From positions 22,125,449 through 22,189,448 of the forward strand of contig NC_079491.1 in NCBI RefSeq assembly GCF_020520425.1: a stretch of DNA of 64,000 bases, in the 5' to 3' direction. Positions 1-64,000 of this stretch are shown here, piece after piece. The notes below the pieces were generated by a model. It saw nothing but the letters and a program-made list of their open reading frames with translations, was not told where the DNA came from and did not search any database. A program made the translations under genes and the position numbers. The stretch is from Spinacia oleracea. Its lineage: Eukaryota; Streptophyta; Magnoliopsida; Caryophyllales; Amaranthaceae. How positions within the stretch are numbered: the stretch's first letter is position 1; every line of letters starts with the position of its first letter.

Positions 1-1650
1 TTTGCAGCTCATTCTCTACCAATGCTTGATAGGGATATTGTTAGAAAAGAAACCTTACTCGCACATCAACTACATGTGGATCTGTGTGCTCCATTCACAA
101 CTATAGAGATAAAAGTTCACTCTTTGATTTCACTCTTGAAATCCTTCCCAAATGATTGTCCAAGCACCATTTTAATAATTCCATACAAGATTCAATCTTT
201 GATTTCAAAAATGATTAGTAAGTTGATGCTTTTATTCTTAAAAGTGTTACTTACAACAATCACAAACTTTTACAAAATCCAAACCTTTTCAAAAGTTCAA
301 TGATGTTTATGAAAAGTGCAACTCCTTTTCTAAACTAGAATCTATGAACATTCATCTTTTATGTTCAAATACGCATCCTATTTTCAAGATTCTATGATGT
401 TTAAGGTTGTTTGTAATCACTTCCTTAAACTAGAATCAATTTCAAAGTTATGGAGCACATTAAAGTTGAGATCTTTTTAACATTAAAAGGTTTGAACTTT
501 AAGAATTAAGCCTCCTAAGTTCAATATTCAAGTTCAATATTCAAGTTCAATGTTCAAGTTCAATTTCAATAACCAAAATCTAAGATACTTTATGATGAGC
601 AACTCATCCTAAAGTGGAGATTTTTAAAATTGAATCCGTGTCGGACGCACTTATTATTAAGTAGTCGTTTGGCGTTCGGATCTCAAATACAATAATACAA
701 TTTCAATACCGCAATTTCAATTCCGCATTTCAATATCGCACATTTCAATACCGCATTTCAATATAGCACATTTCAATATCACATTTCAATAACGCACATT
801 TCAATCCCCGGATATCCTGCCTCTGGAGTTATCGACGAGCGAAGTACTCCTCTCGGTAGTTACAGTCCCCCGAACCCTCAATCTCTACCTTGCGGGTGTA
901 TGTTGAGAGATCCCCACACCAGGGATCACAAGGGAACCTACGGCAGTCGTGGTCAAACATAATTGCACTCCCTTTATGTCACGATAACCGGGTTTTGTCA
1001 GTTTTTCTCATTGTTGTTAAAAACTGAATGGCGACTCCTATATTACTAGTCAATTGGGTGTAAACTCACAGGAAATCCAATTACACTTGATTGAATAAAA
1101 AGAATCGTCACACCCACGAGGGACGAGGTCACGCATTAGCCTCGTGCTTTTTCGACTCCCTCACACTTTACTTGTTTATTGCTTTCATCACCTCACATAA
1201 TAAATTCAACAAAATACAAAAGGTTACATCACGCTTAACAAAGATAATTCTTGGACAAACCGGCCTTAGGTTCCTTTAATTAACTTTAAAGCAAAGTGAC
1301 CACATACAAGTAGCAATTTCTATGTTCTAAAATGCATGCTCCAACCAACCTAGCGTCATGATTAGGAATTTTCGAAAACGATCTTTGTCATGTACTCGAA
1401 TATATTTTCAAAAGCTCGCAAAATAAGCATTTTGTTCCCTTGCCCGGATCTCACCCATCCATTTCTAAGATTCAATGCCTTATCCATGAGAGTCAACTTT
1501 GGTCTTTCCAAACCGGACCCTTAAATATTGTTTGGTGGCGACTCCTTCGAAATTCAAAATCTCCAAAACCCGTAGGGGAATTCAAAATCCAACTATTCGC
1601 CGAGAAAACGTACGAGAGAAAATAAAACCCCCTACAATTATATATACACA
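1..1650. mobile_element. LTR-retrotransposon-type repeat, left arm of an inverted pair
   Basis: This arm reappears in reverse complement at about 2520-4060. Matching landmarks include the stretch around 1190-1280 against 2925-3010, and 600-700 against 3240-3330. It contains 'tggcgactcc' motifs (near 1029 and 1531), which resemble a tRNA-Arg-type primer-binding region seen in plant Ty3/gypsy elements; the family is an inference. An internal array of short 'tttcaataccgca'-like units lies at about 700-810. It is a fossil, clearly degraded, with no capsid or polymerase domain visible. It probably begins left of the window. Confidence 0.55.
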
Positions 1651-1784
1651 AACTCTAAGTATAATCTCTATTATATGAATTCGCCCTATGAAGGAGACGC
1701 ATACGAATGAATGAAAATCTCACCCTGTGAATTCACCGCATAAGAAAAATATATTTTAACATAACCCCCTGTATTTTTTCTCAC

Positions 1785-2520
1785 CTTGGATGAAGTCAGC
1801 TGATCCTGTAACGAACTGTATTGTCCCCTTAAGGTGCTGAGGTTTTCCGCTACAACAACTTTCTCACTCTCAACGCGTTCGAGGTCTAATTGACTGTAGA
1901 AAGTTCTGTTTGAAGTTTGCTATTATACTGTTGCAAACTACTGTTATAGTCCCGTAATATCTTGTACATGTCATTTAGGGAAGATATCTGCAGATGAACA
2001 CAGACACAAAAAAATATATCATCTAGTTCCAGTAGACATCCAAAAAAAGAAACACCAACACAACTGGATCACCCATTTTGTCAACTTACCTTTTGATTGG
2101 AAGTTTCATGTTCTTGGCGAATGTTTTTAAGGTCTTCAAACAAAGAAGTTTGCAATCTTTCGGCAGCAATCATGACGATCACAACCTAATCATAACGATC
2201 AAATTTAATATCTATCAAAGCCTTATCATGATGATCAAACTAATACACTTACAATTAGAAAAGAAACATAACTTGACATCTGCAAATTTAATTTCATTAA
2301 AGGGACATGGCTATCTGAAGGGGGTTTCTTTTTATGATGTATTGCATTTTCTCTTGTAGTGGTATTTTTCGTATTTCTTATAGCTTGTACATTGAATTTT
2401 GTATGTAAGTTATGAGAGCTTGATGAAATGATGAGTCTTGTTTAAGACTCACCAAAGTCTCTAACTTGTCCAATTTGTCAAGTGTGTGATCAACTAGATT
2501 TGACGTGATCTTTTCAATCC
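1785..2520 (-). pseudogene. Kinesin-14 (ATK/KIN-14N type) gene fragment
   Basis: Three exon-like blocks read on the minus strand with plant splice borders. A partial block lies at about 2520-2453 (LDKLDKLETL, then a gtgagt donor). A 96-nt exon lies at 2185-2090 (AAERLQTSLFEDLKNIRQEH). A 203-nt exon lies at 1987-1785 ([20 protein letters not shown], later ENLSTLRGQYSSLQDQLTSS). The order and sequence match the coiled-coil stalk of Arabidopsis ATK1-type minus-end kinesins (VAEKLQVSLREEL; SLEDMYKRLQEYNTSLQQYN). In the last exon the frame shifts near the 'caattag' after LSTVN, so it is not codable as read. No motor domain is present. It is caught between two inverted repeat arms, either as a captured fragment or as the remnant of a gene broken by insertions. 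Confidence 0.75.
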
Positions 2521-4060
2521 CACCCCAAAATGGGAGCCAAATTCTAGGTTAACACAAGCGATGTAATTGAATTTACATAGAAAATCAAAGCTCAAAATAT
2601 AACAAAGGGAGAAAAATACCCCTACGGCTTTCAAATATTGAACTTTGACGGAGTCGCCACCAAACATATTAAGGGTCCCGTTTGGAAGGACCAAAGTTGA
2701 CTCTTTATGGACAAGGCAATGAATCTTGAAACCGAATGTGTGAGATTCGGGTACGAGAACGAGCCGCTTATTTTGGTAGGCTTTAGAAACACATTCAAAC
2801 ACAAGACAAGGATTGTTTTGCGAAATCCTAATCATGGCATTAGGTTGGTTGAATCATGCATTTAGAAATATTGAAATTGCTACTTTTACGTGGTCACTTT
2901 GCTTTAAAGATAATTCAAGGAACCTAAGGCCGGTTTGTCCAAAAATTATCTTTGTTAAGCGTGATGTAACCTTTTGTATATTGTTGTATTTAGCATATTG
3001 GGTGATGAAAGCAATAAACACATAAAACATCATCACAAATAGAAAAGAAATTATTGAAATGCGTACAAAAACACATCTCCTTAGCAAGGTGAGTAAATTA
3101 TGCGTTATTGAAATTGCGATATTGAAATTGCGGTATTGAAATTGCGATATTGAAAGTGCGATATTGAAAGTGTGGTATTCAAAATGCGGTATTGAAAGTG
3201 CCATACTGAAATTGCGATATTGAAATTGCGGTATTGAAATTGTACTATTGTATTTGAGATCTGAACGTCAAGCAACTTCTTAATAATAAGTGTGTCCGAC
3301 ACGGATTCAATTCTCTAGAAAATCTTAACTTTAGATGAGTTGCTCATCTTGAAGCATCATTGATTTTGAATATCGAAAAAGAACTTGAAATGAAACTTGA
3401 ATTTGAATATAGAACTTGAATATTGAAATTAGGAGGTTTGATTCTTAAAGATTAGACCTTTCCATGTTAAAAGGTCTCACCTTTAATATGCTCCATGACT
3501 TGAAATCTATTCTAGTTTAAAGAGAAGTTAATCTCATTTAAACATCGTTGAATATTGAAAGGAGAACTTTAAATATTGAAAATAGAAATTTGGATGTTCA
3601 TGTGTTCTAATTTGAAAAAGGGTTTGCACTTTCCCAAACATCCTTGAACTTGTATAAAGTTGAGGTTTTTTGAAGATTTGATGATTATTGTTGTAAGGAA
3701 CACTTTCAAGAATGAAAGCTTCAACTTACTAATCATATTTTTTGAAAACAAAGCATAAAAATTGAAACTTGAAACTTGTAAAGGGAGTTTGAAAGATCAT
3801 TTGAGGGGGGGATTTCAAGAATGAAATCCCCTCAAAGATTACTCCTTTTGAAACATTTCCTAGTTTAAGTGAGTATGAACATCACAAGAACATCATAGGA
3901 TTAGTAAACTTGAAATAAGAAAGGTAGAAAATTGGATTAAATCATGGTGATTTGTATTAGGGATTCGGTTTTACCTTGTTATGTTTAGGTTAGATTTCTG
4001 ATTTGTACTCCCAATTGCTTTAATGTTTGAAAAAGTATAGGAAATATTAAAGATTTTTGA
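2520..4060. mobile_element. LTR-retrotransposon-type repeat, right arm of the inverted pair
   Basis: This is the reverse-complement counterpart of the arm at 1-1650, including the 'tttcaat' short-unit array (3105-3245) and the 'ggagtcgccacc' motif near 2650. The arms have diverged moderately, so the pair looks old. The outer border near 4060 is not sharp. It is a fossil with no intact coding content. Confidence 0.5.
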
Positions 4061-5824
4061 AGATTGATTTTTGTATTTGGAATTTGAGAGGGAAAATGTG
4101 TATTAATGAACTACACTATCATAATATTCCAAACACTGAAAATAATTAATGAACTACATAGTTGCTGATATTATCATCCTAACCAATGAGTAAGGAAAGT
4201 AATGCACCATAATATTTTTGTTAATTTGTTACTACATACGTAGTAGTTACTACATAAAAATTAATGAACTACATAGTTGATGTTAGTTTCACCTTCTTAG
4301 GCACTTGAATATCTTCTCTGAATCTACTAACATGCTTTTTGCTACGTACTCAACTCTCACATTTCATACAACTTCGCATTTTCAGTATTGTCAATGCGGT
4401 CAATTTCAGTACTACTACGATGCTATTAATTATGGAGAATAAATTAAAAAAATGGGAAAAGGGAAAAGAGTAGAAGCAAGAAATACTGACAAAAAATAGG
4501 AAGGAGAAGCATCGTGGAAGTGCAATTTCATTTGTTTTATCCAGATACCCTTTAGAACTCATGAATTAGCTAGTTATGAATACTAAGCTATTAGATAGAG
4601 AGTAATTAGAAGTATAAGAAAAGGTTGGGAGAGTGGTAGATTGTGTAGCGTTGAACAAAAATTGCCTAAACAATATTGGTCACAAAACTATTAATTTGGT
4701 AAAAAGTTGTAAACTTTCTCTAGTTCAAATTTCACAATGATAAAGTATCGAACATGTCTGGAAAGATTTACAATGCACCTGTAAATATTAGAAAGAAAAC
4801 CAACATGTTTCTTTTCTTTTGTGTACGCCCAATGGCCGAAGGGAAGAGCCAATCTCATAATAATAATAAGTACGTTAGTAGTTCTGTTTTGTTATTGCTA
4901 GTGCTTAAGCGTGCGTAAAATTTTACATATTAGTTCATATTTAGATAAAAAAATTTATCCATATCCAATTTTATTTTCCTAACACTCGGAAACACTCAGA
5001 TGTTATAAACAGGAGTAAAATATAAAATAAATCTAATCCAATGAAACCACCCACAAGAGGTCAGAGGGGGGAATACCCAAAAAAAATATGCACGGGCTAT
5101 AGTATTGGCTTTAGTAGCAAGGTTGAAATTAAGAAAGATAGTGAAGCCTAAACTTCAGTTATCATTTGTAATCTAAGCTTCCAAGTCACCAAATTAATCA
5201 CCTTTTGACCCTAGCACATTATCTAAGAGCGCTAGTAGCCTAATTTTAGTATCAGATGATTTTTAATCAGATAATTAATCATCAACAACATCAGAATCAA
5301 AAAATCACCATGATGGTTCAGCGCTATTAAAGAATCAATGTCAATGTAAGAGCGCTAGTCACCAAATTTTAGTATCAGATACTGGCTTGGTTCGAAATAA
5401 TTTACCATTTGTATCAAAACTGTAATTTAGACACACGAAATTAAATTTTACTGAAAAACAAAAGAGAATACAACAGAGGTTCGAGTCACGCTCCAAGTCT
5501 CCAAACTTATCCAAATAGGGATTATAAAAACCCAAATTGAAGCAAAGAAGTGACCCAAACTGACCCGACAATCAACGTGTCTAATAACAATTATTTCATG
5601 ATAAAAAACTCATTGACAACAAATTTGAATGTGAAAAGATCCAAATCAAGCCAATGTGACTCCAAAATATACTCAAATAATTTTTCAGAACCCCTCTCTG
5701 CAAACAATCTCTTCCTTCAAAACCCCATAAGATAAACATCAAACACTAACCGATAACTAACATATAAAAGAAAAATACATAATTGTACAAAATCAAAAAA
5801 GGAAAGAAAAAAAGAATGAAGTAC
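4060..5824. other. Intergenic, nothing firmly identified
   Basis: AT-rich sequence with short repeated phrases ('taatgaactacatagttg' near 4146 and 4260). No open frame above about 70 codons, no recognisable domain, no RNA gene and no clear transposon ends were seen. Confidence 0.4.
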
Positions 5825-5891
5825 CTTGAGAAATCCATTGTTCACGGCGAGCATCAAGCTTACATTGCTTCAATTTCGCTGACCTATTCGC
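5825..5891 (-). other. Exon-like block of unknown gene
   Basis: On the minus strand, a 'ttatttaacag' acceptor precedes 67 nt encoding ANRSAKLKQCKLDARREQW followed by ISQ, then a gtac donor. The basic peptide and both splice borders look like a real plant exon. A purine/pyrimidine-rich stretch upstream (about 6000-6080, 'gagagagag') resembles a 5' leader. I could not identify the gene or find a convincing next exon, so it may be a relic. Confidence 0.3.
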
Positions 5892-6514
5892 CTGTTAAAT
5901 AAAAAAACTCCATTGTCAGACCAACATCAAACAAATTACATGCAATCGAAAACAAAAATCGAGAAATAAAAATTCAAATTGAAGAGATAAGTAATTAAAT
6001 TAATTTTCTCATTCCCCGTTTTCTGAGAGAGGGTTTCTGAGGAGAGAGAGAGACTGAAATTAATTTCTGAGAGAGGGTTGTCTGAGGACCGTTTCTTTTT
6101 CTTTTTTAATAATTTGTTTTTAATTACCAAGGGGGTTTATTTTAGGGCTAGACGATTTTGAATTTTTGATGGAATATGGGAAGGGTAGTAGCTCTATTTG
6201 GGATGTGGGGGGGGGGGGGTGAGGGGGGTTTAGTCTTTTACTTGGGGGACACCAAAAGTGTTGTTACGAAAATAACCTTCCCCTCTTGTCTTATATAATA
6301 GATATTCGATCCAAAAATCCGGTTATCCAAAAAGTTTATCCGACAAAATCCAATTTTTCTTAAAAAAAACCGTCCCGAGTTTATAATAAATATCCGGTTT
6401 GGATTAGGTTTAGATTTTTGTCTGGTTAGTAGACACCTCTAGTGTACACTATACAATAATAAGATATACGGAGTATACATTTTCAAAAAAAGATCGGATT
6501 GGAGGTAGTATGTA

Positions 6515-6915
6515 CTACCTCTGTTCCTGAAAGTTCTTTACACTTTCCGTTTAAATCCATTTCTGAAAAATTTTTACGCTTTCCGTTTAAGTCCGTTCCT
6601 GAAAGTGTTTTACGCTTTCCGTTTAAGTCCGTTTCTGAAAGTTCTTTACACTTATGCTTTATTCTATTTTTGGAATACAAGGTTTACGATTATACCGTCT
6701 ATTCTAATTTTTTTATTCATCTACTTGCAAAATTTATCGGCCCACTTGCATAATTATACCATCTATTCTGATTTTTTTATTCACCTACTTTCACACTTAA
6801 ACAAGATGTGAATTTCACCCACTTGCAAATAACTACCCCACTTGCTCACCATCTCCTTTACCTTAATTCACATGAAAACAGTAACCGTAAAAAACATATA
6901 TAGGAACGGAGGTAG
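6515..6915. mobile_element. Stowaway-type MITE with internal 36-bp repeats
   Basis: Terminal inverted repeats 'ctacctctgttcc' and 'ggaacggaggtag' are bounded by TA dinucleotides (6513-6514 and 6916-6917), as in Tc1/mariner-related Stowaway MITEs. The left part contains about four copies of a 36-bp unit of the form 'tgaaagttctttacgctttc' plus 'cgtttaagtccgtt' (about 6527-6655). Confidence 0.75.
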
Positions 6916-6972
6916 TATACAATCATTAGATACTTTTTATAAACATATGCAAGAATGATTAAGTGATTATAA

Positions 6973-7245
6973 TTTAGGTATCACAAATTCTTATTTACAA
7001 GTGCTGTACAATAAATATTGTACACCAGAGTAAAAGTTAAGTTGAAATGTTTAAAAGTTATCTATATTTAGTGATAATTTTTCATTTTCATAAAAAACAT
7101 TTCTTCAAATCACTAATAATGTATAAAGTTAATCACTTAACCATTTAAAATATTTATCTATCAACTTCTTTTTTTATAATAAAAAAGTTAAACAATACAT
7201 GGTGTAAAATAAATTTATTGTACACCATGTATGTGCAAGACCTTT
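6973..7245. mobile_element. MITE with palindromic ends, copy 1 of 3
   Basis: It begins 'tcttatttacaa' followed by the near-palindrome 'tgtacaataaatattgtaca'. It ends with the inverted counterpart 'aaatttattgtacacc' and 'gcaaga'. Related copies lie at 25467-25788 and 35789-36103. No coding capacity. Confidence 0.65.
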
Positions 7246-7314
7246 TGTTTATTTAATTATTATTGTGGTTGTATAGTGAAATTTAGTTGTACATTAAAAC
7301 TTGTCAGATCCTGT

Positions 7315-7593
7315 CACTACAAGAAATTGTACTATTAACGACGGGAAATCCCGTCGCGAAAGGCCAATAATCGTTGTTTAACGACGGGATTTCCTGTCGC
7401 GAACCCGTCATAAAAGAGGGTCGTCGTTAATAGAAATCCCGTCGTAAATTAGTCGTAAACCCGTCGTAAAAGACATTTGCGACGGTTATTCCCGTCATTG
7501 TTTGGTTGTTAGCCCCGTCGCAAAAGGCTTTTGCGACGGGATTTTTGACCCGTCGTAATTAGGTTGTCGTTAAAGATACAAATTCTTGTAGTG
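7315..7593. mobile_element. Short CACTA element (MITE), copy 1
   Basis: Starts CACTACAAGAAATTG and ends TTCTTGTAGTG, flanked by a 3-bp duplication TGT (7312-7314, 7594-7596), diagnostic of the CACTA (En/Spm) superfamily. The interior is repeated 'cgacggg' and 'cccgtcg' subterminal motifs. It encodes no protein, so it is non-autonomous. A second copy in opposite orientation is at 10315-10603. Confidence 0.9.
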
Positions 7594-7596
7594 TGT

Positions 7597-8413
7597 ATTT
7601 AAAAATGCAAGATTCATCACTTGGTTGGTGTATATATTTTAGCTGAATATCAGACGACTTAGGCTCTATTTTATTCACCTTATTTTCACTTATTTCAGAA
7701 AAATAAATTCAAATAATTTTAGCTAAGATGAGATAAGATAAGTTCAAGTAAAATAAAGATTGACCAAGTATAATTTATAACTATTTTTTTTGGATAAATT
7801 CTAATAATATCAGATAAGTTTTTTTTTTTTAAAGTAAAATCAGGCGTATAAAATGCACCCTAAATGAATAAAGTCTAAGCATTTCCGAAGAGACGGGAAA
7901 TGGGAATTTCATCAATTAGAATTTAGAGCATTGTATGACATATTCAACAGATCGAATAGTAATATGTTTTTTGTGGTGCATGATTCTGACCTTTTAAATT
8001 TCAAGCCGAGTTCCAACAAAGAAATACGCATGCATGTATATATCTTCAAAACGTGTCAAGTAGTATACATCGATCTCTACCAATGTTTATGTTTAGTAAA
8101 CAAAAACATTAACATATGCAACATCATTTCGTCACCATGTTTGTATTTGATTAATTACTTCTCCAACATCTTCTAATGTCTAATGATTAATTAATTACTC
8201 CGTAATCAGCTAATTGGTATTAATTAATCTTTAATGACAAAATCTATTGCATTATCTTGTAGTATACGCACCTGGCTTTGGCATTTTCATTAGACGACTA
8301 TGCCAACCCAAACCGACCTATATTTTAATTAATTAGTTGACTAATTAAGCAAGGCCATGACATTAACTAATTAATTACATAAAACACCGTTTCTTAGTGT
8401 TATTTCTGTCACA
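7597..8413. other. Upstream region of the zinc-finger gene
   Basis: AT-rich intergenic DNA with scattered 'attaatt' runs. It presumably holds the promoter of the gene at 8464. No clear TATA box position or other gene could be fixed. Confidence 0.35.
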
Positions 8414-8473
8414 ATGCCTTCATTCTTCTTATTCTTATTCTTCTTCTTGTGTTTAATTTGGGAATGGAGTTAA
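8414..8473 (+). promoter_or_regulatory. Upstream ORF overlapping the zinc-finger start codon
   Basis: A 19-codon frame ([19 protein letters not shown]) opens 50 nt before the main ATG in another frame and ends 10 nt inside the coding region. If the transcript starts upstream of 8414, ribosomes using it would bypass the main start. The context 'acaatgc' is moderate. Its regulatory role is an inference. Confidence 0.35.
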
Positions 8474-8970
8474 GACTTCAACAACACGAAACAAAGTCCG
8501 GTAAATTCAACGAGCAGCAAACATCATCGCCGAGCACCACCACTACAGAAGATCAAGAGGCGGCCGCAGTTTTATACAGTGATGAGTATTATGTAAGGTC
8601 ATATACATGTAACTTTTGCAAGAAAGGGTTCTCTAATGCACAAGCACTAGGTGGACACATGAACATCCATCGAAGAGACCGGGCCAAGCTTCGTGATGAA
8701 TTATCGACTGATGATTATTCTCCTACGCACTTGGATTTATCTACGAGTAAAACTAGGAGTAGTCGATTGTATGTGAAAAAAGAAAGTAGAACAAAAGATG
8801 ATATTTGGGTTGGGAATGGGAACAAACACGAGGCCCTTGCTTTATTTGTTGATAGTTCGTCGTCGTCGAGAAAGGCCGGAAGTAGTAGCTCAAGAGTAGT
8901 AACTGTAAGCAAGGATGATTCTGGTTTAGACCTTGAACTTCGACTAGGGCGTGCTAAATCTCATTACTAA
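8464..8970 (+). CDS. Single C2H2 zinc-finger transcriptional repressor (SUPERMAN/TAC1-like, EAR motif)
   Basis: An intact single exon encodes 168 residues. One plant-type C2H2 finger spans about residues 47-71 (Cys49, Cys52, His65, His69) and contains the invariant QALGGH core, in the form [17 protein letters not shown], followed by [11 protein letters not shown], which is closest to TAC1/SUPERMAN-clade proteins. The C-terminus carries LDLELRL (155-161), a canonical EAR repression motif that recruits TOPLESS-type co-repressors. Serine-rich low-complexity tracts lie between. I use the first ATG (8464); the frame is open a few codons further upstream but has no earlier ATG. Family members are nuclear, intronless regulators of floral organ boundaries, hormone response or telomerase activation; which role applies here cannot be read from sequence. 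Two opposed CACTA MITEs lie 0.9 kb upstream and 1.3 kb downstream. Confidence 0.93.
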
Positions 8971-9362
8971 CTTAATTGTATTAGATGTAGGGATGACATG
9001 ATCAAAGAGGTTAGTAATGTTATCATATTATTGTAATTATTAAGTTTCTATGTATGTATATATGTATTGATTTGTAACATTTTGTTATTTTTTTTTTAAG
9101 AAAACACCTTATAAATACGTTAAGTATTTTTTTCATAAACACACCTTAAATTCGGATTCCAACAACAAAAGCTCAAGTTTTCGAGCATGGACTCTCCTAC
9201 TTTTCCCCTCTATTTATTTGTAGCGATTCTTAGGGTAATTGTTAATATTACGATACACATATAGTTGGAGGAAAATATTAGGAGTCAACGCGCGCTTAAA
9301 CTTGACTTTTTTCCCGAAATCCAATCTTTAGGTTACATGAAAAATTAAAAGTTATTAACATA
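8971..9362. other. Downstream region of the zinc-finger gene
   Basis: 3' untranslated and intergenic AT-rich sequence. No gene or transposon end was recognised. Confidence 0.35.
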
Positions 9363-9364
9363 TA

Positions 9365-9623
9365 CTTTCTCCGTTCTTATTTACATGACCCAATTGGATT
9401 TTCAACACTATTCACTCAATCTCATTTGACTTTCATTTGTGATTTATACTTAAGATAAAACATAGTCGTATGGATTCTTATTAGATTCGTCACAATAAAT
9501 ATTTTTTAAATATCAACTTTCTATAATTTTTTCTTATCCATAATTGAAGATATTAATGTTTGAAATCGTGCACTGGCTAACGTGCCTAAATAATTGTGTC
9601 ATTTAAAAAAAGAACAGAGGAAG
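9365..9623. mobile_element. Stowaway-type MITE
   Basis: Imperfect terminal inverted repeats 'ctttctccgttctta' and its counterpart ending 'gaacagaggaag', flanked by TA (9363-9364, 9624-9625). Non-coding. Confidence 0.65.
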
Positions 9624-9625
9624 TA

Positions 9626-10314
9626 TATAAGGTGTTTTTTCAAATAAATTGTTACATGAAGGATTTTTTTCTCACAAAATTTCCCATGTTTTAATATACT
9701 ATATTTATGCATTAACTTATTACTTTACCATTTTTGTTTGAAATTTGATGTGTCAAAGAAATAGGTTATCTAAGAAATAAGAAATAATAATTAACAAAAT
9801 ATACTACGTATATATATATTGGGAAGTCGTCCTAGGACGAAGCCAAGGTTTAAAAATAGGGGTGGGAAAGTTGTTAAATATGATGATTCTTATCGCAACA
9901 TGAATTAGTCTATACATTACTTTAGCGTAAGTCAACATAGAGGTCGATATAATTAAATGGGAATAGCCAATAGGCAACATTTAAATTTAATAGAATGGGA
10001 AATTACAATTTGTCATTGCTTCAAGCCTTCAAAGAAGCTAACTGCACGGAAAATTGGTTACGCACTCATTCATTATGTTGTTCAGAGTTTAGCTAGCGTA
10101 GAGTGTATTTTTTTTCATTTAAAAAAAAAAAACCCATAGCCACCATTTTCTTTCCCTATTCAATTCGATCCCATCCTTCAACATTTATCATATCTCCATC
10201 AGATTCATCCCTAATCATTTTAACTAGAATTAAGCTCGTGTGATGCACGGGATTAATAAATTAGTAAAATTATAGAGGGAATGCATGATTTTTACTTTTT
10301 TTTTTGGGATAAAA
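9626..10314. other. Intergenic with a degenerate Helitron-like end
   Basis: AT-rich DNA. Around 10225-10250 the phrase 'ctagaattaagctcgtgtg' then 'atgcacggg' resembles a reverse-oriented Helitron 3' terminus (hairpin next to CTAG), but no 5' end was found. Nothing else was recognised. Confidence 0.3.
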
Positions 10315-10603
10315 CACTACAAGAATTTGTATCTTTAACGACAACCTAATTACGACGGGTCACAAATCCCGTCGCAAAAGCCTTTTACGACGGGGCTAAC
10401 AACCAAACATTGACGGGAATAACCGTCGCAAATGTCTTTTACGACGGGTTTACGACGGTTTACGACGGATTTACGACGGGATTTCTATTAACGACGGGCC
10501 CATTTTATGACGGGTTCGCGACAGGAAATCCCGTCGTTAATCAACGATTATTAGCCTTTCGCGACGGAATTTCCCGTCGTTAATAGTACAATTTTTTGTA
10601 GTG
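10315..10603. mobile_element. Short CACTA element (MITE), copy 2, inverted relative to copy 1
   Basis: Starts CACTACAAGAATTTG and ends TTTTTTGTAGTG with a 3-bp duplication AAA (10312-10314, 10604-10606). Its interior is the reverse complement of the element at 7315-7593, with 'cgacggg' subterminal repeats. Non-coding. Confidence 0.9.
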
Positions 10604-10616
10604 AAAGTATTCGTGA

Positions 10617-13600
10617 CACTACAACAAATCGGACCAAAGAGGGCGAAAAAAGTCGCCCTTTTGATCAAAATATCGTCCTTTTAAACTTTAAGGGCGACAT
10701 AAAAATCGCCCTTAAATCGCCCTGTTAGGTTCGTCCTATTAGCCTTCGAAGGCAACACTAGTTTTTCGCCCTTTTTGATCAAAACCAAAGAGGGCAAATG
10801 TTTTTCGCCTTCTTTGGTCGAAAACAAGGAAAGAAAACGTTATCTCGCCCTCCTTGAATATATTTCGCCCTCTAAAATAGCTTTAATAGGGCAATTTGTT
10901 TTGCCTTTTTTGTTCAAAACCAAACAGGACAACTTGCTAATGTCGCCCTCTTTGTTCAATTTTTTATTTTTAAAAAAACAAATCTGGTTGAGACAAAAAC
11001 TCAGCTAAGTAACTATATAAATATGGCAACAAGCTTATCACCAACCATACAAAGGTAAATGAAAGTATAACAAATAAAAAATAACTATATAAAGACCACA
11101 GTGGATAATAGCACCAAAGGTAACATCAATTCGCAGTTAGGCCAGTTACTTCATAATATTTGGCCTTTGGTGAGTTTTACATGACCTAAATCAACAAGCT
11201 ACACAATTCCTTTTCGTACTATATCATCACCAGAATAGAAATAAGAGCACTAGCAAGGACACTTCGAGTAAGGACTACCATATGCATTTCTTCGTTTGTT
11301 TTCACAACCTAAGCTTATTCTTGTGCTTACACCTGTTATTGAATTCGTTCCACTTGCATACTTGCAAAGAGCCTGTCCATCACAGATGAAACTTAACAAC
11401 CTTCAATACCATAAACAGGTAATTAATGTATGCAAACGGGTAATAATGTAGCTGTGAAATCAAGTTTTACCAGTTTCTGGGGATAGTCAAGAACAGCATC
11501 ACTAAAATCAGCACCTTGAATAAGAGCACCAGTAAGGACACTTCGAGTAAGGACTGATCTTATAAGAACAACATTAGTAAGATTTGCTTTATTTAAGACA
11601 TGAAATTTGAGGATAACATGCTTGAGTATTAAAGCAACAAGCCTTTTCCTTACCAAAACTAATCTCTAATCAATGAAACTGAGAACTGGATGTCCAATAA
11701 TTCACAAGATTTGCTTATATAATCAACAATATTTCTGAAACAGAACAATCTGACTAAATAAACTAGCACCTGGAAATCATAAGTAAGAGTGTAAAACAGT
11801 AACTTACCATACGATCCATCAGCGTATCACTAAAATCAGCACCTGGAATTGGTAGAGTTACATCAGTTTATCAAAATCCATCAACTAGTAATGTAATGAA
11901 GTAGTAATGCAGGCATATATACAAGAGAAATCGGCTTTGTAAGCAACAGCTTTCTCAAGGTATGCACCATTGAATGTTGAACCACTGAAATCTGATTCCC
12001 TCATATCTGCTAATGTGAAATTTGCCCTTCTGCAAAGTTAACAGTATAACACCATCTTATGTTACACGAATGATGAAAAGCTCCAATTTTTTCAACATTA
12101 CATCAACGAAACACATTTATCCATTATAAATAGTAATGATCGATAATAGTGTAATTTGAACTAGTAATGTAATGGTAGTTCATATATACAGAATTTGTGA
12201 AACAGTAAGATTAAATTTTTACCTGAAATTTTCATTGACATGAACAGCTTTCCTGCATCCAACCAAAAAGAAGAGAGAAGATCCAAATCAAAATTAAAAC
12301 AACTCAGAAATTGTTTAATAAACAGTAATTAAACAATGGAAGAAAGGCAGACTTGAAATCAGCAGAACCATATTGAGCAGCAGAGCCAATCCCGAATTCG
12401 CCTCGCATTTCAGCTTCAAACTTATTCAAATAAACAACAGTCTTATTTCGTTTAACATTGCCTAGATCTAGTGGCTTCAATCTTTAGATCTTGAACCTAA
12501 CAATTAGGTAATCTGGGTTTGGAAAAGGAAAACTTATGATTTTGCACCCAAAAAGTGTAAAGCTATTGTAGCTAGTTGATTATTTTGTACTTTAAAGTGT
12601 GTTGTCAGAGTAGTGTGATGTCTGGGATTCCTTCACAACAACACTTCCAGTCAACCTCCTTTCCTGTCATTTTCTATTGACTATCAAGGCTCCAATACAG
12701 AGTCTTGTTGATCAACTTCAATTACAATAACTAGTAATGTAAGCCTTCAATTAAATTTACATGTAACAGCTATCAATACAAATCAGGATGATAATTATGA
12801 GCATGCAACAGATCTCTACGCGAAGCAAAGACTGCAAACGAAACTTGATTAACAGGTATCTTGAATCTTACTTTTGGTACTTGGTAGGATAAATTTCAGT
12901 GGCACCAACAATATTCAACATATATAGGATTTCATTATGTTGAGAAGCTTAGTAGAGTACATTCACCTAATTTTATCAACTGTAAACATCTAAGGCTACT
13001 ATTTGGATTAGAAAAGCCTGTTCAAACTAAAATCAGACTTATATCATCCAAAACAATCATAATTAAATCTGCTAAAAGTTCATAATCAAATATCCATCAA
13101 CAAAATTCAGATAATCTCAATAAAAAAGAGCCAAATCGTCCATATTACAACAACAAAAACGCAATAAAACAGAGAGTTGGGCAAATAGTGATGAACTAGA
13201 AAAAAAAATCAAAATCAATATGACAATAGTAATTTGCTTGTACATCTCCTAATTCGTCACTTAATTAGGTCCCAAATTCAAATACCAGGCCACAAAAACA
13301 AAAAAAATCGCAAAGAGAAGAAGAAGTTGAGCAAATACGATACCAGGCGAACTCCAGAGGAGCTTCAGATATGAGAAAATACATGCTATTGGACCGAATT
13401 TCAGGCGAACTCAAGCAAATTTCAGCGAACTCAACCAACTTTCATACGAACTCAACCAAATTTCAACCAAAACACATAAAATTAGGGTTAGCGAAATTGA
13501 AGACGGAGAGAGAAACTAAACTGGAGATTTAGGGGAGAGAAAGGGAGATAGAGAAGTTAAATTGAAAATTTAGGGAAGGAGAAAGCTAAAATAAAGATTG

Positions 13601-13914
13601 GGAGGGGTTTTAATTTTGGTATTCTTGAAAGAGAAATTGGGGACGATGGAAGAAATCTTCTATTCTCTGGTTCCCAAGGTCTGAAGTTTAAGGAGTTTGA
13701 CATTTTTTTATTAAATTGATCAAAGAGGGCGAAATTTACAAGTCGCCCTTCTTATTATTGTTAAAGAAGACAAAATCCAATTTTCGCCCTCTTTGTTATT
13801 ATCAAGGGAGGCGATGTACATTTGCCCTGTTTGATTTGTTCTAATAGGACGATTTTTCAGTTGTCCTTCATTTTACAAAAAAAATCGCCCTCCTTGATAC
13901 TGATTCTTGTAGTG
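10617..13914. mobile_element. Non-autonomous CACTA element carrying host gene exons
   Basis: The ends CACTACAACAAATC and GATTCTTGTAGTG are flanked by a 3-bp duplication TGA (10614-10616, 13915-13917). Subterminal arrays of 'agggcga' and 'tcgccct' (10635-10960, 13725-13900) are typical of CACTA elements. No transposase frame was seen, so movement would need a related autonomous element. The interior holds intron-bearing exons of a thylakoid lumen pentapeptide-repeat gene, listed separately, and a pyrimidine-rich leader-like stretch near 13480-13640 on the minus strand. Confidence 0.88.
11242..12470 (-). pseudogene. Captured fragment of a thylakoid lumenal 15-kDa pentapeptide-repeat protein gene (At2g44920-like)
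   Basis: Six exons read on the minus strand: about 12470-12353 (EAEMRGEFGIGSAAQYGSAD), 12252-12223 (KAVHVNENF), 12029-11923 (ADMRESDFSGSTFNGAYLEK), 11842-11808 (ADFSDTLMDRM), about 11596-11471 (NLTNVVLIRSVLTRSVLTGA) and 11372-11276 (ALCKYASGTN, SLGCENKRRNAYGSP). The order and phases match the Arabidopsis lumenal protein; A(D/N)xxx pentapeptides form a beta-helix. Most borders keep GT-AG, so capture was from genomic DNA, not cDNA. The chloroplast transit exon was not found, the acceptor of the fifth block is unclear, and the far end is joined to a duplicated scrap (11242-11276). It is therefore very probably non-functional, though transcription is possible. Confidence 0.88.
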
Positions 13915-13917
13915 TGA

Positions 13918-14630
13918 AAGGGTTTGTCATAATTGACTACCTCATCGCATACTCCGTTTATCGGTAATTAGATACCCTGTCGTAGAACATCTATCTATAA
14001 CTATACTACAAGAGAAGCCCCTAAAACATCATATGACACATGCCGCACTATGGTTAAAAGTTTTTCCCCTTTTTTTTCTTCCTTAATTAAATAGTATATT
14101 AATTATATATTTTGTCTAATTTATGACAAAACTATTTACTGAATCTATTGTTGCCTAAAAATAAGTAAATTGAATTTGCATAAGGTAAATAATGAAAAAT
14201 TATATGGACATGGAAATGTTTTATGCTGAAAATATTATTAGATTTTAGACACTGATATAATATGCTGACAATATTTTAGATTGCGAAAACTCATATAATA
14301 ACCATAGTCACTTAAACATATACTTTAGTACCTAATACATTTTTCAGCTATTCGTGCAATTTTGGTTCACTAATATATGCGCGCAAACCTATATTTATCA
14401 AACAAAACAAAAATATATGCAAACCTAGCTGGCAATAAGAAAACATATTCCCTAATAAATATTTAATAATGAAGTATATGTCGTTTGTGAAATAACAAAA
14501 TCTTCATTATTTCCTTTCTTACCAAGATAACCACCCTTTCCTATTTTTTCTATCAATTTATTTTAGTCTACTTCCAATGATCCAAATAACAATAATCAAA
14601 TATGAAAACTCAAGAACGCCGCCTAACATC
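13918..14630. other. Intergenic, nothing identified
   Basis: AT-rich sequence with 'tatatgc' and 'ataata' runs. No frame, RNA gene or transposon end was recognised. Confidence 0.35.
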
Positions 14631-15599
14631 ATCTCATTATACAAATTTTTTAAAACGACCGTCTGACCGGTCAGACCACCCACCCATGGGTGTGTCGCGG
14701 GTCAGTTCGCGGGTCGTGGGTAGTTTTACCGGGTCGCGTATAAATTCTGTTTTTGCAGGTCATTTTTCCATTTTCAAATCGGTAATTCATTTCCTCTCTC
14801 TTCGCAACCCTCTGCCCCTCTCTCTCCTCAAACTCTCTATCTCTCCCCTCCTCTAATCGCCGCCGCCCGTCCAGACCTCATCGCCGCCGATGTCCACTTC
14901 CTCGTCGCCGCCGCTGTCCAATTCCTCTTCTTTCCCGTTGTCCACTTCCTCGTGTTGTGTCAATAAATGAGGTAAATCTTCTATTCCTCAATTCTTCTTG
15001 AGATTTATTGGTTGTTTGGTCGTTGTTGTTGTTCCTCTACTCTACTGCTTTGGTTGATGTTGTTATTCTTGATGGTGAATAGTTTTAGGATTTTTATTTT
15101 GAGTTTTTTTAATTTGATTTTAATTTTAATTTTTGTTTTTTATTTCATTTAGTTTTTTTATACGATTAGAATGAATTAGATTAGGTTTTTGTTTTTTCAT
15201 TTTTTGTGATTTTGATTTGATTGATTTTTGATGTGGTCTAGGTGATTTCCACGGTAGTCAAATTACCGTCAATGAGGCTCAATCTCGCAGTGGTGAAATG
15301 ATAGGGCGATTGTGGAGGTGCGGCTAGGGAAGGCGAAGTTTCAACGGAATGATAGGGCGACTGTGGTGGTGCGACTGGGTCAAATAACAAAAGTCGATTG
15401 CGGTGGTAGTAGAGGCGAGCCACGAGTTTGATGTTGCTCGAAAAGAAGCGAAAGAAATAGCTGGCGGACATCAAAGTTACCAGATTCAATGTCGCGAATT
15501 GATGCAGAAGCAATCGGTGACTTCAATCGCGAATGAACAGTCTCGTGGTGGCTGCGCTAGTCCCTGCTGGTGGCCGCGGACGAACATTGTTGTTGTTTT

Positions 15600-18500
15600 T
15601 ATTTTAATTAGATTTAGGTCAGAACAATTTTGTTTTAGTTACGTTATTGATTTTGTTTCAGTTGAGAATATGTTTGTTTTAGTTTTGATAATTTCATTTT
15701 AGTTAAGAAATACTCTATTTTAGTTAAGAATAATTTACTTTTAGTTAAGAAGAAATTCCTTTTATTAGAGGTAAAGTTGTTTCAGTTGAGAATAATGACG
15801 TTTTAGTTAAAAAAAATTCTGTTTTAGTTACGACTATTTTTGTTTTAGTTAAGGTTATTTTGTTTTAGTTGAGAATATCGATGTTTTAGTTGGCTTAACT
15901 AACAAAAAATACTCTACTTATATCGGTTAACTTATTATTTCCATTGCTTAACTAATTTGTTTTGGTGCTAAACTAATTGGTTTTAGTACTTAACTAATTA
16001 ATTCCGTTGATTATCTAATTGGTTTCATTGCCCAACTAAATAGTACTAATATTTAACTAATTAATTAGTAAATCAATAGAACCAATTAGTTAAGCAATAG
16101 AACCAATTAGTTAATCAATGAAACCGTTTAGTTAATCAATGGAATCAATTAGGTAAGCACTGAATCCAAATAGTTAAGTAATGAAACCAATTAGTTAAGC
16201 ATTGAAACTAATTAGTTGATCAATGAAATCCAATTAGTTAAGCAATTAAATCTAATTAGTTAAGCAATGCTGCCAATTAGTTAAGCAATAGAATCAATTA
16301 GTTAAATATGTAACTAATTAGTTAAGCAATGTAACTGATTAGTTAAGCAATGGAAATAATTAGTTAAACATTAGAACATATTAGTTAAGCACTTGATCCA
16401 AATGGTTAAACATTGAAATTAATTAGTAAAGCATTGAAACTAATTAGTTAAGCCATTAAAACTAATTAGTTAAGCAATGAAACCAATTAGTTAAGCAATG
16501 CAGCCAATTAGTTAAACATAGAAACCAAATAGTTAATCAATAGAATCAATTAGTTAAGCATTGTAACTAATTAGTTAAACATTAGAACCGATTAGTTAAG
16601 CAATAGAACCAATTAGTTAAGCAATAGAACCAATTAGTTAATCAATGAAATCGTTTAGTTAATCAATGGAATCAATTAGGTAAGCACTGAATTCAGATAG
16701 TTAAGTAATGAAACCAATTAGTTAAGCACTGGAACCAATTAGTTAAGTACTGGAACCAATTAGTTAAGCACTGGAACCAATTAGTTAAGTAATAGAACCA
16801 ATTAGTTAAGCAATGGAACCAATTAGTTAAGCAATGGAACCAATTAGTTAAGTAATAGAACCAATTAGTTAAGCATTTGAACCAATTAGTTAAACAATGA
16901 AACCAGTTAGTTAAGCAACATAACCAATTAGTTAAGCACTGGAACCAATTAGGTAAGTAATAGCACCAATTAGTTAAGCAATGGAACCAATTAGTTAAGC
17001 CTGAAATTCAATTAGCTAAGCAACGGAACCTATTAGTTAAGCAACATAACCAATTTTTTAAGCACTGCAACCAATTAGTTAAGTAATAGAACCAATTAGT
17101 TATGCAATGAAACCAATTAGTTAAGCCTGAAATTCAATTAGTTAAGCAACAGAACCAATTAGTTAAGCAACAGAACAAATTAGTTAAGCATTTGAACCAA
17201 TTAGTTCCAATTAGTTAAGCAATGAAACCAATTAGTTAAGCAATGAAACCAATTAGTTAAGCAACAAAACCAATTAGTTAAGCACTGGAACCAATTAGTT
17301 AAGTAATAGAACCAATTAGTTAAGTAATATAACCAATTAGTTAAGCAATGGAACCAATTAATTAAGCCTAAAATTCAATTAGTTGAGCAACGGAACCAAT
17401 TAGTTAAGCAACGGAACCAATTAGTTAAGCAACAGAACCAATTAGTTAAGTAATAGAACCAATTAGTTAAGCAATGGAACCAATTAGTTAAGTTTGAAGT
17501 TCAATTAGTTAAGCAACGAAACCGATTAGTTAAGCAACAGAACCAATTTGTTAAGCACTGCAACCAATTAGTTAAGTAATAGAACCAATTAGTTAATCAA
17601 TTGAACTAATTAGTTAAGCATTTGAACCAATTAGTTAAGCAATGAAACCAATTAGTTAAGCACTAGAATTAATTAGTTAATCAATCGAACTAATTAGTTA
17701 AGCATTTGAACCAATTAGTTACGCAACTGAACCAATTAGTTCAGTAAAAAAAAAGTATTTATTAAGCATAAAATTCAATTAGTTAAGCAAATGAATAAGT
17801 TAGTTAAGCCTTAAATTAATTAGTTAAGCAAAAAAACCTTAGTTATGCAATGTAACCAATTAGTTAAGTAATAGAACCAATTAGTTAATCAATCGAACTA
17901 ATTAGTTACGCATTTGAACCAATTAGTTAATTAAGCAATGAAACCAATTAGTTAAGCACTGGAATTAATTAGTTAATCAATCGAACTAATTAGTTAAGCA
18001 TTTGAATTAATTAGTTAAACAATTGAACCAATTAGTTAAGCAACTGAACCAATTAGTTCAGTAAAAAAAGAAAGTATTTATTAAGCATAAAATTCAATTA
18101 GTTAAGCAAATGAATAAATTAGTTAAGCCTTAAATTAATTAGTTAAGCAAATAAACCAATTAACCAATTAGTTATACAATGTAACTAATTAGTTAAGCAA
18201 TTGAACCAATTAGTTAAGCACTGAAACCAATCAGTTAAGCAGTGGAACTAATTAGTGAAGCAAGGGAGTATTTGTTAAGTCTGGAATTCAATTAGTTAAA
18301 CAATTGAACCAATTAGTTAGGCAACTGAACCAATTAGTTCAGTAAAAAAAAAGTATTTATTTAAGCATAAAATTCAATTAGTTAAGCAAATGAATAAATT
18401 AGTTAAGCCTTAAATTAATTAGTTAAGCAAATAAACCAATTAGTTATGCAATGTAACTAATTAGTTAAGCAATGTAATCTATTAGTTAAGCAATTGAACC

Positions 18501-19015
18501 AATTAGTTAAGCACTGAAACCAATCAGTTAAACAGTGGAACTAGTTAGTGAAGCAAGGGAGTATTTGTTAAGTTTGGAATTCAATTAGTTAAACAATTGA
18601 ACCAATTAGTTACGCAACTGAACCAATTAGTTAAACACTGGAATTAATTAGTTAAACAATAAAACCAATTAGTTAAGCAATCGAAACAATTAGTTAAGCA
18701 ATGAAATCGATTAGTTGCTTATTAAAACCAATTAGTTAAGTAATAAATACGATTAGTTAAGTAATAAGTACGATTAGTTAAGCATTGTAACTTATTAGTT
18801 AAGATTTTTGAGTTTCAGTTATGATTTTAGAAGTTTTATTTAAGATTTTGGAGTTTTAGTTATGATTTCAGAAGTTTTAGTTAAGATCTTCGGGGTTTTA
18901 GTTATGATTTCAGAAGTTTTAGTTACGTGTTTCTAAGTTTAGTTAAGATTTTATACGTTTTAGTTAAGATTTTCTTAGATTTAGTTAAGAATTATCGTGT
19001 TTTAGTTAAGATTAA
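15600..19015. repeat. Minisatellite, 21-bp unit, about 3 kb
   Basis: The core array (about 16030-18790) is built from the unit 'aaccaattagttaagcaatgg' in near-perfect and variant forms, roughly 130 copies. Higher-order variants include an 'aaaaaaagtatttattaagc' block recurring near 17745, 18065 and 18350. Both flanks (15600-15900, 18790-19015) carry a looser 'gttttagttaagat' array. All copies share TTAGTTAA. Weak 'aactaaa' echoes in inverse orientation continue at 19080-19270 and 20510-20720. Confidence 0.95.
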
Positions 19016-19335
19016 ATTGATTAATCCTAGCATTATATTACATTAACCAACAAAGTTTTTTACAATTCAAAAGACCAAAAGCAGCCCAAAGGCAAACATA
19101 TTAATCTTAACTAAAACATATTAATCTTAACTAAAACTAATTTAATTATAAATAAGACAATAAAACTAAAATGGAGAAAAATTCAACTAAATCATTTTAT
19201 TTCTTAACTAAATATAACAAAAGTATAACTAATACAATAATTGACTTAAATGTAACTATATCATTTTAAAGTGTGACTAAAATAATACTCCGTACAATTC
19301 TTAACTAAAAGGGAATATATTTAATGAGATCAACA

Positions 19336-19578
19336 AATGTACATTAGTCAACCAGTACTAGGTGCTTGGGAGTAGTGTGTTTAAGCTTAAGTAGTATCTG
19401 TCTCATCCTTGCAAGACCAGTCGACCTCCCAGGCTTTGGTCTTTTGGATCACAGCAGTATAAGGCTTCTTTTCCTGTTCTTTCTTCCCTCTTTTCTGAAC
19501 TAAAGCAGGAACTTCGTTAGGAATGAGCTCTGCAATTGTCTTCCAGTAGTTTTTGACAGTCTCTTTGTACAAGAGCTC
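19336..19578 (-). pseudogene. Captured clathrin light chain C-terminal fragment
   Basis: The minus strand encodes [20 protein letters not shown], then [11 protein letters not shown] and AVIQ. After a one-base frame change it continues [20 protein letters not shown]. This is the conserved C-terminal segment of plant clathrin light chain ([35 protein letters not shown]), the subunit that coats clathrin triskelia. Only this exon-sized piece is present, inside a Mutator-like element, and the frame change between VIQ and PKPG makes it non-coding as a whole. Confidence 0.85.
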
Positions 19579-19619
19579 TGACAATTGTCTGCAATTGGCT
19601 TCACCAACGCTTCTTTCTT

Positions 19620-21320
19620 ATACACAGAGTGTGTAACTTTCCACCAGAGCTGAATGGAAACTCAATGTACAAACTTAATCCTAACTAAAACAAACTTTAT
19701 CATAACTACCATGTTTATTTTACAATACCTCTAAAAGACAAATGAATATAAGCACAATCAATTGCAACCAGAATCAAGCATAAGCTGCAATAGTCAAAAG
19801 GACTCCAAGCTAATCTCCGTAAGATGGCTGATATAGTTACAGTTTCAGTTACGTTGAGCTGACAGATTCTGCATTTCATATTTATCTGCAAAACTATTGC
19901 CACAGTCTCTCATTAACTGAAAATGCATACAGGGTGCAGGGCCTAATTCATTTTCCTTTGGGATTTCAGAAACTATTAACACTAATCTTGTGATAGAATT
20001 GGCAGCTAATGACATCGAACATGTTTATCAGAGGTTGGTATTTTCAACAGATATTAGAACTCTTAAGCCAACAGATATCAGAACTCTCAAGTCACTAATC
20101 CTAAAGCAAGCACCATGTACACTGCAAGATAGAAACATAGGATATAAGAAGCAGAGGGTAAGAACCGTAAGGTTTTTAGGTGAACCCATACGGAAGAAGG
20201 CACAATTTCTCCCTATGAATAAAAATGTACCTCTTGCCTATTACACCAACTGGAATCAAACCAGCAGCATTGTGTAAATTAGACCTGCGTCCTAATAACA
20301 TATAATGAAAATAAATACTCAAGTATAATATAGAGTAATTATGTTTAAGCAAACCAATAATTCTGAAAGTAAGCCCAAAGAATTAAATCCTTAAGCCACT
20401 GATTTAGCTTAATTTTCTTCTTCAGCTTTCGCTGATAAACAATCATATCGATCCACCAAATACAGTAGAATTTTATCCTTATAACTAGACTAAAGTCTAA
20501 CCACAGCTCCCCCAAATCTTAACTAAACAAAGCAGATTCTTAACTAAATATGACCATTAATTAACTAAGTTAATTCATATCTGAAAACTAAACACACCAA
20601 ATAAATAACTAAATATAAGAAATCATTAACTAATTTAATTCATAACTAAGCATGCCACATACTAAAGTATCACAAGTCAGACTAAAATTAACAAGAGATA
20701 ACTAAACTATAAATTTAATCAATAATTTCATGCATATTCGAATGAATAATATCAACTAAATCAGCGTAATTAAGAGACCTAAGATATATGCGAAGGAACG
20801 AAACCCTAGATCTGCGATTTGAGTGTGAAATTGAATATGAAAAAAACCTAAATCAAAATCAAAATTAAAAAACTCTACCATAATAATGTCCGATAATTAG
20901 ACGGTGGAGATCGTCGCTGAGCTTGAGCTTGAGGAGGAAGAAAGATCGCCGACGAATTTGATAAGGGAGGGATGTCGGCGATGAGATCGATGTAGCAGCC
21001 ATACCGGCATCGCACCTCCATCGTCTATTTTCTTTGGAATTTTAGCAGAGGAACGGAACCTGCCTACATGGTGATGGTTGTCTCCGGTGAGAGAGAGGAC
21101 TAAAGGAGCGAGTAGAGGAGAGAGGACTAAAGGAGCGAGTAGAGGAGAGAGGAGTGCACCAGCAGGAGAGAGGGGAGAGACGAGGAGAGGGGAGAGAGAG
21201 GAGAAATGAGCAGGAGAGAGAAATGAAAATGCTTTTTATTATGCGCGTGATATCACGTGCGCGTGGGTAAAGAGGCCGTCTGACAGGCGCGTGGCCGTCA
21301 GGCGGTCTGACAGAAAAGAT
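19620..21320. other. Right part of the Mutator-like element, unassigned
   Basis: A 95-codon plus-strand frame (19990-20277; MIELAANDIEHVYQRLVF at its start) shows no family I recognise. It contains a short internal repeat (two 'acagatat..agaactct' copies near 20050-20095). A purine-rich stretch at 21090-21230 has tandem 'ggactaaaggagcgagtaga' units. Other captured pieces are possible but could not be identified. Confidence 0.4.
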
Positions 21321-21476
21321 TCTGATCTCATTATGAAATTTAATTTGTCTACAGAGTCATCCTGTTAAATATTTTCAACACCTTATTCAATTCCCTCATT
21401 CTTTTACTTAAAACTTTAAATAAGAAATTCAGGCTTTACTTTTCAATTGAACTATTGGAATTTTTTTAAGAAAATA

Positions 21477-24300
21477 ACCTCTGTTCTTTAAGGTTCTTTA
21501 CACATACTATTTAACCATTAATGTATTCAATTTCGTATCTGAAAAATTATGAAAATACAAGCCAATGTTAATCTAACAAGATTTTACCTGATAACGTTTG
21601 ATATATAGAATAGTGAGAATTTACAGTTGAAGTTTTCATATACTTTTTTTTTTTTTTGATAACAACAGCCAAGAGGCCTTAAGCTTCATTAGAGGCAAGA
21701 CAAAATTCCGCAGCGATTACATCCTCTATAACTTCTGGACCACACCCAACCCATACCCTAGTAGAGTAATCAAATGGGTTTGTGTGAGCCATGATATGAG
21801 CAGCAACATTGGCTTCTCTAAACACATGCTTAAAGGCAACACAATCAAAAGCACTTACTAAATTAATAATCTCCCTCAATACAACTCCCAGGTACGAGCC
21901 ATCCATAGCCTTGGTCTTCAATTTGTTTATGACAAGCAGATTATCGCTCTCTACATCCACCGTTTTCGTATTACATTGAAGAGCGATCTTCAAGCCTAGT
22001 GCAATAGCCTTAGCCTCTGCAACATCAACCGGTCAAACTCCCTTCACTTGAGAGCTCGCTGCTCTAACTACCATTCCATCATGATCCCGAATAACCACTC
22101 CAAGACCCACACCCATTCCATCGGACACCGCAGCGTCGACATTTATCTTCAAGGTACCATATAAGGGTGGACACCATACAGCAACTACACGTTCATTGTC
22201 AACACCATGAGGAGTATGATGACACTCCCTTGCTTCCTTATAGGCACCCAAAATATTCAATGCAGCAGTAGCAACATCACAAGTGGGTCGATCCTCACCA
22301 CCTAGACGCACTTTATTGCGCTCGTACCATATAAACCAAGCCACCATTGCAGCCTCCTCTACTATTACCCTGCTTTCAGTCCGCATAACCCATGCATACC
22401 AATCAGCAATACTCACAAAAGGCACCCACTCTACGAGATTATGCAGGCCTGCATCTTCCCAAACACCAGATACAAAGGGGCACCGAAGGAGCGCATGTAC
22501 TTCAGTTTCTTCCTCCCTCCCACATCTGGGACAAAGCTCTCCTATACTAGCAATTCTCTTATGAAGACCCACACAAGTTGGGAGGGCAAAACTACACATT
22601 CTCCATATAAAAGATCTCACTTTAGGAGGGATATGGATCCTCCAAATTTTCTTCCAAAGATCAGATACTACAGAAGAGCTTGGTTCACCATTTAATGAGC
22701 TTTTGTAGAAGTTAATAAAATGGTAACCTGATTTTACAGAATATTGGCCATTTGTGGTATAATACCAAGCATAAATGTCATCTAAAGCCATAGAGAAAAG
22801 AGGAATAGAAAGTACCTCTTCGGCTTCAAAGGGTAGGAAGGTATTTCGGACCACATCCTCTCGCCATGTATGGTACAAAGGATCAATTAGTTGCTCAACT
22901 CTCTCAATTTCACAACCTTGAGGTCTCGGAGATATGACTCGAAAGGATGGTTGCCTACTCAACCAGGGATCACTCCAAACATAAATTGACTTTCCATCTC
23001 CAACTACCCACCTGCATCCTTTCTCAAGGACCCAGCGATCCACATCCCCATATGCTATGCCAAATGTAGCTCGGACGGCTCCCTATTTGAGAGCTCATAA
23101 AATCAGTATGAGGGAAGTAACGAGCCTTAAGAACTCTTGCAGCCAGCAGCTCTGGATTTTGTAAGATTCTCCATCCCTGTTTGGCTAGCATTGCCTCGTT
23201 AAAATCAGTAACCCTCCGAAATCCCATACCTCCATTCTCCTTTGACTTGCACATTTTATCCCAAGAAACCCAGTGGATTTTCCACTCCTCTCCCTTGCAA
23301 CCCCAGCAGAATCTCGCCATCATTTTTTGAATGTCATAACAAAGACCCACTGGTAGTTTGAACAAACTCATCAAATAGGTAGGAACCGCTTGGACTACAG
23401 CCTTTAAGAGGATTTCTCTACCTGCAAAGGATAAAGTTTGTTGTTTCCACCCTTTAATCTTTTTCCACACTCGTTCTTTCAAGGACGCAAAGGCTTGAGA
23501 CTTTGATCTACCTATCCAGGTTGGCATACCTAGATATTTCCCATGGAGGTCAACAAGTTGTACACCGAGACTAACAGCAAGCTCTCCCTTCCTTTCCTGA
23601 GTTAAATTAGGACTCATAGTAATTTCGGACTTTCCGAAGTTAATTTTTTGGCCTGACGCCTCCTCATAACAAGCTAACACTCTTTTTATTGCTTGCACAT
23701 CCCTGTCATCCGCCCTACAGAAAATAATACTATCATCTGCAAATAAGAGGTGAGATATCTCTGGAGCATTACGAAACACTTTAATTCCTTGCAAAGATTT
23801 TCTTTGAACTTCCAGCTGCAGTAAGTTAGAAAACACTTCAGCACAAATAATGAAGAGATAGGGGGATATGGGATCTCCCTGCCTCAATCCCCGCTCAGGA
23901 GAAAAAAACTCTGATGGCTCTCCATTAACCACCACTGCATGAGACACAGTAGTAATACAACACATTACCATACGAACCCACTCAGCATGAAAACCCATCT
24001 TCAACATAACATTTTCCAAGAAAACCCACTCTACTCTGTCGTATGCCTTACTCATGTCAAGTTTTACCGCCATACTCCCTTTGCGGCCCAAACAAGCGCT
24101 ATTCATATAGTGGAAGGTCTCAAAGGCAACAAGAGTATTATCCGTGATTAGCCTGCCGGGTGTGAAAGCACTCTGGCTATGAGATATAATATCATCGAGT
24201 AAAGGTTTCAACCTATTAGCAAGCATTTTAGATGCAACTTTATAAATCACATTACACAAGCTTATAGGTCGGTATTCAGTCATTGAAGGAACAGAGGTAG
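21477..24300. mobile_element. Stowaway-like MITE split by a LINE
   Basis: The left remnant (21477-21644) begins 'acctctgttctttaaggttc' next to TA (21475-21476). The right remnant ends 'ggaacagaggtag' followed by TA (24301-24302). The left half matches the MITE at 56571-57323 ('cctgataac' and 'tagtgaaaattcacggtc'-like segments). The LINE at 21645-24285 lies between; about 20 bp of MITE sequence seem missing at the right junction. Confidence 0.6.
21645..24285 (-). mobile_element. L1-type LINE, 5'-truncated and degraded ORF2
   Basis: On the minus strand, reverse transcriptase starts at 24283 (TEYRPISLCNVIYKVASKML; GLRQGDPISPYLF; FADDSIIF) and runs to 23024. An overlapping frame (23043-22033) carries the zf-RVT region (CPRCGREEETEVHALLRCP) and the first part of RNase H (INVDAAVSDGMG). 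A third frame (21993-21679) completes RNase H. ORF2 is thus broken at least twice. The endonuclease and ORF1 are absent through 5' truncation; the first ATG is probably contributed by flanking DNA. A poly(A) tail appears as the T run at 21645-21657. Target-site duplication could not be resolved. Confidence 0.9.
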
Positions 24301-24302
24301 TA

Positions 24303-24775
24303 AGTTTTAGTGAAAATACTGTAACTTTTTTTTTGAAGTATGCAGAAAACTGAAAAAGAATAAAAATGATAAATAATCAGGATTCAAGACTCTTTGACGG
24401 ATAATCGTACTCTTTCAGGAAAATACTTTAATCGGTAGTCTAAAATATTGTTCGTAATAAAGAAAAAAGGAGTAAGAATATAAATTATGGGAGAAATATA
24501 GAATATAGACTTATAGTTGCATGTTTCTTTGAAATTTTTAGAGGTTTAATTAATTCCTTCGCATATAATAGCATAATGTCCCATAAGCGTTGAGAATGAT
24601 GTTCTTTTTTTTTTTTTTTTTATTAGTGTCTTTGTGTGCTATTTGTTCAGTGACAATTATTGTATTAAAACGAATCTCCTTCACAGTATGAAAAACTCGT
24701 TTTTTCCATTTTAAAAGGAAATCGCGTCAAGTTATTGTTGCAATTTGGACTAGGTTTTGAGTTTTATTGTTATGA
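24303..24775. other. Intergenic, nothing identified
   Basis: AT-rich DNA with an 18-nt-scale T run near 24605-24620. No gene or transposon ends were seen. Confidence 0.35.
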
Positions 24776-24784
24776 AAATCCAAA

Positions 24785-25341
24785 GGCAAATTTGCCAAAA
24801 AGGACCTTTTATAACTCAAATTTTGCAAGAAAGGACCTTATATAATTTTTTTTGTGAAAACACACCTTAAAGTAATTTTTTTTGCGAGAAAGGACCTAAG
24901 GAAAGTTTCTAGCATTGACTGAGCTTTTCCGGCCATTAACTTGCACGTGAGCAGCACGTGTGGCTTACGTTAGCTAAAGACAATGATTTTCCCGACTCTT
25001 GAATTTTCAAACTTGATTTTATTTCGGTTTTTTTTTTTCAACTTTAGGTTTTAAAGCTTAGAATTTTGGAGGAAAATTGGGTGTGATAAGCAAAATAATG
25101 CCACACGTGCTTCTCACGTGCAAGTCAATGGCCGGAAAAGCTCAGTCAATGCCGGAAATTTACTTTTGGTTGTCTTTCGCAAAAAAAAATTACATTAACG
25201 TGTGATTTCACAAAAAATAAATTATATAAGGTCCTTTCTCGCAAAAAAATTTACATTAAGGTGTTATTTCACAAAAAAAATTATATAAGGTCCTTTCTCG
25301 CAAAATTTGGGTTATAAAAGGTCCTTTTTAACAAATTTGCC
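24785..25341. mobile_element. Mutator-type MITE with long inverted repeats and 9-bp TSD
   Basis: The ends 'ggcaaatttgccaaaaagga' and its inverse are flanked by AAATCCAAA on both sides (24776-24784, 25342-25350). The inverted arms extend roughly 190 bp, including repeated 'gagaaaggacctta' motifs and 'gcacgtgagcagcacgtg'-like palindromes. Non-coding. Confidence 0.85.
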
Positions 25342-25466
25342 AAATCCAAAATTAAAGTTCTGTCCTAAACCCACCATGTATTTTATTATGGCGTTTTTAA
25401 TATTTTGACTATTTACCTCTCAACTTTAACCTCCTAAAAGGAGCAAATATAAGAAATTGGAAACAC

Positions 25467-25788
25467 AAATTCTTATTTACAATGGGTGTACAATAAATAT
25501 TGTACACCGGAGTAAAAGTTAACTCAAAATGTTTAAAAGTTAAGCATATATATGTAAAAGTTATCTATTTTTAAGTGATGATTTTTTTTCATTTTAGTAA
25601 AACTTATTTCTTCAAAATCACTAATAATGTATAAAATTAATAATTTAACCCTTTAAAATATTTATCTATCAATTTTTTTTACAAATATAAAAGTTAATCA
25701 AAACTAAGTTAAAGTTACAAAAAAAAAAATGGTTAAAGTTATCTTGGTGTACAATAAATTTATTGTGCACCTTGTGCGCGCAAGACTT
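25467..25788. mobile_element. MITE with palindromic ends, copy 2 of 3
   Basis: Same structure as at 6973-7245: 'tcttatttacaa', then 'tgtacaataaatattgtaca', ending 'aaatttattgtgcacc' and 'gcaaga'. Non-coding. Confidence 0.65.
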
Positions 25789-25789
25789 T

Positions 25790-26208
25790 TTGAATTAGAA
25801 AACAAATTATAATTTTTTTTACCCTTATTTGTAAATTCTTTGAAACCACCCCTGCGTATAGCGGTCTCATATAGTAGGCCTCCTCATGAATCACTAACGC
25901 CTCACAATTGAATATTAAACAGAATTAACAAAGCTGGTAATCCTCCTAAAATATTGGTGAAAAGATATGCCAAAAAAATCGAAAACTAAAAATAGATTTG
26001 TTGACATCAATCTTCAACATCCTGATGGAGTCAATGTTAGTTATCTTTTTTGGGTTCAATATCCCACAGCCTGTCAAACAACTTACATGAAACTCCTCCT
26101 AAAATGCAACAACCCAAATATATTCCATTTCTCTCTCTTTCATTATTCTGCAATCATCATCTTCTAACATTAATTCCACCATTTTTATCCCTATAACGGT
26201 TGTTAGCT
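25790..26208. promoter_or_regulatory. Upstream region of the PSI-like gene
   Basis: AT-rich DNA between a MITE and the coding start, presumably promoter and leader. A small frame at 25967-26167 has no recognisable content. No TATA box could be assigned with confidence. Confidence 0.3.
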
Positions 26209-27711
26209 ATGGTGAGCAGTATGGGTAACATACATTGGCTATCAGAGCGTCACCGACGCACCAAATCAAACCCGCCTCACGACGAAAGCAACATCATCAT
26301 CATCAACAACAACAACAACAACAACAACAACCATAGTCGATGGATGCTTTGTCCTGAGAAGCCGGATATTTTAGGGATCCTGGCTTTTGACACGGCTAAA
26401 TCAATGTCACGTATAATATCTCTTTATAAATCGTTATCAGACAATGAAATGTTCCATCTCAGAAAAGAAGTCATCCAAGGGCGAGGGATCGCGTTCCTGA
26501 CATCCAACGACGAGGGCTTCCTTTTAACTCTAGCATGTGCAGAGCGGCTGGAGGATTTAGACAGAGCTGCTAACGCCGTGTCGCGGCTCGGGCAGAGGTG
26601 TTCCGATTATGGTTTATTACGGTTTGTGCAGGTGTATAAGGATCTTAAGAACGGACATCTTAATATACATAAGCTCAATAATTACGGGTCTAAGGAAATG
26701 GAGAAATCTATCGAGAAAATGGAGAAGATGACATCATTGACAAGTGAATTATACGTAGAGCTTGAAGAATTGACACATATGGAGACCTCTGAAAGGAGAT
26801 TACATGATTGGAAGAAGATTAATAATAATAATACAGACCAAACCGCAAACTACGATCTCTTTGATAATAAGATTTCCAATCAAAGGAAGCTTGTTCGTCA
26901 TTTAAAAGATGTTTCATTATGGAATTATTCTTATGATAAGGTTGTCGGAATCATGGCGAAAATGGTTTGTGTTCTTTACGCACGGATTTGTACCCTTTTC
27001 CGGCCTTATATTTCGATATTACAACAAAATAAAACAATTCACAAGAGGTTGTTTGTAAGTGAGCAAGTACCAAAAACAACAATGTCGGGTCCGATTCCAT
27101 GCTCGAAAAAAGTACCTCTAGTGAGATTCTTAAGCAGGGAAAGCACTGTATTCATTAGGGAAGACGTAAAGTTACGTCTTGCAGTAAGGCATTATAGTAG
27201 TAACTTGGTAAACCACAGTAATAAGGTGTTTCAGGCAGCCCCGGCGTCCACCGTAGGCGGTTCAGGGTTGGCGGCTAGGTACGCGAGCGTGATATTGTTG
27301 GCTGAAAGGTATTTCTATTCGGAATCACTAATAGGAGACCAAGCAAGACAAAGCATGTACAATATGTTGTCATATAGGTTAAAGATGTACGTGAGGTCAA
27401 AACTTAGGGTTGCATGGAGGGAGATTGAGAATGATATGTGTGACGGTGATGAATTGGCAGAAGGGTGGAGGAAGGCGGTGGCTGATATGCTTGATTGGCT
27501 TGTACCGGTGGCGCATAACACGGTTTTGTGGCAAGGTGAGAGGAATATGGAGAAGCAAAGGTTTGATTCTAAGCCAACTGTGCTTTTGTTACAAACTTTG
27601 CATTATGCTGATTTAGAGAAAACCGAAACTACCCTTGCTGAGGTTTTGGTTGGGTTAAGTTGTATATATTTGTATGAGAATCGTAGGATTTCTTGTTTGG
27701 ATATTTATTGA
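26209..27711 (+). CDS. PSI-like protein with DUF3475 and DUF668 domains
   Basis: A single exon of 500 residues. After a polar N-terminus with an Asn run (about 33-41, from aac repeats), residues about 53-110 (ILAFDTAKSMSRIISLYKSL, then HLRKEVIQGRGIAFLTSND) match DUF3475. Residues about 349-435 (VGGSGLAARYASVILLAERY, then MYNMLSYRLKMYVRSKLR) match DUF668. This pairing defines the plant PSK SIMULATOR and related proteins, linked to growth and membrane-associated phytosulfokine signalling; the biochemical activity is unknown. I take the first in-frame ATG (26209). An alternative ATG at 26221 would give MGNIHWL, with Gly2 available for N-myristoylation as reported for PSI proteins. Poly(A)-like 'aataaaatg' lies near 27915. 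The frame is intact. Confidence 0.9.
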   Translation: MVSSMGNIHWLSERHRRTKSNPPHDESNIIIINNNNNNNNNHSRWMLCPEKPDILGILAFDTAKSMSRIISLYKSLSDNEMFHLRKEVIQGRGIAFLTSNDEGFLLTLACAERLEDLDRAANAVSRLGQRCSDYGLLRFVQVYKDLKNGHLNIHKLNNYGSKEMEKSIEKMEKMTSLTSELYVELEELTHMETSERRLHDWKKINNNNTDQTANYDLFDNKISNQRKLVRHLKDVSLWNYSYDKVVGIMAKMVCVLYARICTLFRPYISILQQNKTIHKRLFVSEQVPKTTMSGPIPCSKKVPLVRFLSRESTVFIREDVKLRLAVRHYSSNLVNHSNKVFQAAPASTVGGSGLAARYASVILLAERYFYSESLIGDQARQSMYNMLSYRLKMYVRSKLRVAWREIENDMCDGDELAEGWRKAVADMLDWLVPVAHNTVLWQGERNMEKQRFDSKPTVLLLQTLHYADLEKTETTLAEVLVGLSCIYLYENRRISCLDIY

Positions 27712-28001
27712 CTTTTATGGTGTCCTAAGTTTCATTTATTCTTCATTAACCCATTCAATATACAACTTTAACTTAACTTTTGTTGGAGGTTAATTATGTT
27801 GTTGCCTTAGTTTTAGGGAGTTTGTTATTAGAATACTAGCTTAGTAGCTTGCATGTAAATATGTTGTATAAAATATTCTAAAGCTTGTACTATTTCATTT
27901 CAACATAACATTGATAATAAAATGTAGTCTTTTACTTCTTCTTTCAAACTCACGAGTTCCTCATGCTCATCAACGTCCTATTCATCTTTCTTTACACATA
28001 T
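27712..28001. other. 3' untranslated region of the PSI-like gene
   Basis: Contains a poly(A)-signal-like 'aataaaatg' near 27915 and ends at a solo LTR. Nothing else was seen. Confidence 0.4.
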
Positions 28002-28971
28002 TGTTGGAATTAAAGCTGGAAAAAAGCGCTGAAAATTTGCCGGGTTTTCAAAAATCGGTCGGTTTCGAGCACAAGTGGAAAATCGGATTTAAAAAGACTT
28101 TTCTTGAATTGCACCAAAAACTTGCCGGTTTTGAGAACGGGGTAGTTTATGAAGGTTTTTGTTTGAACTCGCGCCCGACAGGTTTTCAGAAACCGGTCTG
28201 ACCGTCTTTGAGAACACCTCTTTTGTTTTGTCCGGTTTTTTATTATCTCTTTGGATTCCTTTTGTAACAATCCTTTTGTTGATATTTCAAGTGACTTAAT
28301 TATTCCAATTATGTTGAGTTAAGTTGTTTGATGATCCCCTTGATTAAGGAGGTTATTAAACTCTTCATAATCATACTTAAGTCTATTGATGATGGTCAAT
28401 GTCATTGGATTCCTTTGAATCCCTTGGCTTCCTTGGGTTGTTTTTATTCCTCCACTAAGTCATAAGTAACCTCTCTTTTACTGACTTTAATAAGTGGTTC
28501 TTTGTGGTTATTCTCCATGTTTATGGAGATAATTAAACCTCTCATTATTATGAGTCATTTTATTTCTCTTGATGGTCATTGATCTATTTAGATCTTTTGA
28601 CATCCTTTGGTGGTTGGCTTTCCTAAAACCTTATAGCTTCCTTCACTTCTTGATTGGAGTATTATATATATGCTCTTTCATTTTGGGAAAAACCTATATG
28701 AGAAATATACACACTTGTTATCTATTCCTCTCCTCTCCTTTTCTTCTTTCGGCATAAGTTTATGTGGCTCCATCTCATCACCCAAAAGTGTCTTTGTATG
28801 ATGAGAGTTGTGTAAACCTTAGAGAACGAATCGGTGAATACAATTGTGCACCCCGGTTGTACCGAATCTCGTTTTCAAGGCAGTGGTTTGGCTACCACGG
28901 CGCAACAATTTCCTAAACACGTTCTTATTCTTATTCTAGTATTTTGCCTTGAAAACCCAATTATTACAACA
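28002..28971. mobile_element. Solo LTR of an LTR retrotransposon
   Basis: About 970 bp beginning TGTTGGAATT and ending TTACAACA, bounded by the 5-bp duplication CATAT (27997-28001, 28972-28976). Short TG...CA ends plus a 5-bp duplication without an internal region mark a solo LTR left by recombination between two LTRs. The family is not resolved (Copia or Gypsy). The matching duplications suggest moderate to young age. Confidence 0.8.
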
Positions 28972-28976
28972 CATAT

Positions 28977-29277
28977 CAGGTAACTTTTAAGCATTTTAGT
29001 TAACGTTTACTCCAATGTACTATATTTATTTAATCATTTATCTAGCTATTATTATTTCTATTATCACATTGTATATCCTCAAAATGACTTGATTTTGTAG
29101 AATAATTCAATCTTGTTTTTGGTATTATACATCTTATTTAATTTGTGTTTTCTTTTTTGGAAAAATTAATTCTAACAATTCAATTTTTTTTTTGTTCGCT
29201 AAAAGGAATTCCAACTATCAATTTATTTTAATAATCCAATCTTATTTTTAGAGAAACGTCTATAGTAAAAGATATAA
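28977..29277. other. Intergenic, nothing identified
   Basis: AT-rich. 'tctatagtaaaaga' near 29259 resembles a Helitron 5' start but is not convincing alone. Confidence 0.3.
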
Positions 29278-29332
29278 ATAAGTAAAAGAGCCGGACTCGA
29301 TGCATCACCGAGGATACATATATATATATATA
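29278..29332 (+). repeat. 55-bp direct repeat, left copy
   Basis: Identical to 30441-30495: starts 'ataagtaaaagagccggact' and ends in an (AT)n run. The two copies flank the Helitron-like block. Confidence 0.9.
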
Positions 29333-30440
29333 CTAGATTTTAGCCCGTGCGATGCACGGATTCTATTAAATTGTTATGTTTAAATAAAAATCCTATGTAT
29401 ATACTACTTTTATATATTAGATTAGATTAGTTTTTTATTTTGCATTGAATTTCGTTTTAGATTTTTTTTTATTATGAAAGTGTTTGTTTTTGGATGAAAT
29501 TGTATATGCGTAATATTAATAAATAATTAATAAAAAAATATTTACGTGAAATTTAATCATTTCTTTACGTGGCACTCGACTTTTTTAATTCAAAATTAAT
29601 TTTGAAATCTTATTTTTCTTTGGCGGAAACCATTAGATTTTTCTATGTGGCGCTCTAATATTGGATTAATGTTTGATTTTAAATTGAATTTTATTTATTT
29701 TATTTTAGATTATTGTTAGATTTTAAATTGAATTTTATTTATTTTTATTTTAGATTATTGTTTAATTTTGGATGAATTTTATTTAAATTTATTTTTTAAT
29801 TATTAGAGTGTTTAATTTGATTTTAGACGGAGTTGTATATATTAGTAATTAATTAATTAAAATATCTGCGTGGACCCTAATTAATTATCTACGTGGAAAT
29901 TGATTATTTTTTAATTATTATAGTGTTTGATTTTCGATGGAGTTGTATATATTAGTAATTAATTAAATTAGAAATATTATTTTTCATTAATTGGCCAAAA
30001 CCATTAGTAATCCTAGGTGACGCTCTAATATTTCAGCAAATATGCCTCCATTGGCCGAAGCCATTAGATTTTTCTACGTGGCGCTCTAATATTGGATTAA
30101 TGTTTGATTTTAAATTGAACTTTATTTATTTTATTTTAGATTATTGTTTGATTTTGGATGAATTTTATTTTAGATTTATTTTTTAATTATTAGAGTGTTT
30201 GATTTTAGATGGAGTTATATATATTAGTAATTAATTTATTAATTAAAATATCTATGTAGCACCTAATTAATTATCTACGTGGCAATCAATTATTGTTTAA
30301 TTATTAGAGTGTTTGATTTTCGATGGAGTTATATATTAATAATTAATTAATTAAAATATCTACGTGGAACTTGATTTTTTTAATTCAAAAAGAAATTAGA
30401 AATCTTATTTTTCATTGGCCGAAACCATTAGTAAAAGAGG
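29333..30440 (-). mobile_element. Helitron-like AT-rich block
   Basis: Read on the minus strand it ends with the hairpin 'ccgtgcatcgcacgg' and CTAG next to a T, the classic Helitron 3' terminus. A matching TC 5' end was not found. Inside, a segment of about 430 bp ('tggcgctctaatattggatt' and following) is tandemly repeated (about 29628 and 30060). No Rep/helicase coding, so non-autonomous. Confidence 0.55.
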
Positions 30441-30495
30441 ATAAGTAAAAGAGCCGGACTCGATGCATCACCGAGGATACATATATATATATATA
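30441..30495 (+). repeat. 55-bp direct repeat, right copy
   Basis: Exact copy of 29278-29332. Confidence 0.9.
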
Positions 30496-30509
30496 AGTGT
30501 GTATTAATA

Positions 30510-30860
30510 CTCTCCGTCTCTTTTTGTTCTTTACGTTTTTTTTTGGTTATTTCAAAATGTTTTTTACATTTCCTTTTATATTATCACATAAATGACTTAG
30601 TATTCTATCAAAATTTATGTCCAATTATTATTTTGACCAATTAAATTCATTGGGTCATTTAATTTTTCACACTTTTTCATTGGGACATTAAATTTTTCTC
30701 ATTTTTCAATAGCAGAATTTTGATAAAAGTGAAAACATTATAAATAAACGCAATTTATCTTGGTTAATAAAAAAAATTGAGAAATCTCGATGCAAATTAA
30801 TTAATCGTTAAAACGCGTGAAAAAATATCAAACGTAAAAAACAAAAAGAGACGGAGGGAG
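30510..30860. mobile_element. Stowaway-type MITE
   Basis: Inverted ends 'ctctccgtctctttttgttc' and the inverse of 'ctccctccgtctctttttgt', flanked by TA (30508-30509, 30861-30862). Non-coding. Confidence 0.85.
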
Positions 30861-30862
30861 TA

Positions 30863-33374
30863 CTCCATAATAATTACGGAGTAATAATTAGATCAATATC
30901 ACTCAATGTCATGTGGCCAAAACTTTGTGTAATAATACTTCATCTTATTATAGGAGGTTTGTTATTATAGGAGGTTTGTTCTCATTCCACATCATCATAG
31001 TACAAATCTTCTTCCTATTTCCCAACAAAACCTTTCTTCAATAATAGATAAACCTATCAAATGATTTGTATGTGGGGCCAGTAATACATTATTACTTGGC
31101 TATTTTCTTCATTTATTTTGACAAGGGCCCACAAAAAAAATGCCAAGTGAAAATGAGTAACCGGTTTGTAAAAACAAACCTCAAACACAAACTTCCATTT
31201 GTAACCTCACTCGACAATAGCAAGGTTTATTAATGAACCTCAAAAAGATGAAACAAACCTCTACACAAACCCCTTATTATTATTATTATTAATGCCCTTA
31301 GAGTCTGTGTCCAATAGGTTATTGTGGCTAATTAATTTGCATTAAAAATATAAATGTGTATGGACATCCTCATTTTCAAGTTGACCACTAAGTAACAAAA
31401 AGTCATATTCGGAACCAACCCGAAATAAAAAAAAGATGAATAGAAGAAAAAGTCAAAACCATAACATAACCCAACAATAACCCAAATTAAAAAGTAATAT
31501 AATTTAAATATAACTCAAACCGATAAGACTCATAGAAAATCACGAACGAAAACGAAAGTGGCTTGAGCCTCCCAACCCAAGATAACTCGATTGCAAACAT
31601 TCGTATACCCGAAATCATAAAAAAGATCCGCTTTAACTCGTCCTAAATCTTAACCGGATCTATCCAACTCAGAAAACGAAATTGACTCGTTATAAGTCCA
31701 ATACGATACAGTCCGACCCACCACGAGTCAAGTGAAAATCGACTGAAAGACCCCAAATTGACCCCTCTAGCTGTTTGGGAACGGAGTGAATAGAAAGACA
31801 AAAGAAAATATGTAGAATGCGAAGTGAGAGGTACCTTAGAGTCTTAGACAAGGCATAATATTCTGCTCTCTATGCACTTGGTTAGACTCAACAATCAAAT
31901 ATCCTTTTTTCTAATTATTATTCGTGGCCAAAGAAAATACGATAACAAAAGAGAAGCTGCCAATGCGGTAAACTAAAATAAAAAATGCAAGTGTGCTGAG
32001 TTTTAATGGGATTTTGCTTTTCCATGCCATCACTATTCACGGGTGACGGCTACTTCTCCTTGCAATTTCGACCTCATAAATCATATACTAGAATATGTTG
32101 ACTCTTGTACACCTCACTAGTCAAACATTACAGATATTTTATAATTTTATCAAACAATTCTTCTAAACCAATAATGTTAACATGTACCCCCACTTACATT
32201 ATTGGCTTATTGCCTTCTAGCCTAGACTAGTTGGTTGTCGAATCGGATTAGGATTTTTGCCGTCGGATTAAGTTAGTTTTTTTTACCGGTGTCGTTCTAG
32301 TTCGACATGGGTTTTTAAGTTAAAATCGGTTATCAGTTATTATCTGACGTGGAGGGCCAAATTATAGCATATAGGTCATTTGTAATTACCAAAATTTTGG
32401 GTACATGTAAGTTGGGTGTCACTGTTTTAGCCTTCTAGAAGTAATGAGTCTATAAGAGTGAGGTAATACATAGGGATGTCATTGGGGGAAGGTTAAGTGG
32501 GAGATTCGTCCCGTATCCGCCCAAATCAGGTGGAATAGATGAAGGTTTGGTTGGTGATGGGACTGGGATGAGGATAAATCGTACCCATCATAGATAGTGG
32601 GCGGTTGTGGATTTTTAAGGTGTACCAGCACCATACCTACCTCGCCTAACCCACCTCGAAATTCTTTTTAGTTCTAAATATACTCCATATAATATGTTTT
32701 ATCTTATGCTCTTATTTTATGTAATAACTATGTAAAAATAATATCAGTAAATCGACAAGAAAACACTAGATAGATTTTATTTGTACTATTTTGTGATCGT
32801 GTTGTGTAGTACTGAAATTATAACTTGATAATACGAGGTGGATCTTGTATGGAGTAAAGTGGGTATGAATATTCAAGTGGGTGGTGAGGTGGCAGATGAT
32901 TTTAGTATGAATTTTGTACCCATCATGAGTAATTGGACTATAATATATATTGAATTTTAGTATTTTAGGGATGGAGATGTAGGATTTACATCCACATCTG
33001 CCCATTGGAATCCTTAATAAAACCAATACCGACTCAATCACTCAAATACAAAGTCCACAGGTCCCCCACTATTTCCTTTCCTTTTAGACTTAAAATTTAG
33101 TGTGCATTATTAGACGTCTAATTCCATTTTATTCTTGTTTGATGTCTATCCCCACTAATGTCAACCATTTTCTCTTTCTTCGTACCTTTATTAGACGTCA
33201 ATATTGGATACTCCACTAAATTTGACATAATTCTTCTCTTTTGATACCAATCACAAATTCCTCTTTTGCGGCGTAGTTTAAACTACAACTAATCCAATAA
33301 ACACTATCTACCTAATTCCATTCTCTTATTTCTCATTTTTTTTCCATCATAAAAATCTCAATCATTACAGAAAA
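30863..33374. other. Intergenic region and upstream region of the lectin receptor kinase gene
   Basis: AT-rich with no coding frame of interest. Around 30950-31290 'aggtttgtt' and 'aaacaaacct' motifs face each other and may mark an eroded MITE. 32460-32660 is a richer 'ggcggttgtggatttttaag' stretch of unknown nature. The promoter presumably lies in the last few hundred bases; no TATA box could be fixed. Confidence 0.35.
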
Positions 33375-35417
33375 ATGGTGAAAATTCTCAAACATTTGGG
33401 TATTTTCTGTATCCTAATGCTCATCGCAATCACATCCGCACAACAAACAGAATTCTTATACGATGATTTCAGTAAAGCGGGCAATACCATACTCTTAGAA
33501 GGCTCAGCTAAGCTCTTCAACCATGATAACATCATTCAACTAACCAACACCAGCAGCCGTATGATTGGCCACGCCTTCTACGCCACTCCAATCAAGTTCA
33601 AAAGCTCCCCAAACGGCACCGTTTCATCCTTCTCTACCGTCTTCACTTTGGGAACTGTACCAGAGTTCAAGACCCTCGGAGGTCACGGCATGGCCTTTGT
33701 CATTTCTCCCTCCAACAACCTCAACACCGCCCTCCCTAGCCAGTACCTCGGCCTCTTCAACGCCGCCAATATCGGAAACATAAGCGACCACGTCTTCGCC
33801 GTCGAATTCGACACCGTAAAGGATTTCGAGTTCCAAGATATTGATGACAATCATATCGGAATTAATCTTAACAGTTTGGTATCCAACTTCTCTGTTCCTG
33901 CCACTTATGTTATGGAGAATTCTACCAAACAAAATGTGTCCATGAAAGCTGGACATACGATTCAAAGTTGGGTTGATTACGATGCTACAAACAAACTCAT
34001 AAGTGTTACCATTTCACCTCTCCCTACGAAACCAAGAATTCCTCTAATCTCATACAAATACGACCTTTCTCAAATATTAGAACAAGAAATGTATGTTGGA
34101 TTTTCTGCTTCTACTGGGTTATTAGCGAGTTCGCATTATGTTCTTGGTTGGAGCTTTAACATGAGTGGTCCAGCTAAATCACTTTCTATGCCTCCACTCC
34201 CACATCCTCCAAGTACTTCTAGTAATAAACACAAGGCGACTGTGGCAATCGCTTCATCTATTTCCGTATCGGTTTTTATCTTCCTGGTTATCTGTGGTGT
34301 CATCTACATGGTCGTAAGGATAAGGGATCGGGAAATAATCGAAGATTGGGAGCTAACAGTGGGGCCTCATCGGTACCGGTACCACGAGCTCAGGGAAGCA
34401 ACAAGAGGGTTTCGAGAGAAGGAGCTACTTGGTAGAGGTGGGTTTGGAAGGGTATACAAAGGGTGTTTACAAAAATGTAACACCCAGATTGCAGTTAAGC
34501 GAATTAACCATGAATCCAAACAGGGATTGCCGGAATTTGTAGCGGAAATTGCTAGCATTGGTCGGCTTCGTCACCGGAATTTAGTCCAGCTGTTGGGGTG
34601 GGGTCGTCGGAGGGGTGACTTATTGCTTGTGTATGATTATATGCCGTATGGAAGTTTGGATAAATACTTGTTTGATCAAGATCGGGCAGGGTATATACTT
34701 AGCTGGGAACAGAGGTTTAGAATAGTAAAAGGTGTTGCCTCTGGGCTATTGTATTTACACGAAGGGTGGGAAAAAGTTGTGATTCATAGAGATATCAAGG
34801 CAAGCAATGTTTTACTAGATGGTGAGTTCAATGGACGGCTTGGTGATTTCGGGTTAGCAAGGTTGCACGATCATGGGGCGGACCTAGGCACGACTAGAGT
34901 GGTAGGCACATTGGGGTATCTAGCACCGGAATTGTCACGAACAGGACATGTAACAACTAGCTCAGACGTGTTCGCGTGCGGGGCACTTTTACTTGAGGTA
35001 GTATGTGGAAGGAGGCCTATTGAACCAAGGTTTACAAGTGAGGAGGAGTTAGTACTAGTTGATTGGGTTTGGTCAAAATGGAATCAAGGCAAGGTTATGG
35101 AAGTGATTGATCCTAAAATAAAGGGTAAACATGATGAGAAAGAAGTGTTAATGGTGTTGAAATTAGGATTGATGTGTTCGAGTGATGAGCCAAGGTATCG
35201 GCCGAGTATGAGGCAAGTAGTAAGGTACTTAGATGGAGAGATGGAGTTGCCGGAGGTGTTAAGAGCACCAAATCCAGATGATGAGAAAAGGGTTCTTAAA
35301 ACATCAGAGCCAAGGATTGAAGATTATGTTTACTCTTTTGGAACGTCTTCTTCTGGGGTTAGTTTGCAATCATACAGTACTGGTAGGGGTGCTAGTGTTA
35401 GTCCAAATACTATATGA
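33375..35417 (+). CDS. L-type lectin-domain receptor-like kinase (LecRK, clade IV-like)
   Basis: An intact single exon of 680 residues, usual for the intronless LecRK family. There is a signal peptide at 1-22, a legume-lectin ectodomain at about 25-265 (GHAFYATPIKF, GHGMAFVISPS, VFAVEFDT, DDNHIGINLNSL, MYVGFSASTG), a membrane span at about 288-314 and a kinase domain at about 348-625. The glycine loop is GRGGFGRV (353-360), the ATP lysine K375, the C-helix glutamate E391, HRD at 471-473 with the downstream KASN, and DFG at 491-493, so an active Ser/Thr kinase is predicted. The ectodomain and kinase wording (GFREKELLGRGGFG, VVGTLGYLAPE) is closest to Arabidopsis LecRK-IV members, plasma-membrane receptors tied to defence and pollen functions. 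A broken paralogous tail lies 8.5 kb downstream. Confidence 0.95.
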   Translation: MVKILKHLGIFCILMLIAITSAQQTEFLYDDFSKAGNTILLEGSAKLFNHDNIIQLTNTSSRMIGHAFYATPIKFKSSPNGTVSSFSTVFTLGTVPEFKTLGGHGMAFVISPSNNLNTALPSQYLGLFNAANIGNISDHVFAVEFDTVKDFEFQDIDDNHIGINLNSLVSNFSVPATYVMENSTKQNVSMKAGHTIQSWVDYDATNKLISVTISPLPTKPRIPLISYKYDLSQILEQEMYVGFSASTGLLASSHYVLGWSFNMSGPAKSLSMPPLPHPPSTSSNKHKATVAIASSISVSVFIFLVICGVIYMVVRIRDREIIEDWELTVGPHRYRYHELREATRGFREKELLGRGGFGRVYKGCLQKCNTQIAVKRINHESKQGLPEFVAEIASIGRLRHRNLVQLLGWGRRRGDLLLVYDYMPYGSLDKYLFDQDRAGYILSWEQRFRIVKGVASGLLYLHEGWEKVVIHRDIKASNVLLDGEFNGRLGDFGLARLHDHGADLGTTRVVGTLGYLAPELSRTGHVTTSSDVFACGALLLEVVCGRRPIEPRFTSEEELVLVDWVWSKWNQGKVMEVIDPKIKGKHDEKEVLMVLKLGLMCSSDEPRYRPSMRQVVRYLDGEMELPEVLRAPNPDDEKRVLKTSEPRIEDYVYSFGTSSSGVSLQSYSTGRGASVSPNTI

Positions 35418-35788
35418 ACAACACTAATCTTATAAATATTCTTTTTAGTTGATTTTGTTGACATTGTACATTCTAATTAACTTGTGTTTCCTCTTTTAAA
35501 CGCTTATAAATTCTGACTTCAAATGTCAGTTTCATCTTCACTTGTGTTTGTTATTCCATCGGTACACTACTGCTATGGATACATTTAGAACAAAACTCTT
35601 ATTTAAAGTTTTTTTTTTTTTGACACTGGCAAAATTCCTTAGATACTATTACTAAACTGCACCCCTTCTTTTCTGCATTTGTTGGCAATGATGTGCGCCT
35701 TTCCAACGTTCTGTCTGTCTGTCTTCCACAGTATGCATGTGTGGAACGTTTTAGCTAGCTCTTTTATTTCATGCAGAATCCAAAAACT
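35418..35788. other. 3' region of the lectin receptor kinase gene
   Basis: Untranslated and intergenic sequence. No other feature was recognised. Confidence 0.35.
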
Positions 35789-36103
35789 CTTATTTAAAGT
35801 TGGTGTACAATAAATATTGTACATCGGAGTAAAACTTAATCCAAAATGTTCAAAAGTTTTCTGGTATAATGTATAAACTTTCAATTTTTTAGTGACAAAT
35901 TTTCTCTTTAATAATTTAGATTATCTTTTCAAAATCACTAATAATGTGTGAAAGTAACTGTGAAATTCTATAAAATATTTAATTTATTCATCAAAAAATT
36001 ATAATATAATAATTAATCAAAACAAGTCAAAATTTATTAAAACCTGGATAAAAATTATCCCGATGTACACTAAATTTATTGTATACCTAGGATTTGCAAG
36101 ACC
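35789..36103. mobile_element. MITE with palindromic ends, copy 3 of 3
   Basis: Same plan as the copies at 6973 and 25467: 'tcttatttaaag', then 'tgtacaataaatattgtaca', closing 'aaatttattgtatacc' and 'gcaaga'. Non-coding. Confidence 0.6.
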
Positions 36104-36195
36104 TGTTGTAAATTTATATGGAGTAAGTGGAGTGAATTATAAGGACAATGATAGAGTAACCCTAAGGGTTGCTAACCCTTTAAATATTGAATTAT

Positions 36196-36211
36196 GATTG
36201 GTTACAAATGC
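36196..36211 (+). repeat. LINE target-site duplication, left
   Basis: GATTGGTTACAAATGC, identical to 42534-42549. Confidence 0.92.
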
Positions 36212-37771
36212 GATAAACCATTAATTACGAAAATCTGGGTAGGGGGTGCCTGGCAAAATATTATATATGAAAATATAGATACCTTGTGTTTTCAATGTGG
36301 GAAAATTGGTCATACTAAACAGTACTGTAATAATAATAATAATGATGGAACTCAGGTTACCAGTCCGATCAACAATATTGATAATAGTGATATGGATAAA
36401 TCTAGTACTGAATCAAGCCAAACTCAAAAGAATAATAATGTAGTAGCCATAAATTCTCAAACTGATACAATTAGATTTAATCAGGATTATGGGCCATGGA
36501 CGTTAGTTACCAATAGGAAGGGGAGCAATAATTATAAACACTCAGTATATAATTCTAGAGGAAGAAATACCGGTTTTACTCTTAACAACTCTAGAATTAA
36601 TGACTATGGAAAAAATAAAAATGGGTCTTTTAATGGCTCGAGAAATGCTTCGACCACTGTTCCACCGCATGGAAAAGGAACCAACCCTTTACATTCTACC
36701 CAATTGAAGGAAGGATTACAATCTATTAAACATCAGCAACAGAGAAATAATAATGAGGAAAATTTTTTGCCTACCTCTCCAAGAAAAGATACTGCAAAAA
36801 ATGAAGAGTGTATTCAACACGTGGAGCAAGTTTCAAGGCAGATGGTTGCCTCTCCATTGGCGAATGAAGATTTAATCTCTTCAACTCCTCCAGCTGATGT
36901 TCATTTAAATGAACCCTCAACCATAATTTCCACTACCAATCTCTCTCCTTCTTTTCCTTCCTCTTCACATAAATCCCCTACCTCTTCTTCATCTCACTGT
37001 TCTTCTAATAGTCAGGAATATCCTTCTCCGTTAGCTCCCAATGGATCCAAACAATCCTCAGAAATCGCCATGCACGAGTCCTTCTCAATCCCAGAAATCG
37101 ATATGCATGGAGTTGAACCAACTTCCGATAACAACTTATCAGCGCCGGCCACCGGAATTCAGGAAAAGAAAAGATTTAGGGGAAATCCCAGTCATGATTC
37201 CGGAAGATCCGTGGGAAATGAATCCACCAAGAACTCGGAATCTTTTTCCAACCTCACCGGGGAATGCATGCACGGTAAGGAGGGTGCAACCAGCAACTTT
37301 GGAGGAACTCAGGACCAGTCTCACAACCCTAAACTCATTGAAGTATCAGGGGGAACCATATGTTCCTCGCAGATTCAGCAACAAACCGAATCCTCTCTCT
37401 CCAATTTCAGTGGGACCAAGACAATTTTCAACCAAGAAGAGTTGGGAATTCAGCCCGGGAAATCGGGGGCCGGTTACGCAAAGACAACCTATGCAACAGC
37501 TTCCAAGAGGGGTGCACATCATACCCTTACATTCAGAAACACAAGGTCAAGACATGGGGCATCAAGATCGCCTTATAGCCATGTATGTGACGACGGAGGA
37601 GGTGGTGGGATTGCAAATCAAAGGGAAATTCTGGAACCCACCCCTGGCCCACAGGCAGATCTTCACCTACTTGACTCCAGTGAGATTGGAGGATGTTCAT
37701 CTAACAGGAGCTCAGCAGTTTTGGAAGGATTGGGAAAGTTACTTGATTCGTCAGACATGCGATCCCAATAG
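36212..37771 (+). CDS. LINE ORF1 (5'-truncated), zinc-knuckle nucleic-acid-binding protein
   Basis: Open for 519 LINE-derived codons. It retains one CCHC zinc knuckle (CFQCGKIGHTKQYC; C-x2-C-x4-H-x4-C) about 25 residues from the truncation point. Long Asn/Ser-rich, low-complexity sequence follows to the stop. In plant L1 elements ORF1 coats the RNA and usually starts with a DUF4283-type domain; that part is gone. By chance the target DNA supplies an in-frame ATG at 36194, so a protein beginning MIGYKC could be made. The last 731 nt overlap the upstream extension of the ORF2 frame. Confidence 0.85.
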   Translation, partial: DKPLITKIWVGGAWQNIIYENIDTLCFQCGKIGHTKQYCNNNNNDGTQVTSPINNIDNSDMDKSSTESSQTQKNNNVVAINSQTDTIRFNQDYGPWTLVTNRKGSNNYKHSVYNSRGRNTGFTLNNSRINDYGKNKNGSFNGSRNASTTVPPHGKGTNPLHSTQLKEGLQSIKHQQQRNNNEENFLPTSPRKDTAKNEECIQHVEQVSRQMVASPLANEDLISSTPPADVHLNEPSTIISTTNLSPSFPSSSHKSPTSSSSHCSSNSQEYPSPLAPNGSKQSSEIAMHESFSIPEIDMHGVEPTSDNNLSAPATGIQEKKRFRGNPSHDSGRSVGNESTKNSESFSNLTGECMHGKEGATSNFGGTQDQSHNPKLIEVSGGTICSSQIQQQTESSLSNFSGTKTIFNQEELGIQPGKSGAGYAKTTYATASKRGAHHTLTFRNTRSRHGASRSPYSHVCDDGGGGGIANQREILEPTPGPQADLHLLDSSEIGGCSSNRSSAVLEGLGKLLDSSDMRSQ

Positions 37772-40700
37772 CCCAGTAAGGGTTAATACCGCTCTTATTA
37801 AACCAAATCCGCAAATGAAGGTTTGTATATGGAATGTTCGTGGAGCCAATAAGAATCTTTTTATGAATAATGCTAAAGAAATAATCGATACTCAGCATCC
37901 TGATATTTTCATTTTTTTGGAAACGAAGTCGGATGGAAGCCGAGCTAGGGAGGTGATGGAAGAGTTGAGGTTTCATGATTATAGGGTGGTAAGGCTAGTG
38001 CAAACGAGGGGGGGAATGTGGCTGTTCTGGAAAAAAACGGTTGATTTGGTCCTGTTTGATGCTGAGTATCATCATTTCCACTCTCTTTTCCATTTCAAAA
38101 ATTTGGGGAAAGAAGGCCTAATCACTGCGATGCATGCTCCAAGTACTTCATATGGAAAAAACCAATTTTGGGAACTAATGCGATCTGACTTACCTCCAAA
38201 TACTTCTCCATGGCTGGTCCTTGGTGACATGAATGAAGTCACATCGCAGGCAGAAAAAATGGGGGGTAGACCAGTTCGTAATTCTCAGGGTCGCAACCTC
38301 ATAAATTTCATGGATGATGCTGGACTCATGGATATTGGTTACAATGGCTGCAAATTCACTTGGACAAATGCTAGGGATGGTTTGGATTTGATTCAGGAAC
38401 GTTTGGACCGAGCTCTTGCTAATTCGCCATGGATGGAAAATTTCCTGCATACTAAGGTTCATCATCTTCCTCGTATTCATTCTGATCATTCTCCTGTTTT
38501 AATTACTTTGGATAATTGTTTTAATTCAGGGCCTTTTCCTTTTAGATGTAAAGAAATTTGGCTTTCGCATCCGGATTTCTCCAACTATTTTGTTAATAAC
38601 TGGATTTCAAATGACAATAATTTTTTAAAGGGTAGGACTAGTTTTTTAGAAACAATTAAACACTGGAATTATAATATTTTTGGGAACCTGAAAAAACAAA
38701 AGGCTAATCTTATGGCTAGAATTAACGGAATTCAGATTGCTCTAGGCCACCGATATTCTCGTTATTTGGTTAATTTGGAGGCCGATTTAATTGGAAAGCT
38801 TAATGATATTTTTAAGAAAGAAAGAATTATTTGGGCTCAGAAAGCGGGGCTTGATTGGAGGAGATTTGGGGATTACAATACTAAGTATTTCCACACAATG
38901 GCCAAGATTAAGAAATCTAAAGGCAAAATTCTAACCCTAAAAAATGACCTAGATGAGTGGATTACAGACCAACAGGAGTTAAAAAATATGGCAACCTTTT
39001 ATTTTCAACGTCTGTTCACTACTAATCAAGATCACAGTAATTTAGGTTGCCCTTCGAAAAGTGTCTTAAGTTTAGATGAGGATGAGATTAGGCTATTATC
39101 TGCTTCAGTTACTATGGATGAGGTGCACCATAACCTGTTTTCTATGGCTCCTATCAAAGCTCCAGGACCAGATGGTATTCAACCAATTTTTTTCCAAAGA
39201 CACTGGGAGGATATTGGGTGTTCGATTTATGATTTCTGTGTATCTTGTTTTAGAAATGGAGAAATTCCAAAGGATATTAATAACTCCTATTTAGCCTTAA
39301 TTCCAAAAATTCCAAACCCTTCTGTTATTACTGAATTTCGACCAATTGGGCTATGTAATACTATTTATAAATTAATCACTAAGATCGTTTCTTCAAGGCT
39401 AAAGCCTGTTTTAAAACGTATCATTAGCCCCCTTCAATCTAGTTTCATCAAAGGAAGGGGTATTGAAGATAATGTAATTCTAGTAAAAGAAATGGCTCAT
39501 CATTTCCATAAGGCAAGGAAGAAAAACAAAATAATGGCTTTAAAGTTGGATATCACAAAAGCCTATGATAGTTTAGAATGGGGATTTATTAAAGACACCC
39601 TCAATTATTTTGATTTTCCAGTTAATCTTATCAATCTCATAATGTCTTGCATCACTAGTCCTTCAATTTCCATTCTTTGGAATGGAGAAATTTGTGACTC
39701 TTTTGATCCATCTAGAGGTATTAGACAAGGTGATCCGCTTTCCTCTTATATTTTTGTTTTGTGTTTAGATAGATTGTCGAATATGATTGAAAACTTGGTG
39801 CAGCAAGGTGACTGGAAGCCAATTGCTTTGACTAGGAATATTAAAATTTCTCATGTTTTTTATGCGGATGACGTTTTCTTATTTAGTGTAGCTTCAAAGG
39901 ATAATATGCATACTATTATGAATACTTTAACTCATTTTGGGAATTTATCGGGCCTAAAATTAAGTTTCACTAAATCTACTTTAATCTTCCCATTGTCTTT
40001 AAATCATAACATTAGGAAGGATATAGCAGGTTCTTATGGCTTAAGAATCTCAACCTCGTTTGGAAAATATCTAGGAGTGGATATTAGACCTCATAAACTA
40101 AAAATCAATAATTATAGAGGTCTTCTCGATAAAACAATGGATAGAATAAGGGTTTGGCAAGCAAAGCTTTTAAATATGGCGGGTCGTTGTACTCTTATTA
40201 AGGCGGTGCTAAACTCTTTCCCTCTTTATGCTATGCAAACCAATATTTTGCCCACTTCGATTTCATATGTCCTTGAAAAATGTTGTAGAAAATTTTTATG
40301 GAATAAAGTTGATAGTAATAGATATATGTCAAGAATTGCTTGGAATAAGGTAACAAGTCCAATTAAGGTTGGCGGTTTAGGAATAAGAAGGCTTAAGGAG
40401 TGGAACCTAGCATTCATGGCAAAATTAGGGTGGACCATGCTTACTAAACCTGACAAACTTTGGGTTAGAGTTATGACAGAAAAGTATTTAAAAAATTCAA
40501 ATCTTTTAAATTGCTCCCCAAATTATAATCAATCTCCTATTTGGAGAGATATTCTCAAAGGCAACCCTATTCTCCAACAAGGATTAATGATAGGGATAGG
40601 AAACGGTAGGAACACTTCAATCTGGTTTCATCATTGGATAGGTGAGGCTCCTCTTTATACTTTAGAAGAGATTAAAATTCCTGATTTAAAGGCTCATTGG

Positions 40701-42107
40701 TTTGTGGATAGAATCATCAAGGATGGGAAATGGCATTTAGACGATATCCAACATATCATTCCTTCTTATATCAAGGACTTAATTTTGGCTTACCCCCTTT
40801 CTGGTAATATGGAGGAGGAGGATTTTATAAGATGGCGATTCTCAAAGCATGGAGAGTTCGAAATTAAATCAGCTTATCATCTTCAACTAAATAAACATAC
40901 TCTCTCAACATCTTCAGATATCTCTTGGTCTTCTATTTGGAAAATAAAATGCCCTTTTAAATATAAGATGCTCCTTTGGAATTGTTGCCATGAAATTCTC
41001 CCTGTAGCTGCTTCTCTAAATCAAAAAATCAATAACATTAGTCCAATATGTTCTAGATGTCATCATCATAACGAGGATCACATTCATCTGTTTAGGGACT
41101 GTCCTCAATCTAGTATTTTATGGTCGTTCATATTTCAAAGACTGTGGAATAAAGAAAATTTTCAATTTAATATCTTCTATAATACAAACTGGAAAGATTG
41201 GATTCAATTTAATCTTCAAAACTCAAAGGCATGGAAAGTGGTTTTCACTATAGCCATATGGCATATTTGGATTTCAAGAAATAAAACAGTGTTTGATCTG
41301 AGTATGAAAAGTGCTTTCTCTATTTACAATTCCTTTTTTGTGGATTGGAAGTCAACTAACTTAGCTTTGCAGGATAAGAATAATAAGGCTGAGCAGATGG
41401 AATTAAAGAAGCATTGGATGCCACCTGTGGAAGGTTATATGAAATTAAACATAGATGGTGCATGGAAATCAGGAAATCTAGCAGGAGGTGGAGGAGTTTT
41501 TCGAAGGCATACTGGTTCCTGGTTTGTGGGATTCTCCACGAAATATAAAGTTCAATCACCTCTGGCTGCTGAGCTTTTTGCATTGAGGGAGGGTCTGAGA
41601 ATTGCAAAAAACTTCATGATCGATAAGCTGGAAGTAGAAACAGATGCTCTCAACCTCAAGATACTGTTGGGAAAGGTCAAGGATGAACCGCATCATGAGC
41701 TGGGTCCTGTGCTTAGGGAGGTAACACAGTTATTAGGGGACAGATGGTTAGTCAAATTCTCCCATATCCCTAAAGCTTATAACAGGGTGGCTCATGCTTT
41801 AGCAGCTCATTCTTTGATCATGATGGTTCAGCATAAGCTTCATTACATCATTCCATCTTGTGCTAAAGATGAGTATGAAGGGGATTTCGAGAAGGCAAAT
41901 CCAATCTATGTGGCAGAAATGAGAAGAAATGCGCGAGAACAAGTTCGTGCTATGTGTAATGCAAAAAGGAAGAATGCAGATATCATCAACAAGATTGGAG
42001 AAAGTTCAACAGCTTCTAAGATCGTTTTTGGGTCCATGGTTTCTAGCATCCAAAAGGTCACTCAAGACAATACTTTGACAAAGGAAGGAGTCAGCATGCA
42101 TGGATAA
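37041..42107 (+). CDS. LINE ORF2: endonuclease, reverse transcriptase, RNase H
   Basis: Uninterrupted for 1688 codons from ATG 37041; a second plausible start is ATG 37815 (MKVCIWNVRGANKN), 43 nt after ORF1 stops, where the apurinic-type endonuclease begins (residue 259). Endonuclease landmarks are LVLGDMNEV and SDHSPVLI. Reverse transcriptase shows FRPIGLCNTIYK, RGIRQGDPLSSYIF and the catalytic FYADD at about 940-944. A zf-RVT zinc-binding segment (CSRCHHHNEDHIHLFRDCP) lies near 1337. A C-terminal RNase H domain begins LNIDGAW (Asp about 1472) with AAELFALREGL and VETDAL. All catalytic signatures are present. The 258-residue N-terminal extension overlapping ORF1 is unusual. Confidence 0.92.
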   Translation: MDPNNPQKSPCTSPSQSQKSICMELNQLPITTYQRRPPEFRKRKDLGEIPVMIPEDPWEMNPPRTRNLFPTSPGNACTVRRVQPATLEELRTSLTTLNSLKYQGEPYVPRRFSNKPNPLSPISVGPRQFSTKKSWEFSPGNRGPVTQRQPMQQLPRGVHIIPLHSETQGQDMGHQDRLIAMYVTTEEVVGLQIKGKFWNPPLAHRQIFTYLTPVRLEDVHLTGAQQFWKDWESYLIRQTCDPNSPVRVNTALIKPNPQMKVCIWNVRGANKNLFMNNAKEIIDTQHPDIFIFLETKSDGSRAREVMEELRFHDYRVVRLVQTRGGMWLFWKKTVDLVLFDAEYHHFHSLFHFKNLGKEGLITAMHAPSTSYGKNQFWELMRSDLPPNTSPWLVLGDMNEVTSQAEKMGGRPVRNSQGRNLINFMDDAGLMDIGYNGCKFTWTNARDGLDLIQERLDRALANSPWMENFLHTKVHHLPRIHSDHSPVLITLDNCFNSGPFPFRCKEIWLSHPDFSNYFVNNWISNDNNFLKGRTSFLETIKHWNYNIFGNLKKQKANLMARINGIQIALGHRYSRYLVNLEADLIGKLNDIFKKERIIWAQKAGLDWRRFGDYNTKYFHTMAKIKKSKGKILTLKNDLDEWITDQQELKNMATFYFQRLFTTNQDHSNLGCPSKSVLSLDEDEIRLLSASVTMDEVHHNLFSMAPIKAPGPDGIQPIFFQRHWEDIGCSIYDFCVSCFRNGEIPKDINNSYLALIPKIPNPSVITEFRPIGLCNTIYKLITKIVSSRLKPVLKRIISPLQSSFIKGRGIEDNVILVKEMAHHFHKARKKNKIMALKLDITKAYDSLEWGFIKDTLNYFDFPVNLINLIMSCITSPSISILWNGEICDSFDPSRGIRQGDPLSSYIFVLCLDRLSNMIENLVQQGDWKPIALTRNIKISHVFYADDVFLFSVASKDNMHTIMNTLTHFGNLSGLKLSFTKSTLIFPLSLNHNIRKDIAGSYGLRISTSFGKYLGVDIRPHKLKINNYRGLLDKTMDRIRVWQAKLLNMAGRCTLIKAVLNSFPLYAMQTNILPTSISYVLEKCCRKFLWNKVDSNRYMSRIAWNKVTSPIKVGGLGIRRLKEWNLAFMAKLGWTMLTKPDKLWVRVMTEKYLKNSNLLNCSPNYNQSPIWRDILKGNPILQQGLMIGIGNGRNTSIWFHHWIGEAPLYTLEEIKIPDLKAHWFVDRIIKDGKWHLDDIQHIIPSYIKDLILAYPLSGNMEEEDFIRWRFSKHGEFEIKSAYHLQLNKHTLSTSSDISWSSIWKIKCPFKYKMLLWNCCHEILPVAASLNQKINNISPICSRCHHHNEDHIHLFRDCPQSSILWSFIFQRLWNKENFQFNIFYNTNWKDWIQFNLQNSKAWKVVFTIAIWHIWISRNKTVFDLSMKSAFSIYNSFFVDWKSTNLALQDKNNKAEQMELKKHWMPPVEGYMKLNIDGAWKSGNLAGGGGVFRRHTGSWFVGFSTKYKVQSPLAAELFALREGLRIAKNFMIDKLEVETDALNLKILLGKVKDEPHHELGPVLREVTQLLGDRWLVKFSHIPKAYNRVAHALAAHSLIMMVQHKLHYIIPSCAKDEYEGDFEKANPIYVAEMRRNAREQVRAMCNAKRKNADIINKIGESSTASKIVFGSMVSSIQKVTQDNTLTKEGVSMHG

Positions 42108-42222
42108 AGGAAAGGGTAAGGAGTTTGTTCCATTTGTTGTTGGAGGTTCAACAATTCCAGACAATATAGAAATTGTTGAAGTTGAGGATGATGAAGAGAA
42201 TGGCACTGTCACCAACAACTAA
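42100..42222 (+). CDS. Possible LINE ORF3, 40-residue acidic peptide
   Basis: An ATG overlaps the ORF2 stop (ATGGATAA: start at 42100, ORF2 TAA at 42105-42107). The frame encodes a basic start (MDKGKGKEF) and an acidic tail (IVEVEDDEENGTVTNN). Stop-start overlap permits termination-reinitiation in principle. It may equally be chance in the 3' untranslated region; no known family matches. Confidence 0.3.
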   Translation: MDKGKGKEFVPFVVGGSTIPDNIEIVEVEDDEENGTVTNN

Positions 42223-42533
42223 TTTGGGAGGTTTCTTTTGAGGACGCATATGTTTTGTATGTTTATGCCTTGGCGTCTTTTTGTATATAGGGTATGTTGA
42301 TAGGGTAATGGTGATTTCGTAGTAGTCATTTTGGTTAAGCGTATAGTATTTTCATCCGTTTCTTTTGGAGGTTATAGTATTATTAGGGATGTCTTTTGGG
42401 TTTTGTGTTCTTCAGTTTGGGTTTTTTTTTCTTCGGATATTGGTGCTTCATTTGCTCTCACTTGTTGAGAATTTTGTATCTGGGTTGTCAGGCCCTAATT
42501 AATTAATATATATATCGTCGGGTTTGCGTAAAA

Positions 42534-42549
42534 GATTGGTTACAAATGC
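42534..42549 (+). repeat. LINE target-site duplication, right
   Basis: GATTGGTTACAAATGC, identical to 36196-36211. Confidence 0.92.
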
Positions 42550-42915
42550 ATTGAAACTCACCTTACAACACTTTCTCTCTCCAATTAATTACACTTATAT
42601 ATTATTTTATGTTATATGTATCTTAAGGGTTGCTAACCCTTAGGGTCAACCAAACATTTTCCGAATTATAGCACGAGCATATGACTTTTTCACAAAGTTC
42701 TCAATCAGTATTCTGCTCACAATTTCTCTTTGACCGGCACAAATTTTTAGGAGGGTGAATTGAGTTTTATTAAAACAAGATGCAAGTAGGGTTGATAGAG
42801 AATAAACAATTGTAAGAAAAGATCGATGAGGGTACTAAAGTATTCAAGCATATACCCACAAGTGGAGACAAGCAATTATAAAATATTATTAGTGGACTCT
42901 ATGCGCAATTTAGAA

Positions 42916-43167
42916 GGTGGACCATGGTGCACATAGAGCATGGTGCACCTTAAGAACATTAGTATATAATTAAAAGAACATTTGGTTATGTAAAAAGAAT
43001 ATGGACATATATTTTTTATATTTTTAATAAATTGTGATTTTTTATAACAAAAAAGTAAAACATTATATTGCATGTTCTTTTGTCGTAGTGTCATGTTCTT
43101 TTGTTTATGCACATGTGTTCTTTTGGTGCACATGGTGCACCATGCTCTATGTGCACCATGGTCCATA
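42916..43167. mobile_element. MITE with perfect 32-bp inverted repeats
   Basis: 42918-42949 is the exact reverse complement of 43134-43165 (begins 'tggaccatggtgcacataga'). Additional 'agaacat' and 'atgttct' motifs sit inside. The target duplication is unclear; superfamily not assigned. Confidence 0.75.
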
Positions 43168-43267
43168 GTCCACGGATTGGGACTCTATGGGGTAAGGAGA
43201 AAATAATACAATAGAAGAATACCACTTTAGAAAGTGTAACACTTATTAAAATATAGAGGGAGTACGT

Positions 43268-43635
43268 GCAACTCGAGTGTGGCGCAACGACATGTTGTGA
43301 TGTATTTCAAATACATCACAGAGGTACACGCGTCAGTGCGTCACAAATAATAGGGTTATGTATATACCATTTTTTTATATATACCATTTTTCTTATTTAT
43401 ATACCATTTATTCTTTTTTATATCATTATTCTGTTTTATAGTACCATTTCTTTTTTTTTTTAATATAATTTCTTTAAAAAAAAATACCATTTTTATTTAA
43501 AAAATTACCATTGATTCAATTTTTTGTACCATGTCAAAAAGTTTTTGTCCTTTTTCTATTTTGTATTCTTGTTGTGTTATGATTTTGCACATACATCACA
43601 ACATGTGATTTTTACTTCCTCGTTGCAAGTTAGCA
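43268..43635. mobile_element. Probable MITE with simple-sequence interior
   Basis: 'acatgttgtgatgtatttc' near 43290 faces an inverted counterpart 'tacatcacaacatgtg' near 43590. The interior is a degenerate 'tataccattttt' array (43358-43530). Borders are approximate. Confidence 0.45.
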
Positions 43636-43639
43636 GTTG

Positions 43640-43945
43640 TCTACATTTTTAGGCCTCACTCAAAGCCAACATACGACCATCCGAACCTACTGAAATGCTA
43701 CCCCAAAACAAAGAATTACAACCTCAAAGATATAAACACTAGTGTATAAACCTCAAAACATCAAGTGGAACTAACTTAAGGAAAATATTCAAATTTTACC
43801 TAACGTATTGGTAAGCCAAATTGGTTTGGAATGAAAGAAGATGAGTCAATTTATACATCCAACCATTTCCAATAACACTATTTTTTACGGTAATACATAG
43901 GCAAGTAAGGCACGTAGTATGTAGCTAGATTGTGATTTAACAACT
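43640..43945. other. Intergenic, nothing identified
   Basis: No gene, RNA or transposon end was recognised. Confidence 0.3.
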
Positions 43946-44340
43946 AGCTTGGCGATTTTGGGATAGCACGATTGTAAGTTTGTAACTAGGCCGGGTTTTT
44001 AGGCAAATTGGACCTTCTAGAATCGGAGTTGTCACAAATGGGCCATGTAACCACTAGTTTTGATGTGTTTGCTTTTGGGTCAAAATGGAATGAGGAAAAG
44101 TTAATGAATTCGATCCTACATTAAGTGGGAAATTCAACGAGAAAAAACTATTAATGATGGTTAAATTAAGATTGATGTGCGAGTGACGGTCCTCGGTTTT
44201 GACCGTATATGATACTACTCTGTAGTAGTTAATACTTAGATGGAGAGATAGAATTGTCTGAAGTGTTAAGAGCGCCTAATATAGATGATGAGTCGAAGGT
44301 GTCAAGTACATTAGAACCTATGCTTGCTCAAAAGTCCAAA
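43946..44340 (+). pseudogene. Broken L-type lectin receptor kinase paralogue (kinase tail)
   Basis: Segments match the intact kinase gene at 33375 in order: LGDFGIAR (from 43946), a degraded stretch, then ELSQMGHVTTSFDVFAFG (about 44022-44079). A deletion joins directly to SKWNEEKLM (about 44080) and a region equal to the DEKEVLMVLKLGLMC block, and finally YLDGE.ELSEVLRAPNIDDE (about 44232-44300). Frame changes and deletions make it non-coding. It is probably an old tandem duplicate, now separated from the intact gene by the LINE and MITEs. Confidence 0.88.
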
Positions 44341-44349
44341 TTCAAGTGA

Positions 44350-44815
44350 ACAAGTGTTACTTTCTTCAATTTACGTACTATGATCATGATCAGAGGTGGA
44401 CCATCCACGGGGGCCATATGGGATATGGCCCCCGGTACACCCAAAAAACAAAATTAGTTGTATAGGCTGAGTAGTAAATTAAATAGCCCAAAAAAAATAA
44501 GGAAAATAGTCCAAACACTTAGTTTGTTACTTCGCTATTTGCATATCCCAACAATTATGTAATACGGAGTACTTCATATATGACTTATATGGGACCACAT
44601 GTGTTGTCATACGCGACAATTCACGCATCTTTTAAACTCCTAGTAATCTATTACTAGTAGTAGCATTTCTTTTTCTACTTTGCATTAGCTTTTTGAGTTT
44701 TGGTGTTGTTTTTTTTAAAGGACTATTCTGTTTAATATTTTATAATACGAAGTAGTAGTTTTTTCAATAAGTTTGAAAATAATATCTTACATATATTTTT
44801 TAATATTTAGTGTAT
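44350..44815. other. Intergenic, nothing identified
   Basis: AT-rich with no coding signal. Confidence 0.3.
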
Positions 44816-44816
44816 A

Positions 44817-44817
<1 letters not shown>

Positions 44818-44886
<69 letters not shown>
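44818..44886. repeat. (TA)n microsatellite
   Basis: About 69 bp of uninterrupted TA dinucleotides. Confidence 0.98.
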
Positions 44887-44890
<4 letters not shown>

Positions 44891-45116
44891 ACATGTGTGA
44901 GTTTAGTTGGGCCCCCGAAGAAATAATTTCAAGATCTGCCACTGATCACGATGCTTCAACATGTACAAAATAATTTCCTATAAGCTTCAAAAACTCCCAA
45001 CATCGGTGCAATCCCATATGTAAGGAAGACTCAATTTGCAAAGTACGTAGTATGGCGTTAAAGGCCATAAAAACGTGGTTTTATGCATGCAGTGCGTGCG
45101 TGATATTTTATATAAA

Positions 45117-45424
45117 CTAGTATTTGGGCCCGGGCGATGCCCCGGGTTGATACACGTATAAAATTTTTAAATAAATTCAATACTCTGTATTATTAAATTG
45201 TCATTTATTATATTTTGTAATGAAAAAATGACATATAATTTGATTTGGAGTAGTGGTTAATTGTTTGGTTTACAATTAGAGGGTCACGGGTTCAAGACTT
45301 CTACCACACATATTTACCATTTTTAAATAATTGTGTATGACATGGAACATTGAAATGAGATTCGTGCGAGTGCCACGTGGCACATAGGCTTGTTTATCAA
45401 CGCCTTTTAATATATTAGTATAGA
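45117..45424 (-). mobile_element. Short non-autonomous Helitron
   Basis: On the minus strand it starts TCTATACTAATATATTAAAA and ends in a GC-rich hairpin ('cccggggcatcgcccggg') followed by CTAG. It sits between A and T without target duplication, as Helitrons do. Inside, 45250-45300 has tRNA-promoter-like A and B boxes ('tagtggttaattgtttgg', 'gggttcaagact'). Confidence 0.8.
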
Positions 45425-45430
45425 TATTGA

Positions 45431-46164
45431 GGGGGTGTTTGGTTATGAGAGGTTTGAGGGAAAAAGAGCTTTTTAGGGTGAATTAGAGGTTTGACTTTTA
45501 GAAAAAGCTAATTGGGAGTGTTTGGTTAGGAGAGGATTGGAAGAGAGTTTTGGGGTGAAAAAGCTAATTTTGAAAAAGCTCAATATAGGAGCTTTTTCCA
45601 ATTAGAGGTTTGAGAAAGTGGATGAAAATGACTATTTTGTCCTACTATTGCCTATTATTACAACCACTTTCAACCTTGGTACCCTACATATTTTTCTCCT
45701 AAAAACATTACGCACACTTTCTTTTTCATTTCCCCATATTTACTAGATTAGTTTTTTGTTGTAATAAATTTTATATTAGTACTTTGAAACAATTGAATTA
45801 TATTGCAATCATGCTTAAAATTTCATTAGTAATATTTATCTATTTGAAAAATATATATTAAAAAAATTAAATAAAGAATAATTTTAAAAAAATAAATTAT
45901 TTAGTCAATGTTTATTAGAAAAATATAGAGAGAAAAACTTAACACAATAAAATATTTGTCTAATATTAATAAGAAACAAAGTATGTCAATGTCCTTAATG
46001 GTCATTTTACATATTAAACAGCTAACAGCTATCAGCTAATTTACCAAACACTTTTACACAAACAGCTAATGCAATCGGCTAGTCAAATCAGCTAATGCAA
46101 ACAACTAACAGCTAGTCAAATCAACTATCAGCTAACAGCTAACAGCTCCTAACCAAACAGGGCC
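45431..46164. mobile_element. PIF/Harbinger-like MITE
   Basis: Ends 'gggggtgtttggtt' and 'aaccaaacagggcc' with a 3-bp duplication TGA (45428-45430, 46165-46167). Inner 'cagctaacagct' repeats lie near the right end. Non-coding. It abuts the Helitron almost directly. Confidence 0.75.
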
Positions 46165-46167
46165 TGA

Positions 46168-46912
46168 AACTTTATAAATTCGATGTCATACAGAATATGC
46201 ATGTAGTTGCTTAGGTAAAATGAAAACATTACATGATTTTGGTTTGAAATGATTTCTTTCTAGAAACATATGAATTGATTTTTTTTTTCTTTTAAACAAA
46301 TCTAACACATTAGTAAGGGTATGTTCCGTAATATGCATTTCATAAAGGGAAAACAAAAAATTAAAGAGATCATGCGTTCATCATCAACCTCGCCAAACAC
46401 CAAAGTCTATACAATGTGTTTAGCATATCAAGTGCAAAATAATTTTTATGCTCTAACATTATTTAAAAGTTGATTTTTTCCCCCAACAATGTGAATATTT
46501 AGTTTTTTATTTGTGCTATTTTTCCTTCCATTATTTGGAAATCGATTGTGCAATTGAAATTGAATGTATGATATTCTTTAATTATAAAGAGAAATCTTTA
46601 GCATACATAAATTTATAATTTTTTATTTCGATAAAATTAAGAACTTTAAAATTGCGTGTAATAACACACTCCATAAGTCTATATCATGCAAAATAATACT
46701 ACTTCGTATTAAATTAATTTGTCTTAAAAACAATATTTTTAGAACATGTAGTGAGATGAAAAAAACATTTTAGATTAGATAAATTTTAGGGATAATACAA
46801 GAACACTTATTTTGATGTGATTCGATTGATTCCCTTTCCATTTAACAAACCAAACGCCCCAAAACATTTCCCTGTGCTCAATCGTACTCCGGCAAGTTTA
46901 CCTTCTTGAAGG
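46168..46912. promoter_or_regulatory. Upstream region and 5' leader of GID4
   Basis: AT-rich DNA turning pyrimidine- and C-rich at about 46790-46912, where the leader is likely. No distinct core promoter element could be assigned. Confidence 0.35.
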
Positions 46913-49900
46913 ATGCCTGTGAGAGTTTCGGAAAATTCTGCACCTTCACAAATCTCAGGTACACCAAACATTTTCAATATTTTGTATCTTTTTCATTAAT
47001 TCACTTGTAATTTTGTTTTCTTCATTTTTAGGGTTTATCGTGTTCATAATTTATTCTTAAATTGCGTTAATTGTGTGATTTTTGGGTTAATTTGTGTAGG
47101 TTCATGTTCTGGGCACACCTCACCTCCACCTTGCACCCTACTTAGTGTTGGGCAGGTATTTGTGTATTTAAGTTTTGATTAATCGTTTATTAGTTTTATT
47201 AAATTATGGGGTTTGGAAGTTTGGTCTGGGCAATGAATTTCTACAATTTATGTTCTGCAATATTAAGAAATTGAAGATCCTTTTAGAATGACTGGCCATT
47301 ATGAGGAATGTAAATGCTGGTGTGTTTACCTAGTTTGAGCTAGATCTTAGTATAGCAGTCATTATTGTTTAGCTCGTGTTGTTGACCGGTTTGCGTTTTA
47401 TTGTTTCTTGCAATTGATTTCTATATTGGGATTGTATGTTTGCATGTATTCTTGTGTAATTTGGTTTGGTACCTTGCATTGTTATTGCAGCTGCTCTTTG
47501 CCATTTTATTTTGCTGAAATTGAATGATGTCTTTTGCCAAATTGATTCCTGTGAGCATGCTTCACTACCTTGATGTCATGTCCTTCTCCTCAAGAAGTTG
47601 TTTGAGCGTAGTTTTAAACAACTGTTCTGAAGTGTATTCCTGAAATATTCTTGAGAGTGTTTGTTTTTTCAATGTTTCTGGAAATGAGAAGCCATAACTG
47701 TAGTTATTTCGTTATTCAGTACAAATGATGGAGGTAAACCTATTAGGGGGTGTTTTGTTCAACTCTGAAATCAGGTTCTACATATCCGTACCTTAAACCA
47801 GGTGTTCGGTTTATCAGACAAAATTAACACTCAATTTTCTGCTTTGTTTTAATCATTTTTTCTTAGTCAGCCCTTCTCTCCTTCTCCTCCTCCTTTCCCC
47901 CATGGAAACAATATTGCTGCTCTTCCAAGGCTCCAACAAAACAATGTCTTCCTTCAACAACAAAAAAATGACGCTTCTTCTAATGACCACCAAGACTCAA
48001 ATTAATCTTAAAAGACTTAAGTTGTTGAGTTTTTCCATTAAAAATTCGGATCTGAAACTTCAATAGTTTAATGGCAAAAACCATAATTTATAGTATAAAT
48101 TTGATGATTTTTAAAGTACAAAAGTGAAGGGATGATTGTTATATTTTGTTCCTTTTTTCTTTTCCAGCCATAGTAATTCCCATGGTTGATGAGGAGATGA
48201 TCTTCATCTTTCCAGCTTGATCTTCTATTTTAGGTTAAAGTGGTTGATAGGGGAGGAAGAAGAAAGGGCTAATGAGCAGTGCACATTTTTTGGTTTTTAA
48301 TTTCTTGTTCTTTTAATAAAGAATTGATTCCAAATACATGGGTTTGGCTCATACCCACCTCCCCCCCCCCCAAGGTATGAGAAACCGATACCTTGAGTTT
48401 TGGAGGGTGTCCCCTGGTATCAAATTTTAAAAAATTGAACCAAACATGTGGGTTTCGTTGATTCTGAACCCATGTCTGAATTCCAAAAATGGTTGAACCG
48501 AACGCCTCCTTACATATTGGTGTTACAAATGAAAGAGATAACTGTTTTTCTACCAATAAACGCAATTCAAAATATTTTGTTTGTGTTTGCAGTGAGTGGT
48601 TTCGTTTTCCTAGGTATAAGTCCTCAAGGCAATGAGGGTGTTGGAGCTTAGGAGCAAGGGAACAAGGGATGAGAGGTGTGGTATGGCCTATTTGAAGTTC
48701 TTAATGGGTTGGGAGAATTCTATGCTTTGTATACTATGTTCATTATCCTCTAAGCTTTGTGCTGTAGCGACCTAAAAACAGTGTGGGGCCATTGGAAGAG
48801 ATCTAGAAAAGCGATGTCTAATCTTAAAGTATTCCTTTGACATGTGGCCAACGAATTTACCATGGTTTTGTTATGAGAGCTCACTATGAGAGTAATTGAT
48901 TTCAAAGGTCCTGGTCAATCTTGAATGGTTTGAGCTAATAACTCCACATATACTGGGTATATTGATGAATTCCAATGAATCCCATCTACTTGGGAAGCAA
49001 AGGTAGGTCAGCAGTTATAGAGATTGTTTGTATTGATTCTGAGTTGTAAGGGCGCCTTATATACAGTAATGTCGAAGAAGAAAGATCTTTGTTTTGGTTA
49101 ACCTATCTAAGCAATTGGAGGCAAAATTTAGTAGACTTGAAACGGGAAATATGAGCGTTATGCAGTAATTGTAGTTGATAGAGCTTGAGAAAAAGTGTTA
49201 GCAATAAAGATATCCTTCATTTACTTCTGTACTTGGTGCCTGTTGAGCCTTTGCAACTTCTCATTTGACTAACAGCCAATTAGCTGCCAGTATTGATCAA
49301 AAGAGTGAGCAGAATCATACAAGTGAACTAAAAGTGACCTAACTGCTGCTGTTCCTATCACTTTTCAGCAAGCAGACATGATGAAGCTGCTTTTTTAGCC
49401 TGTCATTTGTTATTTTTGTCTATGAAATTAATGCAACCTTGATGTATTAGCCTTGAGTAGTTATCTTTTTGTCTAATAAAATCATAAATACCATTTAAAC
49501 CTGGCTACTTTCGCGTGAAATTGCACTTTCTAGGTTAATTCTGAGTGCTGACTTATGCCGCAGTCCTATGTATGACGTAAAGGTGCAGCTTTCTGTGTTA
49601 TACTGTGATGTATGATTGTGATAATTTTTCTATTTTAGGCATTTTCTGGAACTCAAAATGTTTCCAGTGTACAAAAGGATGAAGCTTGGAGAGTTAATGT
49701 ACGTATACAAGGTTGTGACCTAGACCATGGATACTTATGTGGCACAATGGAGGCTCTTAATGTTCCAATGGCAGATACACCGGTAAGCCACTTCTTCATT
49801 GTGATGATGAAAATATGAGATATCTACAAGCTCTCTTATATCATGCTTATTAATTATTGTTGTAGATACTATATAGAAGTTGATGAAATGTAGCTCTCTT

Positions 49901-52900
49901 ATATCATGCTTATTAATTATTGTTGTAGATACTATATAGAAGTTTATGAAATTTTTTAGTATGTATGGATTTATGCCACTATCTGGAATTCTATAATATT
50001 TATGCCCATCAGTTCAAAGATGAGCGGATGAGTAAGTTTGTATGTTTTTTACACTTCAGATAAACACAAAATTAGTGTTTCCTTAACTTATGAGACTGAA
50101 TCATGATACCAGCAGAAATATAGAACTGTTTGCAGAAAATATGATGATGTAAAGAGTTGCTGATCTGTCATTTTATTGGCAAGATTTTTGAAGGTATCAT
50201 GCACTCTTTTAATAGTATAATGAATATTGTTATAAACCTTAAATGCAAATATGTAGAATTCACTTAGTTACCTAGACTCCCTTATCCAAGGCGGTTCAAT
50301 ACACCGGAAGTGGTGGTTCAAGATAGATGACACATAAACGTGAGCTCAATACTTGGCCCTTTGCTACTATCAACGGGCCAAGTATTCTTATTCTAGATGT
50401 GACCTCATCATCGTCTCAAATTCACCGAAGTTTGGTGCCTTCTTGCTTCTTAATCTAACCCATGGAGGCAAAATAAGGCATCACTCACCTCAATAAAGCT
50501 ATCAAACACCAATAAGCTAAATGATAAGTTGTTTCAATGAACTCCAAATGAAGAGTAGTAGGACTCAGGAGGCCAGTAGATCATGTGGTTGAAGGAAACA
50601 TGACTGAACTTTACAAACATTATTACCATGCAGACAGCCAAGCTTGGTACATGCTTACAATATTTGGACATAACAAAAAAAATTGTGAATTAAAGTGACC
50701 TTACTTCTCTTTCAATCATAAAAAGTCAAAACTTGTTTAAGTTTTCCAAAGGGTGTGGCACCCCAATAATTTAGGGTATGTTAACATTAGAGTGAAACAA
50801 GGACCTCTTCGAGTTTAGCTAAAGTCTAATACTTTTCTTGTATATCAAATTAATAAAATTTAAACCATGTTCACAAGTGTTCTCAAAACTAAGCAAAGAT
50901 GAAGGCAGTCCTTGATCCTTATGGTATTTGGATATTGTGTTTAGAGATGATGAGAAAAACCAAAAGTATGATAGGTTATTTATGAGACGGGTACCTACTC
51001 CTCGATATTGTGGCACTTGTGATTTACAAGCTCTGCCTGCAGTTGATGATGTAAATTGGCTTTTTATATATACACAGGATGGTATAATTTTTCCATGTTA
51101 GAACATGATATTTTACCATGTTAGAAAATTGTGGCAGCATAGATAGGAATTGGTTTTATTCTTTGTAATTTTGCACAAATTGTTCTTTTAGCCTTGTTTT
51201 TTGTATAAGGTTCTAGTTCTTTTGTTAGCTTTTGGCTAGGGTAAACCCTTCCCAGAAGGTGTGACCTCTTTCCATCTGCTAATTTAGGTTGTAAATGGTT
51301 TCTGTTGCAATATTCTCTTTTACTTGTGAAAAATAAATAAAAAGAGTGCTCGAGGGATATGAGTGACTAAATGGGCCCACACTGATATCATCTCCTAATT
51401 CATTATCCACTACCCCCTCCCCCTCCCTCCCTCTCTTTTTCTATTTTCTTTTTCTTTTTCTTTTTTTCATATATCAAATCCATCCTCATTGCCGATTTCC
51501 TTGTCAACTTTGTGTTAACTTGCTTGTGGGTGGTTCAATAGGCTGGCTGAGATCAGACACACGAATATGTTCATAAAAATGTTTCACGGTTAGAAGTACA
51601 CTCTATAATCATGAGTGCATTTAGGCCTAAAAGGATTTTTCATCAACTGGAGCTTTAGGATGAATGTTGGGCTGGTGGCTCTTGTTGAGAAGGATATTAT
51701 CTCATTAGTGATTACCTAGGCTCCGTTTGGTAAGGCGTAAAACATTTTCATTGTAAAACGATTTTCCATGGAAAATGGTTTTCAAGGGAAAACACAATTC
51801 CAAACTAATTTTCCTTTGTTTGGTAACTTAAAAGAAAATGGGTGAAAATGGTGAAGATTGAGGGGAAGAAAGGAGAGGGAGGTAAGGAGGAAAGAAGGAA
51901 AAGTGGTTTCCCTTCCTTTCAAATGGAAAAGAGTTTTCCATCTTTGAGAGAGTAATGGAAAATAGTTTTACATCCCTTACCCAACCAAACAACGTAAAAT
52001 GATTAAAAAGGGAAAAATCGTTTTCCATGAAAACGTTTTACGCCCTACCAAACGGAGCCCTAGTGTCTCATATTATCTGTATACTTTTTCCAGATTCCAC
52101 AATTTATATCTTGGCCGTAATTGTTTTTTTGTACAATTGCTGATTTGGATTATGGAACTTGTAGTGAAAATTAGGTTTTGCGTCTTAGAGTGCATTCTCT
52201 ATTCTGTAATGTTTGTCCAAGTGGAATTTTTCACAATATTAAGAAACGCTGGAAACAGCTAATAAAAACAGGCATTATTGGAACGTTAATTGAATTCGTA
52301 GAGATATGTTGGGAATTCAGGACGGTAAATTTGAAGCATGCCGTGATACAAAGTAAGCAATCACAATATCTTGAGCAATTTTAAAGTTTGACTTTTAATA
52401 TTTCAAGAGAAAGGGTTGTTATTTATGAGAGGAAGAAGGCAGTGTACTAACAACAAAATCTAGATTATTGAGAATTGACATCATCAGAGTAACCTATGAA
52501 AATTTTCATATTTTGTTTTTACAATTATATTGTATAAGGATATAGCAAATGGTTAAGCTGATTATATCTGTTAAATGTCTTATCTTGTTTATTTCTTGTT
52601 CTGAATTTCTCTGATGCAATTTTGTAATTTTGCAACTGCCCCTTAAAATCTATCATCTCTTGCAGTCACTCACCAATTTTGGCAAGTACTTCTATATGTT
52701 CTGGACATTTCTCCCCTTTAAATAAGTGTTCAATTGAGAAATGCTTACCTTTCTCCCACTTGTGATTTCTCCTGCGACCACCTACTTCAAATCACTTGAT
52801 TTACTGATCTCTGCTTTGTGTCTCCCCTTGGAATTCATTGTCTCTAAACATGCTGCACAATCTCTCACCTCTTTCTAAAATTCTAAGTGAAAAGCAATAT

Positions 52901-54347
52901 TGTCAACCAATATTTCCCATATCATGTTGCAACGATGTAACCCAAGTCCAGGAAGATTTATTTTGTATCCTACTTATTTGGATTATTCCTAGTCATAGGA
53001 AATACAAATAAATTGGAGAGTTTACCTTGTAATTTTGTTTTGTACTGAATCAACTGATGCAGTTTTCATGGCTCTCTGGTTGGTTTTTTGCAAAACCTCT
53101 CACTCTTGTATGTTCAAGTTCTCCGGTTAAGAAAGTTCAATAGTGATACAACATTAATTTAAACTCGGGGATGGACAGAAATAAAAAGAAAAGGATAAAA
53201 CGTCAATTAGGAGAAGAAAGAAGAAACAACAAAGGGAACACAGTTTGTATTTAAACTGGTTTCTGCCTTCTTCCAAATGATTGGTGCAGCGGTAATGCAT
53301 CAGCGCAGTTGGAACAGGCTTCCCAAATGGCCAGCCCCAGCTGGGGTTGACATATGACAAAGGATGAGAGAAAATCATTTTCTTGGGAGGGGGAGGGCGG
53401 GCCTATCTTGGACTTTCAAAACATTTTGAATTACTAGAATTGATTGTTTTGTCTCCTTAACAATCTTTATTGTTAAATGCCAATGGTGCAACGCTGATTA
53501 AGCTTCTCTTTTACATCTTACAGGTGGTTACTTTTTGGGAGGGGGAAATTGTTGATACCAAGAATTATACTTTCTTCACTGGAAAATGGGAGGCAACGTG
53601 AGGTTTCTATCCTTTAACTTGAATGAATATGAGGATCCTTTACCCTTTAGGCCCCTTAGTTTTTGGAGAGATGATCAACTAGGCCCTAAATATGAGGTCT
53701 AAACTTTCCTAGATCAAATTTATCTCTTGGTTTGAAATTTTGTTGCAGGCCTGAGGATGATGTTAGACACTGGACAAAGTTTCCGTCCTTTGCACCCCTT
53801 CTGGTAAGTAATTCGAAATCATTCCTTCCTGTGCCTGAGCAGAACATCTGTTCGGTGTAGTCTGATATATATGATGTCTTATTAGAGTCAAGTGGAGGCT
53901 GATGGTGGCAAGTCACTGGACTTAAGTAACTATCCATACATTTTTATGGTAAGATGATTTGATGTCCTGCTATATCAGAAATTGAGGGATAACTTTCAAT
54001 ATCAACTAAAAATTTGAACCATTTTATTGTGTTCTGTTATGCAGAGATGGAAGGAACAGTATTTTGTAAATGTCGGTACAGACTGTGGCTTAACAATAGC
54101 GGGATTCTATTATGTGTGCTTCTCGTGTAGTGATGGCTCCATCAATGGCTTTTATTACGATCCTAATAGCAGGTACGGAACATCTCTTTCTTTAAAAAAA
54201 AATATATACTTGGCATTGGGGAGCTAGACCTTCCACTGGTTGACTCATTGGTGAATATTGTTTTACAGTCCTTTTCAGAAGCTTGAGCTAAAATCTAGTA
54301 ATGAAGGAAGATCTGGCTTCAGCTTTTCGTCATATGAATTGCAATGA
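46913..54347 (+). CDS. GID4: GID4 homologue, substrate receptor of the GID/CTLH E3 ubiquitin ligase
   Basis: Eight exons: 46913-46958, 47100-47155, 49639-49782, 53524-53597, 53749-53803, 53886-53948, 54045-54172, 54269-54347. All introns are GT-AG and phases fit, giving 214 residues, the usual plant length. After a short N-terminus (MPVRVSENSAPSQIS) the Vid24/GID4 beta-barrel runs almost to the end: CTLLSVGQAFSGTQNVSS, GYLCGTMEALNVPMADTP, VTFWEGEIVDTKNYTFFTGK, RHWTKFPSFAPL, RWKEQYFVNVGTDCGLTIAG, GFYYVCFSCSDGSINGFYYD, and the conserved C-terminus SGFSFSSYELQ. In yeast and animals GID4 binds N-terminal proline degrons and hands targets to the RING subunits; a plant CTLH complex is known but its GID4 targets are unclear. 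Introns 2 and 3 are long (2.5 and 3.7 kb) and hold PIF/Harbinger MITEs. The gene looks functional. Confidence 0.95.
47746..48509. mobile_element. PIF/Harbinger-like element in GID4 intron 2
   Basis: Ends 'gggggtgttttgttcaac' and the inverse of 'ggaggcgttcggttcaacc', flanked by TTA (47743-47745, 48510-48512). It contains a C run near 48360. Non-coding. Confidence 0.75.
49831..49957 (+). repeat. Tandem duplication of about 63 bp in GID4 intron 3
   Basis: The unit starting 'ctctcttatatcatgcttat' and running through 'actatatagaagtt' occurs twice in direct succession with few differences. Confidence 0.9.
51719..52059. mobile_element. PIF/Harbinger-like MITE in GID4 intron 3
   Basis: Inverted ends 'ggctccgtttggtaaggcgt' and 'acgccctaccaaacggagcc' flanked by CTA (51716-51718, 52060-52062). 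Inner 'attttccatggaaaat' palindromes. Non-coding. Confidence 0.85.
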
Positions 54348-54720
54348 GGAATTTGTAATCAGTATCATGAAAGTGAATGTTGATCAACCGAAAGATAACT
54401 CCAAGTGCGAGTTTAGAAGTAGACTTGTGAAATTAGGGGACGTTTGGTTGTAACTTGTAAGTCGATGTTGTAAGTGCCCCTATTTTGGTCACATTCACGT
54501 TCACTTGTATTAAAATTATGATTAAAAATGGCACTGAATTGAAACCCACATAATTCCAGTACCGTTAGTTTACTGAATAGAAGGGTAATATTCTGGTAAT
54601 AAGAAAAATAATGTGTTGAGAAGGAACTGTTAAGTTTACAGCAACCTTACTTTATTTATTAATCACACCATTGTTTCTTCACATACTACTAATTGGATTA
54701 GGTCCTCTTTAACAATTAAC
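54348..54720. other. 3' untranslated and downstream region of GID4
   Basis: No gene was seen. The boundary with the Copia fragment is not sharp. Confidence 0.35.
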
Positions 54721-56190
54721 ACCTCGGGCAATGCCTGTTGCGACTAAACCAAAAATTAGAACAAACTTATCTGATTCGATGAACTGAACGAAGAACAATT
54801 GTTGCGTCGTGGACACCCACTGTCCTAAAAGACGATTCCGCGCTACCTCCCGGTGCAGTAGAACAGAATGCGGTCGCCGTCCAGGATTAGCGCAACTCCG
54901 ACGTTGTGTGCACTCACAAAGCCGGATGGAGTCATAACGTATAATTTTTTTTGTGAGAGAAAGAATGTGTTTTCGTATTTTTGTGAATTAATCCAACGGT
55001 TACGTAATCAATACAGATTCCGGTAACAATGACTTAACCAGAACGGTCCAGTTACCAAAAAGAATAGGGTTGACCCACAAAACCCACCCCACGCCCGCGA
55101 ACCGCATTCCCAAGTACCAAGGCCCGGCCCGGCCCGGCGCGCGCGCGCTTGTGTGATGTGTCCACCCATACCACTCTCACGCTTTCTTAAACAAGAGTTA
55201 CACTCATTCCCCAATTAATAAACAAGGAGAATATGAAGAGTTTTTTTCCATGTGGGACTCTTTTATTTTCACTCACTTTTTTCCCTTTGTGTTTCCCAAT
55301 GAGAATTTCCAACAATCCCCCACAGGTTCGAATATGCGGAAAAGAAAGGAAAAAGGAGAAGGATATTGGTTTTGGGCAAAACAAAACAATTGAATAGGTG
55401 TCAATGTCTTTCGACTTGAATTAACACTTAGTGACATTTAAGCTATGATCTCTTTCCTACCAAGTGACTTTCGTATTGAACTTGATAGGGAGTTAGAAAC
55501 CCGTCACTTAAAGCACACAACTGAATATGTATGACATTCTGACTCCGCGAATAAAGTGACGCCTTATACTGGCCATACGTCCGACCTGGATATGCTCATA
55601 GGTGCTCTAGAGAATAGCCCACATCGCAATTCTCATAGGAAGCGGCCACACTTCCACACCTACGTAGGTGAATCCCATCAAGTGTGAGCTACCTTCACAC
55701 CACCAAACATATGGTACGGTATGGGTTCATTAAGAGCCGTATGCTCAACCTCTTTCCGATTGTAGCAAGCACATTATAACATCTAGGGGATGGACAAAAA
55801 ATAAAATTTTGTGCTTCCGAATTATAACATAATGTCGTCCTTTGAACTCTGTGAGTAGGAGTTCATTATTTTACAATTCATTCAATGGGCTTCAAGCCCA
55901 TCCCTTCCGATGTTTCTAAAACTAGTTTTCTACATAGGCCTTTCGTTAACGAATCCGCAATGTTCATTTCAGACTTTACATAGTCTAGTGATATCACCCC
56001 ACTTGACAACAATTCTTTGACGGCCTTGTGCCTCAAACGAATGTGCCTTTTCTTCCCATTGTAGGCATGGTTGTTTGCCACAACAATAGCCGCTTGCGAA
56101 TCACAGTGAAGTGCAACTGAAGGAGCTGGCTTCCCCCACAGCGGAATATCTGCAAGCACATTTCTCAACCATTCTGCCTCATGAATACGT
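54720..56190 (-). mobile_element. Copia LTR-retrotransposon fragment (RNase H plus 3' LTR)
   Basis: Reverse-oriented fossil. Integrase-distal RNase H coding (VALHCDSQAAIVVANNHAYN; KKRHIRLRHKAVKELLSSGV; ADSLTKGL) lies at 56168-55878. A spacer with a polypurine tract ('ctgtgggggat', about 55325-55314) follows, and an LTR begins TGTTGGAAATTCTC near 55314 and runs to roughly 54735. The rest of the element is absent. It is truncated and not capable of activity; age is moderate. Confidence 0.8.
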
Positions 56191-56212
56191 AGGGCAACCT
56201 ACATATACTATA

Positions 56213-56540
56213 CTCCCTCCGTCCCGGAATACTTGACCTGTTTTCCTTATCGGGCCGTCCCTTAATACTTGACCTGTTTTTAAAAATGGAAATATTCTAA
56301 CAATATTATATTATTTCTCACTCCACCCCTATTAACCCACCTACCCCCTACTCCATACAAAAAATAATTAAAAATTCAACTCCTACTCTCCCCCAACCCC
56401 ACCCCTTCACACATTTCCCACTAACTACATTAAACTAATACCCCACTATCAACTACTAGCTATTAAATTAAATAAGTCAATTCAAGTCCCTTAAACTCTG
56501 TGCCGGTCAAACCGGGTCGAGTATTCCGGGACGGAGGGAG
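56213..56540. mobile_element. Stowaway-type MITE
   Basis: Inverted ends 'ctccctccgtcccggaatac' on both sides, flanked by TA (56211-56212, 56541-56542). Non-coding. Confidence 0.92.
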
Positions 56541-56570
56541 TACTAATTTGGGCAACCTACATATACTATA

Positions 56571-57323
56571 CTACCCCTGTTCCTTAAAATTATCCGTACT
56601 TACTATTTACCCGGAATTCAATCAATACTTCGTCTAATATCTATTACGGAGTCCATTATACTAAAACAGACATTAGGAATGACACATGTCACTCCCTGAT
56701 GCAAAATTTTTCCCCCAAAATCCCTTTACTAAACAAACATATATACTTTATTCTTTTTTTTATTTATTTACTCTTCTTTTGCATAAATGTTTATATATGA
56801 AAAAAATTATAAGATTATGAAATATGATATTATTAGACAATTTTGGTAATATTTTAGTTAAATAGTCATATCTAGAAAATATTCTTACTAAATATTTTTG
56901 TCAAATTAGCATATTAAGCATATCAAGTATTTTGGTCAAATCATCATACTCCGTATTAAACATAAAAAATATATAATACGTATTAGGGCAAAAATTGTAT
57001 ATTATATGATAAAATGAATACGTTCAAATTTATTAGTTATGCAATTGATTTAAGGGATAAATATTTCAGTTAAAGATTTTATAAAATTAAATGGTTAAAA
57101 TTTTGAAAATTCGTGCGTGCATGGGACCTAATCTAGTTTACCCAATAAAGGTGTGTGTACAAAAATTATAAAAAGTAGATATTTTAAAAATAAATAACAA
57201 GGTGAATTTAATAAGATTTCACCTGATAACTTTTTAATGTATACTGTATATAATAGTGAAAATTCACGGTCAAAATTTTCATATTACAGACACATATTTC
57301 AAAGCGTAAAAACTTGGAGATAG
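56571..57323. mobile_element. Stowaway-like MITE split by a Helitron
   Basis: The left part begins 'ctacccctgttccttaaaat' beside TA (56569-56570). The right part ends 'cttggagatag' beside TA (57324-57325). The inner portion (57190-57290) is similar to the left MITE remnant at 21477-21644. A Helitron occupies 56640-57136. Confidence 0.65.
56640..57136 (+). mobile_element. Short non-autonomous Helitron inside a MITE
   Basis: Starts TCTATTACGGAGTCC, with 'atactaaaacagacattagg' shortly after, and ends 'gtgcgtgcatgggacctaat' then CTAG. It lies between A (56639) and T (57137). The end hairpin is weak. It is related to the Helitron at 58062. Confidence 0.65.
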
Positions 57324-57325
57324 TA

Positions 57326-58061
57326 CAAATTAATCAAATTGATCTCCTTCATGGGTAATCTAAAAATTTGCGCTTAATTAGTAATTAAGATATGTACCGT
57401 TTTACAAGCCCGAGAAAAATACTTAAATAACAAAAATGCTCAAACCTTAAATTAAGTAATAGGGGAAACACTTTAGCTAGCTTTCGGCTTCCACAATGTA
57501 AAATGCTGCTTTCGAATCTCTAGAGTTTGGAGTACTAAAAGATTATTTATACTATGAATATTGAATCGTATAACTCGAGGAAGAAGCAACCTTCAAATTC
57601 CATGATGTGCATGTGGGCTCACATATGGATATAATAGGATATGGAGTTATTCATCAAATTTATCTTCATCTAAGCTGGGGCGCATACACAAACACAATCA
57701 ACTATAATGTCTATAAAGAAATACACAAACATCTTTTTGTTCATTTAACGCCCTCCCAAATGAGCTACGTAGTATTATATATTCCCTTCGTTTTAAGTAC
57801 TTGTAAAAGTTTGACGGACATATTTGTCAATTCATACTTTGACCGTAAATATATGCAATTACATATTTGTTGAAAAAATTTAAAAGCAATTTAAAACTCA
57901 CTTAAGATAATTTGGGATGGCAAATTACAATTGGTGAACTATGACCAAGATTATTCAAAGTTAGTCAAAAAGTTATACTCCGTATTTTTGTATATGATGA
58001 CGGACAAATGATAGCACCTTGTCTAGGAAGCAATGGATAAATTCACACTTCTTCCCAAAAA
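57326..58061. other. Intergenic, nothing firmly identified
   Basis: AT-rich. 'ttcccttcgttttaagtact' near 57783 and 'atactccgtatt' near 57975 hint at an eroded Stowaway, but ends do not pair well. Confidence 0.3.
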
Positions 58062-58791
58062 TCTATTACTATATACTAAAAGAGACACCAGGAATGACAC
58101 GTGTCATTTCCTGGTGCGATTTTTTCCCGCCAAAATGTTTTTTAATTTTTTTACTTTAAAATAAATAAATTACATTACGTTTTTTTAGGAAACTAAGATA
58201 AAAATATATTTTAATTACCATAGATGTGTACTGCATAATATATTATTGGAGGAAAGCTAAATCAATATTATTTTTTCCTTTATGATATGATTTTAATTAT
58301 GTATTATTATAAATTTTTAATCTGATAAGAAATATAAAAAAATATTGATAAATGAACTTCTAATGTTAGCCTACTATTAATAATATAATACATGGTAACT
58401 GGTAAGTAAGAATGTTAATTAAAAAAATAATACATGGTAAGTAGACTAACATATATGTTTATTTATCAAGATTTTACTCAATTCAAAGTATGTTGTATTT
58501 GACTAACTCGGTTATGCTCGGGTCTTTTCGAAAATTAGTCTTGAGTCATTCGGGTTTGGGTAACGTTGTTAGACCGTTCTACGTACAAGTAAACGACTAT
58601 AAGTTTTTAACTTTGTATAGTAATATGCAAATTTAGTTCATTTGAATATATTTTTTTACACAACTTTAAATTTATACTTTTTCATATATCATTTTTACTT
58701 TCATGTTTTTCTAATATCACAAGTCTTTTAGTTACTATTAAATAATAAATTGTTTTAGTAGTAGCTGTGCGTTGCACGGGCCCTAAACTAG
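58062..58791 (+). mobile_element. Non-autonomous Helitron
   Basis: Begins TCTATTACTATATACTAAAA and ends with the hairpin-forming 'ctgtgcgttgcacggg' and CTAG, inserted between A (58061) and T (58792). A palindromic 'aatgacacgtgtcatt' near the 5' end. No Rep/helicase. Confidence 0.88.
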
Positions 58792-58936
58792 TAAAGAATG
58801 ATTTTGAGTGTTTTCGAATAATGATCTTTAAAGGGGAAAGTGCAAAAATAGAACAAAAAAAGGAAATATTAAAAGAATAGATAAAACTACATAAAAGTGA
58901 AAACAAGAGATTCATTCTGGAAGATTGTGGCAACTC

Positions 58937-58944
58937 TATTTATA
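58937..58944 (+). promoter_or_regulatory. Probable TATA box of the thaumatin-like gene
   Basis: 'tatttata' lies 63 nt before the start codon at 59007, allowing a short leader of about 35 nt. Confidence 0.45.
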
Positions 58945-59006
58945 AGTTAGTCCCACTCACTATCTCAACTTAAAAGTTAAGACACAACAAATAACAAAGC
59001 TAAGCC

Positions 59007-59821
59007 ATGGGAAATCTATATGTTTCTATTTGTTACCTGTATCTGTTAGTTATCATCTCTGTTACAGGTATGTTTTCATTAACATGTTTGTTTTCAAAAG
59101 AATATACTTGATGAAACAAAACTGACCTGTTTTTCCGATTACAGATGGTGCTCTTCAGCTGATAGTCGTTAACAACTGTAACGAAGGGGTGTGGCCTGGA
59201 ATCCTAGGAAACCCGGGTCAACAAAACCCTAAAGATGGCGGCTTCTTACTCAACAGTGGTGAAGAAGTTGTTTTAGACCTGCCTGAGAAATGGGCAGGTA
59301 GACTATGGGGTAGACAAGGTTGTAACTTTGATGCACAAGGAAAAGGCGAATGTGAGACTGGTGATTGTGGCAGTCAACTTTCATGCAGAGGAACAAGTGG
59401 TGTACCACCAGCAACGGTGGTGGAGATGACATTCGGCACCTCTGCTTCACCTCTGCATTACTATGATGTCAGCCTTGTTGATGGTTTCAACTTACCGGTT
59501 TCTATGAAGCCGGTAGGAGGAGGGGTTGGATGTGGTGTGGCTAAATGTGATGCAGATCTGAATGTATGTTGTCCATCAGCATTGGAAGTAAAGAAGGGGA
59601 ATAAAGTGGTTGGTTGTAAGAGTGCTTGTTTAGCTATGCAATCTGCTAAGTACTGTTGTACAGGCGAGTTCTCAGACCCTAAAACATGCAAACCAACTGT
59701 GTTTGCAAATCTGTTTAAGGCTATTTGTCCAAAGGCATACACCTATGCTTTTGATGATTCTTCTAGTCTTAACAGATGCAGAGCTCCTAGATATGTTGTT
59801 ACATTTTGTCCCCCAACATAA
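59007..59821 (+). CDS. Thaumatin-like protein (PR-5 / osmotin family)
   Basis: Two exons (59007-59067, 59145-59821) joined by a 77-bp GT-AG intron encode 245 residues. Residues 1-20 ([20 protein letters not shown]) form a secretion signal. The mature part has the family pattern: [41 protein letters not shown], the GC..KCDADLN block, [13 protein letters not shown] and [11 protein letters not shown], ending VTFCP. All 16 conserved cysteines are present plus one extra (the pair in LNVCCP), giving 17. The acidic-cleft residues (E of VEMTF, Ds of DVSLVD and DAD) are kept, consistent with glucan binding or antifungal activity. There is no C-terminal vacuolar extension, so secretion to the apoplast is expected. 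An intron right after the signal segment is typical of larger plant TLPs. Confidence 0.94.
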
Positions 59822-59867
59822 CGTACTTCATTATATTCATACAAAATACCAAGTATTAAATTAAGAT

Positions 59868-60345
59868 ACTACTACAAGTGCTCTTCTGCAAGAGGAGGGG
59901 CTTAGTCGCATAGATTGTCTTTTCGAGTTTGTAATTTCAACTTACTTAAAAGTGAGAGCGTCTTTAAAGAAAATACTTACTCTGAGTATTTGCACAATTC
60001 TGTTTTAGCAGTACTGTGGGTATATCAAGGCTTCAGATTCGAGCATGTAGATTTATACTATAGATTCATGCAGTACAAAATTGCATCAGGATAGAATTAC
60101 CAAGATAATTTCGCATTAACAAGTCATAGAATTAATTAATCACTAACCCAATCATCAATTCATCATACTGCAATTGCTCTTCTGTAACAGGAGGGGCTTA
60201 GCTTGTAATTTTAAGGAGCTCTACTTAAAAGTTATAAGTGGGAGCGTCTCTGAACAAAACAATTCAGTGAGCATATTTGCACATTTCTGTTTACCTACAT
60301 TCCAAGTCTTCGGATTCGAGCATGTAGATTTTATACTATTAATGT
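59868..60345 (+). repeat. Diverged direct duplication downstream of the thaumatin-like gene
   Basis: 59872-60064 and 60170-60343 share a series of phrases in order ('tgctcttctg', 'aggaggggcttag', 'gggagcgtct'-like, 'ttcgagcatgtagatttata'). It is probably a duplication of the gene's 3' flank. Confidence 0.7.
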
Positions 60346-60387
60346 CGCTGAAAATATATCAGAATATTGTGAGTTAAGCTCAAAATT

Positions 60388-61277
60388 GGGGTCTCACTTC
60401 TGCCAAAATTCACCAATTAGGACCTCATTTTTTTTTTCACCAATTGGAACCTAGGTTAAGAATCCGGCCACTTAACTCATGTTTAACTCACAGGAGCTTT
60501 TTAACCCTTCTAAAAACATTTGAAATAGAAGTCCTTTTTCGGAAAATATTTAAGGATTTTAGAATCAGTTTTGTTTATTAACTCCTTATTAAAAAAAAAT
60601 TGATTTTAACACCTAATTTTTTTAAAAAAAAATTGACTTTAGACACCTGTTAAGTCGTTAACATATTCCGTCCAAGAAATTGTTAGTTATTCTGATATAT
60701 TCTTTCACCTCCTTGTTTCCCACATTTTTTCTTCTTTCTTTACCTCGATTCTTTTTCTACCTCCATTTTTTCATATTCAATGCTTGTATGAATTATTCAA
60801 ATGGAGTTTAATGTTACACGAGATCAATTTTGTTCGTACAAACTTATTTGTGTTAACTAAATTATGACGTTGTCTTCTTCAAAAAAAAAAATCCTGGAAA
60901 ATCGGTCAATTTTTGGGTTTTGGAAGATAATTTGTGCTTTATACCAGGCAGCTGAAACATGCACCTTCTGTTGAAGAATCAATTTAGCTTTCCCAGCTAA
61001 TATTTTTTCAACTGAAAACATATACCAAAATGTGCAGGGAAACAAACAAGTTGGCAACACTGAAAGGGAACAGTAGTGAACAAATACTCCGTAGTCCTGT
61101 ATTTTTTTGTATAATAAAATATTCATTCTAAGTTTCTAACACATGGACCTAACTTATTTTAACCACAAATAGTTAACTTTGACCAAAGAAATAAGAGAAA
61201 GTAGATGAGATTCCAAACGGTAACAAAAAGAAGATGAGGTCTCAAATGGTGATTTTTGGCAAAATTAAGATCCCAAA
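60388..61277. mobile_element. Probable MITE with about 50-bp imperfect inverted repeats
   Basis: The left end 'ttggggtctcacttctgcca' and the region 'aattaggacctcattttt' pair with an inverse right end 'aaattaagatcccaaa' and 'gatgaggtctcaaatggtga'. Non-coding; borders are approximate and target duplication was not resolved. Confidence 0.6.
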
Positions 61278-61279
61278 TA

Positions 61280-61640
61280 TGCAGTTAACTCGAATGTTGT
61301 TATAAAGATAATTCTAATACAGGTTTGCAAATCAAGTATAAGCCTTACAAAACTATGATTTTACTTTGAACCTAAGTTGCACTGAAATGGATGAATAAAG
61401 AAATACAGCAACACAATTGCACAATGTGTAATACTAAAATTACGCCGAAGAGAAAAACAGACAGACATGAAATAAAGTACTACTACGTATTCAATGACAT
61501 GCTTTTACAATAGGAACATAATTCATAATATTATCAAAAATTAGCATAATCTTGTAAAAATCTCTATTTTCCAAAATAGATTTATTATCCCTAAAAACAA
61601 TGATTTATTTTTGGTAAATAGAAAAATTATATTAACAAAA
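61280..61640. other. Intergenic, nothing identified
   Basis: AT-rich with no coding or repeat signal. Confidence 0.3.
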
Positions 61641-62110
61641 CAAAACAAACAAGCGCCTATGCCAACAGGCAGGCAACAGAGCAACAAAACAGTAAAGGCA
61701 AAACAAGAGCCAAAACAAAATACATCCAAGCCACAAAAGAAACAAACACCCCTAACTGGAAGGCAGCAACTTTGCTAATCTTGGAAATCTGAAGCAACGG
61801 GTGTACACAATAATCTGAATTACGTTCTTTCCAAATCTGGTAAACAGCTACAGCAACTGTCATTCTGTAGATAGTCTGCAAGCTTGAATTCGACTGTAGT
61901 TGGTTAATATACTGCAACTCAGTATGCCAATCACCAACAGGTCTTTATATGACAACTGACAAGCCAACTCAAAATAGAACGACAAACCTCGCTTGAAAAA
62001 TCATATAAGAAAAAGAGATGATTACTTGTTTCATCATCTATACCACAAAGACAACATTGCTTATCACATTGAATACCAATCTTGCTGAGATTATCACACG
62101 TTGACTACCT
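61640..62110 (-). mobile_element. LINE ORF2 3' fragment (zf-RVT region)
   Basis: The minus strand reads KQCCLCGIDDETSNHLFF, a zinc-binding reverse-transcriptase-associated motif, then further on WHTELQYINQLQSNSS and TVAVAVYQIWKERN, the segment usually before RNase H in plant L1 elements. Frames are interrupted and all other domains are absent, so it is an old scrap. Confidence 0.75.
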
Positions 62111-63182
62111 GTTAAGAACTGATGAAGGTGCATTTTGGAGGAGCTGGGTTATTACAAGTCATTTTCCTCCACGGAACTTTAACATCAGTGTGTCTTATAA
62201 TACTTGCTAATAGAAAAACTAGGATGTTGCAGGAAGCTCCCTCCATCAGCAAGGTAAGTAACTAACTGAGCCTAGGATCTTTTTAACTACCCTAAGGCTT
62301 GAGGAGGCACTGATAGAGTGATAGGGTAGTAAGATCCTTGCTCTTCACATAATACTCAATGATTTATTAATATCAAAGAAGTTGCCTATTGCACCATAAG
62401 ATGTTGCACTTCTTTGAAAATTGCCAAACAATAATTCAATAATCATGTTTTAGCAGCAGATTTCGAGCATCAAAGATATAGTAATATATAGCAGCAGAAT
62501 ACGAGGAGCCTTCATAGAAGATTTCACTCATTTAACTAATACGCAAATCATCATTAGTTTTGTTAAGAAGATTACAAATGAAATAACAGCGCCTCACAAA
62601 CTAATACTCCATAATATCTTACGGAGTTATAGCAATACAGCCTGAAAAAGAAAGTCAGCTAATTTCATGAAAAGGGAAAATTCGCTACCTCGTCTCCCAT
62701 GATTCATAACTAGTTTCATCCCATTGTAGAATCAGATAAATCAATTTCAAACAAAGGAGAGAGCAGGTAAATAAGTACGTAAGTAAGTGAAACACATCAA
62801 CTGAATTTTCCACCCTGAGCTACTTGTGTCAAAGAAATTCCTTCAGCCAGATTCCGTATCAGTAAAAATACTGAACAGGTCAAACAAAAGGTGGGAATTT
62901 AAAAAAACGAAGACAAAAGAACAAAATCTTGAAGCTAGTAAACTGAAAAGATAACAAACAAAGCAACTTAAAAAACACTTAACCATCCGTTTTCTCATGT
63001 CAGATGGATAAGAAATTCAGATTTTATGTGACGTGAATACCAGAGTCAGAAGCCACAATGACAACAAACATAGTGCGGAAAAACTGAGCTATTTATTCAA
63101 AGAGATATTCATAAACAAAAAACCCAAACTAAACACCAACCAACATCAAATTAAAGGTGTACAATGATGAGCACTATAAACA

Positions 63183-63215
<33 letters not shown>

Positions 63216-63345
63216 AACCTTAGTCCCAAAATGTAATATCTCTTTGAAATCAAAAGCAAAAATAATAGTAATTCATGTTGAAATCAAACAAAAATAATCC
63301 GAACAAATAACAGAAATACAAGAACAAAAAAGTACCAGAAATGAC
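62111..63345. other. Intergenic and NOG1 3' flank, with (AAC)n microsatellite
   Basis: No gene was recognised. 63184-63215 is an 'acaacaacaac' microsatellite in the NOG1 3' region. Confidence 0.45.
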
Positions 63346-64000
63346 TTAACGCCGATCAGTTTTACCAATTCCGCGCTTGCCAGAGTAAAGATGTTTAGGT
63401 TTGAGATTAGGAATGACTCTATCGCCTTCTCCCTTGTGTGCATTCTTGTTCCTTTTCTTGGAAGATTTCTTGGCAAGATTAATAGCTTTGACCTTCTGGA
63501 TTGAGTCTTTAAATCCTTCTCCTGGAACAACTTCACCTGGTGGCCGTGACAAAGATCTAGACCTGGGTCGAGAGAGAGCACGCAGCTTCTTGTTGGGTTG
63601 CTCAACATCCATATCCATGACATCACCTTCTCCTCCCACTTCAGGTGACCTCTGCCTTTTCTGACCCCTTGACTTGCTACGAGCTCTCAATATAGCTGCA
63701 GAAGGATCGATCCCCATTTTGGTTAACTGCCTACCCATTCTCTCAGTCGTAAACTTCCTGTCCTTATCAAACTTCCTCGGCACAATAGCTCTGCTCCCAG
63801 CAGTGCTCTTCTTCAACCTGTGTTCTTGGATGAGAATGCTTTTCTTTCTCCTGATTTCTGCCAATGCCTCTTTCTCTTCTACTGTCAATTCCTCACCATC
63901 CATCTCAAAGTCTTCCTCAGCCTCGTCAGCAAGACGAAGGCCTTCTTCTCTCTCCAGCTCTTCAAGCCTATGTAGAATATCAGGATCGACAAAGTCATAA
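63346..64000 (-). CDS. NOG1: Nucleolar GTP-binding protein 1, C-terminal part (5' end beyond the window)
   Basis: The last 217 codons are visible, running off the right edge: YDFVDPDILHRLEELEREEG, then EDFEMDGEELTVEEKEALAE, KSILIQEHRLKKSTAGSRAI, VPRKFDKDRKFTTERMGRQL, an Arg/Ser-rich stretch, and PPGEVVPGEGFKDSIQKVKA with VIPNLKPKHLYSGKRGIGKT at the end. This matches the NOGCT and basic tail of plant NOG1, an Obg-family GTPase needed for 60S ribosomal subunit assembly in the nucleolus. The GTPase domain lies outside. The frame is uninterrupted with no intron in this part. The basic tail probably holds nuclear/nucleolar targeting signals. Confidence 0.95.
   Translation of the reverse strand, partial: YDFVDPDILHRLEELEREEGLRLADEAEEDFEMDGEELTVEEKEALAEIRRKKSILIQEHRLKKSTAGSRAIVPRKFDKDRKFTTERMGRQLTKMGIDPSAAILRARSKSRGQKRQRSPEVGGEGDVMDMDVEQPNKKLRALSRPRSRSLSRPPGEVVPGEGFKDSIQKVKAINLAKKSSKKRNKNAHKGEGDRVIPNLKPKHLYSGKRGIGKTDRR

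Follow-up and report, generated by a model that had tools for sequence, protein, structure and literature searches.

The window analyzed here, a stretch of 64,000 nucleotides of the Spinacia oleracea genome (C5:22125449-22189448), contains a mobile Pack-CACTA element that carries a decayed gene fragment as its passenger (probability ~0.9). We give even odds to the further reading that transposons are the sole record in this assembly of a second functional lumen pentapeptide gene, either a lost paralogue or a gene of another lineage, that was captured while functional. Gene capture by CACTA elements is well known, and one more case changes little on its own; the useful part is the test of descent. 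The added interest lies in a donor that is probably missing and in one cargo common to two element lineages. Features of the element and its cargo are collected in Table 1.

Table 1. Element and cargo features, in window coordinates.
Feature	Position	Strand	Basis or remark
Non-autonomous CACTA (Pack-CACTA-like) element, 3,298 bp	10617..13914	+	Ends, TSD and full-length copies
Target site duplication (TSD) TGA, left	10614..10616		
TSD TGA, right	13915..13917		
Terminal inverted repeat CACTACAA, left	10617..10624	+	
Terminal inverted repeat TTGTAGTG, right	13907..13914	-	
Left subterminal array, TCGCCCT/AGGGCGA	10640..10949		9 exact
Right subterminal array, TCGCCCT/AGGGCGA	13726..13891		4 exact
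37-nt exon 6 duplicate fused to exon 7	11240..11276	-	7 bases (AGTCCTT) common at the joint
Captured exon 7, 5' part only	11270..11373	-	Alignment to resident gene
Captured exon 6	11471..11599	-	Acceptor AT, not AG, in all three full-length copies
Captured exon 5	11808..11842	-	Alignment to resident gene
Captured exon 4	11923..12029	-	Last base G>T (G147C) in each full-length copy
Captured exon 3	12223..12252	-	Alignment to resident gene
Captured exon 2, 3' part, from the presumed mature N-terminus (after ALA); transit peptide absent	12353..12431	-	Alignment to resident gene
Block X, second captured block	12467..12846		Also in the other cargo lineage
70-nt piece	12848..12917		100% and 99% identical to two C4 places
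Right arm	12924..13914		93-94% identical to cargo-free loci L011 and L012

The element has the inverted ends starting with CACTA, the 3-bp TSD and the subterminal arrays at both ends by which CACTA (En/Spm) transposons are recognized. Its inverted repeat comprises eight perfect bases and is imperfect beyond them. Across the element, TCGCCCT/AGGGCGA appears 13 times, always no farther than 333 bases from the left end or 190 bases from the right end, compared with zero or one occurrence per shuffle in 20 mononucleotide shuffles. The terminal 30 bases matched the 894.2-Mb assembly (242 contigs) at 167 places for the left pattern (degenerate, ≤2 mismatches) and 58 for the right pattern (≤3 mismatches), and the reversed controls of both patterns had no match in the genome. 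An earlier note on this DNA had claimed CACTA ends and a TGA target duplication, both of which are present, and had called the element non-autonomous, which is borne out: no frame of ≥150 aa overlaps 10617-13914, and the longest frame overlapping 11100-13700 measures 87 aa.

A genome search with the whole element returned at least 58 matching pieces (40 of 290 candidates were scored, and copy numbers are lower bounds). Two further full-length copies lie at C2:86121037-86124333 (98.8% identity, TSD AAT/AAT) and C6:79789236-79792551 (98.3%, CGT/CGT), and the flanks of both are unlike those of the window copy. Since the three copies differ in flanks and TSDs, the element has moved. The divergence K was 0.0104 for both the window-C2 and the window-C6 pair, and 0.0018 between the C2 and C6 copies. 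Exact 3-bp duplications bordered seven of the nine family elements checked (TGA, AAT, CGT, CAT, TAC, TTC, and AAT); among the other two, L016 was one base off (AAT/AGT) and L012 had none. The earlier conjecture that relatives may spread the element is supported by these three full-length copies and by four loci of a second lineage described below. With no internal transposase, host coding DNA inside, and more than one copy, the element shows three features of Pack-CACTA.

Larger elements with the same ends are the likely source of mobility, judged from sequence and position: 785-aa PF02992 transposase frames lie, as placed by their coordinates, within the same-ended elements C2:11678355-11688504 and C6:52106983-52119400. 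From these shared ends and coordinates, their transposase would move the window element in trans. The PF02992 family search scored 150 of 1,375 candidates. Relative to the element ends, the PF02992 frames are on the same strand as the cargo. Two other autonomous candidates, the long same-ended elements C1:34230194-34242468 and C4:161270874-161280347, were dropped, as the parts examined hold copia-like frames by eye. Two further same-ended elements, L061 (C6:54689937-54696605, 6.7 kb) and L062 (C4:144567883-144573427, 5.5 kb), have internal minus-strand frames in common, which may encode a second protein of the family. Two L061 frames had no Pfam match at E 0.001, and the joined frames had only a match below the cut-off (E 0.49); the label "TnpA-bearing" was dropped for both elements for want of a significant Pfam match.

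The cargo of the window element comprises the 3' part of exon 2, exons 3-6, and the 5' part of exon 7, together with the intervening introns. These exons align to an intact resident gene of seven exons and 264 codons at C6:150.97 Mb (L013 5566 to 3881, minus strand). The six minus-strand exons with introns that the earlier note had described are thereby matched to a real gene, and its proposal of a genomic host piece lacking the transit-peptide exon holds for the element in its present form, with introns present and exon 1 absent. The resident gene was the only intact homologue found (12 of 12 DNA and 28 of 28 protein candidates scored), and it alone has exon 1, which was not found elsewhere in the assembly. 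Beyond this gene and the element copies, the searches gave four 45-nt matches to intron 6 and one weak match (E 0.157).

With 51.8 bits, the solved At2g44920 chain (3N90) ranked below a cyanobacterial pentapeptide protein at 70.3 bits. The predicted mature mass of the resident protein is 20.35 kDa; the lumen protein table of PMC8346976 lists 20.4 kDa for TL20.3 (At1g12250), 15.0 kDa for TL15 (At2g44920), and 18.8 kDa for TL17. By eye, the resident protein contains no phosphopeptide that the passages seen of that paper give for TL15 or TL17. By listed mass and by the lower score of TL15, the cargo is a thylakoid-lumen pentapeptide gene of predicted TL20.3 type. The identity with At2g44920 (TL15) was rejected on the same scores and masses. 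Of the earlier assignment, the lumen-type pentapeptide protein stands, whereas the At2g44920 type does not.

With exon 1 absent, exons 2 and 7 partial, and the exon 6 acceptor lost, the fragment lacks the makings of a functional TL20.3 gene; a real host gene at 10617-13914 was rejected on the missing exon 1, the broken acceptor, and the fused exon 7. All seven cargo loci found are damaged, and the cargo is an ordinary decayed Pack-CACTA passenger. Decay after capture would have comprised the loss of a splice acceptor, a frameshift, an exon deletion, and amino-acid changes, and the cargo would now ride as a passenger without a working product. A rearrangement is visible at exon 7. The base underlying D179V in the element's exon 6 recurs in the 37-base exon 6 duplicate and is absent from the resident gene and the second lineage; because both carry it, the element's own exon 6 was probably the template of the duplicate, which would then postdate capture. 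Neither this duplicate nor the lost acceptor figures in the earlier note. Within block X, 198 nt are 92% identical to DNA at C4:161.64 Mb between Vta1_C and Methyltransf_7 frames, and the cargo was therefore stitched from at least two sources. The 12848-12917 piece resembles its C4 matches more closely than the remaining cargo resembles its own sources.

Seven cargo-bearing element loci were found: the window, C2, and C6 copies, and a second lineage consisting of L014 (C4), L015 and L016 (both C1), and a 2,467-bp deletion form on C5. L014 aligns with the 3' part of L015 only. In the second lineage (L014, L015, and L016), exon 2 has lost a single base and exon 4 a stretch of 60 bases. Aligned with L015 (gap columns excluded), the window element shows 30 mismatches in 917 bases of the cargo (~3%) and 18 in 344 of block X, against 38 in 195 at the left end and, within the right arm, 22 in 204 and, outermost, 65 in 353. 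The outer ends of the two cargo lineages thus differ by 18-20% and the cargo by ~3%, which means one cargo within outer ends of different subfamilies. The distance between the ends, and the unlike bases between exon 2 and block X in the two lineages, would also be expected had each lineage taken the same gene independently. We regard this as extremely unlikely, because block X is common to both, on the exon 2 side and in the same order and orientation, and because both lineages share 77 intron differences from the resident gene.

The L015 junction bears on how a single cargo was acquired. There, the cargo adjoins a 151-base stretch that matches the interior of L062 at 94.7% identity; the two overlap by 4 bases where they meet, and the last 145-146 bases of this stretch occur at 11 further places in the genome besides the cargo loci (91-97%). 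Such a junction suggests entry of the cargo into the interior of a larger element via gap repair. Most likely, template switching would have filled a gap inside a larger relative with a copy of the cargo, a step that the anatomy of the junctions somewhat favors, and the cargo would then have come to sit in two element lineages. Capture may instead have run through closely spaced neighboring insertions, a model for Arabidopsis Pack-CACTA elements described in the parts consulted of PMC8903248 and PMC13317346; internal gap repair is the better fit to the junctions of the second lineage. That the same cargo sits in lineages whose ends have diverged bears on the mode of capture.

The obvious candidate for the donor is the resident gene at C6:150.97 Mb. 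The earlier note had proposed a comparison of introns as a check, and this comparison proved informative: where both lineages agree with each other against the resident gene, 77 of 574 intron sites differ and only 5 of 310 exon sites (Fisher P 2.6e-10). These five ancestral exon differences, between the cargo ancestor and the resident gene, are all synonymous. Changes after the split of the lineages were distributed differently, with 13 among 574 intron sites and 16 among 328 sites in exons and splice signals, and include 12 non-synonymous ones. A simple capture from the resident gene followed by neutral decay, with no other gene involved, has in its favor that no other intact homologue turned up in the assembly and that the exon identity of this gene with the cargo is high. 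Under direct donation and neutral drift, counting changes that predate the split or fall in parts kept by the first lineage only, 21.4 amino-acid changes would be expected (introns without a local-identity filter) and one was observed (P <0.00001). With introns of ≥80% local identity, the expectation falls to 9.3 (P 0.0037). The single observed difference, V220I, is in a part kept by the first lineage only, and across the shared sites alone between 4.9 (strict introns) and 12.8 changes were expected and none observed (P 0.018 and 0.00002, respectively). Intron counts leave out sites near gaps in every version of the test, and the range of P (<0.00001 to 0.018), obtained from the resident gene and the two cargo lineages, depends on intron filtering and on the sites used. 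On these numbers we consider simple capture unlikely, and the earlier picture of a plain capture from an intact donor gene is probably wrong; the pattern of differences between cargo ancestor and resident gene fits a separate functional gene.

Since introns diverged before the split without a shared amino-acid change, and free drift followed, the resident gene is probably not the direct donor. Strict intron divergence (23 of 444) and synonymous differences (7 over 108 sites) both fit a functional gene that split from the resident gene before capture. Most likely, the direct donor would be a functional gene related to the resident one and not found in this assembly, a reading we hold to be fairly probable. 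A donor gene in an assembly gap would likewise go unseen. The same pattern, with no shared amino-acid change before the split and free change after it, is also predicted if the captured copy itself stayed functional under selection in an ancestral element, the losses of exon 1, exon 7, and splice sites coming only afterwards. That course of events appears very unlikely, as no locus besides the resident gene yielded exon 1 and all of the cargo loci found are damaged. A separate functional donor remains our preferred reading, and the closest intact gene does not have to be the donor, as the comparison of introns with amino acids before and after the spread of the cargo suggests. Should the donor truly have been lost, transposon cargo could act as an archive of vanished genes, and the fragment of a second lumen pentapeptide gene would, if this is true, be a datable fossil.

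The element resembles Pack-CACTA of Arabidopsis, rice, and maize, described in the consulted part of PMC8903248 as having CACTA ends and captured coding DNA, without a transposase, and with cargo from more than one locus. Beside that general description, it stands out by a six-exon cargo with introns, two lineages with diverged ends, and a donor that was not found. CACTA elements of Chenopodium, in the same order (Caryophyllales), also captured host gene fragments; those reported in the sections seen of PMC8978399 are short (80 to ~200 bp), lie near a transposase-associated domain, and are Neprosin and AP2 pieces. The soybean CACTA element Tgm-Express1 likewise carries several host gene fragments including introns (PMC1947982, in part); it lies within an intron of a gene, and spliced chimeric transcripts arise from it. 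Titles and abstract openings of the literature on spinach CACTA elements included none about this element, and CACTA has no occurrence in the main text of the spinach assembly paper (PMC8668906). At the level of literature listings, no case of CACTA-captured genes with purifying selection and paralogues appeared.

The documented chimeric transcripts of Tgm-Express1, and the sense that the cargo shares with the transposase of same-ended elements, would agree with a cargo that is expressed and working today, through chimeric transcripts or through small RNAs acting on the resident gene. We judge this to be rather improbable, given that none of the three full-length copies retains the exon 6 acceptor and that the changes since the split are mostly non-synonymous. 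A passenger without a working product remains the better description of the cargo.

Elsewhere in the window, LINE-like reverse-transcriptase frames (RVT_1, zf-RVT) occupy 22036-24376 (-) and 37035-42104 (+), and one of the two comprises 1,690 aa and also has an endonuclease domain. Further frames encode a C2H2 zinc finger (8398-8967), DUF668/DUF3475 (26197-27708), a legume lectin with a kinase (33282-35414), and a thaumatin domain (59126-59818). A ~289-bp MITE at 10315-10603, with ends CACTACAA.../TTGTAGTG and AAA on both sides, stops 13 bases before the element, and a relative (L013 6986-6707) sits ~1.1 kb upstream of the TL20.3-type resident gene.
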